From: Pseudomonadota bacterium
GTDB taxonomy: Bacteria; Pseudomonadota; Gammaproteobacteria; Steroidobacterales; Steroidobacteraceae
DNA: 44,817 nucleotides
Direction of reading: 5' to 3'
Assembly: GCA_018241505.1 (NCBI GenBank)
Contig: JAFEDS010000003.1
Location: 46,650-91,466, forward strand
Part shown: positions 1 to 44,817 of the stretch, piece by piece
How the letters are laid out: each line of letters starts with the position of its first letter
How positions within the stretch are numbered: the first letter of the stretch is position 1
The notes under the pieces: generated by a model
Databases searched by the model: none
What the model saw: only the letters and a program-made list of their open reading frames with translations
Told to the model about the DNA's origin: nothing
Position numbers and translations under genes: made by a program

Positions 1-1
1 C

Positions 2-931
2 ATGACCGATGCGGACGTCGACGGATCCCACATCCGGACTCTGCTGCTGACGTTCTTCTACCGGCAGATCCCGATGCTGATTGAGCGCGGCCATGTGTAT
101 ATCGCGCAGCCGCCGCTCTACAAGGTGAAGCGCGGCAAGCAGGAGTCGTACGTTAAGGACGATAACGAGCTGAATGCCGTGCTACTGAACAGTGCGCTGG
201 AGAACGCGGCTCTGCACGTAAACGCCGACGCCCCGCCCGTTTCGGGTTCTGGCCTCGAGTCTTTGGCCCGTCAGTACAACGAAGTGCAAGCCATCATCAA
301 GCGCTGGTCACGGCGCTACGACGATCGGCTCTTGGATCAACTGATCTACATGCCGGAAGTGCGGACGGAGAATTTCGATCGGATCGACTGGCTGCGCGGC
401 TGGGCGCAGGAGCTTCATCAGCGGCTCAACGCGCTCGATGACGGCACTCGGACCTATAAGGTTGAAGTCAGTGAGGCCAGCGACGGCCACGGTCCTCGCG
501 TGCTGATCAACAAGACGGAGCACGGCACCCCGAGCAAGAAGTACCTGCCACGGGAGTTCTTCGAATCGGCCGAGTACCAGCGGATCGCTGACCTGGCGCG
601 GACGCTGGCTGGGTTGATTGGCGAGGGCGCCTACGTGACTCGTGGCGAGGATCGCTACGAGATCGGCTCCTTCAAGGACGCAATGAAGTGGCTCTTTGAC
701 CAGGCGCGCCGTGGACAGCACATCCAGCGCTACAAAGGTCTGGGCGAGATGAACCCGGAGCAGTTGTGGGATACGACCATCAACCCGGATTCGCGTCGGC
801 TCATGCAGGTCAAGATTGACGATGCGGTAGCCGCGGACGACATCTTCACTACGCTCATGGGTGATCAGGTCGAGCCGCGTCGCGAGTTCATAGAGAAGAA
901 CGCACTCTCGGTAATGAACCTCGACGTCTGA
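2..931 (+). CDS. gyrB: DNA gyrase subunit B, C-terminal part (5' end outside window)
   Basis: This is the C-terminal 309 residues of the ATPase subunit of DNA gyrase, which introduces negative supercoils together with GyrA. The window opens inside the TOPRIM domain: the Mg-binding DADVDG motif lies at visible residues 3-8, followed by the conserved run to QPPLYKVKRG. The stretch from about residue 45 to 235 is the roughly 170-residue insertion typical of Gram-negative GyrB. The GyrA-contacting tail QRYKGLGEMNPEQLW and the end NALSVMNLDV are intact. The true start lies upstream of base 1; the Met at base 2 is internal. In related bacteria gyrB follows dnaA-dnaN-recF, so the origin is probably just to the left (inference). 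The gene converges on the antiporter gene, with a hairpin between them. Confidence 0.97.
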   Translation: MTDADVDGSHIRTLLLTFFYRQIPMLIERGHVYIAQPPLYKVKRGKQESYVKDDNELNAVLLNSALENAALHVNADAPPVSGSGLESLARQYNEVQAIIKRWSRRYDDRLLDQLIYMPEVRTENFDRIDWLRGWAQELHQRLNALDDGTRTYKVEVSEASDGHGPRVLINKTEHGTPSKKYLPREFFESAEYQRIADLARTLAGLIGEGAYVTRGEDRYEIGSFKDAMKWLFDQARRGQHIQRYKGLGEMNPEQLWDTTINPDSRRLMQVKIDDAVAADDIFTTLMGDQVEPRREFIEKNALSVMNLDV

Positions 932-935
932 GCAG

Positions 936-994
936 TTTCGCCTTCGCGAGCAAGGGTCTTGTCGATGGCTAAGCCCTTGATAGTGAAGGCGAAA
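936..994. terminator. Nested inverted repeat between convergent genes, possible bidirectional terminator
   Basis: An outer 10-bp arm TTTCGCCTTC (936-945) pairs with GAAGGCGAAA (985-994). After symmetrical 5-base internal loops, an inner arm CAAGGG (951-956) pairs with CCCTTG (974-979). The apical loop is 17 bases. It begins 4 bases after the gyrB stop and covers the stop codon of the converging antiporter gene. There is no T-run on either side, so it is not a textbook intrinsic terminator; it could act with Rho, protect 3' ends, or be a degenerate REP-like unit. Confidence 0.5.
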
Positions 995-1979
995 TCAACC
1001 ACACGCCCAATACGAACAGAGCGTAGCCCGCTGCAAACGACGCCAGGCGCACTGGCGTCAGCGTGTCCCGTCGCAATAGCAGCAGCAACCCAGCCACGGC
1101 TCCCGCAGTAACGGCGGCCGCAACGGCCAGTGCGCCATCAAAGAGCCACGGGGTGAAGAACAGTCCCAGCGCGGTGGGCACGGTCGCCTGAACCATCATC
1201 GAACCGCTGATATTCGACAACGCCAGGCGATGCTTCCCCTGCCGGATCCAGATGATTGCGTTCATGGTCTCCGGCAGCTCGGTGGCAATGGGGCTCAAAA
1301 ACAAGGCGACCACGGTCGACGGAATTCCCAACCAGGGGCCAATTGTGTCGAGTTGGGCGACGAAGACGTGAGATGCCACGAAAATCACGATCAATGCCAG
1401 TAAAGTCTGGCCGGCGATCATCGGCCATCCCGGTTCTCCCGCGGCCCGTCGCTGAAACAGGAGTGGTTCGAGCTCGCCTTCCGCCTCATCCCCCTCGTGC
1501 CGCACCTCCGCCCACGTGTAGGCGACATACGCCGCCAGAAATAACCACCCAAGCCAGGGTTTGAGCGCGAAGGCCAGGAAGCCCAGGCCGATCTTGAACA
1601 CAAAGATCAGCAGAAACCACCCTTGATCACGACATAATCGTTGACAATTGACGCTAATGGGCGCATTTGGGCGCTGTGATCGCGTCAGCAGAAGCATGAT
1701 CCCGACAACCGGATACGCGATGGTGGCCAGCACCAATGGACCGCCCAGTGCGGCGCCGACACCGATGTTCTTCGCTTCAGGTGTATGGCCAAACACTACC
1801 GCGACGAAGGTGACGACGCTTTCGGGCAGAGCAGTGCCGAAGGCGGCCAGTACGGTGCCGACCGCGTTCTGGGAAATGCCGGCCTTATGGCCGGCCCACT
1901 CCACGCCGTTGACGAAGTATTCGCAGGCCCAGTAGACGAATGCAGCGGAGAGGAGCAGCGCAACCGCTGCCAAGAGCAT
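969..1979 (-). CDS. Sodium/calcium exchanger family membrane protein (CaxA/YrbG-like)
   Basis: This predicted inner-membrane cation antiporter of the CaCA superfamily exchanges Ca2+ (or a similar cation) for Na+ or H+. The protein is almost entirely hydrophobic, with about ten membrane segments in two halves. The first half carries the alpha-1 motif GTALPES, with the acidic residue used for ion binding; the second half carries the matching ATELPETMNAI and SNISGS. A charged loop (about residues 155-175, rich in Glu) separates the halves, as in the family. I chose the Met at 1979 because the residues after it begin the first membrane helix; a GTG at 2054 would overlap the upstream lipoprotein gene by 28 bases. 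Ion specificity cannot be read from sequence alone. Confidence 0.85.
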   Translation of the reverse strand: MLLAAVALLLSAAFVYWACEYFVNGVEWAGHKAGISQNAVGTVLAAFGTALPESVVTFVAVVFGHTPEAKNIGVGAALGGPLVLATIAYPVVGIMLLLTRSQRPNAPISVNCQRLCRDQGWFLLIFVFKIGLGFLAFALKPWLGWLFLAAYVAYTWAEVRHEGDEAEGELEPLLFQRRAAGEPGWPMIAGQTLLALIVIFVASHVFVAQLDTIGPWLGIPSTVVALFLSPIATELPETMNAIIWIRQGKHRLALSNISGSMMVQATVPTALGLFFTPWLFDGALAVAAAVTAGAVAGLLLLLRRDTLTPVRLASFAAGYALFVLGVWLISPSLSRA

Positions 1980-2026
1980 GGATGAATTCAAATTGCCGAC
2001 CGAGGGGGCTGGGATCGGGAAATATC

Positions 2027-2743
2027 TTACATAAACTGCTTCGCGAGCTCCCACGCAGTCGCATCGATCGCCGACTGCAACGCCCGCGCGGTTTTAGTGG
2101 GATCGGTCTGAAACGCAGCGCGGTTCCTGAAGCTGAGTTTGTCATCCGCGCGCACGAGCACGGCGTCCTCGTCCGTATTCTCGGTACACCCGTAGACAAT
2201 CCGGTCCTGGAAAAGAATCGAGTTGTCTTTGGCGCTCACCAGCCGCGCAGCTATCTCCAGGCGCGGACGATAAGCCGTCGACGACTGAGGTGCCTCAAAG
2301 CCAACATATGTCGCATACACATCGAGGTACGCGTCCACCTTCTTCTCACGCGGATACTTCGACAGAAACCTCGAGCGTTCCTTGTCGGGACGCGCACCGG
2401 TGAGGCGGTTGATGGTGAAACCAACTTTACCCACCGCTTGGGCAATGGAGTTGGCCAGGGACGTACGAAAATCATAGTGTGCATCGGCGAGAGCGCTCTC
2501 GACCACCTGGGTGGCACCGGCCGCGCGCTGGGATTCAACCAGATTGCCCACCAGGCCGAAGCCGGCCCCGATGGGGTTCATGATTCGCGCCTGGGCGTGC
2601 TCCGGGGTGCCGATGGGAACGACCTGGATGCGTTTGACACTGGCGCGGACGGAACGATCGAAGGTTTGAGTGGGTAACGAGCCGCAGGCGGCCAATGTGC
2701 ACGTCAGGACGATCGCAAAACACAGCTTCGAATAGGCCCGCAT
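2027..2743 (-). CDS. Putative lipoprotein of unknown function
   Basis: A 238-residue protein with a lipoprotein signal peptide: charged start MRAYSK, a hydrophobic stretch, then a lipobox LAAC with the cysteine at about residue 20. Ser follows at +2, which by the Lol rule favours the outer membrane. The mature part is soluble and mixed alpha/beta, with no motif I recognise; a segment near residues 80-140 (ALADAHYDFRTSLANSIAQA onward) resembles envelope proteins that form periplasmic assemblies, but I do not assign a family. The Met at 2743 is preferred over the GTG at 2779 because it places the signal peptide at the N-terminus. It lies 47 bases upstream of the antiporter gene and 115 bases downstream of plsC, so it may be read with either. 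Confidence 0.75.
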   Translation of the reverse strand: MRAYSKLCFAIVLTCTLAACGSLPTQTFDRSVRASVKRIQVVPIGTPEHAQARIMNPIGAGFGLVGNLVESQRAAGATQVVESALADAHYDFRTSLANSIAQAVGKVGFTINRLTGARPDKERSRFLSKYPREKKVDAYLDVYATYVGFEAPQSSTAYRPRLEIAARLVSAKDNSILFQDRIVYGCTENTDEDAVLVRADDKLSFRNRAAFQTDPTKTARALQSAIDATAWELAKQFM

Positions 2744-2858
2744 GGTTTCCGGAAGCGTCGCGGCCCAGTTGAAAACCACCGCGGCGTCCGAGTGCGATTC
2801 TCATTCAAACGAAGCTACGCAAATACTGCGCGCGTCGCGTTATTGCCGCGGGCGTTTC

Positions 2859-3569
2859 TCAGCCGGCCAGACTCGAGACGGTGCTCTCAATCCAGTCCTG
2901 GACTTCCTTGTTGATTTCCCGCACATCGCGGCCCCTTGGCTCAATGGGCGGTCCTATTACGACGCGCACCGTACCGGGTTTCTTCAGCCAGCCGCGACGG
3001 GGCCAATAGCTCCCTGCGTTATGTGCTACGGGAACGATCAGCTTGTTTTGCTCGACCGCCAGCAACGTGCCACTGACTCCGTATTTCCGTGTCTGGCCGA
3101 GTGGCATGCGGGTGCCTTCGGGAAAGATCATGATCCAGTCGCCTTCGTCCAACCGCTGCTTGCCTTGCTCGACCACCTGGCCGACGGCGGAGTGTCCTGA
3201 CTTTCGATCGATGGCAATGGCGTGCAACTGGCGGATGCCCCAACCGACAACGGGGATCCACGTCAGCTCGCGTTTCAACACCCACACCTGCCGCGGGAAG
3301 ACGACAGCCATGGCGATGGTTTCCCACGACGATGAGTGCTTCCACAGCGCAATGTGATTGCCGGAAGGCATGTTCTCGCGGCCTTCGATGCGATAGTCGA
3401 GGCGGCACGTGACTCGCAACGCCCACAACAGCACCAGTCCCCACACGCGCGCGAGAATGAATCGCTTGCGAAATGGCAGGAACGAGCACGCAATCACAAA
3501 AAAGATGGCGTAGAAAAAAGTCCAGGCAAACAGGAAGAAGGTGAATACCAGGGAGCCGATGAACTGCAT
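2859..3569 (-). CDS. plsC: Lysophospholipid acyltransferase, PlsC/AGPAT family
   Basis: A membrane-bound 1-acylglycerol-3-phosphate acyltransferase that transfers an acyl chain onto lysophosphatidic acid in phospholipid synthesis. An N-terminal hydrophobic segment (about residues 5-35) anchors it. The acyltransferase block I appears as KHSSSWET (around residue 77), an HX4E version of the usual HX4D. Block III is FPEGTRMPLG (around residues 150-160), and a later IVPVAHNAG corresponds to block IV. HX4E with a preceding Lys is, from memory, common in the PlsC subgroup next to glyS in Gammaproteobacteria, so I do not treat it as inactivating. It starts 18 bases after the glyS stop and is probably cotranscribed as glyQ-glyS-plsC. 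Confidence 0.9.
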   Translation of the reverse strand: MQFIGSLVFTFFLFAWTFFYAIFFVIACSFLPFRKRFILARVWGLVLLWALRVTCRLDYRIEGRENMPSGNHIALWKHSSSWETIAMAVVFPRQVWVLKRELTWIPVVGWGIRQLHAIAIDRKSGHSAVGQVVEQGKQRLDEGDWIMIFPEGTRMPLGQTRKYGVSGTLLAVEQNKLIVPVAHNAGSYWPRRGWLKKPGTVRVVIGPPIEPRGRDVREINKEVQDWIESTVSSLAG

Positions 3570-3587
3570 TGTGAGCGGTCTATGGGT

Positions 3588-5861
3588 TCAGCCGGGAAGC
3601 CGGGACAGGTCGGCGATTCCAATGAACAGGCCGTGGAGCTGTGCGAGCAGGGCGAGTCTGTTTCTACGCAGCCGCGGGTCCTCGTCCATTACCATCACCT
3701 TTTCAAAGAAGGCATCCACCGGCGGTCGAAGCTGAGCGAGCCGGCCGAGCGCATTGGCGTATTCGCGTTGGGCGACAGCGGTTGCGACCGAGTCCTGCAG
3801 CCCGCGCATGGCATCGTACAGATTCACTTCCGCGGTATCCTTCAGGGCTTCGACGTCGACGTTGTTGTGGGTCTGTTCGCCTGACTTGCGCAGGATGTTG
3901 GCAATGCGCTTGTTGGCGGAAGCGAGGCTGGTGGCTTCCGGCAGATCCAGGAAAGCGCGAAGCGCCTTGAGGCGCGCATCGAAATCCAACGGTGAGCCGG
4001 GCTTTGTGGCCAACACGGCATCGAACATTTCGGTGGTAATCGCCGAGCCGGACGCAGCGTTACGCTCCAGATAGTAGGCGCGGAGGCGTTCCATGATGAA
4101 GTCGTAGACCTGGTCCTCGGTGGGCGCCGGTGGGGAACCCTTTGAGGGGGATGCGCCAGCGGGTGATCCCGTCTTCGGCGCCGCCTGACCGCTGCGGTCA
4201 GCAGCCAAGGCGCCGAGCGCCGTGTCCGCTGCGGCGGCTGCAGCCGGCTTTACGACCGAGGTGCCACTGCGGCCCGCCGCGTTGGCAGCTTTGGCCGCCC
4301 GAATGCGGTCAACATCTGCCCGGACATTAGCCAATGCCACGCGAATCAGCTTCTGCAAATCCAGGTTCAGGCGCTTCTCAATCAAAATCCGTAGCAGGCC
4401 GATGGCAGCACGGCGCAGGCCAAAGGGATCCTTCGCCCCGGTCGGCTTTTCGCCAATCTCAAAAATACCGGTCAGCGTATCGAGCTTGTCGGCAATCGCG
4501 ACAACGAGTCCCGCGTGGGTTTCGGGAAGCTCGTCACCGGCGCTGCGAGGCAGGTAGTGCTCACGGACGGCAACAGCGACCTCCGCCGGCTCGCCATCGG
4601 CGAGCGCGTAGTACGTGCCCATCACTCCCTGCAGCTCAGGGAACTCGCCGACCATCGCAGTCAACAAATCGCACTTGCAAAGGGCGGCGGCGCGCTCTGC
4701 TTCATAGCGGTCGCCAATACCTGTAGCGCCAATCTCTCCCGCCAGCGCGCGAATGCGCCGGGTTTTGTCACCGAGTGAGCCGAGCTTCACCTGGAATGTC
4801 ATTGCATCCAGAGCCGCGCTCCGCGACGCAAGGGAATGCTTGCGATCCTGCTCCCAGAAGAACGCCGCATCAGCGAGCCGCGGCCGCACGACCCTCTCGT
4901 TGCCCTCGCGAACTTTCGCGGGATCGTGGCTCTCGATGTTGCTTACGGTAATAAAGCTCGGCAACAAACGCCCTTGCGCATCTTCAACTGCAAAATAGCG
5001 CTGATGGTCCTGGAGCGTCGAAATCAACACCTCGCGGGGCAGTGCCAGGAAGCGCTCGTCGAAGCGGCCGGCCAGCGGCACGGGCCACTCGACCAGGGCG
5101 GTGACCTCATCGAGCAATGCATCGCTGATCAGGGCACGGCCGCCCAGCGACTGGGCAACTTCCACCACCTTTGTGCGGATCAGGTCGCGGCGCTTCGCGA
5201 AGTCCGCGAGCACAAACCCGCGCTTCTCGAGCATGCTCTCGTAATTTGCGGGCGAGCTCACGTGTAGGGGCTTCGGCGCGTGAAACCGGTGTCCGCGCGT
5301 CTCGTTGCCGGACTCGATATCCAACAGCCGCGCCGGCAACACTTCCGTGCCGTACAACATCACCAGCCAATGTACCGGGCGTACGAACTCAGCCGTGCCG
5401 GAGCCCCAGTGCATGCGCCGGGGAATGGGCAGCGCATCAAGAGACGACTGAACAATCGTCGGGAGCAAGTCGGTTGCGGCAGCTCCCGGCTTGGTGCCGA
5501 TGAAGAACAGGAAGGAGCCTTTGGGTTCTTCCAGCTTTTGCAATTCATTGACGGAAATGCCGCAACTGTCTGCGAATGCGGTGGCGGCGCGCGTGGGGTT
5601 GCCCGCCGAATCAAAGGCCGCTGTCACTGGAGGACCGCGCCGCTTGATGTCCTGATCGGGTTGGCGCGCTATCAGCTTCTTGACCCAGACTGCCAGGCGG
5701 CGCGGCGTGGCGTACGAAACGAGGCCGCTGTGAGTCAGGCCCGCCTTTTCGAGACCGGCCTGTATTCCGGAGGCGAATGCCAGCTCCAGGCCGCGCAATG
5801 CTTTGGGCGGCAGCTCTTCCGTTCCCAGCTCAACCAGGAAGTCCTTCTTTTCGACGGTCAT
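3588..5861 (-). CDS. glyS: Glycine--tRNA ligase beta subunit
   Basis: The large subunit of the alpha2-beta2 bacterial glycyl-tRNA synthetase, which binds tRNA-Gly and cooperates with GlyQ to charge it. The N-terminus ([16 protein letters not shown]) and the core Hxx[18 protein letters not shown]-like and C-terminal [18 protein letters not shown] segments are typical. At 757 residues it is about 60 longer than the common ~690. The excess is an Ala/Gly/Ser/Pro-rich stretch at about residues 520-580 (including [18 protein letters not shown]), just before the conserved [11 protein letters not shown] of the C-terminal region. The ATG overlaps the glyQ stop by four bases (TCAT on the plus strand at 5858-5861), which indicates translational coupling. 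Confidence 0.97.
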
Positions 5862-6778
5862 GCCGCGGCTCCCGCATCCTGCTTCAGCATGGGGAACCCG
5901 AGCGCCTCGCGGCTCGCGTAGTAAGTCTGGGCGACCTGGCTGGCGAGCGTTCGAACTCGAAGGATGTAGCGCTGCCGCTCAGTGACGGAGATCGCGCGCC
6001 GGGCGTCCAACAGGTTGAATGTGTGGGAAGCCTTTAGTACCTGCTCATACGCCGGCAACGCCAGCTTCGCCGCCAACAACTCCTTGCACATGGATTCGTG
6101 CTCGTCGAAATGACGGAACAACATCTGTACGTCGGCGATCTCGAAGTTGTAGGTGGACTGTTCGACTTCGTTCTGGTGGTAAACGTCCCGGTACGTCACA
6201 GGCCCGCGCGGACCATAGGTCCAGACGATGTCATAGATGCTCTCAACGCCCTGCAGATACATCGCGAGGCGTTCGAGGCCGTAAGTGATCTCGCCTGACA
6301 CCGGCCTGCAATCGAGGCCGCCGACCTGTTGGAAATAAGTGAACTGCGAGATTTCCATTCCATTCAACCAGACTTCCCAACCCAATCCCCACGCCCCCAA
6401 CGTAGGCGATTCCCAGTTGTCCTCCACAAAGCGAATGTCGTGAACCAGCGGATCCAGTCCGAGCGAGCGCAAACTGCCGAGGTACAGATCCTGGAAATCC
6501 GCCGGCGATGGTTTGATGATCACCTGGTACTGGTAGTAGTGCTGCAGGCGGAAGGGATTGTCGCCGTAGCGGCCGTCGGTGGGCCGGCGCGACGGTTGCA
6601 CGTATGCCGCGCTCCACGGTTCCGGACCAATGGAGCGAAGGAATGTCGCGGTATGGAAAGTACCCGCACCGACCTCCATATCGTAGGGCTGCAGGATCAG
6701 GCACCCCTGGTCGGACCAGTAGCGTTGCAAGCCGAATATGAGCTCCTGGAACGTGCGCGGCGCCGTGCCGATCTTCAT
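5858..6778 (-). CDS. glyQ: Glycine--tRNA ligase alpha subunit
   Basis: The catalytic small subunit of glycyl-tRNA synthetase, a class II aminoacyl-tRNA synthetase that forms glycyl-adenylate. At 306 residues it matches the family length of about 300. Typical stretches are [18 protein letters not shown] near the start, [19 protein letters not shown] (class II motif 2 region, residues 30-50), [20 protein letters not shown], and [21 protein letters not shown]. It is the first gene of the minus-strand glyQ-glyS-plsC group. The ATG at 6778 is followed directly by conserved sequence, so the start is secure. A weak promoter -10 lies about 60 bases upstream. Confidence 0.98.
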
Positions 6779-6837
6779 GCGTCAACCTATCGGTAAGCTC
6801 GAGAGCCGCTGCGGCTCCCAAGGCGAAATGGCCCGCG

Positions 6838-6843
6838 AGTATA
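6838..6843 (-). promoter_or_regulatory. Possible -10 element of the glyQ operon
   Basis: On the minus strand the sequence reads TATACT within GCTATACTCGCGG, which matches five of six -10 bases and is set in a GC-rich context. It lies about 60 bases before the glyQ ATG and just past the stop of the RES toxin gene. I see no good -35 box 16-18 bases upstream, so the call is tentative. Confidence 0.35.
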
Positions 6844-6848
6844 GCGAA

Positions 6849-7565
6849 CTACCGCGCGTCGCCTCGCGCGAGCCCCAGTTGGCGGAGCTCATACACGCGG
6901 CTGATCCGCTTACCGTCCCACACGTAGCGCAAATGCACTCCTTGCCGGATATTCAGGATCAGCTTCGGCCGGTAGATGGCGAGGCATTCCCCACCGGTGT
7001 GCCGCACGCTGTCGTAAACGACCCCATTCGAGCCACCGCGTTTCAGTTGCCGTCCGAGCACCTGCGAAGAGATGTAGCTATCGGGGTCATAGATGTCAGG
7101 CTTTCGGGCGCGTTGGCCGCGGAGGTCGTGAAACGGTGCGGCCACATCCGCCAGGTAACTGCGCATATCCAGCTCCAGCGGATCCTGTCGCGTGGCGCGC
7201 AAGAAAACCTCGCGGTGGTAACACGTCTCCGCGACCGAAGTGGCGAGATTCTCGGCCGCATAGAACGCACCGAACGTTCCGTCGGCAAAGCGGCTTCCGG
7301 ACGGATCCAGATGCGTAAACGGCGCCATGATCACGGACCCACCAGGACCGAAAGCGCGGTCCTCTCGCGGCACGAGCTCAATGTCGCCCACCTCATCCCG
7401 CAAGCGTGGATTGGTGAGGGATTCGATCCAGTACAGCGCCTCCCAGTCAGCAGGGTCGGCCACCCGCTCGAACAGGTGGATGGTGGGATAACGGCTGGGG
7501 ATCACGCGAAAACACGGATGCCAGCGCACCTCGCTCACCGCGAGTGCGGTTTCGACGCTTTGCAT
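6849..7565 (-). CDS. RES-domain toxin of a RES/Xre toxin-antitoxin pair
   Basis: A 238-residue RES-family protein. Characterised relatives (MbcT, ParT) degrade NAD+ or ADP-ribosylate a metabolic enzyme, which stops growth. Hallmarks seen are an early FRVIPSRYP (19-27) with the conserved arginine, then GTFGAFYAAENLATSVAET (97-113) with the conserved Tyr and Glu. Near the C-terminus SNGVVYDSVRHTGGECLAIYRP (179-200) supplies the Ser of the R-E-S triad. It lies 9 bases downstream of the antitoxin gene in the same direction, the usual order for this type II system. The gene looks intact, with no frameshift. The exact chemistry (NAD phosphorolysis, hydrolysis or ADP-ribosyl transfer) cannot be told from sequence. 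Confidence 0.9.
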   Translation of the reverse strand: MQSVETALAVSEVRWHPCFRVIPSRYPTIHLFERVADPADWEALYWIESLTNPRLRDEVGDIELVPREDRAFGPGGSVIMAPFTHLDPSGSRFADGTFGAFYAAENLATSVAETCYHREVFLRATRQDPLELDMRSYLADVAAPFHDLRGQRARKPDIYDPDSYISSQVLGRQLKRGGSNGVVYDSVRHTGGECLAIYRPKLILNIRQGVHLRYVWDGKRISRVYELRQLGLARGDAR

Positions 7566-7574
7566 CAGGCTTAC

Positions 7575-7988
7575 TCAGCCGCGCTGCGCGTCGAGGTACT
7601 GACGGACGATATAAAGGTCCGAAACGTTGCCCGACAACATGCGATCGAGCGCAGAACGGCCACCAAACACGGCGGCTTCATTCGGACGGCGAATCCACTC
7701 GTCTGCCGCGCGCGTATCGGGCAGCAGAAGTTGAAGCGCCTTATAGATGCCGAGGATGTAGGAGATGCGCTCGAGCGTATCGCGCGGTAGGCGAACCTGG
7801 GATTCCTTGCGCCATTTGAAGAACGTGGACCGGGACGAAAGGCCGAGCAGCGTCAATTGTTCCGCAATAGACAGGTGCCACAGCTCGGCGATGCGGGTGA
7901 ACGCTCGTAAACCCACGGCTCCTGCAGCTTGTGGTGGCTGTTCGGATGGATTCCGTTTTCCATGCAATACACCGGATGGCAAGCTCAT
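7575..7988 (-). CDS. Xre/MbcA/ParS-type antitoxin
   Basis: A 137-residue antitoxin paired with the RES toxin. Residues about 27-65 form a helix-turn-helix-like region (ELWHLSIAEQLTLLG, then SSRSTFFKWRK). Residues about 70-137 are the MbcA/ParS/Xre toxin-binding domain, recognisable by ERISYILGIYKALQLLLP, WIRRPNEAAVFGGRSALDRML and the C-terminal DLYIVRQYLDAQRG, which in studied pairs plugs the toxin's active site. The start at 7988 has a purine-rich GGGAG about seven bases upstream. A promoter and a perfect 14-bp palindrome lie 32-59 bases upstream, so the protein probably represses its own operon (inference from the family). Confidence 0.92.
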   Translation of the reverse strand: MSLPSGVLHGKRNPSEQPPQAAGAVGLRAFTRIAELWHLSIAEQLTLLGLSSRSTFFKWRKESQVRLPRDTLERISYILGIYKALQLLLPDTRAADEWIRRPNEAAVFGGRSALDRMLSGNVSDLYIVRQYLDAQRG

Positions 7989-8019
7989 GACGACTCCCGG
8001 CTGGTCCAGATATGGACTT

Positions 8020-8047
8020 ACTATACACCTAGTCTATGGATAGACAA
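8020..8047 (-). promoter_or_regulatory. Toxin-antitoxin operon promoter with palindromic operator
   Basis: On the minus strand a -35-like TTGTCT (plus-strand 8042-8047) is separated by 16 bases from a -10 TATAGT (8020-8025), about 32 bases before the antitoxin ATG. A perfect palindrome GTCTAT-GG-ATAGAC occupies 8032-8045, covering the spacer and part of the -35. A repressor bound there would block RNA polymerase, as expected for autoregulation by the HTH antitoxin. Confidence 0.6.
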
Positions 8048-8115
8048 GCGGTCGCACCAAGATCAGGCGGGGCTGTGACGCGAGCCGCAACCGGGCCTCC
8101 ATAGACGTCCCCAAT

Positions 8116-8163
8116 TGCCCCATGGAGGTGCAAACTGTCACAACCGTGCCCCATACTGGTGCA
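8116..8163 (+). promoter_or_regulatory. Two NtrC-type enhancer sites upstream of glnA
   Basis: Two 17-base near-dyads follow the NtrC pattern TGCACCA-N3-TGGTGCA. Site 1 at 8116-8132 reads TGCCCCA-TGG-AGGTGCA; site 2 at 8147-8163 reads TGCCCCA-TAC-TGGTGCA. Their centres are 31 bases apart, about three helical turns, like the paired enhancer sites of enteric glnA. They sit about 116 and 85 bases upstream of the start expected from the sigma-54 promoter. The likely ligand, GlnG/NtrC, is encoded three genes downstream. Confidence 0.65.
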
Positions 8164-8213
8164 GCGCCAGGCGCGGGTGCCGCTAAGCATTTGATTTTTC
8201 AGCGCACCATTGT

Positions 8214-8229
8214 TGGCACAGCGCCTGCA
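8214..8229 (+). promoter_or_regulatory. Sigma-54 (RpoN) promoter of glnA
   Basis: The sequence TGGCACAGCGCCTGCA fits the -24/-12 consensus TGGCACG-N4-TTGCW with two mismatches. The invariant GG (8215-8216) and GC (8227-8228) have exactly the required 10 bases between them. Transcription would start near 8240, giving a leader of about 26 bases with GGAGG at 8257-8261 before the glnA ATG at 8266. Confidence 0.75.
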
Positions 8230-8265
8230 CTGTGAAGCCGCTCGAACGTGCAATCCGGAGGCGAT

Positions 8266-9675
8266 ATGACACCGACCGATGTAATCAAGCTGATAAAAGA
8301 AAAAGACGTGAAGTTTGCCGATCTTCGCTTCACGGACACCCGTGGCAAGGAGCAACACGTAACCATTCCTGCCCGGCTCGTGGATGAGGATCTGTTCAGT
8401 GATGGCAAGATGTTCGACGGCTCCTCCATCGCAGGCTGGAAGGGCATCAATGAGTCGGACATGATCCTGATGCCGGAAGCCGGCTCCGCCGTTCTTGACC
8501 CCTTCTTCGAAGAGACCACGGTCAACATCCGTTGCGATGTGATCGAGCCGGCCACCATGCAGGGCTATGAGCGTGATCCGCGCTCGCTCGGCAAGCGTGC
8601 CGAGGCTTATCTAAAGTCCACCGGCATCGCCGACGGCGCGCTGTTCGGACCGGAAAACGAATTCTTCATTTTCGACAGCGTGCGTTACACCAACGACATG
8701 CACGGCGCGTCCTACACCATCGACTCGCAGCAGGGTGCCTGGAATTCCAACACCGAGTTCGCCGATGGCAACAAGGGCCATCGTCCCGGCGTCAAGGGCG
8801 GTTACTTCCCGGTTCCGCCGGTCGATGCATTCCAGGACATTCGTTCGGCCATGTGTCTGGCCCTCGAAGAGATGGGCATGAAGGTCGAAGTGCATCACCA
8901 CGAAGTGGCGACCGGTGGCCAGTGCGAAATCGGCGTCGGCGCCGGCGGCCTGGTGCGCAAGGCCGATGAAGTGCAGATCCTCAAGTACGCGGTGTTGAAC
9001 GTGGCGCACGGCTACGGCAAGACCGCGACTTTCATGCCGAAGCCGCTTGTTGGTGACAACGGGAGCGGCATGCACGTCCACCAGTCGCTGCAGAAGGAAG
9101 GCAAGGCCTTGTTTGCGGGCGACAAGTACGGCGGACTGTCCGAGACCGCGCTGTACTACATCGGCGGTATCATCAAACACGCCAAGGCCATCAACGCCTT
9201 CACCAACGCGGGAACCAACAGCTACAAGCGCCTGGTGCCCGGCTTCGAGGCGCCCGTGATGCTCGCCTACTCCGCGCGCAACCGGTCGGCGTCGATCCGT
9301 ATTCCCTGGGTCTCCAACCCCAAGGCGCGCCGCATTGAAGTGCGCTTCCCGGATTCGAGCGCGAATCCGTATTTTGCGTTCGCCGCCATGATGATGGCCG
9401 GCCTCGATGGTATTCAGAACAAGATCCATCCCGGCGATCCCGCGGACAAGGACCTGTACGACCTCGAGCCGGAAGAAGCGAAGCACATCCCGACCGTGTG
9501 CCACTCACTCGACATGGCCCTCGAGCATCTCGACAAGGACCGTGAGTTTCTGACACGCGGCGGTGTGTTCACCAACGATGTGATTGATGCGTACATCGGC
9601 TTGAAGATGCAGGAAGTCACGCGGTTCCGCATGGCGACCCACCCGATTGAGTTGGAGCTGTATTACTCCTGCTGA
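8266..9675 (+). CDS. glnA: Glutamine synthetase, type I
   Basis: It condenses glutamate and ammonia to glutamine with ATP, the main entry of nitrogen under limitation. With the Met at 8266 it has 469 residues, the same length as the enteric enzyme; that start has GGAGG five bases upstream, whereas an in-frame start at 8248 lacks one. Motifs include DGSSIAGW near residue 54, the metal-binding [23 protein letters not shown], the ATP-binding [16 protein letters not shown], and NRSASIRIP. Tyr398 in [10 protein letters not shown] is the adenylylation site acted on by GlnE in this subclass (GS-I beta). The promoter is of the sigma-54/NtrC type. A weak stem (GGCGAT 9703-9708 with ATCGCC 9727-9732) follows the stop and may reduce read-through to glnL-glnG. 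Confidence 0.99.
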
Positions 9676-9777
9676 TGCGAGCCCGGGAACGACAGAAAGG
9701 CAGGCGATTGGCGGTATGTCACGGATATCGCCAAACGCTTTTGTGGGCGGCCCCGGGGCCAGCTATGCTGGTCCCCT

Positions 9778-10326
9778 ATGCGTACCACCCTTCTGTTTAC
9801 CTTAATGGGGCTCGCGTACACGGCCGCGACTGCCGCGACCGTGTACAAGTGGGTGGACGACGACGGGGTGACCCATTTCAGCGATCAGCCCCACCCCAAC
9901 GCTCAGAAGGTCGAGCTGAAGGCGCCCCAGACTTTCACGGCTCCGAAGACCAACGCCCCCGCCCGGACCTACACGCCTTCCCCGTCCCGGCAGCCTGCGC
10001 AGAAGGTCTATACCTCGTGCGGAATGTCGGAGCCGACGGCCGACCAGGTCTTCATGAACACGGATACCGTGTCCGCCGGCACGATGGCACAACCGGCTAT
10101 GCGGCCAGGCGATTCCGTGGTGGTGACCATGGACGGTGCTCCGGTTCCAGGAGTGCCGCCCACCGGCGGTCAATTCACGATTACACCGGTGAATCGGGGC
10201 GAGCACACCATTCAGATGGTGATCAAAGACCCTCTCGGGGTCACGCTGTGCTCCTCGCCGGCTGTCACTTTCCACGTTCATCAGCCTTCGCTGCAGTCGC
10301 CGACGAATCCGCTCAGGAAGCACTAG
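9778..10326 (+). CDS. DUF4124-domain secreted protein
   Basis: A 182-residue periplasmic protein of unknown function. A signal peptide (MRTTLLFTLMGLAYTAATAA) is followed at once by the short DUF4124 module YKWVDDDGVTHFSDQP (about residues 23-38), then a Pro/Thr-rich linker. The C-terminal part (about residues 95-170) looks like a beta-sandwich domain (GDSVVVTMDGAPV, RGEHTIQMVIKDPLG). Two cysteines (in SCGMSE and LCSSP) could form a disulfide. A gene of this type between glnA and ntrBC is common in Gammaproteobacteria. Its role in nitrogen metabolism, if any, is unknown to me. Confidence 0.85.
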   Translation: MRTTLLFTLMGLAYTAATAATVYKWVDDDGVTHFSDQPHPNAQKVELKAPQTFTAPKTNAPARTYTPSPSRQPAQKVYTSCGMSEPTADQVFMNTDTVSAGTMAQPAMRPGDSVVVTMDGAPVPGVPPTGGQFTITPVNRGEHTIQMVIKDPLGVTLCSSPAVTFHVHQPSLQSPTNPLRKH

Positions 10327-10404
10327 CCGCCCGGCGCTGCGCCGACCGCTCGCAGAGCCCCGTGCGACGCCTCAGGCGCGCCCCGCGCCGCAGGCAGGTG
10401 TGCC

Positions 10405-11496
10405 TTGGCCGCTGAATCCCTGCCGTCGGCGCTGTCTCATTTCGATCCAACCGACCTGATCGACGCGCTGTCGACGGGCATCGTGATGTTGGATGCGCAG
10501 CTTTGCGCCATCTATGCGAATGTTGCGGCCCAGGACCTGCTGGCCTTCAGCCTGAACCAGGCGCGCGGCCGGCCGTTCATGGATTTCCTACACGACACCA
10601 ACGGGCTCGGCGTCATCTTGCGCCGCGCGTTGCAGACCGGTGAGGGCATTGCCGATCGCGAGCTGGTCATTCGCCCGGTCGGCGCCCCGCGCGATGCGCG
10701 CATCCTGGATGTCACCATCACGCCGCTCGCCGGCCAGGTTACCGGTACTCACCTGCTGTTGGAGCTGGCCGATACCACCCAACGCCAGCGGATCTCGCGC
10801 GAAAACGATCTGATGGCGCGCCTGGACGGCAGCCGCCTGATGATTCGCCAGCTCGCGCACGAAATCAAAAATCCGCTGGGAGGCCTGCGTGGCGCCGCGC
10901 AGTTGTTGGAACGCGAGCTGCAGGAAGCCGGCCTGAAGGAATACACGCGAGTCATCATCGGCGAAGCCGATCGTTTGACCACGCTGGTGGACTCCATGGC
11001 CGGACCGAACCGGGCGCCGCAAAAAGTCGGTATCAACGTGCATGAAGTGTGCGAGCACGTTTATCACCTGTTGCGCGCCGAAGCCCGCAGCACGGTGACG
11101 GTCGAGCGCGACTATGACCCGAGCCTGCCGGACACGATGTTGGATCGGCATCAGACAATCCAGGCGCTGTTGAATGTGGCGCGCAACGCAATGCAGGCCG
11201 TCGGCGACAACGGGCGGATCATTCTGCGCACACGCGCATTGTCGAATGTCAGTATCGGTTCGGTACGCCACCGCCTCGTCGCCTGTGTGGAGGTCGAAGA
11301 CAACGGGCCGGGAGTGCCCGCTGAGCTGCGCTCCAGCATTTTCTATCCACTGGTCACGGGACGGGCCAATGGCACCGGACTCGGACTTGCAGTCGCTCAG
11401 GAGCTCGTGACCCGCAACGGCGGCCTCATTGAGTTCGAAAGCGAGCCCCATCGCACTGTTTTCACTCTGCTCCTGCCACTCGGAGAAATCTCATGA
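10405..11496 (+). CDS. glnL: Nitrogen regulation sensor histidine kinase NtrB
   Basis: A soluble PII-responsive kinase/phosphatase that controls NtrC phosphorylation. An N-terminal PAS domain (about residues 15-125, with GIVMLDAQLCAIYANVAAQ) is followed by the H-box LAHEIKNPLGG, with the phospho-accepting His152. The ATPase domain has the N-box RNAMQAV, G1 VEDNGPGVP and G2 TGLGLAVAQE. The start is TTG at 10405, the first in-frame start, with GGCAGG upstream; no ATG is available before the PAS domain. Its stop overlaps the glnG start by four bases (ATGA, 11493-11496), coupling the two partners. At 363 residues it has the usual length. Confidence 0.96.
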   Translation: MAAESLPSALSHFDPTDLIDALSTGIVMLDAQLCAIYANVAAQDLLAFSLNQARGRPFMDFLHDTNGLGVILRRALQTGEGIADRELVIRPVGAPRDARILDVTITPLAGQVTGTHLLLELADTTQRQRISRENDLMARLDGSRLMIRQLAHEIKNPLGGLRGAAQLLERELQEAGLKEYTRVIIGEADRLTTLVDSMAGPNRAPQKVGINVHEVCEHVYHLLRAEARSTVTVERDYDPSLPDTMLDRHQTIQALLNVARNAMQAVGDNGRIILRTRALSNVSIGSVRHRLVACVEVEDNGPGVPAELRSSIFYPLVTGRANGTGLGLAVAQELVTRNGGLIEFESEPHRTVFTLLLPLGEIS

Positions 11497-12899
11497 ACGG
11501 CCAGGCACTGCGCATCTGGCTCGTGGACGATGACGCTTCCATTCGCTGGGTCCTGGAAAAGGCCTTGCGCAACGGTGGTATGGCGCCGCGCGCATTCGAA
11601 GCCGCGGAGCCGGCCCTGGACGCGCTGCGCCGCGAGTCGCCGGACGTGTTGATTACTGACATCCGCATGCCGGGTCAATCGGGTCTCGAGCTGCTCAAAA
11701 AGATCCGCGACGCCCGTCCCGCGCTGCCGGTCATTGTCATGACTGCGCACTCGGACCTCGGCAGCGCCGTTTCGGCGTACGAGGGAGGCGCGTTCGAATA
11801 TCTTCCGAAGCCGTTTGATATCGACCAGGCCGTTGCACTGGTCAAGCGCGCCGCCAACGCCCATCCGCAGGCCGGCGTAGACTCAACCGGTACGCCGCGC
11901 ATTCCCGAGCTGCTCGGCCGTGCGCCGGCGATGCAACAGGTGTTTCGCGCCATCGGTCGCCTGGCCCGCTCCAGTGTGACGGTGTTGATAACCGGTGAGT
12001 CGGGCACCGGCAAGGAGTTGGTTGCCCGCGCGTTGCACGATCACAGTCCGCGTGCCGGCAAACCGTTTATTGCGCTCAATACAGCGGCGATTCCGGCTGA
12101 TCTGCTGGAGTCGGAGCTGTTCGGACACGAAAAAGGCGCGTTCACGGGAGCTGACTCCCAACGTCGCGGCCGGTTCGAGCAGTCGGACGGCGGTACGCTG
12201 TTTCTCGACGAGATTGGCGACATGTCGACGCCGTTGCAGACGCGGTTGTTGCGTGTACTCGCGGAAGGCGAATTTTATCGTGTCGGCGGACAGACGCCGA
12301 TCCGGACCGATGTGCGGGTGATCGCCGCGACTCACCAGAATCTGCAGGAGCGCGTGCAGCAGGGCTCGTTCAGAGAAGATCTCTATCACCGCCTCAATGT
12401 CATCCGGATCGAGCTGCCGCCGTTGCGCGCACGGTCGGAAGACATTCCGACACTGTTGAGTCACTACATGAACGTGGCCGCACATGAGCTCGGGGTGGAG
12501 CCGAAGGTGCTGGCGCCGGAAGCCGAGGCCAAGCTGAGCGCCTACGGTTGGCCGGGCAATGTGCGTGAGCTCGTAAACCTCTGTCGCCGCATGTCGGTGC
12601 TTGCACCGGGTAGTGAGGTGGGTCCCGAGGATCTGCCTCCTGAGGTCGGAGCATCGGTAGCCACGAGCTCCGCGGACGCTGATTGGGCGAAAGCGTTGTC
12701 GAGTTGGGCGGACCGTCATGCCATGAGCGGTAAGAAGCCGATGCTCGATGAGGCCCAGCCGGAGTTCGAACGCGTGCTGATCCGTTCCGCATTGAAGCGA
12801 ACGCAAGGTCATCGGCAGGAAGCTGCGCGGCTCATCGGGTGGGGGCGCAACACGCTCACGCGGAAGCTCAAAGAGCTGGGGATGGACGCGGCGGAATAG
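11493..12899 (+). CDS. glnG: Nitrogen regulation response regulator NtrC
   Basis: A sigma-54-dependent activator of nitrogen genes, phosphorylated by NtrB. The receiver domain (1-120) has the acidic pocket VDDD (11-14) and phospho-acceptor Asp56 in LITDIRMPG. The AAA+ domain has Walker A GESGTGKE (168-175), the sigma-54-contacting GAFTGA (215-220), Walker [12 protein letters not shown] and the arginine-rich [11 protein letters not shown]. The C-terminal Fis-type helix-turn-helix (about 425-468) ends in [20 protein letters not shown]. All residues needed for activation are present. The two NtrC-type sites in front of glnA are its predicted targets. Confidence 0.98.
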
Positions 12900-12986
12900 T
12901 GCTCGCACTTTTCCCCGCGCGTTTCGCGTGGCCGCCGCCGCACGCACCGAGGGTTACTTAAACCTCCCGCGTGTTAAATTCCCCGG

Positions 12987-14072
12987 ATGTTACGGCTCAC
13001 CGACATCCTGGATTATGAGTTCCTGGGCAACCCCGTTCTGAACTGGGGTTACGCCGTCATCACTTTCTTGGTGACGCTCACGGTGCTGCCCATCATCAGG
13101 GGCTTCATTGCGCGGCGCCGGCGCTCCTGGACCGCCATCGACCGGTTGCAGGTTCACACCGCGGTTGAGCTCACCACCCTGCTCGTTGAACGCACGAGCC
13201 GCCTGTTCCTGTTCGGAGTCGCCCTCTTCCTCGCATCACGCCACCTGGTTTTTCCACCCCGCATCGAACGGGTGGAAGAAATCATCATAGTCTGCGTGTT
13301 CTGGCTGCAGGTCGGCCTGTGGGGCATGGCGTCCGTCCGTTTTGGCATAGACGTACGTCGCACACGCTCCCCGGATCTCGACTCGATGCTGACGGGATCA
13401 ATGGATGTGATCCTGTTCTGCGCGGGCTTGATTATCTGGGCAATGGCCATGTTGCTCGCCCTCGACAACCTGGGCGTGCAGATCAAGCCGCTGCTGGCCG
13501 GCCTCGGCATCGGCGGTATCGCGATTGCTTTGGCCGTGCAGACCGTGCTCAGCGACGTGCTCGCTTCCGTCTCGATTGCGCTCGACAAGCCGTTCAGTGT
13601 GGGCGATTCGCTCACCATCGATACCTTCCAGGGCACTGTCGAGCACATCGGCGTCAAGAGCACGCGGCTGCGCAGCCTTTCGGGCGAGCAGATCATTATT
13701 GCGAACGCCGACATCATCAAGGCGCGCGTACGCAATTTCGGGCGCATGGGCGAACGCCGCGCGCTATTCCAGTTCGGCGTCAACTACGATACGCCCACCG
13801 ATGTGTTGGCGAAGATTCCGGCCGATGTGCGCGCGATCGTCGAAGCGCAGCCCCATACTAGGTTTGATCGCTGCCACCTGCTCACGTATGGCGACACGGC
13901 GTTGCAGTTCGAGCTGGTCTATTTCATGACCAAACCCGAGTTCACGCTCTACGCCGATACTCAACAGGCAATCAACCTGGCGCTGTTGGACAAGCTGCGG
14001 GAGCACAAGGTGCAATTGGCGGCACCGACACGGGGATTGGTGTACGTGGAGCTGCCTGCCAAGCCGGGTTGA
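12987..14072 (+). CDS. MscS-family mechanosensitive ion channel
   Basis: An inner-membrane channel that opens under membrane tension and protects against osmotic downshock. Several N-terminal helices (about residues 20-165) precede the pore helix TM3, recognisable as LLAGLGIGGIAIALAVQTVLSD with its small Gly/Ala pattern, at about 168-190. The beta domain follows (DKPFSVGDSLTIDTFQGTVEHIGVKSTRLRSLSGEQIIIAN), then the alpha/beta cytoplasmic cage to residue 361. Length and order match medium-sized MscS homologues rather than MscK. It follows ntrC by 87 bases and ends 9 bases from the convergent porin gene. Confidence 0.92.
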   Translation: MLRLTDILDYEFLGNPVLNWGYAVITFLVTLTVLPIIRGFIARRRRSWTAIDRLQVHTAVELTTLLVERTSRLFLFGVALFLASRHLVFPPRIERVEEIIIVCVFWLQVGLWGMASVRFGIDVRRTRSPDLDSMLTGSMDVILFCAGLIIWAMAMLLALDNLGVQIKPLLAGLGIGGIAIALAVQTVLSDVLASVSIALDKPFSVGDSLTIDTFQGTVEHIGVKSTRLRSLSGEQIIIANADIIKARVRNFGRMGERRALFQFGVNYDTPTDVLAKIPADVRAIVEAQPHTRFDRCHLLTYGDTALQFELVYFMTKPEFTLYADTQQAINLALLDKLREHKVQLAAPTRGLVYVELPAKPG

Positions 14073-14081
14073 ATCGCCCGG

Positions 14082-15464
14082 CTACAACTCCATGTGAAGC
14101 CGCACGCCCCAGAATTTGACCGGGCCCCGGTCGCGGTTGTAGGCAGGATTGCGAATGTACTGAAAGTCAGGCGCGAGCTGGATTTTCAGCGGATAGGTCT
14201 GCAACACCGGCATGCCGAGGAGTTGGGCGCTGTAGTACAACTCCAGGATCTGCTCGGGGCCGTAGCTCAACCGCCCATCCCCCAACAGAAAACCGGAACC
14301 GCCGGCGGCCAGGTAATCCCGGTGGGGATCTGAAAGGCCTTCCACGGCCACCGCCGCGCCGAAGCGGTCAGCCGGGCGCAGCCAGTGATGGCCCGAGACC
14401 TGCCCGCCGACACTGACCAGCCGATCGACTTCGGTGAACGCAAAACTTTCGGTTTTGCCGTCATTCCAACCCAGCCGGGCGAACGCACCGGTCTCGCCGT
14501 CATCGGCCAGGGCCTGCTCCACGTTGATGCCGAAGCCCAACTTGTGCCGTCCTTCCCGGTCGTCGGCGACAATATCCGGCACGGCCCCGTCCGCTGCGGC
14601 GATCCGCACCGCATCGCGATAGACACCCATTCGGGCCGTATTTCGATAGGCAAGCAGCTTCACCACCGTGGCAACTCCCGGAGGTGACAACGTCAGCTCC
14701 AGGTTTTCACCGCGAGCCCTGCCGGGGGAATCCTCCAACTCCTGGCCGTTGGCCTTGACAGGCATCAGGTAGGCGCCGTATTTCAACGACCAGTGGGGAC
14801 TGACGAATCCAAACACTGCGCCGTAGGTGTAACCCCGGGTGTTGGCCGCGTAGTCCCAGGCGCTGTTGTCCCACAGAGACCAGTTCATGAACTGGGTACG
14901 GGTCGAGCTGGCGTAACGGTTGTGGTCGAAATCGTCGCTGGCCGACAGCAGCCCGAATTTGAGCTCCAGCCGGGTATCCGCCTCACTGCCCCCGAGTTGA
15001 TCCTGCCCGGCATCGACGTGAGTCGCTCCCGGTGCCAGGGGTAACATCAGGCGCACGTACTGGCGTGCAATGTAGAAAACCTTCGGCAACCCGGCAGCGC
15101 CTTCGCGCACTACATCGCCGTTGGTCAGGCCCCCCAGGCCAACGGAACCGCTGACTCCGGCCCCCATGAATTTTTCGACATCCAGATAGGCTTGCGCCCA
15201 GCTCGTGGGGGCCCAGCCGAAATAGAAGCCGATGGTGTGGGTTTGCTCCGCGTCGCCGTCCGGATTCAGGCTGAGGCGGCCTGCGTACGGTGAATCCAAT
15301 CGCGACTGATGTTGGCGGACGAAGGTGTATTGAGCGCCGACTAACGTGGGCCAGCGGGTGTCCGGGCAGGCTTCCGTGTCATCACAGGCCATTGCGCGGG
15401 AAATCGCCGCGGTGGCGAGAAGGCCGGCGCCGATGCGCGCCACGAGAGTCGATCGGGCGCGCAC
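14082..15464 (-). CDS. OprB-like outer-membrane carbohydrate porin
   Basis: A 460-residue beta-barrel protein with a signal peptide (through about SRAMA, residue 26). Repeated amphipathic strands include the long GYTYGAVFGFVSPHWSLKYG and the C-terminal block YYSAQLLGMPVLQTYPLKIQLAPDFQYIRNPAYN, which resembles the signature end of carbohydrate-selective OprB porins. It finishes in RLHMEL. The start is GTG at 15464, one base after the pyrD stop codon (15466-15468), so it appears to be read with pyrD. The substrate cannot be predicted; some porins of this family carry other solutes. Confidence 0.75.
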   Translation of the reverse strand: MRARSTLVARIGAGLLATAAISRAMACDDTEACPDTRWPTLVGAQYTFVRQHQSRLDSPYAGRLSLNPDGDAEQTHTIGFYFGWAPTSWAQAYLDVEKFMGAGVSGSVGLGGLTNGDVVREGAAGLPKVFYIARQYVRLMLPLAPGATHVDAGQDQLGGSEADTRLELKFGLLSASDDFDHNRYASSTRTQFMNWSLWDNSAWDYAANTRGYTYGAVFGFVSPHWSLKYGAYLMPVKANGQELEDSPGRARGENLELTLSPPGVATVVKLLAYRNTARMGVYRDAVRIAAADGAVPDIVADDREGRHKLGFGINVEQALADDGETGAFARLGWNDGKTESFAFTEVDRLVSVGGQVSGHHWLRPADRFGAAVAVEGLSDPHRDYLAAGGSGFLLGDGRLSYGPEQILELYYSAQLLGMPVLQTYPLKIQLAPDFQYIRNPAYNRDRGPVKFWGVRLHMEL

Positions 15465-15465
15465 G

Positions 15466-16422
15466 TTACCGAGCCGGCGATTGCAGGGATCCGACGAGCT
15501 CAGTTACATTTTTGAGCCCACCGGCGTGCAGGTACTCTGCGATACCCGTGTTGATCTTCTTGCAAACCATGGGGTCGTAGAACAGAGCCGTACCGACACC
15601 CACGGCGGACGCGCCCGCGATGATGAACTCCAGGGCGTCGGTGGCGTTGGTGATGCCACCCTGCCCGATAATCGGCACGTGATGGCGGCGCGCCACTTCA
15701 TAAACCTGGTGCACCTTCAGGAGCGCGATGGGTTTGATCGCGGGCCCCGACAGGCCGCCCTGGGTATTGCCGATGATGGGACGCCGGGTCCGTACATCAA
15801 TCGCCATGCCCATTACCGTGTTGATGACCGCGAACGCATCCGTACCCGCCTCAATACAGCGGCGCGCGTTTTCACGAATGTCGGTCTGGTTGGGCGACAA
15901 CTTCGTGATGATGGGCTTGGTGGTCGCGCGGCGGCACGCCTGGACCACCTGGGCCGACATGTCAGGATAGTTGCCGAACGCAACACCGCCCTCTTTCACA
16001 TTGGGGCAGGAGATGTTGATTTCGATCGCGTCAATCGGTGACTGATCGAAGCGGCGCGTGACTGCGACGTATTCTTCGATCGTCGAGCCCGAGACGTTGG
16101 CTATGAACCGGGTCTCGCTGAAATCCAGGTCGGGCAGAATGCGGCGCACGACATGCTCGACACCCGGGTTCTGCAGGCCAATGGCATTCAGCATGCCGGA
16201 CGAAGTCTCGTAGACCCGGTGCGGTGCATTGCCCAATCGCGGGTTCTGCGTCGTGCCCTTGAGCACGATCGCGCCGGCATCACGGTTCGAGAAACCCTCA
16301 ATGCGCGTGTATTCCTCGCCGAATCCCACGCAACCTGACAGGAGCACAATGGGTGAGCCGAAGTCGAGGCCGCAGAAATCGAAGCGCAGCGAGTCGTGAG
16401 CGGGATGGGAAACGGCGTTCAT
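15466..16422 (-). CDS. pyrD: Dihydroorotate dehydrogenase-family protein (class 1B-like)
   Basis: A flavoprotein of the dihydroorotate dehydrogenase family, which oxidises dihydroorotate to orotate in pyrimidine synthesis. With the Met at 16422 it has 318 residues. FMN-barrel signatures are seen: LKGTTQNPRLGNAPHR near residue 55, NISCPNVKEGG with the Cys base typical of class 1 enzymes, TKLSPNQTDI, INTVMGMAIDVRTRRP, and IIGQGGITNATDALEFIIAGASAVGVGTA. A Cys base suggests a soluble class 1 enzyme; the electron-transfer partner PyrK is not next to it. A start at 16431 is also possible. The open frame continues upstream only as antisense of trmL. Confidence 0.88.
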   Translation of the reverse strand: MNAVSHPAHDSLRFDFCGLDFGSPIVLLSGCVGFGEEYTRIEGFSNRDAGAIVLKGTTQNPRLGNAPHRVYETSSGMLNAIGLQNPGVEHVVRRILPDLDFSETRFIANVSGSTIEEYVAVTRRFDQSPIDAIEINISCPNVKEGGVAFGNYPDMSAQVVQACRRATTKPIITKLSPNQTDIRENARRCIEAGTDAFAVINTVMGMAIDVRTRRPIIGNTQGGLSGPAIKPIALLKVHQVYEVARRHHVPIIGQGGITNATDALEFIIAGASAVGVGTALFYDPMVCKKINTGIAEYLHAGGLKNVTELVGSLQSPAR

Positions 16423-16440
16423 GGCGCGCATTATGGCGAA

Positions 16441-16923
16441 ATGTTCAACGTAGTGCTCTTTCAACCGGAAATTCCGCCGAACACCGGTAACGTCATCCGC
16501 TTGTGTGCCAATACGGGAAGTGTCCTGCATCTGGTTCGCCCGCTGGGCTTTGATATCCAGGACAAGGCGCTGCGTCGCGCCGGCCTCGACTACAACGACC
16601 TTGCGCAGGTCCGGGTCCACGCCAGCCTGGATGATTGCCTGGGCGAATTGGCGGGGGTGCGCGTCTTCTGTGTTGAAACCGGCAGCTCGCGCGCCTACAG
16701 CGCGACGGCGTTTCAGCCCGGTGATGCCTGGTTGTTTGGGCCGGAGACGCGGGGCTTGCCGGCAAAGGTGCTGGAGCGGGTTCCGGAGGAACGGCGGCTG
16801 TCGATTCCCATGCGGCCGGGGAACCGCAGCATCAATTTGTCCAACACGGTGGCCCTGGTCGTATACGAGGCGTGGCGGCAGCAGGGCTTCGAAGGGGCGG
16901 AGCCTATTCAAGCTCCGATTTGA
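16441..16923 (+). CDS. trmL: tRNA (cytidine(34)-2'-O)-methyltransferase
   Basis: A SPOUT-class enzyme that methylates the ribose of the wobble nucleotide in certain leucine tRNAs. Its 160 residues match the small single-domain TrmL/YibK type. Typical segments are MFNVVLFQPEIPPNTGNVIRLCANTG at the start and, in the knotted AdoMet site, LFGPETRGLP (about 99-108), IPMRPGNRSINLSNTVALVVYEA near the end. The ATG at 16441 is chosen because the protein begins directly with the family's first strand. It is divergent from pyrD (18 bases between start codons), and its 3' end overlaps the gpsA 3' end by 20 bases. Confidence 0.95.
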   Translation: MFNVVLFQPEIPPNTGNVIRLCANTGSVLHLVRPLGFDIQDKALRRAGLDYNDLAQVRVHASLDDCLGELAGVRVFCVETGSSRAYSATAFQPGDAWLFGPETRGLPAKVLERVPEERRLSIPMRPGNRSINLSNTVALVVYEAWRQQGFEGAEPIQAPI

Positions 16924-17914
16924 TGGGACGCGTCATCAATTCGCGAACCGCATCCCGTGCGGGCACGCCCTCGTAAAGCACCCGGTAGACACCCTCGCAC
17001 AGCGGCATTTCGACCTTCATCCGCTCAGCCACGGTGTGCGTCGCTTTCGCCGCGGTATATCCCTCTACGACCTGTCCTATTTCCGACAGAGCCTGCTGGG
17101 CTGTGCGCCCCGCCGCCAGTGCGAGGCCAAACCGGCGATTGCGTGATTGATCATCGGTGCAGGTCAGCACGAGATCTCCCAGTCCCGCCAGTCCCATGAA
17201 GGTTTCACGGTTGGCTCCCGCGGCAACACCGAGCCGCATCATTTCCACGAGGCCACGTGTGATCAACGCAACGCGCGTGTTGGCCCCGAAGCCCAGGCCA
17301 TCGGACATTCCTGCTCCAACCGCAAGCACATTCTTGACCGCACCTCCCACTTCGACACCCGTGATATCAGTTGAGGTGTAAGCGCGAAAGTTGGCCGATG
17401 ACAAACCGTAGGCCAACGCCTTCGCAAACTCCGCATCCGGCGACGCAACAGTCATGGCAGTTGGTAATCCAGCACCTACTTCCCGTGCAAATGTAGGCCC
17501 CGACAGAACCGCAACGGCGCGGTTCGACCCGAGCACTTCCCGCGCGACTTGATGCGGCAGCAAACCGGTATCGAGCTCAAATCCCTTGGTAGCCCAGGCG
17601 AGACGAGTGTCCGCTGTCAGATGAGGCTGGATCTGCTGCAACATCCCGCGAAATCCGTGGCTGGGTACAGCGATGAGAGCATCGCGGGCACCGGCGAGGG
17701 CCGCCGCGAGGTCGGGCTCGACGACGAGCGAAGCGGGAAATTCAGCGGATGTCAGGTAGCGTGTGTTGCGACGGCTGGCCGCCATCGCAAGCAACGCGTC
17801 GCGGTCGCGGCCCCAGAATTTGGTCGGGTGGCCACTTCGCGCGAATTGGATTGCAAGCGCGGTACCCCATGAACCTGCGCCGAGCACCGCGATCGGTGCC
17901 AGATGCTCGTTCAT
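16904..17914 (-). CDS. gpsA: Glycerol-3-phosphate dehydrogenase [NAD(P)+]
   Basis: It reduces dihydroxyacetone phosphate to sn-glycerol-3-phosphate, the backbone for phospholipids. The N-terminal Rossmann motif IAVLGAGSWGTALA (about residues 8-21) and WGRDRDALLAM follow the start. KGFELDTGLLPHQV, SGPTFAREV, and the catalytic-domain VGGAVKNVLAVGAGM and GLAGLGDLVLTCTDDQSRN are all conserved. The ATG at 17914 gives 336 residues, the normal length. It lies 17 bases downstream of secB and is the last gene of the rhodanese-glutaredoxin-secB-gpsA group, an order also seen in other Gammaproteobacteria. Confidence 0.97.
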   Translation of the reverse strand: MNEHLAPIAVLGAGSWGTALAIQFARSGHPTKFWGRDRDALLAMAASRRNTRYLTSAEFPASLVVEPDLAAALAGARDALIAVPSHGFRGMLQQIQPHLTADTRLAWATKGFELDTGLLPHQVAREVLGSNRAVAVLSGPTFAREVGAGLPTAMTVASPDAEFAKALAYGLSSANFRAYTSTDITGVEVGGAVKNVLAVGAGMSDGLGFGANTRVALITRGLVEMMRLGVAAGANRETFMGLAGLGDLVLTCTDDQSRNRRFGLALAAGRTAQQALSEIGQVVEGYTAAKATHTVAERMKVEMPLCEGVYRVLYEGVPARDAVRELMTRPIKSELE

Positions 17915-17931
17915 GGGGTCCACTGCGGCCG

Positions 17932-18414
17932 TCAGTTGGCAGCAGACTGCGGCTGTTGGGAAGCCGACTGTGCGTACAGCGCGTCGAAGTTCACCGGAGG
18001 CAGGAGGAACTGCGGGAAGCCACCCTGGGTTACGAGGTGTGACACCGCAGCGCGCGCGTAGGGAAACAACACGCTCGGGCAAACGCTGCTGATGGCTCGT
18101 TTCACATCGTCCTCAGCGAGGTTCCGCATCAGGAAGATGCCTGCCTGCTTGACCTCGACGAGGAAAATCGTCGCGTCGTTCTGCTTTGCGGCGACTGTCA
18201 CTGTGAGAACAATCTCGCGCAGTTCCGGCGACAACGCGTTTGCACTGGTGTGCAGGTCGAGATTGATCTGCGGATTCCAGTTGCCGTCCACACGAGGACC
18301 GTTGGGTGCCTCGTAGGAACAATCCTTCAGATACACGTTCTGCAGGGCGAGGGTTGGGCCCGTGTCCACCTGCGCATTGGGATCCGGCACACCGCCGGCC
18401 ATGTTACTGCTCAT
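17932..18414 (-). CDS. secB: Protein-export chaperone SecB
   Basis: A tetrameric cytosolic chaperone that holds preproteins unfolded and hands them to SecA. The 160-residue form starting at 18414 has GGAG nine bases upstream. Conserved stretches include LALQNVYLKDCSYEAPNGP, NPQINLDLHTSANAL, VEVKQAGIF and CPSVLFPYARAAVSHLVTQGGFPQFLLPPVNFDALY. The C-terminal tail is rich in Gln, Ala and Ser and unstructured, as usual. Only one base separates it from the glutaredoxin gene upstream. Confidence 0.97.
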   Translation of the reverse strand: MSSNMAGGVPDPNAQVDTGPTLALQNVYLKDCSYEAPNGPRVDGNWNPQINLDLHTSANALSPELREIVLTVTVAAKQNDATIFLVEVKQAGIFLMRNLAEDDVKRAISSVCPSVLFPYARAAVSHLVTQGGFPQFLLPPVNFDALYAQSASQQPQSAAN

Positions 18415-18415
18415 A

Positions 18416-18682
18416 TCACGCTCCAGAATTGAGTAATGGGTCCAGGCCGCCATCTGCATCAAGAGCGTACAGGTCGTCGCATCCGCCGACATGAGTATCG
18501 CCAATGAAGATCTGCGGTACGGAGCGACGGCCGCTTCGTGCCATCATCTCTGCGCGCGCCTCGGGGCGCTCATCAATGTTGATTGTCTCGAACTCGACGC
18601 CTTTGTGTTCGAGCAATCCACGGGCCCGTGCGCAATACGGGCACCAGTCTGTCAAATACATCACCACTTTCGCCTGTGCCAT
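18416..18682 (-). CDS. grxC: Glutaredoxin (GrxC type)
   Basis: A small glutathione-dependent thiol reductase of 88 residues. The dithiol active site CPYC (about residues 14-17, in LTDWCPYCARA), the cis-Pro stretch RRSVPQIFIGDTHVGGCDDLYALD and the glutathione-binding Gly-Gly-Cys-Asp-Asp are all present, so it should be active. The Met at 18682 starts the first beta strand; longer in-frame starts would read into the rhodanese gene. It is 13 bases downstream of the rhodanese-like gene and abuts secB. Confidence 0.96.
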   Translation of the reverse strand: MAQAKVVMYLTDWCPYCARARGLLEHKGVEFETINIDERPEARAEMMARSGRRSVPQIFIGDTHVGGCDDLYALDADGGLDPLLNSGA

Positions 18683-18695
18683 GCGCGTCGCAGGC

Positions 18696-19118
18696 TCAAG
18701 CCTTCGACAGCGGCAGGTTCTCGGCGCGCCAGGCGCTGATGCCACCACGCAGATTGAACGCCTTCGTGAACCCCTGTGCGGTGAGCTGCCGTACGGCCGA
18801 GGCTCCCAGCGAGCCCGTGTCGTCATACACCACCAGCACTTTTTCCTTCTGCTTTTTTAAGGTGTCGCCCGCCTTCAGAATCTGGTCTCCGGACATCTGC
18901 TTCGCACCGGCCACGTGACCGCCCGCAAAGGCGTCGCCGGGGCGCAGGTCGATAACCAGGGCGCCCTGATTCATCAGGCGCACGAGGTCCTGGGGCGACA
19001 CGGCCGACTGGTTCTCGTTGCGGGACCGCAGCTCGTAGACAATGACCAATACAGCCGCAACGGCCAGGCCACCGGCATACCACGGGTGATGGGAGATGTA
19101 TTCGAGAAGTCGGTCCAT
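18696..19118 (-). CDS. Membrane-anchored rhodanese-like protein lacking the active-site cysteine
   Basis: A 140-residue YibN-type protein with one N-terminal membrane helix (about residues 13-31) followed by a rhodanese domain (VSPQDLVRLMNQGALVIDLRPGDAFAGGHVAGAKQM). In active members the loop after the central strand reads VVYC..G, with the sulfur-carrying cysteine. Here it reads VVYDDTGSLGAS, with Asp at the Cys position, and the coding bases (GAC) are clear. Sulfurtransferase activity is therefore unlikely; a binding or scaffold role is possible. It is the first gene of the glutaredoxin-secB-gpsA group and is divergent from envC. Confidence 0.88.
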   Translation of the reverse strand: MDRLLEYISHHPWYAGGLAVAAVLVIVYELRSRNENQSAVSPQDLVRLMNQGALVIDLRPGDAFAGGHVAGAKQMSGDQILKAGDTLKKQKEKVLVVYDDTGSLGASAVRQLTAQGFTKAFNLRGGISAWRAENLPLSKA

Positions 19119-19136
19119 GCGTGCCGGTCACAAAAA

Positions 19137-19156
19137 GGGCGCGCATTATAGCGCCC
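19137..19156 (-). promoter_or_regulatory. Hairpin with -10 box between the rhodanese operon and envC
   Basis: A perfect 6-bp stem GGGCGC/GCGCCC (19137-19142 with 19151-19156) has the loop GCATTATA. On the minus strand the loop holds TATAAT (19145-19150), a perfect -10 box 27 bases before the rhodanese ATG. On that strand the stem is followed by five T residues, so it also looks like a short intrinsic terminator. No good -35 is visible. It may be a promoter whose symmetry is incidental. Confidence 0.4.
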
Positions 19157-19158
19157 CT

Positions 19159-20379
19159 ATGATTGGGGTTCGCAGTGAGTTGGGTGGGGGCCGGACCATC
19201 GGAGCGTTTCGCCGCTGGGCAAGGTTCCTGGTGCTGGCTTCGGCCGCCCTCGTGCTTTCCGGCCTGGGTGGGCGGACGGCTCCCGCGGCGACAACGGGGG
19301 CTGACGCCCGCAAAACCGAGGCTGAGCTGCAATCTGTCAAATCCGAGATTGAGCGGGTGACCCGGCAAGTAGGGGAGGAGCAGGTCCAGAAAGACAAGCT
19401 TTCCAAGGAGTTGCGTAGTGCTGAGCTGTCGGTCGGGAAAGCACGGGAGGGCCTGGATGACGTCCGTCGTGGACGTGCGGAGCGGGCGTCCAAACGCGCT
19501 CAGCTAGCGTCCCAAAAGCGCGCTCGTGAAGCCGATCTGACCCAGAACCGGGGCGCACTGGCGGGCCAGTTACGTGCGGCCTATCTGATTGGTCGCGAAG
19601 AGCCGCTGAAACTCCTTCTCAATCAGAAGGACCCTGAGCGGGCCGGCCGCATGTTCGTCTACTACAGCTATTTCGGACGGGCGCGCGCGGATCAGATCCA
19701 AGACATTGAGAATGACGTGCAGGCCATCGCTGACCTCGACGAGAAGCTGCAGGCGGAGGATGCCAAGCTCGCCGAGTTGGAGAAGCAGCAGCGAGCCAAT
19801 CTCATGGAGTTGGAACTGGCGCGTGAGAAACGCTCGGGGGTGCTCGCGAGCCTGACAGCCGAATCCAACTCTCATGCACAAAGCCTGGAGCGCCTCAAGA
19901 CTCAGCAAAATGGCTTGGAAAAGCTGCTGCGCGAGCTGCGCCGGGCGATGGAAAAGTTTCCCATCGACAACAACGACGCGTTCGCTCGCCTGCGCGGGAA
20001 GCTCACGTGGCCCGTGGGCGGCAAGCTCATTGCGCGATTTGGCGAGCCGCGCGCCGGTGGCGTCAAGTGGGATGGCGTGTTGGTTGCGACCGAGCGCGGC
20101 GCGCCCGTTCGTGCTGTCTATGGCGGTCGGGTCATCTATGCGGATTGGCTGCCCGGACTCGGGCTGCTCACCATCATTGATCACGGCGAGGGCTACATGA
20201 GCCTCTACGGTCACAACGAGCGTCTTTACAAGACGGTGGGTGAGCGCGTGAACGCCGGAGACACCGTGGGTTCAGCGGGCGACAGCGGTGGCAGCAACCG
20301 GCCGGAGCTGTACTTCGAAATCCGAAAAGCAGGTAAGGCGGTGGACCCGCGTCCGTGGTTTCGCTCCGGCGAACCGTGA
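19159..20379 (+). CDS. envC: EnvC-like murein hydrolase activator
   Basis: A periplasmic activator of cell-division amidases, linked to FtsEX in studied bacteria. An N-terminal signal-anchor region (about residues 13-43) is followed by long coiled coils (about 50-265, e.g. TEAELQSVKSEIERVTRQV and DAKLAELEKQQRANLMELE). A LytM/M23-fold domain occupies about 290-406. The LytM zinc ligands are incomplete: the usual HxxxD position reads VKWDGVLV, while YGHN is kept. This is the hallmark of non-catalytic EnvC rather than an active peptidase. The Met at 19159 is the nearest plausible start. A carboxy-terminal protease gene lies two genes downstream, as often seen. Confidence 0.92.
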   Translation: MIGVRSELGGGRTIGAFRRWARFLVLASAALVLSGLGGRTAPAATTGADARKTEAELQSVKSEIERVTRQVGEEQVQKDKLSKELRSAELSVGKAREGLDDVRRGRAERASKRAQLASQKRAREADLTQNRGALAGQLRAAYLIGREEPLKLLLNQKDPERAGRMFVYYSYFGRARADQIQDIENDVQAIADLDEKLQAEDAKLAELEKQQRANLMELELAREKRSGVLASLTAESNSHAQSLERLKTQQNGLEKLLRELRRAMEKFPIDNNDAFARLRGKLTWPVGGKLIARFGEPRAGGVKWDGVLVATERGAPVRAVYGGRVIYADWLPGLGLLTIIDHGEGYMSLYGHNERLYKTVGERVNAGDTVGSAGDSGGSNRPELYFEIRKAGKAVDPRPWFRSGEP

Positions 20380-20494
20380 TCTCGGTTCATGCTGCTTTGC
20401 AGCAGTCTCTTGAATCGCCAACTCGAGCAACGCTGGGCGGGATGGTCGTCTGAGAAGGTAACGATATCCCCAAAAGTCCAGGGTTGGCGCGGAT

Positions 20495-22756
20495 GTGACT
20501 GCTGCCGTGAACAAGAGCGAACTGACACCTGATCCGTGGGGCTCGTTTGAGCCCTACGTTCAGCTCGTGCGTTCCTTGTTGCCGCGCGCCACCGGTGTCT
20601 CCTTGTTCGACGCGAGCGGCGCCCTGCGCTGGTCGAGTGAGACCACCACCGGACCCGATTTCTACACCCTCATTGAGGAGGCGCTCTCGACCGCGGGGGC
20701 GCGCCCGCAGGGGCCGGGTCTCGTGCGGATGTTGGACGGTAGCCTGCCCGTGTACCTGTTCTGGATACGCGACGAGACGGAAGAGCTCATCGGGATCGTT
20801 GCCGTCATGTGCCGGCAGAATGGCGGCGGGGAAGCCGAAGCACAGGAGTTCTCGTTCAAACATGCGCTGCTGCGCCCCGTGTTGGAGTGCCTTCGCCGCG
20901 ACCTGCTGTCGCGTGCCGCGATCGAACAATTGAGCCGCACTGTTACATCCCGCGACCGTGACCTGGAGTTGCTGTTGGCGGATGGTTCCGCGGATCGCCC
21001 CACGGGCGATGGCGCTGATGAGCTGAAGGGAATTCTCAAGCAGGCGATCGAGCACGTGGATTGCACGACGGCTGCGTTGATTGTGCCGGACAAGAGCATT
21101 GCGATGTTGCGTTCAGCCACGAATCGTCCGGCGGACATGCAACTGGTGGCCCGCGCTCACAGGCAATTGTTGGCAATGGCTCAGGCGCGCCGCGAGCCCG
21201 TCATCATCAACAAGCTGGCGCCCAACAGTACGACGGGAATTCTGCCCTACAAGATCCTCTCCTGCGCGCTGCGCTCGGGGGCCGGCAAGGCGATGGGTGT
21301 GCTCGCACTTTTCAGGGAGGATGCGGGGCAGCCCTTTGGTGATCGCGAGGCACGCCTGACGGAGATTCTGGCGCGCAAGGCGCTCAGCCTCATTGAAAGC
21401 AGCCACGACGCGCTCAGCGGTCTATACACCCGCCCCGCATTCGAACAACGTGTGCGGGCTGTCGTCGCGGATGCGAAAAGCTCGAAGCATTGGACCGCGT
21501 TGTATATTGACGGCGACCAGATCCATGTCATCAACGACAGCTTCGGCATGCATGTGGGCGATTCGGTGTTGGGTCAGCTCGGTGAGCTGATTCGGCGCCG
21601 CTTGCCTCCCGGGGCCTTCGCGTCCCGCATTTCCGGCGACCGCTTCGCCGTCATGCTGCCCACTCAAATCGATGATGCCGCGAAGTTCGCCGAGTCGCTG
21701 CGCGAAGGCGTGGAGCAGTTGGGAACGACACAAGGCGAATCGCGTCTGCATGTTTCCGTCAGCATCGGTGTTGCATCGTTGGATACGGCCGCGGGTGAGC
21801 TGATGCATTCGCTGGCGGCCGCGGAAACGGCCTGCAAGGCCGCCAAGGATCGCGGCCGCAATCGCGTCGAGGTTTACAAGAGCAACGACGTCAGCCTGGT
21901 CAGACGCTTCGCGGATATCAACATTGCCGGCCAGTTGCGTGCCGCCATTGATGCCGGCCGGTTCCAGCTTTATTCGCAACTCATTGTGCCGTTTGCCTGC
22001 GCCGAAAGCCCACGGACGCATTTCGAGCTGCTGCTGCGCATGCTCGATGAAGATGGCCACACCATCGGTCCGGATCGCTTTCTATCGGCGGCCAACCGCT
22101 ATCAGCTCATGCCGGAAATCGACCGTTGGGTCATCAACCAGGCAATTGAGCTGCTCGAGCCGCAGGCCGAGCTTCTCGCCGGCCGCACGGTCGCGTTTGC
22201 CATCAACTTCTCGGGTCAGTCGCTGAACGACGAAAGTTTTGTCGACTTTCTGCTGGAGCGCATTCGCTCGAGCGGCATCGATCCGGCGGTGTTCACGTTT
22301 GAAATCACCGAGAACGCGACGATTGCCAATATTGCGCGTGCGGAATCGCTCATCCGCCGCCTGCGCGACCTGGGTTGCAGTGTGGCCCTGGATGATTTCG
22401 GCACAGGGTTGTCGTCGCTCGCGTACTTGAGACAGTTGCCGGTCACGATGTTGAAGATTGACGGCAGTTTTGTGCGCGACATTCTCAAGGATCCTCGAGC
22501 CGAATCCATGGTGCGTGCGATTGCTCAACTCGCGCGCAGCATGTCATTGACGACGGTTGCCGAGTATGTGGAAACGGACGAAATCCGTACGCGTGTTGCG
22601 ACACTGGGTGTCGACTACGGACAAGGCTTTGCTATTGGCCGGCCTGCGCCTCTGCAGGAATTGTTATCGGAGCTGCCGTTGTACGCTGCCGCAGATTCGA
22701 CACCGACCGTAATCAGCGACATCGCGCTCGATCACCTCATTGAAATTGTGCACTAA
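20495..22756 (+). CDS. Degenerate-GGDEF/EAL cyclic-di-GMP phosphodiesterase-like protein
   Basis: A 753-residue cytoplasmic signalling protein without membrane segments. An N-terminal region of unknown fold (1-180) is followed by a GAF-like domain (about 185-320). A GGDEF domain follows with the signature replaced by SGDRF (380-384), so diguanylate cyclase activity is unlikely. The C-terminal EAL domain (about 485-745) keeps the phosphodiesterase residues: ELLLR (511-515), the Asn of INFSGQ, EITEN, DDFGTG (633-638), KIDGSFVRD, AEYVET and YGQGF. It should therefore hydrolyse c-di-GMP, perhaps under control of the GAF and GGDEF parts. The start is GTG at 20495, with a poor ribosome site; a GTG at 20507 is an alternative. 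A small CTGCT/AGCAG stem lies in the gap after envC. Confidence 0.92.
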   Translation: MTAAVNKSELTPDPWGSFEPYVQLVRSLLPRATGVSLFDASGALRWSSETTTGPDFYTLIEEALSTAGARPQGPGLVRMLDGSLPVYLFWIRDETEELIGIVAVMCRQNGGGEAEAQEFSFKHALLRPVLECLRRDLLSRAAIEQLSRTVTSRDRDLELLLADGSADRPTGDGADELKGILKQAIEHVDCTTAALIVPDKSIAMLRSATNRPADMQLVARAHRQLLAMAQARREPVIINKLAPNSTTGILPYKILSCALRSGAGKAMGVLALFREDAGQPFGDREARLTEILARKALSLIESSHDALSGLYTRPAFEQRVRAVVADAKSSKHWTALYIDGDQIHVINDSFGMHVGDSVLGQLGELIRRRLPPGAFASRISGDRFAVMLPTQIDDAAKFAESLREGVEQLGTTQGESRLHVSVSIGVASLDTAAGELMHSLAAAETACKAAKDRGRNRVEVYKSNDVSLVRRFADINIAGQLRAAIDAGRFQLYSQLIVPFACAESPRTHFELLLRMLDEDGHTIGPDRFLSAANRYQLMPEIDRWVINQAIELLEPQAELLAGRTVAFAINFSGQSLNDESFVDFLLERIRSSGIDPAVFTFEITENATIANIARAESLIRRLRDLGCSVALDDFGTGLSSLAYLRQLPVTMLKIDGSFVRDILKDPRAESMVRAIAQLARSMSLTTVAEYVETDEIRTRVATLGVDYGQGFAIGRPAPLQELLSELPLYAAADSTPTVISDIALDHLIEIVH

Positions 22757-22870
22757 TCAGCAACTCCCGAATTCAGATTGGTGCGTCTTCTGTAAACGGC
22801 CGGTTCGGCATTGACCCATGTGGGACGCCTGTAGTATCCGTGATGCATCCAAACCGGGGGGTTTGAGGAA

Positions 22871-24178
22871 ATGATGTCGACGCGATCGCGAACGCTGATC
22901 GGGATCGTCGCGGGTGCCGTCTTTGGCTTCTCCGCGTCGCTGACGAGTGGCGTAATTGCGGAACATTCGGGCGCTAACGCCAATGCGGCCATGCAGGCTG
23001 GGACCAACCCAGCGGCGTTGCCATGGGAAGAAGCGCGGCTGTTTGCCGAAGTGTATGAACGGATCAAGCGCGAGTATGTCGACGACGTCGACGATCACGC
23101 GCTCATGGATAAAGCGATTCGCGGCATGGTCGCGGCGCTCGATCCTCATTCCGCTTTCCTCGACACCGATGAGTTCGAAGAGATCCGGTTGAGCACCATG
23201 GGCTCCTACCCCGGCGTCGGTATCGAGGTCGTGGCCGAAGATTCAGCCGTGAAGATCCTCCGTCCCATTGAGGGTTCGCCCGCCGATCAGGCCGGCCTGT
23301 TGCCTGGGGACCAGATCGTCAAGATAGATGACACGGATATCGGCGCGGATCTCGCCGGTGCGATTGCTCACATGCGCGGCTCGTCAGGCAGCGTCGTGAA
23401 ACTCACAGTTTTGCGTCCGACAACGGGGCAGACACTCGACTTCTCTCTGCGTCGCGCCAAGGTCGAAGTGCACAGTGTTGCCCAGCAGAGCCTGGAGCCT
23501 GGCTACGGCTATCTGCGGATTACAGGTTTCAGCGAGACTACTGCGGACGATGTGAATCATGCGATAGCCCGGCTGAAACGAGACAATCCGGCCGGTATCA
23601 AGGGGCTGGTGCTCGACCTGCGAAACAATCCCGGTGGAGTGCTGGAGGCTGGTGTCGCAGTGGCCGATGCATTCCTCAACGAGGGCGTGATCGTTACAGC
23701 GGACGGCCGGACGCCCGATGCTCGCTTCCGCATGGACGCGACACCCGGTGACGCTATCGACGGCGCGCCGCTGGTGGTGCTCGTGAACGGCGGGTCTGCG
23801 TCCGCTTCCGAGATCGTGGCGGGCGCGCTGAAGGACCATGGCCGTGCTGAGCTGATTGGGCACAAGACCTACGGCAAGGGCTCGGTCCAGACGGTGATGC
23901 CGCTGTCCCATGGTGGCGCCGTGAAACTGACGACCTCCCGGTACTTCACCCCCTCGGGTGCGTCTATTCACGGTAAAGGGATCGTTCCCGATATCGTGGC
24001 CCAGGGAGCCGAAGATCCGCCTGCCGAGCTCCTGGCGACCAAGGGGGCTGCTCCACTGGCTTCCCGCGACAAGGAAGTCCGTTTGGCACTCGATGCCCTC
24101 AAAGATGAGGTCAAGGTGAAGGTTGCCAAGGCGCCGATCAGCTCCGCTGCCCTGGTCAAGGCTGCGTTCGTACCTTAA
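22871..24178 (+). CDS. Carboxy-terminal processing protease, S41 family
   Basis: A periplasmic, membrane-anchored serine protease of the CtpA type. An N-terminal hydrophobic segment (about residues 9-30) precedes the cap region EEARLFAEVYERIKREYVDDVDDHALMDKAIRGMV. The PDZ domain (about 105-190) includes the carboxylate loop YPGVGIEV, and the catalytic core holds LRNNPGGVLEAGV. The nucleophile is Ser311 (NGGSASASE) and the general base is Lys336 (KTYGKGSVQT), the standard 25-residue spacing. The ATG has GAGG a few bases upstream. It follows the EAL gene by 114 bases and forms the usual envC-ctp neighbourhood. Confidence 0.95.
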   Translation: MMSTRSRTLIGIVAGAVFGFSASLTSGVIAEHSGANANAAMQAGTNPAALPWEEARLFAEVYERIKREYVDDVDDHALMDKAIRGMVAALDPHSAFLDTDEFEEIRLSTMGSYPGVGIEVVAEDSAVKILRPIEGSPADQAGLLPGDQIVKIDDTDIGADLAGAIAHMRGSSGSVVKLTVLRPTTGQTLDFSLRRAKVEVHSVAQQSLEPGYGYLRITGFSETTADDVNHAIARLKRDNPAGIKGLVLDLRNNPGGVLEAGVAVADAFLNEGVIVTADGRTPDARFRMDATPGDAIDGAPLVVLVNGGSASASEIVAGALKDHGRAELIGHKTYGKGSVQTVMPLSHGGAVKLTTSRYFTPSGASIHGKGIVPDIVAQGAEDPPAELLATKGAAPLASRDKEVRLALDALKDEVKVKVAKAPISSAALVKAAFVP

Positions 24179-24194
24179 GAAACATTAATTCCCT

Positions 24195-24220
24195 GAGCCC
24201 GTCCCGGCCGGGGCGGGCTC
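24195..24220 (+). terminator. Strong GC stem-loop after the protease gene
   Basis: An 11-bp stem GAGCCCGTCCC / GGGGCGGGCTC (one G-T pair) with loop GGCC starts 16 bases after the stop codon. No T-run follows, so it is not a full intrinsic terminator. It may stabilise the 3' end or assist Rho. Confidence 0.45.
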
Positions 24221-24264
24221 GTATATGCTCCGCGGGCCCTTGGCGATAGACAGGACCCACCCCC

Positions 24265-24909
24265 GTGATTTCGTGGTTTATTGACCTTGTTCTGCACCTC
24301 GACAAGCACCTTGTCGAGCTTCTGGCGACGTATCACGTGTGGATCTACCCGATCCTGTTCGCGGTGATTTTCTGCGAGACCGGGTTGGTCGTGACCCCCT
24401 TCCTTCCCGGCGACTCTCTTCTGTTTGCCGTCGGTGCTCTCGCCGCTGTCGATACGAGCGGCACACTCAACGCAGCGTTACTCTTCGTATTGCTGGCGGT
24501 CGCCGCCGTTTTGGGCAACACGTTGAACTACTCCATTGGGCGGGCCATCGGGCCTCCCGCTTTCAGCGGACGCTACCGGCTGCTCAAAGTTGAATACCTC
24601 CATCGCACGGAGGATTTCTTCAAGCAACACGGTGCCATGGCGGTTGCGCTGTCACGGTTCATGCCGATCATCCGGACCTTTGCGCCTTTCGTCGCGGGTG
24701 TTGGTCGCATGCCCTACCGGTCCTTTCTCGGTTGGAACCTGATGGGGGGAACGTTGTGGGTTGCGTTGTTTATCTGGGGGGGTTACCTGTTTGGCAACAT
24801 CCCGGTGGTGAAACAGAACTTCGGGATTGTCACGCTGCTGATCATCTTTGTGTCGTTGATTCCGCTGGTGGTGACGTTCTTCAAATCACGCACGTCCTCA
24901 CCCGCTTAA
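24265..24909 (+). CDS. DedA-family membrane protein
   Basis: A 214-residue inner-membrane protein of the DedA/VTT family; members act as lipid scramblases or flippases and recycle undecaprenyl phosphate. The family signatures are clear: ETGLVVTPFLPGDSLLFAVGAL (about 38-58) with the re-entrant loop, GRAIGPPAFSGRYRLLKVEYLHRTEDFFKQHG, and LSRFMPIIRTFAPFVAGVGRMPYRSFLGWN with its conserved arginine. The C-terminal WVALFIWGGYLFG and two helices follow. The start is GTG at 24265. Its 3' end overlaps the convergent MAPEG gene by 12 bases. Confidence 0.94.
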   Translation: MISWFIDLVLHLDKHLVELLATYHVWIYPILFAVIFCETGLVVTPFLPGDSLLFAVGALAAVDTSGTLNAALLFVLLAVAAVLGNTLNYSIGRAIGPPAFSGRYRLLKVEYLHRTEDFFKQHGAMAVALSRFMPIIRTFAPFVAGVGRMPYRSFLGWNLMGGTLWVALFIWGGYLFGNIPVVKQNFGIVTLLIIFVSLIPLVVTFFKSRTSSPA

Positions 24910-25287
24910 GGCTGCTCGCACCGCGCCGTAGAGGGTTCCGGCCAACAGGGCTGCGTTTGGTGCAACCGTCAGAATGAATCCCAACTCGCGTGACTTGGGA
25001 TCCTTCACATACGTGAAGAAATAGATGACCCGGCCGACGAGGAAGACCGCGCCCAGTGCGGCTCCAATGTACGGACTCATGTAGTGCGCAAAGAGCAGAA
25101 TCGACGGGATGAACACGACGAGCTGTTCCAACGTGTTGACCTGTACGCGCATGTACCGTTCGAATATTTCGTTCCCCGACACGGCCGGCGCCGCCACTTT
25201 GTAGCGAGTGCGTGCGCCCGCAACCGCCAGGCCGAACCAGAGATACTCGACGAGCGCGAGGCCGATGACGATGTGTACGTAGGGCAT
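24898..25287 (-). CDS. MAPEG-family membrane protein
   Basis: A 129-residue protein with four membrane helices, resembling the MAPEG family (membrane-associated proteins in eicosanoid and glutathione metabolism). Diagnostic features are the short first helix, NEIFERYMRVQVNTLEQLVVFIPSILLFA (about 38-66) containing the family's E-R-x-x-R-x-x-N-x-x-E pattern, and VGRVIYFFTYVKDPKSRELGFILT. Bacterial members often have glutathione transferase or peroxidase activity, but the substrate here is unknown. The gene stands alone, convergent with DedA and divergent from the SRPBCC gene. Confidence 0.85.
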   Translation of the reverse strand: MPYVHIVIGLALVEYLWFGLAVAGARTRYKVAAPAVSGNEIFERYMRVQVNTLEQLVVFIPSILLFAHYMSPYIGAALGAVFLVGRVIYFFTYVKDPKSRELGFILTVAPNAALLAGTLYGAVRAALSG

Positions 25288-25394
25288 GATTACCTGCTGC
25301 GTGATTGAACGGCTAACCTGAGCCGTCCCGGTGAACGGCTCCGGTCAAGTAGCATAGTGGAGAACTGCGCTGACCCCGATGGCAGAATAGATTC

Positions 25395-25847
25395 ATGAGG
25401 GAAAGAGCCCGGGGTTACGCCCATCGCGTGGATATCGTTGCTGACGCCGACCAGGTATGGCGAGCTCTGACGGAGCCGGAATACCTGGCAAGATGGTGCT
25501 CGCCCGGCGCACAGATCCGGGCGCAGAAAGGCGGCTTGTTTCGTGCCAGCGTAGATCGAGTGACCGAATTGGAGGCGCACATAGACGTGTTCGAGCCCGC
25601 GCGCCGGTTGCGCCTGATCTACCTCCCCACGCAATCGCTACCCCCCACCGACGACCCCATTGTCGACGACTTCATCATTGACGAGAACACCAAGGAACCT
25701 GGAACGATTCTCAGACTGCTGGGGTCGGGCTTTCCGGCCACCGAAGAGTGGAACCGGCAATATCAACGGTTGCGACTGGGTTGGCAGCAGGCCATGACCC
25801 GCCTGAAGGTGTTCACCGAAAAACAGCTCCGGAGCAAGACTTCATGA
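25395..25847 (+). CDS. SRPBCC/AHSA1-like domain protein
   Basis: A 150-residue cytosolic protein of the START/Bet v1-like fold, which forms a hydrophobic ligand pocket. The opening AHRVDIVADADQVWRALTEPEYLARWCSPGAQ, with the Trp-Cys pair after the LT-x-PE-x-L-x-x-W helix, is the AHSA1/YndB hallmark. The C-terminal helix WNRQYQRLRLGWQQAMTRLKVF closes the fold. The function is unknown. Its stop overlaps the start of the next gene by four bases (ATGA), so the two are probably cotranscribed. Confidence 0.8.
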   Translation: MRERARGYAHRVDIVADADQVWRALTEPEYLARWCSPGAQIRAQKGGLFRASVDRVTELEAHIDVFEPARRLRLIYLPTQSLPPTDDPIVDDFIIDENTKEPGTILRLLGSGFPATEEWNRQYQRLRLGWQQAMTRLKVFTEKQLRSKTS

Positions 25848-26221
25848 CCGGCTTTATTCTGCGTGCCTGCATCACCGCGCTCGGCCTTTGGTTGGCAACC
25901 CGTGTGGTGTCGGGCATCCGGATCGACGACCCGACCACCATCGTGCTCGCGGGCCTGTTGCTGGGGGTCGTCAACGCTATCGTCCGGCCGGTCGCTATCC
26001 TCCTGACCCTGCCGTTGACGATCCTGTCCCTTGGGTTTTTCCTGCTGGTGGTCAATACCGCGATGGTCGGCCTGGTGGCCGCGATGCTGCCCGGATTCCA
26101 CATATTTGGCGGGTTCTGGTCGGCGTTTGGAACCGCGTTCGTAGTATGGGTCACCGGCTGGGTGGGGTCGGCGCTGATCGGGCCGCGGGGGAAGATCGAC
26201 GTGTTTGTGAGGCGTTTGTAG
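25844..26221 (+). CDS. Small four-helix membrane protein, phage holin 4 superfamily type
   Basis: A 125-residue hydrophobic protein with about four membrane helices. It belongs to the widespread bacterial family annotated as phage holin superfamily IV, recognisable by LATRVVSGIRIDDPTTIVLAGLLLGVVNAIVRP and LPLTILSLGFFLLVVNTAMVGLVA. Most members are chromosomal and have no phage nearby; I see no lysis genes here. The ATG at 25844 overlaps the SRPBCC stop, which argues against the longer frame starting at 25748. The stop lies inside a 16-bp palindrome. Confidence 0.8.
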   Translation: MTGFILRACITALGLWLATRVVSGIRIDDPTTIVLAGLLLGVVNAIVRPVAILLTLPLTILSLGFFLLVVNTAMVGLVAAMLPGFHIFGGFWSAFGTAFVVWVTGWVGSALIGPRGKIDVFVRRL

Positions 26222-26233
26222 AGGCGCCTCTAC
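26218..26233. repeat. Perfect 16-bp palindrome over a stop codon
   Basis: GTAGAGGCGCCTCTAC is perfectly self-complementary and contains the holin-like gene's TAG stop. It could form a short hairpin (loop GCGC) at the transcript end, or bind a dimeric protein. No T-run follows. Confidence 0.4.
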
Positions 26234-26729
26234 CCGTCGGCGAAAACCCATTTTGGGGTGACAGAATGCTCAAAAAGCATAGCCCTATGCTCTATAGTCA
26301 TTACCGAAAAAGTCATAACTTTTAACGTGAGTTACGTGCTCACGGGGATCTGTGTCGGTAACATGAGTTCCAGGATCAGGCCTATCGATGCCGCGTATAA
26401 AAAACGCGGCGCAGCCAGGGAAAATTCTGCAGATGGATTCGCAGCCACATACATCGCGTAGGCTGAAAAGGAGCTCGTACAGGGGATGTTGGCTTCTGGC
26501 GCTCGCGGTGGATGACACGTCGGTGTTCACGGTCGTGGTTGCCACGTGACACCTGCATTGCCTCCAGCATGTTGCGACGCACTCCGGGGACCTCGTTCTG
26601 TAGTTCTTGCGCCCTCCAGCGGCTCCCGTCGCGCATCATCCTCGGACCGCGAAATAAACCAATTCCAAGATGACGGATTTCTGACGCTCGTCCGTCACTA
26701 CACTAGACTTGCCTATTACTGTGCGCAGC
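26222..26729. other. Gene-poor leader region of the TonB receptor
   Basis: About 500 bases with no gene I can support. The first 150 bases are AT-richer than the surroundings and hold a 14-bp palindrome GCATAG-CC-CTATGC (26277-26290). Short frames exist on both strands but lack ribosome sites, conserved motifs or recognisable family sequence. The last 60 bases contain an imperfect operator-like dyad (see 26671-26697). No FecI or FecR gene is present, although the receptor downstream has an STN domain. Confidence 0.5.
26671..26697. promoter_or_regulatory. Inverted repeat upstream of the TonB receptor
   Basis: TGACGGA (26671-26677) and TCCGTCA (26691-26697) form 7-bp arms 13 bases apart, 33 bases before the receptor's ATG. 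A weak -10-like TACACT (26699-26704) follows. The position suggests an operator or part of a regulated promoter. I cannot match it to a known sigma factor or repressor. Confidence 0.4.
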
Positions 26730-29717
26730 ATGGATGAACACAAGGACGGGTCTCGTCGAGTAACACCATGCCGCGCCGCAGGGCGGCGGTGCGCGATACT
26801 CATCGCGTTCCTGGCTCTCCATACAGCCACCGTGGATGCGGCCGCACCGCGCAAACATTTCGACCTCGAGGCTGGCGACGCCTCCGTCATGCTGAACGAG
26901 TTCAGTCGCCAGTCCGATCTCCAGGTCCTGTTCGACTTCAACATCCTCAAGGGAATGAAGACCCGTGCGGTGACGGGCGATCTCGACGCCTCCACGGCCC
27001 TGAAGACCATGCTGAAGGGCACCGACCTCGTATTCGATTTCGTCAACGACCACACGCTGGCCGTGACACCCAAGAAACCTTCCGTGTTCCAGCGGCTGTG
27101 GCATCGTCTGAAGACCCGTACGGCGCATACGTCTGCGCAAGATGACGATGACCTCGAACAGGTGTTGATCTCCGACAAGGGGCCCGACAATGGGACGATG
27201 CCATTGCTCGGCGCGCCCACCATCCACTATGGCCGGATCGACATCGAGCGCTCGGGGTTGGCTACCACGGAGGATTTTTTGCGGACCATGCCGCAGGTGT
27301 TCGGTGGGGGGCCGACGGAGGACACGGTGTTGGGTCGCGAGGCGGCCACCAACTCCGCGCACGGCGCAGGCATCAACATTCGTGGCCTCGACGCCGGTGC
27401 GACCCTGGTATTGATTGACGGCAAGCGAATTGCTCCCAGCGGCACGGCCGGTGCTTTCGATGACATTTCCAACATACCCTTGAGCATCGTCGATCACATT
27501 GACATTCTCCCCGACGGCGCGTCGGCAAAATATGGCGCTGATGCTATCGGGGGTGTGGTCAATTTCGTGACACGCAAAGGCTTCTCGGGTTCCTCGACTC
27601 AAGCCCGCGGCGGCAGTGTAACCAACGGAGCGATGGGAGAGCGGCAATTCAGCCAGCTCTGGGGTCAGCCGCGGGATTCCGGATCAGATTTGCTGTCGTT
27701 TGAATACTTTCAGCGCGACCCCTTGCTGGCACGGGATCGCGCACAGTATTCGAACGATCTAACTGCCTTCGGAGGTAGCAACTTTGAAGGTTTGTTTGGA
27801 CCCGGGCCGGGCACGATATTCGCCGGAAACCAGATGTTCGCGGTGCCGAAAAACCTCAATGGAGCTGCGCTGACGGCAGCTGACCTCATTCCGGGGACCA
27901 GCAATTTCTACGACAACTACAAGGGCACGTACGTTACTCCCGGCGAAGAACGCTGGAGTGTCTTCTCAAAGGAAAGCCAGCGACTGATGGGTGACGTGCA
28001 GTTGCACTTTGAGGGACTGTTCACCCGGCGTAAAGCAACAGACATTGCTGCGGCTTCTCTACCCCTCGCATTTTCCGTCCCGACCTCGAATCCGTACTAC
28101 ATCAATCCGACCGGGGGTACCGGCGACATCAACGTTATTGCCGGAACATCCGCATACTTCGGGCCGCTCGCCGCCGACAATCGAATTGATACCGGCAATT
28201 TTTCTCTCGGCCTGTCGCTATCTCCATTTGAACGATGGACTGCGGATGTAACCGGGGGCTACACATTTGAAAGGCAGCACGCCACAACCAGCGGCTCCTA
28301 TGACCCGACCGCACTGTACGCGGCGCTCAATGACACCAACCCCGCAACGGCATTCAATCCGTTCGGCGATGCAACCAGCAATAATCCTGCGACTCTGGAC
28401 TCGATTTCCGGTGTATCTCGACAATCGTCTGTATCGACTCTGCGCTCCATAGGCCTCACGACTGGTGGCCCTGTGTTCGCCATGCCCGGTGGTGACCTCG
28501 GTATGAGTATTGGTGCTGAATACCGCGTCCAGCACCTCGACACCATACTCTCCTTGCCGCACTCGCCAGCTGTCGACTCCGGTGATCTGAGCCGGAGCAT
28601 CAAAGCAGCGTTCGTCGAAGTTGAAATTCCAATTGTCGGCGAATCCAACCGCCTCGAGCTCGTCAAGCGCCTGAAGCTCTCGCTGGGAGCAAGACACGAA
28701 AACTTCAGCGACGTGGGTGGCGCCTCCATTCCTAAAGTCGGATTACTGTGGTCGATAAACAGGGATTGGAGCTTTCGCAGTAGCTGGACTAAATCGTTCA
28801 AACCACCCAATCTGACCGACGTTACGCTGGCAGGCAGTCAAAGCATCATAACCAGATTCAATGATGCGAGTTCACCGACCGGCTTCACGCCGGTTCTTTC
28901 GTTATTTGGGACCAACCCCAGCCTGCAGCCGGAAACAGCCCGTACTTGGACTTTCGGCACCGACTTTACCTTGTCTTCGGTCCCTGGCCTCGCCGTGTCG
29001 ATTACCTATTTCAACATCGCTTACGCGAACCGGATCACTGACGCGCAGGTGACAGCCGACGCGCTGTCGCAACCGAGCCTCGCGTGGCTCTTCACCAGAA
29101 ACGCAACTCCAGCCGATCTCGCCTCAGCCTGTCAGCACTCCGTGTACCAGCTGGGGACATCGCAGGACTGTCTGAATACGGGTGCGACGATCATCATGGA
29201 CGATCGCCTGCGCAACATTGCCTTGCTCAAAACGAACGGGCTGGATCTCATCGGCAAGTACTCCACCGAGAATCGCGGCGGCCACTTCGATTTCGGATTC
29301 AACGGGACTTACCTGCTGCGCTACTCGCAGTCCAATACGCCCACGAGCGCTTTGGACAACATAGTGAGCACGCAAAATAACCCAGTCAATTTCCGGGCAC
29401 GGGGCTCGGCAGCATGGGAGCGCCGCGGTTTCGGAGTCGCCGGATTCGTCAATTTCGAGAATAGCTACCGGGACACGGTGAGCGTGCCCAGCCGCGGCGT
29501 GTCGCCCTGGACCACCATCGATCTACAACTGAGCTATCAGACTTCCGCGTACGTGCCTGGATGGCTGGGAAACACGCAGGTGGCATTGAACGTGCAGAAC
29601 CTGTTCAACGTCAACCCTCCTTTTCTCAACAACAGTGCCGTAGGTATCGGCTACGACCAGGAAAACGCCGATCTATACGGTCGTCTGGTCAGCTTCGAAG
29701 TTCGCAAGCGCTGGTAG
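26730..29717 (+). CDS. TonB-dependent receptor with N-terminal STN signalling domain
   Basis: A 995-residue outer-membrane transporter driven by TonB. A signal peptide (about residues 20-38) is followed by an STN domain (about 42-108: HFDLEAGDASVMLNEFSRQSDLQVLF, then TRAVTGDLDASTALKTMLKGTDLVFD), the periplasmic module that in studied receptors talks to FecR. The plug (about 160-285) shows SAHGAGINIRGLDAGATLVLIDGKRIAPSG and DGASAKYGADAIGGVVNFVTRK, then a 22-strand barrel ending in the aromatic-terminated SFEVRKRW. A TTG at 26709 is also in frame; the ATG at 26730 is preferred, though no clear ribosome site precedes it. The lasso-peptide precursor follows 161 bases downstream. Related receptors accompany lasso clusters in Proteobacteria, so the ligand could be that peptide or its metal or siderophore complex (inference). 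Confidence 0.95.
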   Translation: MDEHKDGSRRVTPCRAAGRRCAILIAFLALHTATVDAAAPRKHFDLEAGDASVMLNEFSRQSDLQVLFDFNILKGMKTRAVTGDLDASTALKTMLKGTDLVFDFVNDHTLAVTPKKPSVFQRLWHRLKTRTAHTSAQDDDDLEQVLISDKGPDNGTMPLLGAPTIHYGRIDIERSGLATTEDFLRTMPQVFGGGPTEDTVLGREAATNSAHGAGINIRGLDAGATLVLIDGKRIAPSGTAGAFDDISNIPLSIVDHIDILPDGASAKYGADAIGGVVNFVTRKGFSGSSTQARGGSVTNGAMGERQFSQLWGQPRDSGSDLLSFEYFQRDPLLARDRAQYSNDLTAFGGSNFEGLFGPGPGTIFAGNQMFAVPKNLNGAALTAADLIPGTSNFYDNYKGTYVTPGEERWSVFSKESQRLMGDVQLHFEGLFTRRKATDIAAASLPLAFSVPTSNPYYINPTGGTGDINVIAGTSAYFGPLAADNRIDTGNFSLGLSLSPFERWTADVTGGYTFERQHATTSGSYDPTALYAALNDTNPATAFNPFGDATSNNPATLDSISGVSRQSSVSTLRSIGLTTGGPVFAMPGGDLGMSIGAEYRVQHLDTILSLPHSPAVDSGDLSRSIKAAFVEVEIPIVGESNRLELVKRLKLSLGARHENFSDVGGASIPKVGLLWSINRDWSFRSSWTKSFKPPNLTDVTLAGSQSIITRFNDASSPTGFTPVLSLFGTNPSLQPETARTWTFGTDFTLSSVPGLAVSITYFNIAYANRITDAQVTADALSQPSLAWLFTRNATPADLASACQHSVYQLGTSQDCLNTGATIIMDDRLRNIALLKTNGLDLIGKYSTENRGGHFDFGFNGTYLLRYSQSNTPTSALDNIVSTQNNPVNFRARGSAAWERRGFGVAGFVNFENSYRDTVSVPSRGVSPWTTIDLQLSYQTSAYVPGWLGNTQVALNVQNLFNVNPPFLNNSAVGIGYDQENADLYGRLVSFEVRKRW

Positions 29718-29848
29718 TTTCCGTTGCTGGCAACCAGGATCCAAGTACCAGAATACCTCGAGTCAATTTAATCCCTTTCAATTCCATTGAGGGGGAGATC
29801 GTACGCCCTCCAGGCGTGCCAACTATAAAAACGAGCGAAGGAGCGCCA

Positions 29849-29866
29849 ATGAGTATCAATGTCTAA
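29849..29866 (+). CDS. Five-codon micro-ORF with a strong ribosome site
   Basis: ATG-AGT-ATC-AAT-GTC-TAA encodes MSINV. GAAGGAG lies five bases upstream (29837-29843). The stop is 12 bases before the lasso precursor start and abuts its ribosome site. It might couple translation, act as a leader, or be the remnant start of a lost tandem precursor. It could also be chance. Confidence 0.3.
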   Translation: MSINV

Positions 29867-29878
29867 TAGGAGAATGTC

Positions 29879-30007
29879 ATGAAGCTGTTGTTCATTGCTC
29901 ACTCGATTCTGATCGACTGTGGGAAGGCGTCGAAGCGGACAAAGGGAACGTTTGCCGCACCCTTGACGGAGGCCGGACAGCCGCCGTTCAATAAATATAA
30001 CCAGTGA
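29879..30007 (+). CDS. Lasso-peptide precursor (A protein), apparently orphan
   Basis: A 42-residue peptide with AGGAGA five bases before the ATG. Residues 1-22 form a leader ending in LIDCGKASKRTK; residues 23-42 form the core GTFAAPLTE-AGQPPFNKYNQ. Lasso precursors of Proteobacteria have Thr as the penultimate leader residue, Gly as core residue 1, and Asp/Glu at core 7-9. All three hold here (Thr21, Gly23, Glu31 = core 9), which predicts a nine-residue macrolactam ring threaded by an 11-residue tail. From memory, the leader end resembles that of astexin-1 (LGKASAETR). Phe37 and Tyr40 are possible plug residues. My hand calculation gives about 2132.03 Da for the cyclised core. No B, C or isopeptidase gene is visible in the window. 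It may be read from the TonB receptor promoter or from a weak TATAAA at 29824-29829. Confidence 0.8.
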   Translation: MKLLFIAHSILIDCGKASKRTKGTFAAPLTEAGQPPFNKYNQ

Positions 30008-30231
30008 TTAACGCTTTTCCCTGGTGAGCAAGGAACGCTCGACTGCCCGTGGTGCGCTCATCATGAGAAGGGAAGTGATGACACACTGCGGGCAGATTGT
30101 CGAACGTTCCAGCGGGCCGTCAGCGGCATCTTCAAGCCGCTGTCAGTGCTACAGCGCGTTTCATTCTACGCAATGTTGCTACTCGATGACTTACGTCCAA
30201 AAGCGACTGCACCAGGTTGGCGCACATGGCA
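30008..30231 (+). other. Open stretch after the lasso precursor, in its reading frame
   Basis: After the precursor's TGA, the same frame stays open for about 75 codons to a TGA near 30236, passing through CPWCAHHEKG and a hydrophobic SFYAMLLLDDLRPK. It has no ATG near its beginning and no ribosome site, and I recognise no family. A GTG at 30024 opens a different frame without better support. It could be non-coding DNA or the tail of a decayed gene, perhaps part of a lost lasso cluster. Confidence 0.35.
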
Positions 30232-31413
30232 TCATTGAAGAGTTGGCATTATCCTTTTCATGAATCCATCGAATAGAGGCACGGTAAATGCCGTGTCGCC
30301 ATGCGATGGGCTGTAGATCATTCCTTTCGCGATCAGCGCGTTTCGAGTTGGCGCGACATTCGTGACCTTCCGTTTGAGCAGCTCCGCCACGTCCCCGGAT
30401 CGATGTGGGCCTGGTCCCAACTCGGCCATCGCCCTCATATATCGCTTTTCCAGAGGCGTCAGGCGGTCGAAGCGGACGCGAAAGAAGCTGGCATCGAGTT
30501 CGGCGAGCGCCTGTTCGGTGGCCACTTCGGCATCTGCTGGTGTAATCGGCGATTTTTTGGCCACGTTCCAACAGTATTTTCCCCACTCCTGCAGGAAGTA
30601 TGGGTAACAGTGAGTTTGGTCCAAAATTACGCCGATCGCCGCGGGTCTGAATTTGACGCTCTCCTTCTCCGCGGGCACGCGCAGAGCGGTGATTGCCGCT
30701 TCCTTGTCGAGTTGGTCGATGGAGACGAATTCAAAAAGTCGCTCTGCATAGGATTTGGCCCGGCCGGTCTGCCCCAGTAACTGTGGTAGTCCGGCGGCGA
30801 CCATCGTCACAGGAAGTTGAGCTTGGTTGGTCGCGTGCAAGGCCGTGATGAGCGCAGCGAGTTGCTCCTCAGGAACGTATTGCAGCTCGTCTATAAAGAG
30901 CACGATGGCTGTTTTCTTTTCTGAGGCAGCCTTTCCGACGGCAATCAATAATTCGCTCAAATCGCTATTCAGATCACCGCTATCGGCAAGACCCTTCTCC
31001 GGATCGACATCGAGCGCCACCTCGATATCGCCGTGTTTGACTCTTAGGGCGGATACGAAACCAGCGAGCGCACGAAGAGCCTTGCGCACTCCAGCGGTAG
31101 TCGCTTGTATTCGATCCAACCGAATCAGTGCTGCGCGAAGTGCTGGCGCCAGGAGGGCGGGCAGTGAGCGATCTTCCGGTGCCTCCATATTCACCGCCAC
31201 AATATCCCGGGCCTCTGCGTCTATGCGGATCCGATTCAACAGCACAGTCTTTCCTACGCCACGCAGTCCATAGAAAATGAGGCTTCGTGCGCTCCTTTTG
31301 GCACGAATGCGATCCAGGGCGATTGCCGCTCGCTCGATGATGCCATCGCGGCCAGCGAGTTCAGGTGGCGGGGTTCCGGCACCTGGGGCGTATGGATTTC
31401 GGCGCGGGTCCAT
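30232..31413 (-). CDS. AAA-type ATPase with C-terminal winged-helix region
   Basis: A 393-residue ATP-binding protein of the AAA_16/archaeal-ATPase type. Walker A is GLRGVGKT (about residues 49-56), Walker B is IVLFIDELQYV (about 169-179), and the sensor region VTMVAAGLPQL follows. A helical lid and a C-terminal winged-helix-like segment (about 320-390: LTPLEKRYMRAMAELG, SGDVAELLKRK, TRNALIAKGMIY) complete it. Such stand-alone ATPases are scattered among bacteria, often in variable regions, and their targets are mostly unknown. The gene is somewhat less GC-rich than the core genes, lacks a good ribosome site, opposes the lasso gene, and is flanked by gene-poor DNA. This fits acquisition by transfer (inference). 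Confidence 0.85.
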   Translation of the reverse strand: MDPRRNPYAPGAGTPPPELAGRDGIIERAAIALDRIRAKRSARSLIFYGLRGVGKTVLLNRIRIDAEARDIVAVNMEAPEDRSLPALLAPALRAALIRLDRIQATTAGVRKALRALAGFVSALRVKHGDIEVALDVDPEKGLADSGDLNSDLSELLIAVGKAASEKKTAIVLFIDELQYVPEEQLAALITALHATNQAQLPVTMVAAGLPQLLGQTGRAKSYAERLFEFVSIDQLDKEAAITALRVPAEKESVKFRPAAIGVILDQTHCYPYFLQEWGKYCWNVAKKSPITPADAEVATEQALAELDASFFRVRFDRLTPLEKRYMRAMAELGPGPHRSGDVAELLKRKVTNVAPTRNALIAKGMIYSPSHGDTAFTVPLFDGFMKRIMPTLQ

Positions 31414-32168
31414 TTATGAGCATCTTATATCAGTTTATAGAGACTGTATAATATGTCCTAAGTTTGCTATAAAAGAAAACACATCCTTCGTGTGGCTGGC
31501 TCCGCCGACGCCCACATCGCTTTGGACTCCTTTGCCTGATCCTTCGCGCTCACTCGATGTTGGGCTCTTTGCCATATGTATTGCTAAGGTCGCAAAATTC
31601 GTCCATTTCGGAATACAGCTCCGTCCAATCCGGATTGGGAGAAATGTGAGGCAACGCGTGCTGTATCGTTCCAATCCACGTGTCCGCCGAGGCATGTAGG
31701 ATGTCGGCAGGCTCGCCCGAAGCGCCCCGGTTACTCCCCAATTCGATTATTAGCTCAACTGAAATAAGCTTCCTCCAAACCGCTCGTGAATGGATATGCG
31801 AGGGTTATTCGCTTGACGTCCGATACCTCGAGCGTCTGGACCTCGGCTAATCGAAGGAGGATGGTTTTCGCACTCTACAGGTGAAATGACGCTTCCCAAC
31901 CCGCACGGAAACCAGTATGGGCACAGTGCGGTCTATGTGATCGACAAGAAGTCGAAGAAGATCATTCGGTCGTATTCCCCGAAGTGAATTCAAGGCGCCG
32001 AGGATAGACCGTGAGGAGTACAGAGTGTGGACGACGCGAGGTGTACGCGCAGATTGCCGGGCTGGATTGGCGGTTAGTTACCTTGCGGATGCATTGGACA
32101 GCCCCCGATCCAAAAGAGTGTCGGTGTGACTGGATTCACGCAATTGGCGCTAATCGCACGCCGTACGA
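31414..32168. other. Gene-poor, AT-richer region with broken reading frames
   Basis: About 755 bases with no intact gene. The first 40 bases are very AT-rich and hold a perfect -10 TATAAT (31447-31452, plus strand) without a -35. On the minus strand a frame from about 31790 to 31550 reads AVWRKLISVELIIELGSN and then IGTIQHALPHISPNPDWTELYSEMDEF; it looks protein-like but has no proper start. On the plus strand 31886-31987 encodes 33 residues (including GNQYGHSAVYVIDKKSKKII) that look like the end of a larger protein. These are best read as gene debris at a recombination site. Confidence 0.45.
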
Positions 32169-33374
32169 TCAGCCTCTAACCAGCAACTCGATCGCTTTCC
32201 CGTAGGCTGCATCGCTGGCCGCGGACCGCGGGTCCGAGCTGGCGGCGATATCCGGATGGAGACCCGACCGCTTGTTGAATTGCACACCCTTGGGGGTTTG
32301 CACGTTCGCAAAGGGAATCACAATTCCCGTGGCGCCGTTCAGGTCGACGTAGGTTTGGACCTGGCCCCTTCCAAAGGTCTGTGAGCCCACCAGTCTCGCT
32401 CCAACTGTCTCGCGCAGGCCCGCAGCCAGAATCTCCGCCGCGCTCGCCGTTCCCTCATTCACCAGAACGGCGAGCTGCATTCGTTGTGTCACGGGAAAAG
32501 AGGAATGAATCGCATCCCGTGTGCCGTCACGGTGCACCATCCAGCCAAGAACTCGATCGGTGAAGGCGCTGCCGGCTGCAGCCATCGCATCGACATATCC
32601 GCCGGGATTGTTACGCAGATCGAGAATGCATCGATCCACACCGCGGGCGGCGAAAGACTCGACCGCCTTACGCACCTTATCCCCCGAATCAGGGGTAAAC
32701 AGGTGTACAGCCACATATCCCAAATGCTTCCCACCTACCTGCAGTTCGCGCGAGGCGACCGCTTCTTCCTTCCATTTCGAGGTGGGAACATCGATGGAAC
32801 GCTGAAGCCCGTCGCGTAAGACGGTCAGCCTCACCGGCCCTGCGTCGCCTCTCAACAAGGCCATGACATCTTCGTGAATGAGGCCCGTCGTCGACTTCTC
32901 ATTGATAGAAAGGATGATGTCGCGGGGCGCGAGGCCGGCCCTGAACGCCGGCGAGTCGAACAGCGGCGTGACCACCTGCGGACTGCCTGTGTTCGGATCA
33001 GAGGTGACGGCAAAGTCCACCAAGCCGATCCCGCGTTCGTCTCCAGCGGTCTCCGCTTGCAGCATCGCCAACTGATCAGTAGTCAGGAGGTGAAGATCGC
33101 TGTCGTGCAACTGCATGAGCTGTTGATCAAGAGATGCAGTGGTCGAGGCGCTTTGCGCGAGAAGGCCAGGGCGCAGTGCCTTCCACCCGTCGCAACCCGC
33201 ACAAAGATAGTTGCGGTCGATGGCGTCGGCGACCTGACCGGACAAGCTCGAGACGTGAGCTGACAGATGTTGCAGTGGAACTGCTGCGAGGAGGATAGCC
33301 AGCGACAGGGTCCGCCGCCTTCGAAACGAGGCGGGTCTGCAGGACCCATTCCAGTGCAAGTCTTTTCGCAACAT
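32169..33374 (-). CDS. S41-family protease homologue with Lys-to-Arg change in the catalytic dyad
   Basis: A 401-residue exported protein with a signal peptide (about residues 18-40, RRTLSLAILLAAVPLQHLSA) and a CXXC pair (CAGC). A PDZ domain (about 115-190: LFDSPAFRAGLAPRDIILSINEKSTTGL) and an S41 core with LDLRNNPGGYVDAM follow. The nucleophile Ser311 is kept (NEGTASAAE), but the residue at the general-base position, 25 further on as in the other S41 protein here, is Arg336 (QTFGRGQVQT) instead of Lys. Activity may be lost or altered. The ATG at 33374 has AGGAG eight bases upstream. It is divergent from the creatininase-family gene. Confidence 0.85.
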   Translation of the reverse strand: MLRKDLHWNGSCRPASFRRRRTLSLAILLAAVPLQHLSAHVSSLSGQVADAIDRNYLCAGCDGWKALRPGLLAQSASTTASLDQQLMQLHDSDLHLLTTDQLAMLQAETAGDERGIGLVDFAVTSDPNTGSPQVVTPLFDSPAFRAGLAPRDIILSINEKSTTGLIHEDVMALLRGDAGPVRLTVLRDGLQRSIDVPTSKWKEEAVASRELQVGGKHLGYVAVHLFTPDSGDKVRKAVESFAARGVDRCILDLRNNPGGYVDAMAAAGSAFTDRVLGWMVHRDGTRDAIHSSFPVTQRMQLAVLVNEGTASAAEILAAGLRETVGARLVGSQTFGRGQVQTYVDLNGATGIVIPFANVQTPKGVQFNKRSGLHPDIAASSDPRSAASDAAYGKAIELLVRG

Positions 33375-33597
33375 GATCGGAACTCCTACCGCCAGCACGA
33401 TATAGCGGAGTTCTTGCGAGGCAGCGAGTACTCAGAGCGAAATAAGCGTTCCCTGCGACTTGCGATACTCAACTCCACACAGCCAATCGCACAATACCCA
33501 TCCCGAGTCTTCGCCAGATACCGCTGGTACACTTACGGGACGCGGGAGATAGTCAGCCCCGGCAAAGATCGTGGTGAGTCCCACCAAGGAGGATGCA

Positions 33598-34500
33598 ATG
33601 TGGATCTCCTTCAATCGTGCATGCATTTTGTTGGTGTTGCTGGTTATCGCCGGCTTCGCGGCGACGGGCCGTGCGCAAGCGACAGAGCAAACGCTGTCGG
33701 TGCATTGGGAGGAACTGACGAGCGCCGATTTCAACGCGGCCATCCAGCGTGCCCATGGCACATGCCTGCTGCCGTTCGGCATTCTCGAAAAGCATGGTCC
33801 TCATCTGCCGCTGGGAACCGATCTGCTGAATGTGCGCTATGCCTCGCTGCACGCGGCGGAGAAGAACTACGCGCTTGTCTTTCCCGAGTATTACTTTGGA
33901 CAGATCTTCGAGGCCCGTCATGAGCCGGGCACCGTTGCCTACAGCCCTGAGCTGCAACTGTCACTCTTGCATGAGACCACCGATGAGATGGCGCGGAATG
34001 GCTGTAAGAAGATCCTGATCGTGAACGGCCACGGCGGCAACGAGGCGCTGCTACCCTATTTTGCCCAGACCCAGTTGGCCAAGCCGCGCGACTACGTGGT
34101 GTATATCTTTGACGCGCGCACACCGCCTCCTGTTAAGGGCGCACCGCAAGAGAAGTCAACGATTGATTTGCACGCTGGTGAAGGTGAGACGGCAAAGATG
34201 ATGATAGCTCGTCCGGATCTGGTGCATCAGGATCGAGCGCCCAGCGAGTCCGGTGCGGACCAGCACCGGCTGAATCTTCCGGCCGGCGTCTACACAGGCA
34301 TCTGGTGGTACGCACGCTTTCCAGACCACTATGCAGGAGACGGTGCGGTTGCCACAAAGGCACTGGGAAAGTACCAGATGGATTGGTGGATCGACTCGAT
34401 CACCAAAACAATTGCCGCCGTGAAGGCGGACAACGAAAGCCTGAAGCTGCAGAACGAGTTCTACGACGAGGCGAACCATCCGCTGGACACGAAACAATAG
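33598..34500 (+). CDS. Exported creatininase-family amidohydrolase
   Basis: A 300-residue protein of the creatininase/creatinine amidohydrolase family, which hydrolyses small cyclic amides with two metal ions. A signal peptide (about residues 1-29, MWISFNRACILLVLLVIAG onward) exports it, unusual for the cytosolic creatininases. Metal-binding motifs are intact: EKHGPHLPLGTD near residue 64, VNGHGGNE near 142 and HAGEGETAKM near 190. The ATG at 33598 has a perfect AAGGAGG (33586-33592). The substrate is unknown; exported members are common among environmental bacteria and may act on formamides or lactams (inference). Confidence 0.88.
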   Translation: MWISFNRACILLVLLVIAGFAATGRAQATEQTLSVHWEELTSADFNAAIQRAHGTCLLPFGILEKHGPHLPLGTDLLNVRYASLHAAEKNYALVFPEYYFGQIFEARHEPGTVAYSPELQLSLLHETTDEMARNGCKKILIVNGHGGNEALLPYFAQTQLAKPRDYVVYIFDARTPPPVKGAPQEKSTIDLHAGEGETAKMMIARPDLVHQDRAPSESGADQHRLNLPAGVYTGIWWYARFPDHYAGDGAVATKALGKYQMDWWIDSITKTIAAVKADNESLKLQNEFYDEANHPLDTKQ

Positions 34501-34538
34501 AAGCAGGCGCAATTGCGTTACAACCTTGCCCCCAGCAT

Positions 34539-35357
34539 CTAGCCCCTCGCGGCGAGCGCATCCTCCAGCTCGCTCGTAAGCGGCTTCAAGAAGAAAGACT
34601 CATCAGGCATCACCCGCGCCTGTATACCCCGCTTGCGAAGCGTCTCTGACACCACAGGCCCCACCGCCGCAACAACTGTGTTGGAGAGCGCCTGGGTCAC
34701 TCTCTCCACAGGCGCAATTGAGAACAGGCGTTCAACCTGCGGGGTGCTGGTGAAAGCGACGGCGTCGATTTCGCGAGCTTCGAGACGGGCAAGGAGATTC
34801 AACACGGCTTGGTCGTCCGCTGCGTCGGCGTAAACGTAAGGGGCGACGACAGACACAGTTGCGCCGGCATGTTGCAGAAAATCGACCAGCGGTCGATTGG
34901 GCTCGGTGCCATAGAGCTGCAAGCCGATTCGACGACCTTTGAGATCCAGAGACCGAAGGCTGTTGATGACTCCTTCGGTAGTGGGAACCTCCGCGGCAAT
35001 GTCGGTTTTGAAGCCGAGCTCGCGCAATGCGCGGGCTGGCTTGGGACCGCGAGTGATCTTGCGGACCGGGCCCAGTGCCTGGACGAACGCGTCCTTCAAC
35101 CCTGGCTCATGGTGCTCGATGCACGAGAGGATGCGGTGCAGTCCTTCGCCGGTCAGCAAGATCAGGTCATCGCAGGCGCCGCGCGAGAAATTACGGCTCC
35201 AGTCCAGGATGGGTGCCGGGTTGGGCGCGTCGAGGATGGCGACCATCGGACAACGCACGACGGTGGCGCCGCGACGCTCGAGCATGGCGGCGAAGATCGC
35301 GACCTCGCGCGTCTCGGGGATTGCGATGACGCGACCTTTGAGTGGTTGTGAGTCCAT
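34539..35357 (-). CDS. hemD: Uroporphyrinogen-III synthase-family protein
   Basis: A 272-residue HemD-like protein, which closes hydroxymethylbilane with inversion of ring D in tetrapyrrole synthesis. Two alternating alpha/beta lobes are visible: the first begins GRVIAIPETREVAIFAAMLERRGATVVRCPM, the second GRRIGLQLYGTEPNRPLVDFLQHAGATV. AVAFTSTPQVERLF and the end AAVGPVVSETLRKRGIQARVMP are typical, although the family is poorly conserved. hemC is not adjacent, so either the heme genes are dispersed or this copy serves another tetrapyrrole role, such as siroheme. It is flanked by the creatininase gene and a 170-base gap. Confidence 0.82.
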   Translation of the reverse strand: MDSQPLKGRVIAIPETREVAIFAAMLERRGATVVRCPMVAILDAPNPAPILDWSRNFSRGACDDLILLTGEGLHRILSCIEHHEPGLKDAFVQALGPVRKITRGPKPARALRELGFKTDIAAEVPTTEGVINSLRSLDLKGRRIGLQLYGTEPNRPLVDFLQHAGATVSVVAPYVYADAADDQAVLNLLARLEAREIDAVAFTSTPQVERLFSIAPVERVTQALSNTVVAAVGPVVSETLRKRGIQARVMPDESFFLKPLTSELEDALAARG

Positions 35358-35527
35358 GGAGCCATATTACTCGCAAGGCAGCGAGGAATGGCCGGCGAAC
35401 ACCCCTGGTTGGACGGCCGAGGGCTACTCCGCCATCGCTACAGCACCCTCGATGGGGACGTCTGCCTCAGAAGATTGCACAGGCCGGCCCGGCGCCCTGG
35501 CCCGCAGGGACTCAGCACCCATTCCCG

Positions 35528-37015
35528 CTATTTGACACCGGGCATTAGCCGCTTCAGCCACGGGGTCAACAGCAACATCAAGCCACCGCCGATGGCGCCC
35601 CACCAGAAGATCTTCAGGAACAGGGCCGGCAGGGACTCGAGATTGCTGGCGTCATAGTCTCCTGACAGGTGCCCGGCGAGGTTGCTGCCCAGGGCCGTGG
35701 CCATGAACCAGACACCCAACACCTGGCCGACGAACCGTGTCGGGACGAGCTTGGTCATCGAGGACAAGCCGACGGGCGACAGACACAACTCGCCCCAGCT
35801 ATGCATGAGGTAAGTTGCAATCAGCCAGGTCATGGCGACCTTCTGCCCGGCCAGTACGTAACCGGCGGCCACATACATGATGAAGAAGCCCAAGCCCAGG
35901 AGCAGCAGCCCGGCTGCGAACTTGGTGGGTGCGGACAGGTCGCGGTTGCGCCGGCCGAGAAACAGCCAGAGCGCGGCAAGGATGGGCGCGAAAATGATAA
36001 TGAACAGGGGATTCACCGCCTGCAGCACACCGGCGGGGACTTCCCAGCCGAACAGATGGCGCTCGGTGTAGCGCGCCGCGAACAGATTGAACGAGGCACC
36101 CATCTGCTCGTAGCCGGCGAAGAAAATGGCACAGCCAATGAACAGGGCAATGAGTACGAAGGCGCGGTTGCGCTCGACCCGGGTCAGCCCTGCGAAGAAA
36201 ATCAGGTACGTGAAGTAGACGATCGCCAGCCCGACAATCGTCCAACTCGTGGCCACGGACAGCAGATTCGCGTCCAGTTGGATGGTGCCCGTCACGGCCA
36301 GCGTCGCGGTGACCACCACGGCGGCCAGGAGCAGCAGCAAAGGAAGCCAGGAGCCGCGCTTGGCGTCGGGCGCCATCTCCAACCCGGCAGTGCCGAGATG
36401 ATGGCGGGTCTTCAGGAATTGTACGAGTCCCAGCAACATGCCGACGGCCGGCAACGCGAAGCCCCAGTGCCAGCCGTAATGTTTGGCGAACAAAGGTACG
36501 AGGAGCGAGCCGAGAAATGAGCCCGTGTTGATGCCCATGTAGAAAATCGAAAAGCCGGCATCGCGGCGCGAGCCGCCTTCGGGATAGAGCTGCGCCACAA
36601 TGGCACTGACATTGGGCTTGAGCATGCCCACGCCAAACACGTTGATCAGCAGGCCGAGAAAGAAAATCTGCGGCGTGCCTGAAATCAACGTTGCATTGCC
36701 GATGGTGATGAGAATCCCACCGCACACGACGGCGCGTTGCTGGCCTATCAGGCGATCGGCGATGTAGCCACCCAGCAGCGACATCAAGTATCCGACCCCG
36801 AGGTACAGCCCGTAGATGGAACTGGCGGTGCGGTCGGGGATACCGAGGCCCGAGACGTGATCCACCATGAAGAGGATGAGGATCGCCCGCATGCCGTAGA
36901 ACGTGAAGCGCTCCCACATCTCCGTGAAGAAGAGTGTGAACAGACCGCGCGGCTGGCCGAGCAGCTCGCGTTGTGCGGGCTGGACCGGAATGGTGGCTTC
37001 GAGTGCCTCGCTCAC
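35528..37015 (-). CDS. POT-family proton-coupled peptide transporter
   Basis: A 495-residue inner-membrane transporter of di- and tripeptides with protons, with about 14 membrane helices. The family motifs are present: EMWERFTFYGMRAIL (the ExxERFxYY-type motif on TM1, about 32-46), GGYIADRLIG, GMLKPNVSAIVAQLY and the PTR2 signature FSIFYMGINTGSFLG (about 154-168). A helix-pair insertion between the two six-helix bundles is also visible. The start is GTG at 37015, overlapping the tatC stop by four bases (GTGA). This couples it to the Tat operon, an unusual partner. Confidence 0.95.
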   Translation of the reverse strand: MSEALEATIPVQPAQRELLGQPRGLFTLFFTEMWERFTFYGMRAILILFMVDHVSGLGIPDRTASSIYGLYLGVGYLMSLLGGYIADRLIGQQRAVVCGGILITIGNATLISGTPQIFFLGLLINVFGVGMLKPNVSAIVAQLYPEGGSRRDAGFSIFYMGINTGSFLGSLLVPLFAKHYGWHWGFALPAVGMLLGLVQFLKTRHHLGTAGLEMAPDAKRGSWLPLLLLLAAVVVTATLAVTGTIQLDANLLSVATSWTIVGLAIVYFTYLIFFAGLTRVERNRAFVLIALFIGCAIFFAGYEQMGASFNLFAARYTERHLFGWEVPAGVLQAVNPLFIIIFAPILAALWLFLGRRNRDLSAPTKFAAGLLLLGLGFFIMYVAAGYVLAGQKVAMTWLIATYLMHSWGELCLSPVGLSSMTKLVPTRFVGQVLGVWFMATALGSNLAGHLSGDYDASNLESLPALFLKIFWWGAIGGGLMLLLTPWLKRLMPGVK

Positions 37016-37785
37016 GAAACCTTGATTTCTTTGCTGTCGGAGGTTTCGCGGCGCATCTTCAACATGATGCGGGCCATGACCAGGCCCCCTTCATAGAGCA
37101 GGTACATGGGTACGGCCATGATGGATTGTGACACCACGTCGGGCGGGGTCAGGAGCGCTGCGACCACGAAGCAGCCGATGAGCACATACCGCCGGCTGTC
37201 GCGCAGCTTTTCCAACCTCACGACACCGGTCAGTACCAGCAGCACTACCGCGACCGGCACTTCAAACGCGGCACCGAATGCGAGGAACATCGTAATGACG
37301 AAGTCGAGATAGGCATTGATGTCGGTCATCATCGACACACCGTGCGGCGTGGAGGCGGCGAAGAACTGGAACATCACCGGGAAGACGAAGAAGTAGGCAA
37401 ACACAACACCGATGTAGAACAGCAGTATTGCGGATATCAACAGCGGTACCGCAAAGCGCTTCTCGTGTCGATACAGGCCCGGTGCGACAAAAGCCCACAA
37501 CTGATAGAGGATGATCGGCATGGCAATGAACGCCGCCACAAACAGTGACAGTTTGAACGGCGTGGTGAACGGTGACATGACCGTGGTCGCGATCAGTTGG
37601 GTGCCCTTCGGCAGCTTCTCCCTGAGCGGCGTCGCGACGAACGTGAAGATCTGGTTCGAATAGAACATGCACGGCAAAAATACCAGCCCGACCGCCATGA
37701 TCGCGCGGATGAGACGGTCTCGCAGCTCGAGCAGATGCGAGATCAACGTCCCTTCGGCCAACTTCTCTTCAGGTTCCTCGCTCAT
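37012..37785 (-). CDS. tatC: Sec-independent translocase subunit TatC
   Basis: The six-helix core of the twin-arginine translocase, which recognises the RR motif of folded cargo. Typical features are LISHLLELRDRLIRA at the N-terminus, ATTVMSPFTTPFKLSLFVAAF, LYRHEKRFAVPLL, the periplasmic FFAASTPHGVSMMTDINAYLDF and AALLTPPDVVSQSIMAVPMYLLYEGG. The Met at 37785 begins MSEEPEEKL; an in-frame Met at 37797 is also possible. It overlaps the tatB 3' end by 17 bases and the following transporter by four, so all are read together. Confidence 0.97.
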   Translation of the reverse strand: MSEEPEEKLAEGTLISHLLELRDRLIRAIMAVGLVFLPCMFYSNQIFTFVATPLREKLPKGTQLIATTVMSPFTTPFKLSLFVAAFIAMPIILYQLWAFVAPGLYRHEKRFAVPLLISAILLFYIGVVFAYFFVFPVMFQFFAASTPHGVSMMTDINAYLDFVITMFLAFGAAFEVPVAVVLLVLTGVVRLEKLRDSRRYVLIGCFVVAALLTPPDVVSQSIMAVPMYLLYEGGLVMARIMLKMRRETSDSKEIKVS

Positions 37786-38350
37786 GGGGCGAAGCATACC
37801 CCGGCGCGGGACTGCTCTGAGCGGGCTTGTCGGTAACGGTCAAGTTATCCGCGGAGGGGACACCATTCCCTGTGGGGCTGCCGCCGCCGATCCAGTCCTG
37901 CTGTCCCGACGGATCGGGCGCGGGATCGCCACTGGCCGGCAGGGGACGCCCGTCCGAATCGGTCGGATGGGCATGGGAATAATGGTCAGGATAGGTGGGC
38001 TGTGAAGACTCAGCCGGCGGTTCCGCCGCGCCGGAATCGCAAGCTGGCGCCGGTTCCGCTGTAGCGGAAGCGGAGTGTGAGGTCGGCGCGGGGTCAGCAG
38101 TGGCGCCAGGCGGCGGTGCCTCGAGCGTCGCCGCGGGTGGTGGCGGGGTGACAGCCGCCGGCCGGGACCTCCGGGTCTCCTCCAGGTTGACCTCTTCCTC
38201 CAATTGCTCACGAAACTGCCGCGCCATACCCCTGGCACGGCCGATCCACCGGCCCACCTGGGAGGCTACGCGCGGCAACTTCTCAGGCCCCAGCACAATG
38301 AGTGCCAGGGTGAATATGAGCGCAATCTCTGAGAAACCGATATCGAGCAC
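37769..38350 (-). CDS. tatB: Sec-independent translocase subunit TatB
   Basis: The Tat receptor partner of TatC. The N-terminal helix MLDIGFSEIALIFTLALIVLGPEKLPRVA, with conserved Glu8 and the hinge GPEKLP, and the amphipathic helix (SQVGRWIGRARGMARQFREQLEEEV) are clear. From about residue 62 the tail is long, disordered and rich in Pro, Ala and Ser (about 130 residues), longer than in enteric TatB. The start is GTG at 38350. It lies 21 bases after tatA. Confidence 0.95.
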   Translation of the reverse strand: MLDIGFSEIALIFTLALIVLGPEKLPRVASQVGRWIGRARGMARQFREQLEEEVNLEETRRSRPAAVTPPPPAATLEAPPPGATADPAPTSHSASATAEPAPACDSGAAEPPAESSQPTYPDHYSHAHPTDSDGRPLPASGDPAPDPSGQQDWIGGGSPTGNGVPSADNLTVTDKPAQSSPAPGYASPHERGT

Positions 38351-38371
38351 GCGGACGCAGCCCTATGAATC

Positions 38372-38620
38372 TCAGGCGCTCCGGTCGGAATTGTGGCTCG
38401 TGCCCTGGGGCTTGCGGGTTTCGGCGAACTCCGCATCCTTACCGTCCGAAGGCAGCCGCCGGGGTGGGTTCAGCTCCTCGTCCTCGCCCTCATTCATTGA
38501 TTTCTTGAAGCCGCGTACGGCGGCGCCCAGGTCCGATCCAATCGTGCGCAGCTTCTTGGCGCCGAACACCAGAAGCACGACGAGCAGGATCACCACCAGC
38601 TCGCGCATCCCAATACCCAT
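38372..38620 (-). CDS. tatA: Sec-independent translocase subunit TatA
   Basis: The pore-forming Tat component: one membrane helix ([24 protein letters not shown], about residues 5-28), an amphipathic helix ([17 protein letters not shown]) with the usual FGxKKLR hinge, and a charged tail. At 82 residues the length is typical. It is the first gene of tatA-tatB-tatC; an upstream promoter is likely in the 92 bases before it, but no clear boxes are visible. Confidence 0.96.
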
Positions 38621-38712
38621 AAGCTTCGACTCCTACTCGAGAGGTCCGCAGAAAAACCCACGGATCATAGGACAAATGAGCCCCCCGGACGTGGAAAGTT
38701 CGCTCAGATTCG

Positions 38713-39171
38713 CTAGGTGCCCCCACCGGCCACCGGCGTCTCGAGCCAGAACGTGACAGGACCGTCATTGACCAGCGACACCTGCATGTCGGCCCCGAAT
38801 ACGCCTGCGGCGACCCCGCCATGGGTGGCCTGGGCCCTTTCCCTGAAATAGTCAAAAAGGCGCTGTGCCTCCTCGGGAGCCGCCGCCGTGCTGAAACCCG
38901 CCCGGGTCCCCTTATGGGTATCTGCGGCGAGGGTGAACTGAGAAACCAGAAGCAGCTCTCCCCCGATGTCGCGCAGCGATAAGTTCATCTTCCCCTGCTC
39001 GTCGGGAAAGATCCGGTATGTCAGGACCCGCTCCAGCAGCCGGTCGGCGGACGCTGAGTGGTCCCCGCGCTGCACGCCGATCAGAGCCAGGATGCCGCGG
39101 CCAATAGCGCCAACCGTGCGGGATTCGACCGTTACCTGCGCCTGAGAGACGCGCTGAATGAGGGCAATCAT
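38713..39171 (-). CDS. dtd: D-aminoacyl-tRNA deacylase
   Basis: It removes D-amino acids (and glycine) mischarged on tRNA, a proofreading step in translation. At 152 residues it has the usual length. The two hallmark motifs are present: [17 protein letters not shown] (about 78-94) and, near the C-terminus, [10 protein letters not shown] (about 134-143), whose cis Gly-Pro builds the chiral pocket. The opening [16 protein letters not shown] is characteristic. It lies 92 bases upstream of tatA, in the same direction, and is divergent from the cytochrome gene. Confidence 0.97.
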
Positions 39172-39265
39172 GGAACAACCATCGCTATGTCTTTAGCTTT
39201 GTGTGGAATTTGCAATGACGAGACCGTAACATTCGGGGCCGTTTTTGCGTGGGGTGGAGTGATAG

Positions 39266-39937
39266 ATGACGCTTCAGTGGCTTCGTTCGGGGATGCGTTC
39301 AGGCGTGTTCGTCGCCGCGGTTGTTTGCTCAGGCGTCATCAGCACCTCGGCGACGGCCCAGGAGCCGGGCACCGCAGGTAACGCTCAGAAGGGCAAGGCG
39401 CTCTCATATACCTGCCTTGGATGCCACGGCGTGGATGGCTATAAGAATGCCTACCCGAACTACAGCGTGCCTGAGCTCGAGGGTCAGCATCCTGAGTACA
39501 TCGCTGCTGCGCTGAAGGAATATCGGGACGGTGATCGCGCACATCTGACCATGCACTCGCAGGCGTCTACGCTATCCGATCAGGATATGGCCGACATCGC
39601 CGCCTACTTTGCCGGCAAGCCGCTGACGGCGGACGCCAAGCCCGTTGGGGAAGTGCCGGAGCCCGCGAAGATCTGCACCTCGTGCCACGGTCCGAATGGC
39701 GTGGGCATCACCACGCAGTATCCAACACTCGCCGGCCAGCATCCGGACTACATCGTGCGTGCGCTGCAGGAATACAAACACGGCGGCCGCAAAAACCCAA
39801 TCATGGTCGGTATGGCTCAGACGGTGAAGGACGAGGACATGGCAGTCATTGCTGAATACTTCAGCAAGCAGCGTCCCTCACTGGCCACGGAAAGCCGTCC
39901 GTACACCACGTTCGGCCACGAGGCGGCGGGCAAGTAA
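39266..39937 (+). CDS. Di-haem c-type cytochrome (cytochrome c4-like)
   Basis: A periplasmic electron carrier of 223 residues. A signal peptide (to about STSATA, residue 31) is followed by two cytochrome c domains with haem-binding motifs CLGCH (about 50-54) and CTSCH (about 136-140). The distal methionines are probably in LTMHSQASTL and NPIMVGMAQTV. Each half contains LEGQHPEYIAAALKEY or its repeat LAGQHPDYIVRALQEY, showing internal duplication. In related bacteria cytochrome c4 passes electrons from the bc1 complex to terminal oxidases. The gene stands alone. Confidence 0.92.
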   Translation: MTLQWLRSGMRSGVFVAAVVCSGVISTSATAQEPGTAGNAQKGKALSYTCLGCHGVDGYKNAYPNYSVPELEGQHPEYIAAALKEYRDGDRAHLTMHSQASTLSDQDMADIAAYFAGKPLTADAKPVGEVPEPAKICTSCHGPNGVGITTQYPTLAGQHPDYIVRALQEYKHGGRKNPIMVGMAQTVKDEDMAVIAEYFSKQRPSLATESRPYTTFGHEAAGK

Positions 39938-40062
39938 CGTTTCGGTCGGGCCCCGGGGGCTGGGCGCCCCCGCGCAACGCCGGCCGCCACGCTCGGCACA
40001 AGTCCGGGCACCGCTGGGCGCAAACACAAGCCGCTGCGCCCGTTGGCCCGGAGCTCCGCCGC

Positions 40063-42045
40063 CTACTTCGCCGCCTTCAACTTGTTGAGAAACATGGCCG
40101 CCGTTTCCAGATAGGCATCCTCATTGGCTTTCTTACGAAAGCCGTGGCCTTCATCCTTCGCCGCCAGGTACCAGACTTCCGCGCCCTTGCTGCGCATCCG
40201 CCAGACAATCTGTTGCGCCTCATTGGGCGGCACTCGCGGATCATTCAATCCCTCAACCACCAGCAGCGGCCGCCGGATCAGCGCCACCTTGTTGACGGGT
40301 GAAATCTGATTCAGAAATGCGCGCATTTTTGGATCGCGCTCATCGCCATACTCCGCGCGCCGCAGGTCGCGACGATAAGGCGCGGTATTCTCGAGGAAAG
40401 AAACAAAGTTGCTGATGCCGACCTCGTCAATGCCACCCTTCAAGCGGTCGCCGTAGGCCGCGAGCGCAGCCAGTGACATGTAGCCCCCGTAAGAGCCACC
40501 CATGACGGCAATATGGTCGCGATCAAACATGGGCTGCACGCCGAGCCACACAATCAATGATCCGATGTCTTTGACCGCATCCTCGCGCAAAACACCGTTG
40601 TCGAGTTTCAGAAAAGTCTTTCCATAGCCGGATGAGCCACGAACGTTGGGCTGAATTACGGCATAACCCAGCTCGTTCACCAGGAACTGCACGAACGGGT
40701 TCCAGCCTGCGCGCGATTGCGACTCAGGACCGCCGTGGATATCAATGACGACCGGATGCGGGCCGGCGCCGCGAGGTCGATACATGTAGGCCGAGATCAT
40801 TCGCTGAGCGCCCGCAACGCGGTCCCATGTTGGATATCGAACGAGCTCCGCGGGGACAAACGTCGCCACGTCGAGAGGTCCGACTTCGCTCTTTGTCCAA
40901 CGCTCCAGGGCGTTCTTGGTCAGATCGTAGGCATACACGTCACGCGGCGCCTGCGCCGATTCCGCCGAGAAGGCGAGCCGTCGGCCGGCCTTGTCGAAGG
41001 TTACGTTCACAATTCGCCCGTCGGGTATGCCGGGAGGCGATTGTTCCAATTTTCCGATCGTATCGAGAATGGTCAGTTTGCTGCGGCCGTCTTCGTTGGC
41101 TACGTACGCAACGTATCGACCGTCCGCACTAACATCGAAATCCTCAATGTCCCACGGTATCTTGTCCGTTAGCTTGCGAGATTCTTTCGAAACCGGATCC
41201 ACGTAACGAAGCTGGGCGAACTCGCTGTCTTCGTCCGACGCCAGGTAGATGCCTCGGCCATCGGGGGCGAACTTGGCCGTCTTGATCCCTACTTTGTGTC
41301 CGCTGTCGTCTACCGGAGTGATAGTTCCAGTGTAGACATCCGCGATGTAAAGATAGCTCTCATTGATGGAGACGTACTTCCACAGGAGCAGCTTCCGGTC
41401 ATCCGCGGACCAATCCAGCGGGTACCACGTATCTTGCTGGCCACCCGCAATGAGCCGTGGCGCATTCGTTGATCCGATATCGACGACGTAAACGTCGTAG
41501 CTGATACCGTCACGCTCATTTCCGTAGAAGGCGACCCGTTTGCCGTCATGCGACCAGATAGGGCTGCCATGCAGGAATTTGCCCTTGGTGAGCTGCTGGA
41601 CATTCGAGCTGGATGAGTAGTAATAGAGTTGAGCATTCTCATCACCGCCCTGATCCTTCAGGAAGACGAATGCGCTGGCTTGTCCATTTGTGGGCGCAAC
41701 GCGCGGGGCACGGGCCGCACTGACGGGGTCCGGGTAAAAGGTGAGCTGTTCGCGCATGCCGAGGGGCGTGGCGATGCGATGTATTTGTTCGACATCGCCG
41801 AACCTCGTCGCAACCAGCATCGCGCCATCAGGCAGCCAATCCAGGAAAGTCGCCTGCCGAGACTGTCGGTACAGTCCCAGGCGCTCGTCGAGTTGGGTGT
41901 CGCGCGGGGGGATGCTCTCGTAGATGAGGTTGCCGCGCTCCTGGCGCACCGGGGCTGGCTGTGCCTGGGTGGGAAGTCCCGCCAACGTGAGCACACTCAT
42001 GGCCGCCGTGGCGGTCGCAGTCGCGAAGAGATTTGCTTTGGCCAT
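40063..42045 (-). CDS. S9-family prolyl oligopeptidase-like peptidase, exported
   Basis: A 660-residue serine peptidase with a signal peptide (about residues 1-29, MAKANLFATATATAAMSVL onward). An N-terminal beta-propeller (about 50-400; blades such as SPIWSHDGKRVAFYGNERDG and DFDVSADGRYVAYVANEDGR) gates a C-terminal alpha/beta-hydrolase. The triad is Ser518 in GGSYGGY, Asp in GLNDPRVPP and His in DEGHGF, as in dipeptidyl and acylaminoacyl peptidases. It probably trims peptides in the periplasm. The Met at 42045 is preferred over 42105, which would overlap the divergent MBL gene. Confidence 0.93.
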   Translation of the reverse strand: MAKANLFATATATAAMSVLTLAGLPTQAQPAPVRQERGNLIYESIPPRDTQLDERLGLYRQSRQATFLDWLPDGAMLVATRFGDVEQIHRIATPLGMREQLTFYPDPVSAARAPRVAPTNGQASAFVFLKDQGGDENAQLYYYSSSSNVQQLTKGKFLHGSPIWSHDGKRVAFYGNERDGISYDVYVVDIGSTNAPRLIAGGQQDTWYPLDWSADDRKLLLWKYVSINESYLYIADVYTGTITPVDDSGHKVGIKTAKFAPDGRGIYLASDEDSEFAQLRYVDPVSKESRKLTDKIPWDIEDFDVSADGRYVAYVANEDGRSKLTILDTIGKLEQSPPGIPDGRIVNVTFDKAGRRLAFSAESAQAPRDVYAYDLTKNALERWTKSEVGPLDVATFVPAELVRYPTWDRVAGAQRMISAYMYRPRGAGPHPVVIDIHGGPESQSRAGWNPFVQFLVNELGYAVIQPNVRGSSGYGKTFLKLDNGVLREDAVKDIGSLIVWLGVQPMFDRDHIAVMGGSYGGYMSLAALAAYGDRLKGGIDEVGISNFVSFLENTAPYRRDLRRAEYGDERDPKMRAFLNQISPVNKVALIRRPLLVVEGLNDPRVPPNEAQQIVWRMRSKGAEVWYLAAKDEGHGFRKKANEDAYLETAAMFLNKLKAAK

Positions 42046-42079
42046 CTGTCGGAAGGTATGAAATGGGTCTGAGGTTGCT

Positions 42080-43075
42080 ATGTTGCCCGAAACGCTCCCG
42101 TCCATGAACCAGCAGTCTGTGAAGCCGAGAATTACTCGACATCCTGACGGAATTTTTGCCGTCGATGCCGACTATGTGCGCCCTGGATACGCCGCTGCGC
42201 ACATCATCCAGCACCACGGGCGGGCCGCGTTCGTCGACACCGGGACGAATTACTCCGTGCCTCACCTGCTGGCAGCCCTGGATGAGCTGGGGATTCAGCG
42301 TGATGCAGTCGACTATGTGTTTCTCACGCACGTTCACATGGATCACGCCGGCGGAGCAGGCCTGCTCATTCAGCATCTGCCCAATGCACGCGTGCTCATT
42401 CATCCGCGCGGCGTGCCGCACATGGTAGATCCTTCGAAGCTGGTTGCTGCGTCACAGGCCGTGTATGGAGCTGATGAGTTCCGCAGGCTGTATGGTGACG
42501 TGCTGCCGGTTCCTCAGGACAGGATCGTCACTGTGCCCGACAACTATCGCTGTGATCTCGGCGGTCGCGAGCTGGAGCTGATTCATACACCGGGACATGC
42601 GTTGCATCATTACGTCATTGTTGATCGCAAGCATGGCGCAATTTTTTCCGGTGATACGTTTGGCGTTTCCTATCGTGCCCTCGACACCCCGCAAGGACCT
42701 TTCATCGTGCCGACGACCTCGCCCTCGCAGTTCGATCCTGAGCAGGCGATCCAATCCATCGATCGGATGATGTCGTATGCGCCCGAGTCCATTTATCTCA
42801 TGCACTACAGCCGTGTGACAGGGACGCCGCGCCTCGCGGCCCTGCTGAAGTTGCAAATCCAGGAGTTTGTCCGGATCGCCCGGGAGAGTGAGGCGCAGCC
42901 GGACGCTCACAACGCGATCCGCGCGAGCATGATGAATTTGTGGTCGAAGTTGCTGCAGCAACAGGGAAGTACACTCAGCTCACAGGAGGTGTCCGACTGG
43001 TTGGCGGGCGACCTCGAGCTGAATGCGCAAGGTCTGGCGATCTGGCTGCAACGGCAACGGAAAGCAATGGAGTAA
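42080..43075 (+). CDS. Metallo-beta-lactamase-fold hydrolase
   Basis: A 331-residue MBL-fold protein. The zinc motif THVHMDHAGG (about residues 83-92) is followed by the remaining ligands in HTPGHALHH and FSGDTFGVSYR. The C-terminal third (about 240-331) is helical (AALLKLQIQEFVRIAR) and may help bind substrate, as in lactonase or glyoxalase-like members. The ATG at 42080 has GAGG seven bases upstream, better than the Met at 42104. It is followed four bases later by the reductase gene and is probably cotranscribed with it. Confidence 0.9.
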   Translation: MLPETLPSMNQQSVKPRITRHPDGIFAVDADYVRPGYAAAHIIQHHGRAAFVDTGTNYSVPHLLAALDELGIQRDAVDYVFLTHVHMDHAGGAGLLIQHLPNARVLIHPRGVPHMVDPSKLVAASQAVYGADEFRRLYGDVLPVPQDRIVTVPDNYRCDLGGRELELIHTPGHALHHYVIVDRKHGAIFSGDTFGVSYRALDTPQGPFIVPTTSPSQFDPEQAIQSIDRMMSYAPESIYLMHYSRVTGTPRLAALLKLQIQEFVRIARESEAQPDAHNAIRASMMNLWSKLLQQQGSTLSSQEVSDWLAGDLELNAQGLAIWLQRQRKAME

Positions 43076-43079
43076 GGAC

Positions 43080-44072
43080 ATGAGTACATTCAAGGCGTTC
43101 CGGATTCACGAAGAAAACCAGAAGGTGGTGGCGCGCTTCGAGCAATTGAAGCTCGATGATCTCGCCGCGGGCGATGTGGTGGTACGGGTGAGTCATTCGG
43201 ATATCAACTTCAAGGATGTGTTGGCTGCCACCGGCGCGGGCAAAATCCTGCGCCGTTACCCGCTGGTGGGTGGAATCGATTTTGCCGGTGTCGTGGAATC
43301 ATCCGACGATTCCCGCTACTCCGTGGGCGATCCGGTGCTCGTGACGGGTTCCGGTTTGTCAGAAACCCACGACGGTGGTTACTCCGAGCTCGCCCGCGTG
43401 AAGGGCGAGTGGGTGATTCCGATGCCTCCGGGGTTGGATGCGGCCAGTGCCATGGCACTGGGCACGGCCGGCTTCACCGCCGCACTTGCAATTCATCGTA
43501 TGGAGCGCAACGGCCAGACACCTGAACGCGGACCGATTGTGGTTACCGGTGCTTCGGGCGGAGTGGGCAGCATTGCAATCGACATGTTGTCCGGGCGGGG
43601 GTACGAAGTTGTTGCGGTGAGTGGCAAAGAGTCCTCGCATGAGTACCTGAAGGCGCTCGGGGCAAAAACCATCCTGGCCCGGCAGCAACTGGAAATGGGA
43701 ACACGCGCACTCGAGTCGGTCCGCTTTGCCGGGGCCATTGATAACGTGGGCGGTGACACACTGGCGTGGCTGACGCGGGTGGTGGATTTCTGGGGCAATA
43801 TTGCGAGCATTGGGCAGACAGGCGGTGCGAAACTGGAAACCACTGTCATGCCGTTTATTTTGCGCGGCATCAGCCTGCTCGGCATCAATTCGGCCGCGAC
43901 ACTGCGTCCGGTACGGCTCGAGGTGTGGAAGCGGATTGCCACCGACCTGAAACCGCGCCACCTGGACCGGATTGTCACCCGGACTATTTCCTTCGACGAT
44001 CTCCCTGGCGCATTCGCGGCGTATCTCAACGGCAGTGTCACTGGCCGCACGGTTGTGAAAATCGCCCAGTGA
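43080..44072 (+). CDS. Zinc-independent MDR oxidoreductase, AcuI/YhdH-like acryloyl-CoA reductase
   Basis: A 330-residue medium-chain reductase without zinc ligands. SHSDINFKDVLAATGAGKILRRYPLVGGIDFAGVV (about 40-74) and the Rossmann stretch VVTGASGGVGSIAIDMLSGRGYEVVAVSGK (about 150-179) match the AcuI/YhdH group, which reduces acryloyl-CoA to propionyl-CoA with NADPH. IDNVGGDTLAWLTRVVDFWGNIASIGQTGG is also typical. The ATG at 43080 has AAGGAC upstream. prpC follows, so making and burning propionyl-CoA may be linked here (inference). Confidence 0.85.
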   Translation: MSTFKAFRIHEENQKVVARFEQLKLDDLAAGDVVVRVSHSDINFKDVLAATGAGKILRRYPLVGGIDFAGVVESSDDSRYSVGDPVLVTGSGLSETHDGGYSELARVKGEWVIPMPPGLDAASAMALGTAGFTAALAIHRMERNGQTPERGPIVVTGASGGVGSIAIDMLSGRGYEVVAVSGKESSHEYLKALGAKTILARQQLEMGTRALESVRFAGAIDNVGGDTLAWLTRVVDFWGNIASIGQTGGAKLETTVMPFILRGISLLGINSAATLRPVRLEVWKRIATDLKPRHLDRIVTRTISFDDLPGAFAAYLNGSVTGRTVVKIAQ

Positions 44073-44105
44073 AATTTTTGTGAAAATTTCAACGTGAAAA
44101 AAAGT

Positions 44106-44134
44106 ACTCGCGGGTAGAAACGTTACCCGCGAGT
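44106..44134. promoter_or_regulatory. Perfect 11-bp inverted repeat before prpC
   Basis: ACTCGCGGGTA (44106-44116) and TACCCGCGAGT (44124-44134) are perfect arms around a 7-base loop. An A-tract precedes it, so on the minus strand it resembles an intrinsic terminator with a T-run, but no minus-strand gene lies near. A -10-like TAGAAT (44136-44141) abuts the right arm, which fits an operator covering a prpC promoter. GAGG at 44155-44158 is the prpC ribosome site. Confidence 0.5.
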
Positions 44135-44166
44135 TAGAATGGGTGACTTCAAGCGAGGTCACTGCC

Positions 44167-44817
44167 ATGTCTGACGCCCCAGCTCCCAAAGCCAAGAAGT
44201 CCGTTGCGTTGTCCGGAATCACGGCCGGAAACACGGCCCTGTGTACGGTCGGACGCACAGGCAATGACCTTCACTACCGCGGCTATGACATTCTCGAGAT
44301 CGCCAATACCTGCGAGTTCGAGGAAATTGCGTTCCTGCTCGTGCACGGCAAGCTGCCGACTCATTCAGAGCTCGACAGTTACAAGCTGAAGCTCAAGTCG
44401 CTGCGCGGCCTGTCCGCAGCCGTACGCGCCGCGCTCGAAACGCTGCCCGCCGCCGCGCATCCGATGGATGTATTGCGCACGGGCTGCTCGGTGTTGGGCT
44501 GCGTATTGCCGGAGAAGGATGACCACAACGTCGCCGGTGCACGCGAAATTGCCGATCAGCTCATCGCCTCTTTCGGCTCGATGCTCTGCTACTGGTATCA
44601 CTACAGCCACAACGGCCAGCGCATCCATGTGGAGACCGAGGACGACTCGGTCGGGGGACACTTCCTGCACCTGCTGCACCGGCGCTCCCCCAGTCCCTCC
44701 TGGGTGCGCGCCATGCACACCTCGCTGATTCTGTACGCCGAGCACGAGTTCAATGCCTCCACCTTTGCCGCGCGCGTCATTGCCGGCACCGGTTCGGACA
44801 TGCACTCCTGCATCACC
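44167..44817 (+). CDS. prpC: 2-methylcitrate synthase, N-terminal part (runs off window)
   Basis: The first enzyme of the methylcitrate cycle, joining propionyl-CoA and oxaloacetate. The 217 visible residues follow enteric PrpC closely: KKSVALSGITAGNTALCTVGRTGNDLHYRGYDILEIA, LPAAAHPMDVLRTGCSVLGCVLPEKDDHNVAGAREIAD, YWYHYSHNGQRI and HEFNASTFAARVIAGTGSDMHS. The His of AEHEFNAST is the citrate-synthase-family catalytic position. The ATG at 44167 has GAGG eight bases upstream. The rest, and probably prpB and acnD or prpD, lie beyond the window. Confidence 0.95.
   Translation, partial: MSDAPAPKAKKSVALSGITAGNTALCTVGRTGNDLHYRGYDILEIANTCEFEEIAFLLVHGKLPTHSELDSYKLKLKSLRGLSAAVRAALETLPAAAHPMDVLRTGCSVLGCVLPEKDDHNVAGAREIADQLIASFGSMLCYWYHYSHNGQRIHVETEDDSVGGHFLHLLHRRSPSPSWVRAMHTSLILYAEHEFNASTFAARVIAGTGSDMHSCIT

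Follow-up and report, generated by a model that had tools for sequence, protein, structure and literature searches.

The window analysed here is a stretch of 44,817 nucleotides on contig C33 (G000:C33:46650-91466; 91,466 bases in the whole contig) of a genome, G000, that is assembled as 7.88 Mb in 46 contigs and rated 5.67% contaminated; the genomes compared with it are drafts, one of them titled a MAG. The window contains a gene for a TonB-dependent receptor, which ends 161 nt upstream of a short open reading frame (ORF) with the translation MKLLFIAHSILIDCGKASKRTKGTFAAPLTEAGQPPFNKYNQ*, 42 residues in length (Table 1). The contig also carries gyrB (window positions 2-931, locus L028) with dnaA, dnaN and recF just ahead of it by eye, as in an origin-type region.

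An initial annotation had read this ORF as a lasso-peptide precursor beside a TonB receptor, citing a ribosome site, a leader ending GKAS-x-x-T-K, Gly at core position 1, Glu at core position 9 and a core of 20 residues. All of these marks were found: the leader ends GKAS-KR-T-K, with Thr at position -2 (...K-R-T-K before the core Gly), and the core of 20 residues has Gly and Glu at positions 1 and 9; lasso precursors carry a small residue, mostly Gly, at the first of these and Asp or Glu somewhere within core 7-9. The mass of the core minus water was computed as 2132.033, in agreement with the earlier hand-calculated value of 2132.03. The [YW]xxP motif, which in leaders is the consensus bound by most discrete lasso RREs (PMC13381572), is absent from the precursor. 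This absence is not decisive, because the candidate partner B protein described below is a fused RRE-peptidase.

A scan of 29650-30250 gave a terminator-like site on the plus strand (30138-30156), 131 nt past the precursor gene, and two promoter-like sites, both on the minus strand; the promoter and terminator counts in this interval are near those of shuffled sequence. The precursor peptide has no family in NCBIfam, its best match among solved structures (E=1) is not meaningful, and it has no match in a plasmid collection from which records near its own genome may be missing.

Table 1. Features of the receptor-precursor cassette and of related lasso loci in G000. Positions without a prefix are those of the window; the others are those of the locus named.
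Feature	Position	Strand	Remarks
TonB-dependent receptor, 1002 aa	26709..29717	+	STN, plug and barrel domains; exact start codon uncertain
Conserved stretch between receptor and precursor	29773..29829	+	Two-species alignment with G005; begins with hairpin-like CCCTTTCAATTCCATTGAGGGG
Ribosome site AGGAG	29868..29872	+	6 nt before ATG
Lasso-type precursor gene	29879..30007	+	42 codons and stop; matches family profile; 63% identical to G005 counterpart in the same place
Leader, 22 residues	29879..29944	+	[DE]CG-x5-T-x motif
Core GTFAAPLTEAGQPPFNKYNQ	29945..30004	+	Gly1, Glu9; 9-residue ring predicted; Pro-Pro four residues after ring Glu
C1a C, cyclase	L022:4643-6532	-	SGGLDS motif present
C1a B, fused RRE-peptidase	L022:6548-7282	-	Motif Cys...AHCW...ND present
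Precursor-like ORF by C1b B	L022:9615-9719	+	Arg after T-x
Precursor-like ORF by C26 B	L024:8173-8418	+	Asp after T-x
Precursor-like ORF by C46 B	L025:15678-15797	-	Lys after T-x

The precursor family and its conservation

Contig C14 of G005, a second species, is syntenic with the window along most of 15590-30098 and once more at HemD, and its receptor and precursor are 65% and 63% identical to those of C33. The lack of any homologous precursor in relatives had been named beforehand as grounds for doubting the ORF; the G005 counterpart, in place, removes them. About 0.6 kb beyond this counterpart, in the same slot, lies a second precursor with the same DCG leader type, and the G005 contig has no B match. 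The hairpin-like block that separates receptor and precursor (29773-29829) is kept in G005 and, by eye, is absent before the related precursors on contigs C46 and C1 of G000.

Over 40 codons, the C33 and G005 precursors differ at 9, 10 and 19 first, second and third codon positions. By our own Nei-Gojobori count, pN and pS are 0.162 and 0.704 for the leader, 0.365 and 0.387 for the core (where counts are small), and 0.23 and 0.71 for the receptor. Small as these numbers are, a leader under constraint and a core free to vary are what one would expect of a precursor family. The near equality of pN and pS in the core fits diversification and also relaxed constraint.

The neighbouring MAPEG gene was found in 54 of the 58 genus genomes in which it was sought, and its surroundings were compared in seven genomes, two of whose stretches reach contig ends and three of which have a broken gene order. 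No receptor match occurs in any of these seven stretches. In G258 the flanking genes EAL, S41, DedA, MAPEG, AHSA1 and holin on one side and HemD, POT and TatC on the other have different genes between them in place of the cassette, and in G271 the holin gene is followed by another gene and by POT and TatC, HemD not being found there. Since these flanks exist without the cassette, receptor and precursor are best regarded as an extra in the slot.

A peptide search of 60 genomes, G000 included, gave weaker relatives of the precursor on contigs C46 and C1 of G000 and on contigs C14 (two, the 63% counterpart being the better) and C239 (two) of G005. The precursors at C1 and C239, together with one found later in G275, lie inside clusters with lasso B genes. 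In an alignment of eight precursors that includes the one from C33, the leader Cys, the leader Gly, Thr(-2), Gly1, the ring Glu and two prolines are invariant. The residue before the leader Cys is Asp in seven sequences and Glu in that of G275; the ring Glu is at position 9 in seven cores and at position 8 in one, and the Pro-Pro pair stands four residues past it in all eight.

The family is rare. Matches at E<=0.001 occur in 3 of 217 genomes of the taxonomic family, and across the order 9 of 396 genomes have a match at E<=0.01, strong in three of them. The six weak order-wide matches have E values of 7e-4 to 5e-3, two contain internal stops, and the G295 match, close to a B gene, is a precursor whose leader is of another type. 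When named genomes were scanned, from a collection in which records near the own genome may be missing, one of 11 matched stretches was confirmed (L056), and it is the same contig as G005:C14 (Gammaproteobacteria MAG RYN_606).

Could the ORF be a product of chance, lying downstream of an ordinary TonB receptor gene? The motif that first drew attention to it is weak alone, since a loose pattern of the cited marks matched 56 times in 150 simulated windows, and the peptide's lack of an NCBIfam family would agree with such an origin. A stricter pattern, written after the ORF was known, matched none of the 150 simulated windows and once in the real one. A profile was also built from the four precursors that adjoin lasso B genes. 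Across the whole of G000 it gave the C33 precursor E=1.3e-8 and the C46 precursor E=7.9e-9, the next best match being at 0.54. The profile test is not fully blind, because its four rows were first found through likeness to the C33 ORF or its kin; their position beside B genes is an outside check. Both the profile match and the occupation of the same place in a second species contradict a chance ORF, which we consider extremely improbable. Positions 29879-30007 thus very probably form a real lasso-peptide precursor gene, with its isopeptide bond and threading as predictions.

Receptors and lasso enzymes elsewhere in the genome

The neighbouring receptor belongs to a clade of lasso-type receptors. 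With at most three candidates scored per genome, 17 of its 33 best relatives (itself included) have a B match no more than 15 kb away on their contig, as against one of the next 30. A receptor tree (38 rows, a subset of the scored loci plus cluster receptors; quick search, no bootstrap) places the window receptor in a clade of six (SH-aLRT 99) with those of G005 C14, C46 (near), C1a and G005 C249 and a partial sequence from G275 C215, whose row fills 28% of the columns. Within this clade the C33, C14 and C46 receptors group together (support 99). Five of the six are less than 3 kb from a DCG or ECG precursor on the same contig, and the sixth, at C249, would go with the C239 precursors through a contig split.

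Precursor-like ORFs were found at 4 of 30 receptor loci (L084, which is the window, L085, which is G005 C14, L086 and L091), in flanks of up to 1.5 kb and with several loci cut by contig ends. Other lasso-type receptors, among them L098, L101 and L103, lie away from any B match with no precursor-like ORF within 1.5 kb or less; these may be further split loci or effects of contig ends. No FecI/FecR-like pair was found among the 28 window ORFs, a subset of all, that were scanned with Pfam. A FecR gene and a sigma gene are present at G005:C239, with similar genes at C1 and C46 by eye only.

No cyclase, leader peptidase or isopeptidase had been visible in the window, and the same holds for all 91,466 bases of C33, on which there is no B2 match (E<=0.001), no C match and no isopeptidase-like match at E<=1e-10. 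B and C genes beside the precursor are customary for lasso peptides but do not define them; here neither the 76 kb to one side of the precursor nor the 14.8 kb to the other, where the contig ends, has a B or C match. The G000 genome, when searched whole as had been proposed, proved to encode five B2 matches above the cut-off, each with an adjoining C gene: two on contig C1 (C1a and C1b) and one each on C21, C26 and C46. Their loci (L022, L023, L024, L025) differ in leader type, all within one genome. The C1a B and C genes look intact, judging from their motifs, and a DCG precursor lies directly upstream of the C1a B gene. The ORFs beside the other four B genes are not of the DCG type (C21, LVEMGNVSVETK; C26, VVKLGKVTQETK; C46, IVELGNVLVDTK; C1b, LTDLGLATRVTQ), so that, of the five loci, C1a alone combines a B gene with an adjoining precursor of the orphan's leader type.

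The C46 locus has another DCG precursor at its far end; this one follows a receptor of the same clade by 168 nt, and about 9-11 kb separate it from the C and B genes of C46. The C1a precursor is about 104 kb from the nearest end of contig C1, so that, given the 14.8 kb on the C33 side, its distance from the C33 precursor would be no less than about 118 kb with the two contigs placed end to end. The single B match in G005, which is the counterpart of C1a, stands where contig C239 ends, next to a pair of DCG precursors; the count of one may be incomplete, because the B gene is cut by the contig end and the genome is 91% complete. By eye, G005 C249 (L114) carries genes for sigma, a FecR-like protein and a receptor as well as a truncated C gene, arranged as on C1. 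It and G005 C239 (L027) appear to be the two parts of a single lasso cluster with the gene order of G000:C1.

None of the three genomes G000, G005 and G275 has an isopeptidase over the curated cut-off, the relative at the C46 locus scoring 154 against a cut-off of 400 bits. Two unlinked isopeptidase-like genes, at G000:C44 and G005:C61, were set aside, since ORF listing and a precursor pattern gave no lasso gene in the surrounding 19 kb.

The PqqD-like RRE of the C1a B protein (residues 14-76) was compared with that of 33 other B proteins. It is 70% identical to that of G005 C239 and 50% to that of G275 C215, the only other B proteins found beside DCG or ECG precursors; the next best is 38%. 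From the side of the G275 C215 RRE, the values are 50% for C1a, 43% for G005 and 37% for the next. For the other four B proteins of G000, identity to C1a was 24-34% in residues 8-48, a stretch that was self-chosen, which is why the comparison was repeated on 14-76. In the peptidase domain, G005 C239 is again the closest to C1a (73% over its 91 columns), and its B protein is likely the C1a orthologue. G275 C215 (49%) is there no closer to C1a than are G275 C12 (49%) and L080 (49%), with C21 at 47%. Because its peptidase identity is so unremarkable, it is the leader-binding part, not the whole protein, that tracks leader type in G275 C215.

A tree of 34 B proteins does not unite the three DCG B proteins in a well-supported clade (support 18) and is too weak to place G275 C215, and so the RRE comparison was used instead. 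L051, L054, L055, L056 and L069 were excluded from the tree as duplicates or as not being B loci, L063, L065 and L067 gave no B match, and further B places without a locus were also left out. RRE identity thus appears to follow leader type, with docking as a prediction.

Proposed maturation in trans and its alternatives

The cassette is probably a satellite, comprising a receptor and a working lasso precursor that would be matured in trans by the C1a enzymes. Matching enzymes are present at other places in the genome, and it is probably such a distant, shared pair that completes the peptide. The DCG leader of the C33 precursor would dock on the N-terminal RRE of the fused C1a B protein, which would then cut after T-K, and the C1a cyclase would join Gly1 to Glu9, giving a product of about 2132.03 Da with a 9-residue ring threaded by its tail. 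The receptor beside the precursor might import or sense the finished peptide and, by way of its STN domain, could pass a signal to a FecR/sigma pair located at another place. In this way three receptor-precursor units, at C1a, at the far end of C46 and at C33, would share a single enzyme pair. The initial annotation had offered maturation by enzymes encoded elsewhere as one of three options; with five B/C loci in the genome, one of which, C1a, shares the leader type and has the RRE that matches best, it is now well supported, short of proof. Nothing calls for the unfamiliar maturation route that was another.

More tentatively, this arrangement may be a hub with satellites, in which a single B/C pair acts for several unlinked cassettes of receptor and precursor, every one of them combining a diverged core with its own TonB transducer receptor. 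One cell would then make and recognise a private set of lasso peptides in which the ring varies and the E-x3-PP frame is fixed. We regard this wider scheme as possible and somewhat short of an even chance.

The C1a pair is not the only one available. Another of the G000 pairs (C46, C1b, C21 or C26), or several promiscuous pairs together, could mature the precursor, since RREs can be promiscuous (some lasso RREs bind non-cognate leaders, and FusB1 bound such leaders; PMC13381572) and a DCG cassette stands on the contig of the C46 pair at a distance of about 9-11 kb. Yet next to the B gene of each of these four loci is a precursor-like ORF whose leader is different, their RREs have the low identity to C1a given above (24-34%), and G005 keeps the satellite with no B match beyond the C1a counterpart, albeit in an incomplete assembly. 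Maturation by one or more of these pairs is accordingly unlikely. A further alternative, that the peptide is unmatured and slowly decaying, the cassette being what stayed behind after loss or movement of B and C genes, draws on the distance to any B or C match, on a core pN about equal to pS and on the slot of G258, which holds other genes. It was also the remaining one of the earlier options. However, the ORF is open and the leader constrained in both G000 and G005, with receptors that share only 65% identity, the ribosome site and the upstream block are kept, all eight cores keep Gly1, the ring Glu and the Pro-Pro spacing, and a second DCG precursor occupies the same slot in G005. Retention of the cassette in a second species, together with the constraint on its leader, makes a leftover of this kind less likely, and we judge it distinctly improbable.

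It is still harder to see the product as a short linear peptide that borrows a lasso leader and acts as an inducer or decoy for the STN receptor or as a competitor for the C1a RRE. The gene does adjoin a transducer-type receptor, with B and C absent nearby, but Gly1 and the ring Glu would be needless in a linear or decoy role and are kept, and the cluster-bound members at C1a and G275 C215 share the same layout next to B and C. Such a function is therefore very doubtful, and maturation in trans by C1a is the reading preferred here.

Relation to known systems

In-trans RiPPs such as the prochlorosins, in which one enzyme set serves unlinked precursor genes with a common leader, resemble the proposed arrangement, although their chemistry is that of lanthipeptides, unlike that predicted for the C33 peptide, and they are not known to have a paired receptor for each precursor. 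The open-licence literature, which leaves out most subscription papers, yielded no account of a lasso precursor encoded away from its B and C genes. Mining for lasso peptides usually begins at B and C genes and then checks for adjoining precursors, so unlinked precursors would be missed. The C33 case offers a concrete route to them, by matching of leader to RRE and by receptor clade. If it is true that each precursor pairs with its own receptor, the role of receptor-linked lasso peptides would become directly testable, and uptake, signalling or a siderophore-like function could be assayed pair by pair.

A lasso pathway that is partly unlinked genetically is known for citrulassin, where the tailoring enzyme lies outside the cluster, whereas at C33 it is the precursor itself that is apart from B and C (PMC12971885). 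Lasso clusters with several precursors sharing a leader are also known (PMC13381572). The leader end of the C33 precursor is similar to those of the proteobacterial isopeptidase-type clusters (astexin, sphingopyxin, sphingocin, rubrinodin), the sphingocin leader ending ...LIDLGSVTEETK before Gly (PMC11006600). TonB-dependent receptors and sigma/anti-sigma pairs accompany clusters of this type (PMC9266682), and clusters with a TonB receptor, sigma/anti-sigma genes and isopeptidase have been described (PMC9266682; PMC11006600). In such clusters precursor, B, C and receptor are found together, whereas C33 has receptor and precursor only, with no isopeptidase over the cut-off. The C33 family differs from them also in the invariant Cys before the leader Gly (8/8).

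Metanodin, a gammaproteobacterial lasso peptide of an uncultivated soil bacterium, known from a soil metagenome and assigned to a relative of the Steroidobacteraceae, likewise has Thr two residues before its core (PMC12670498). Its precursor, B, C and isopeptidase genes are in one cluster, and its core begins with Asn1 in place of the Gly1 of C33 (PMC12670498). Of the precursor-like ORFs by B genes in G000, those of C1b, C26 and C46 have Arg, Asp and Lys, respectively, in place of Gly after T-x (Table 1). Taken with Asn1 of metanodin, these ORFs suggest that the first ring residue is relaxed in these bacteria.
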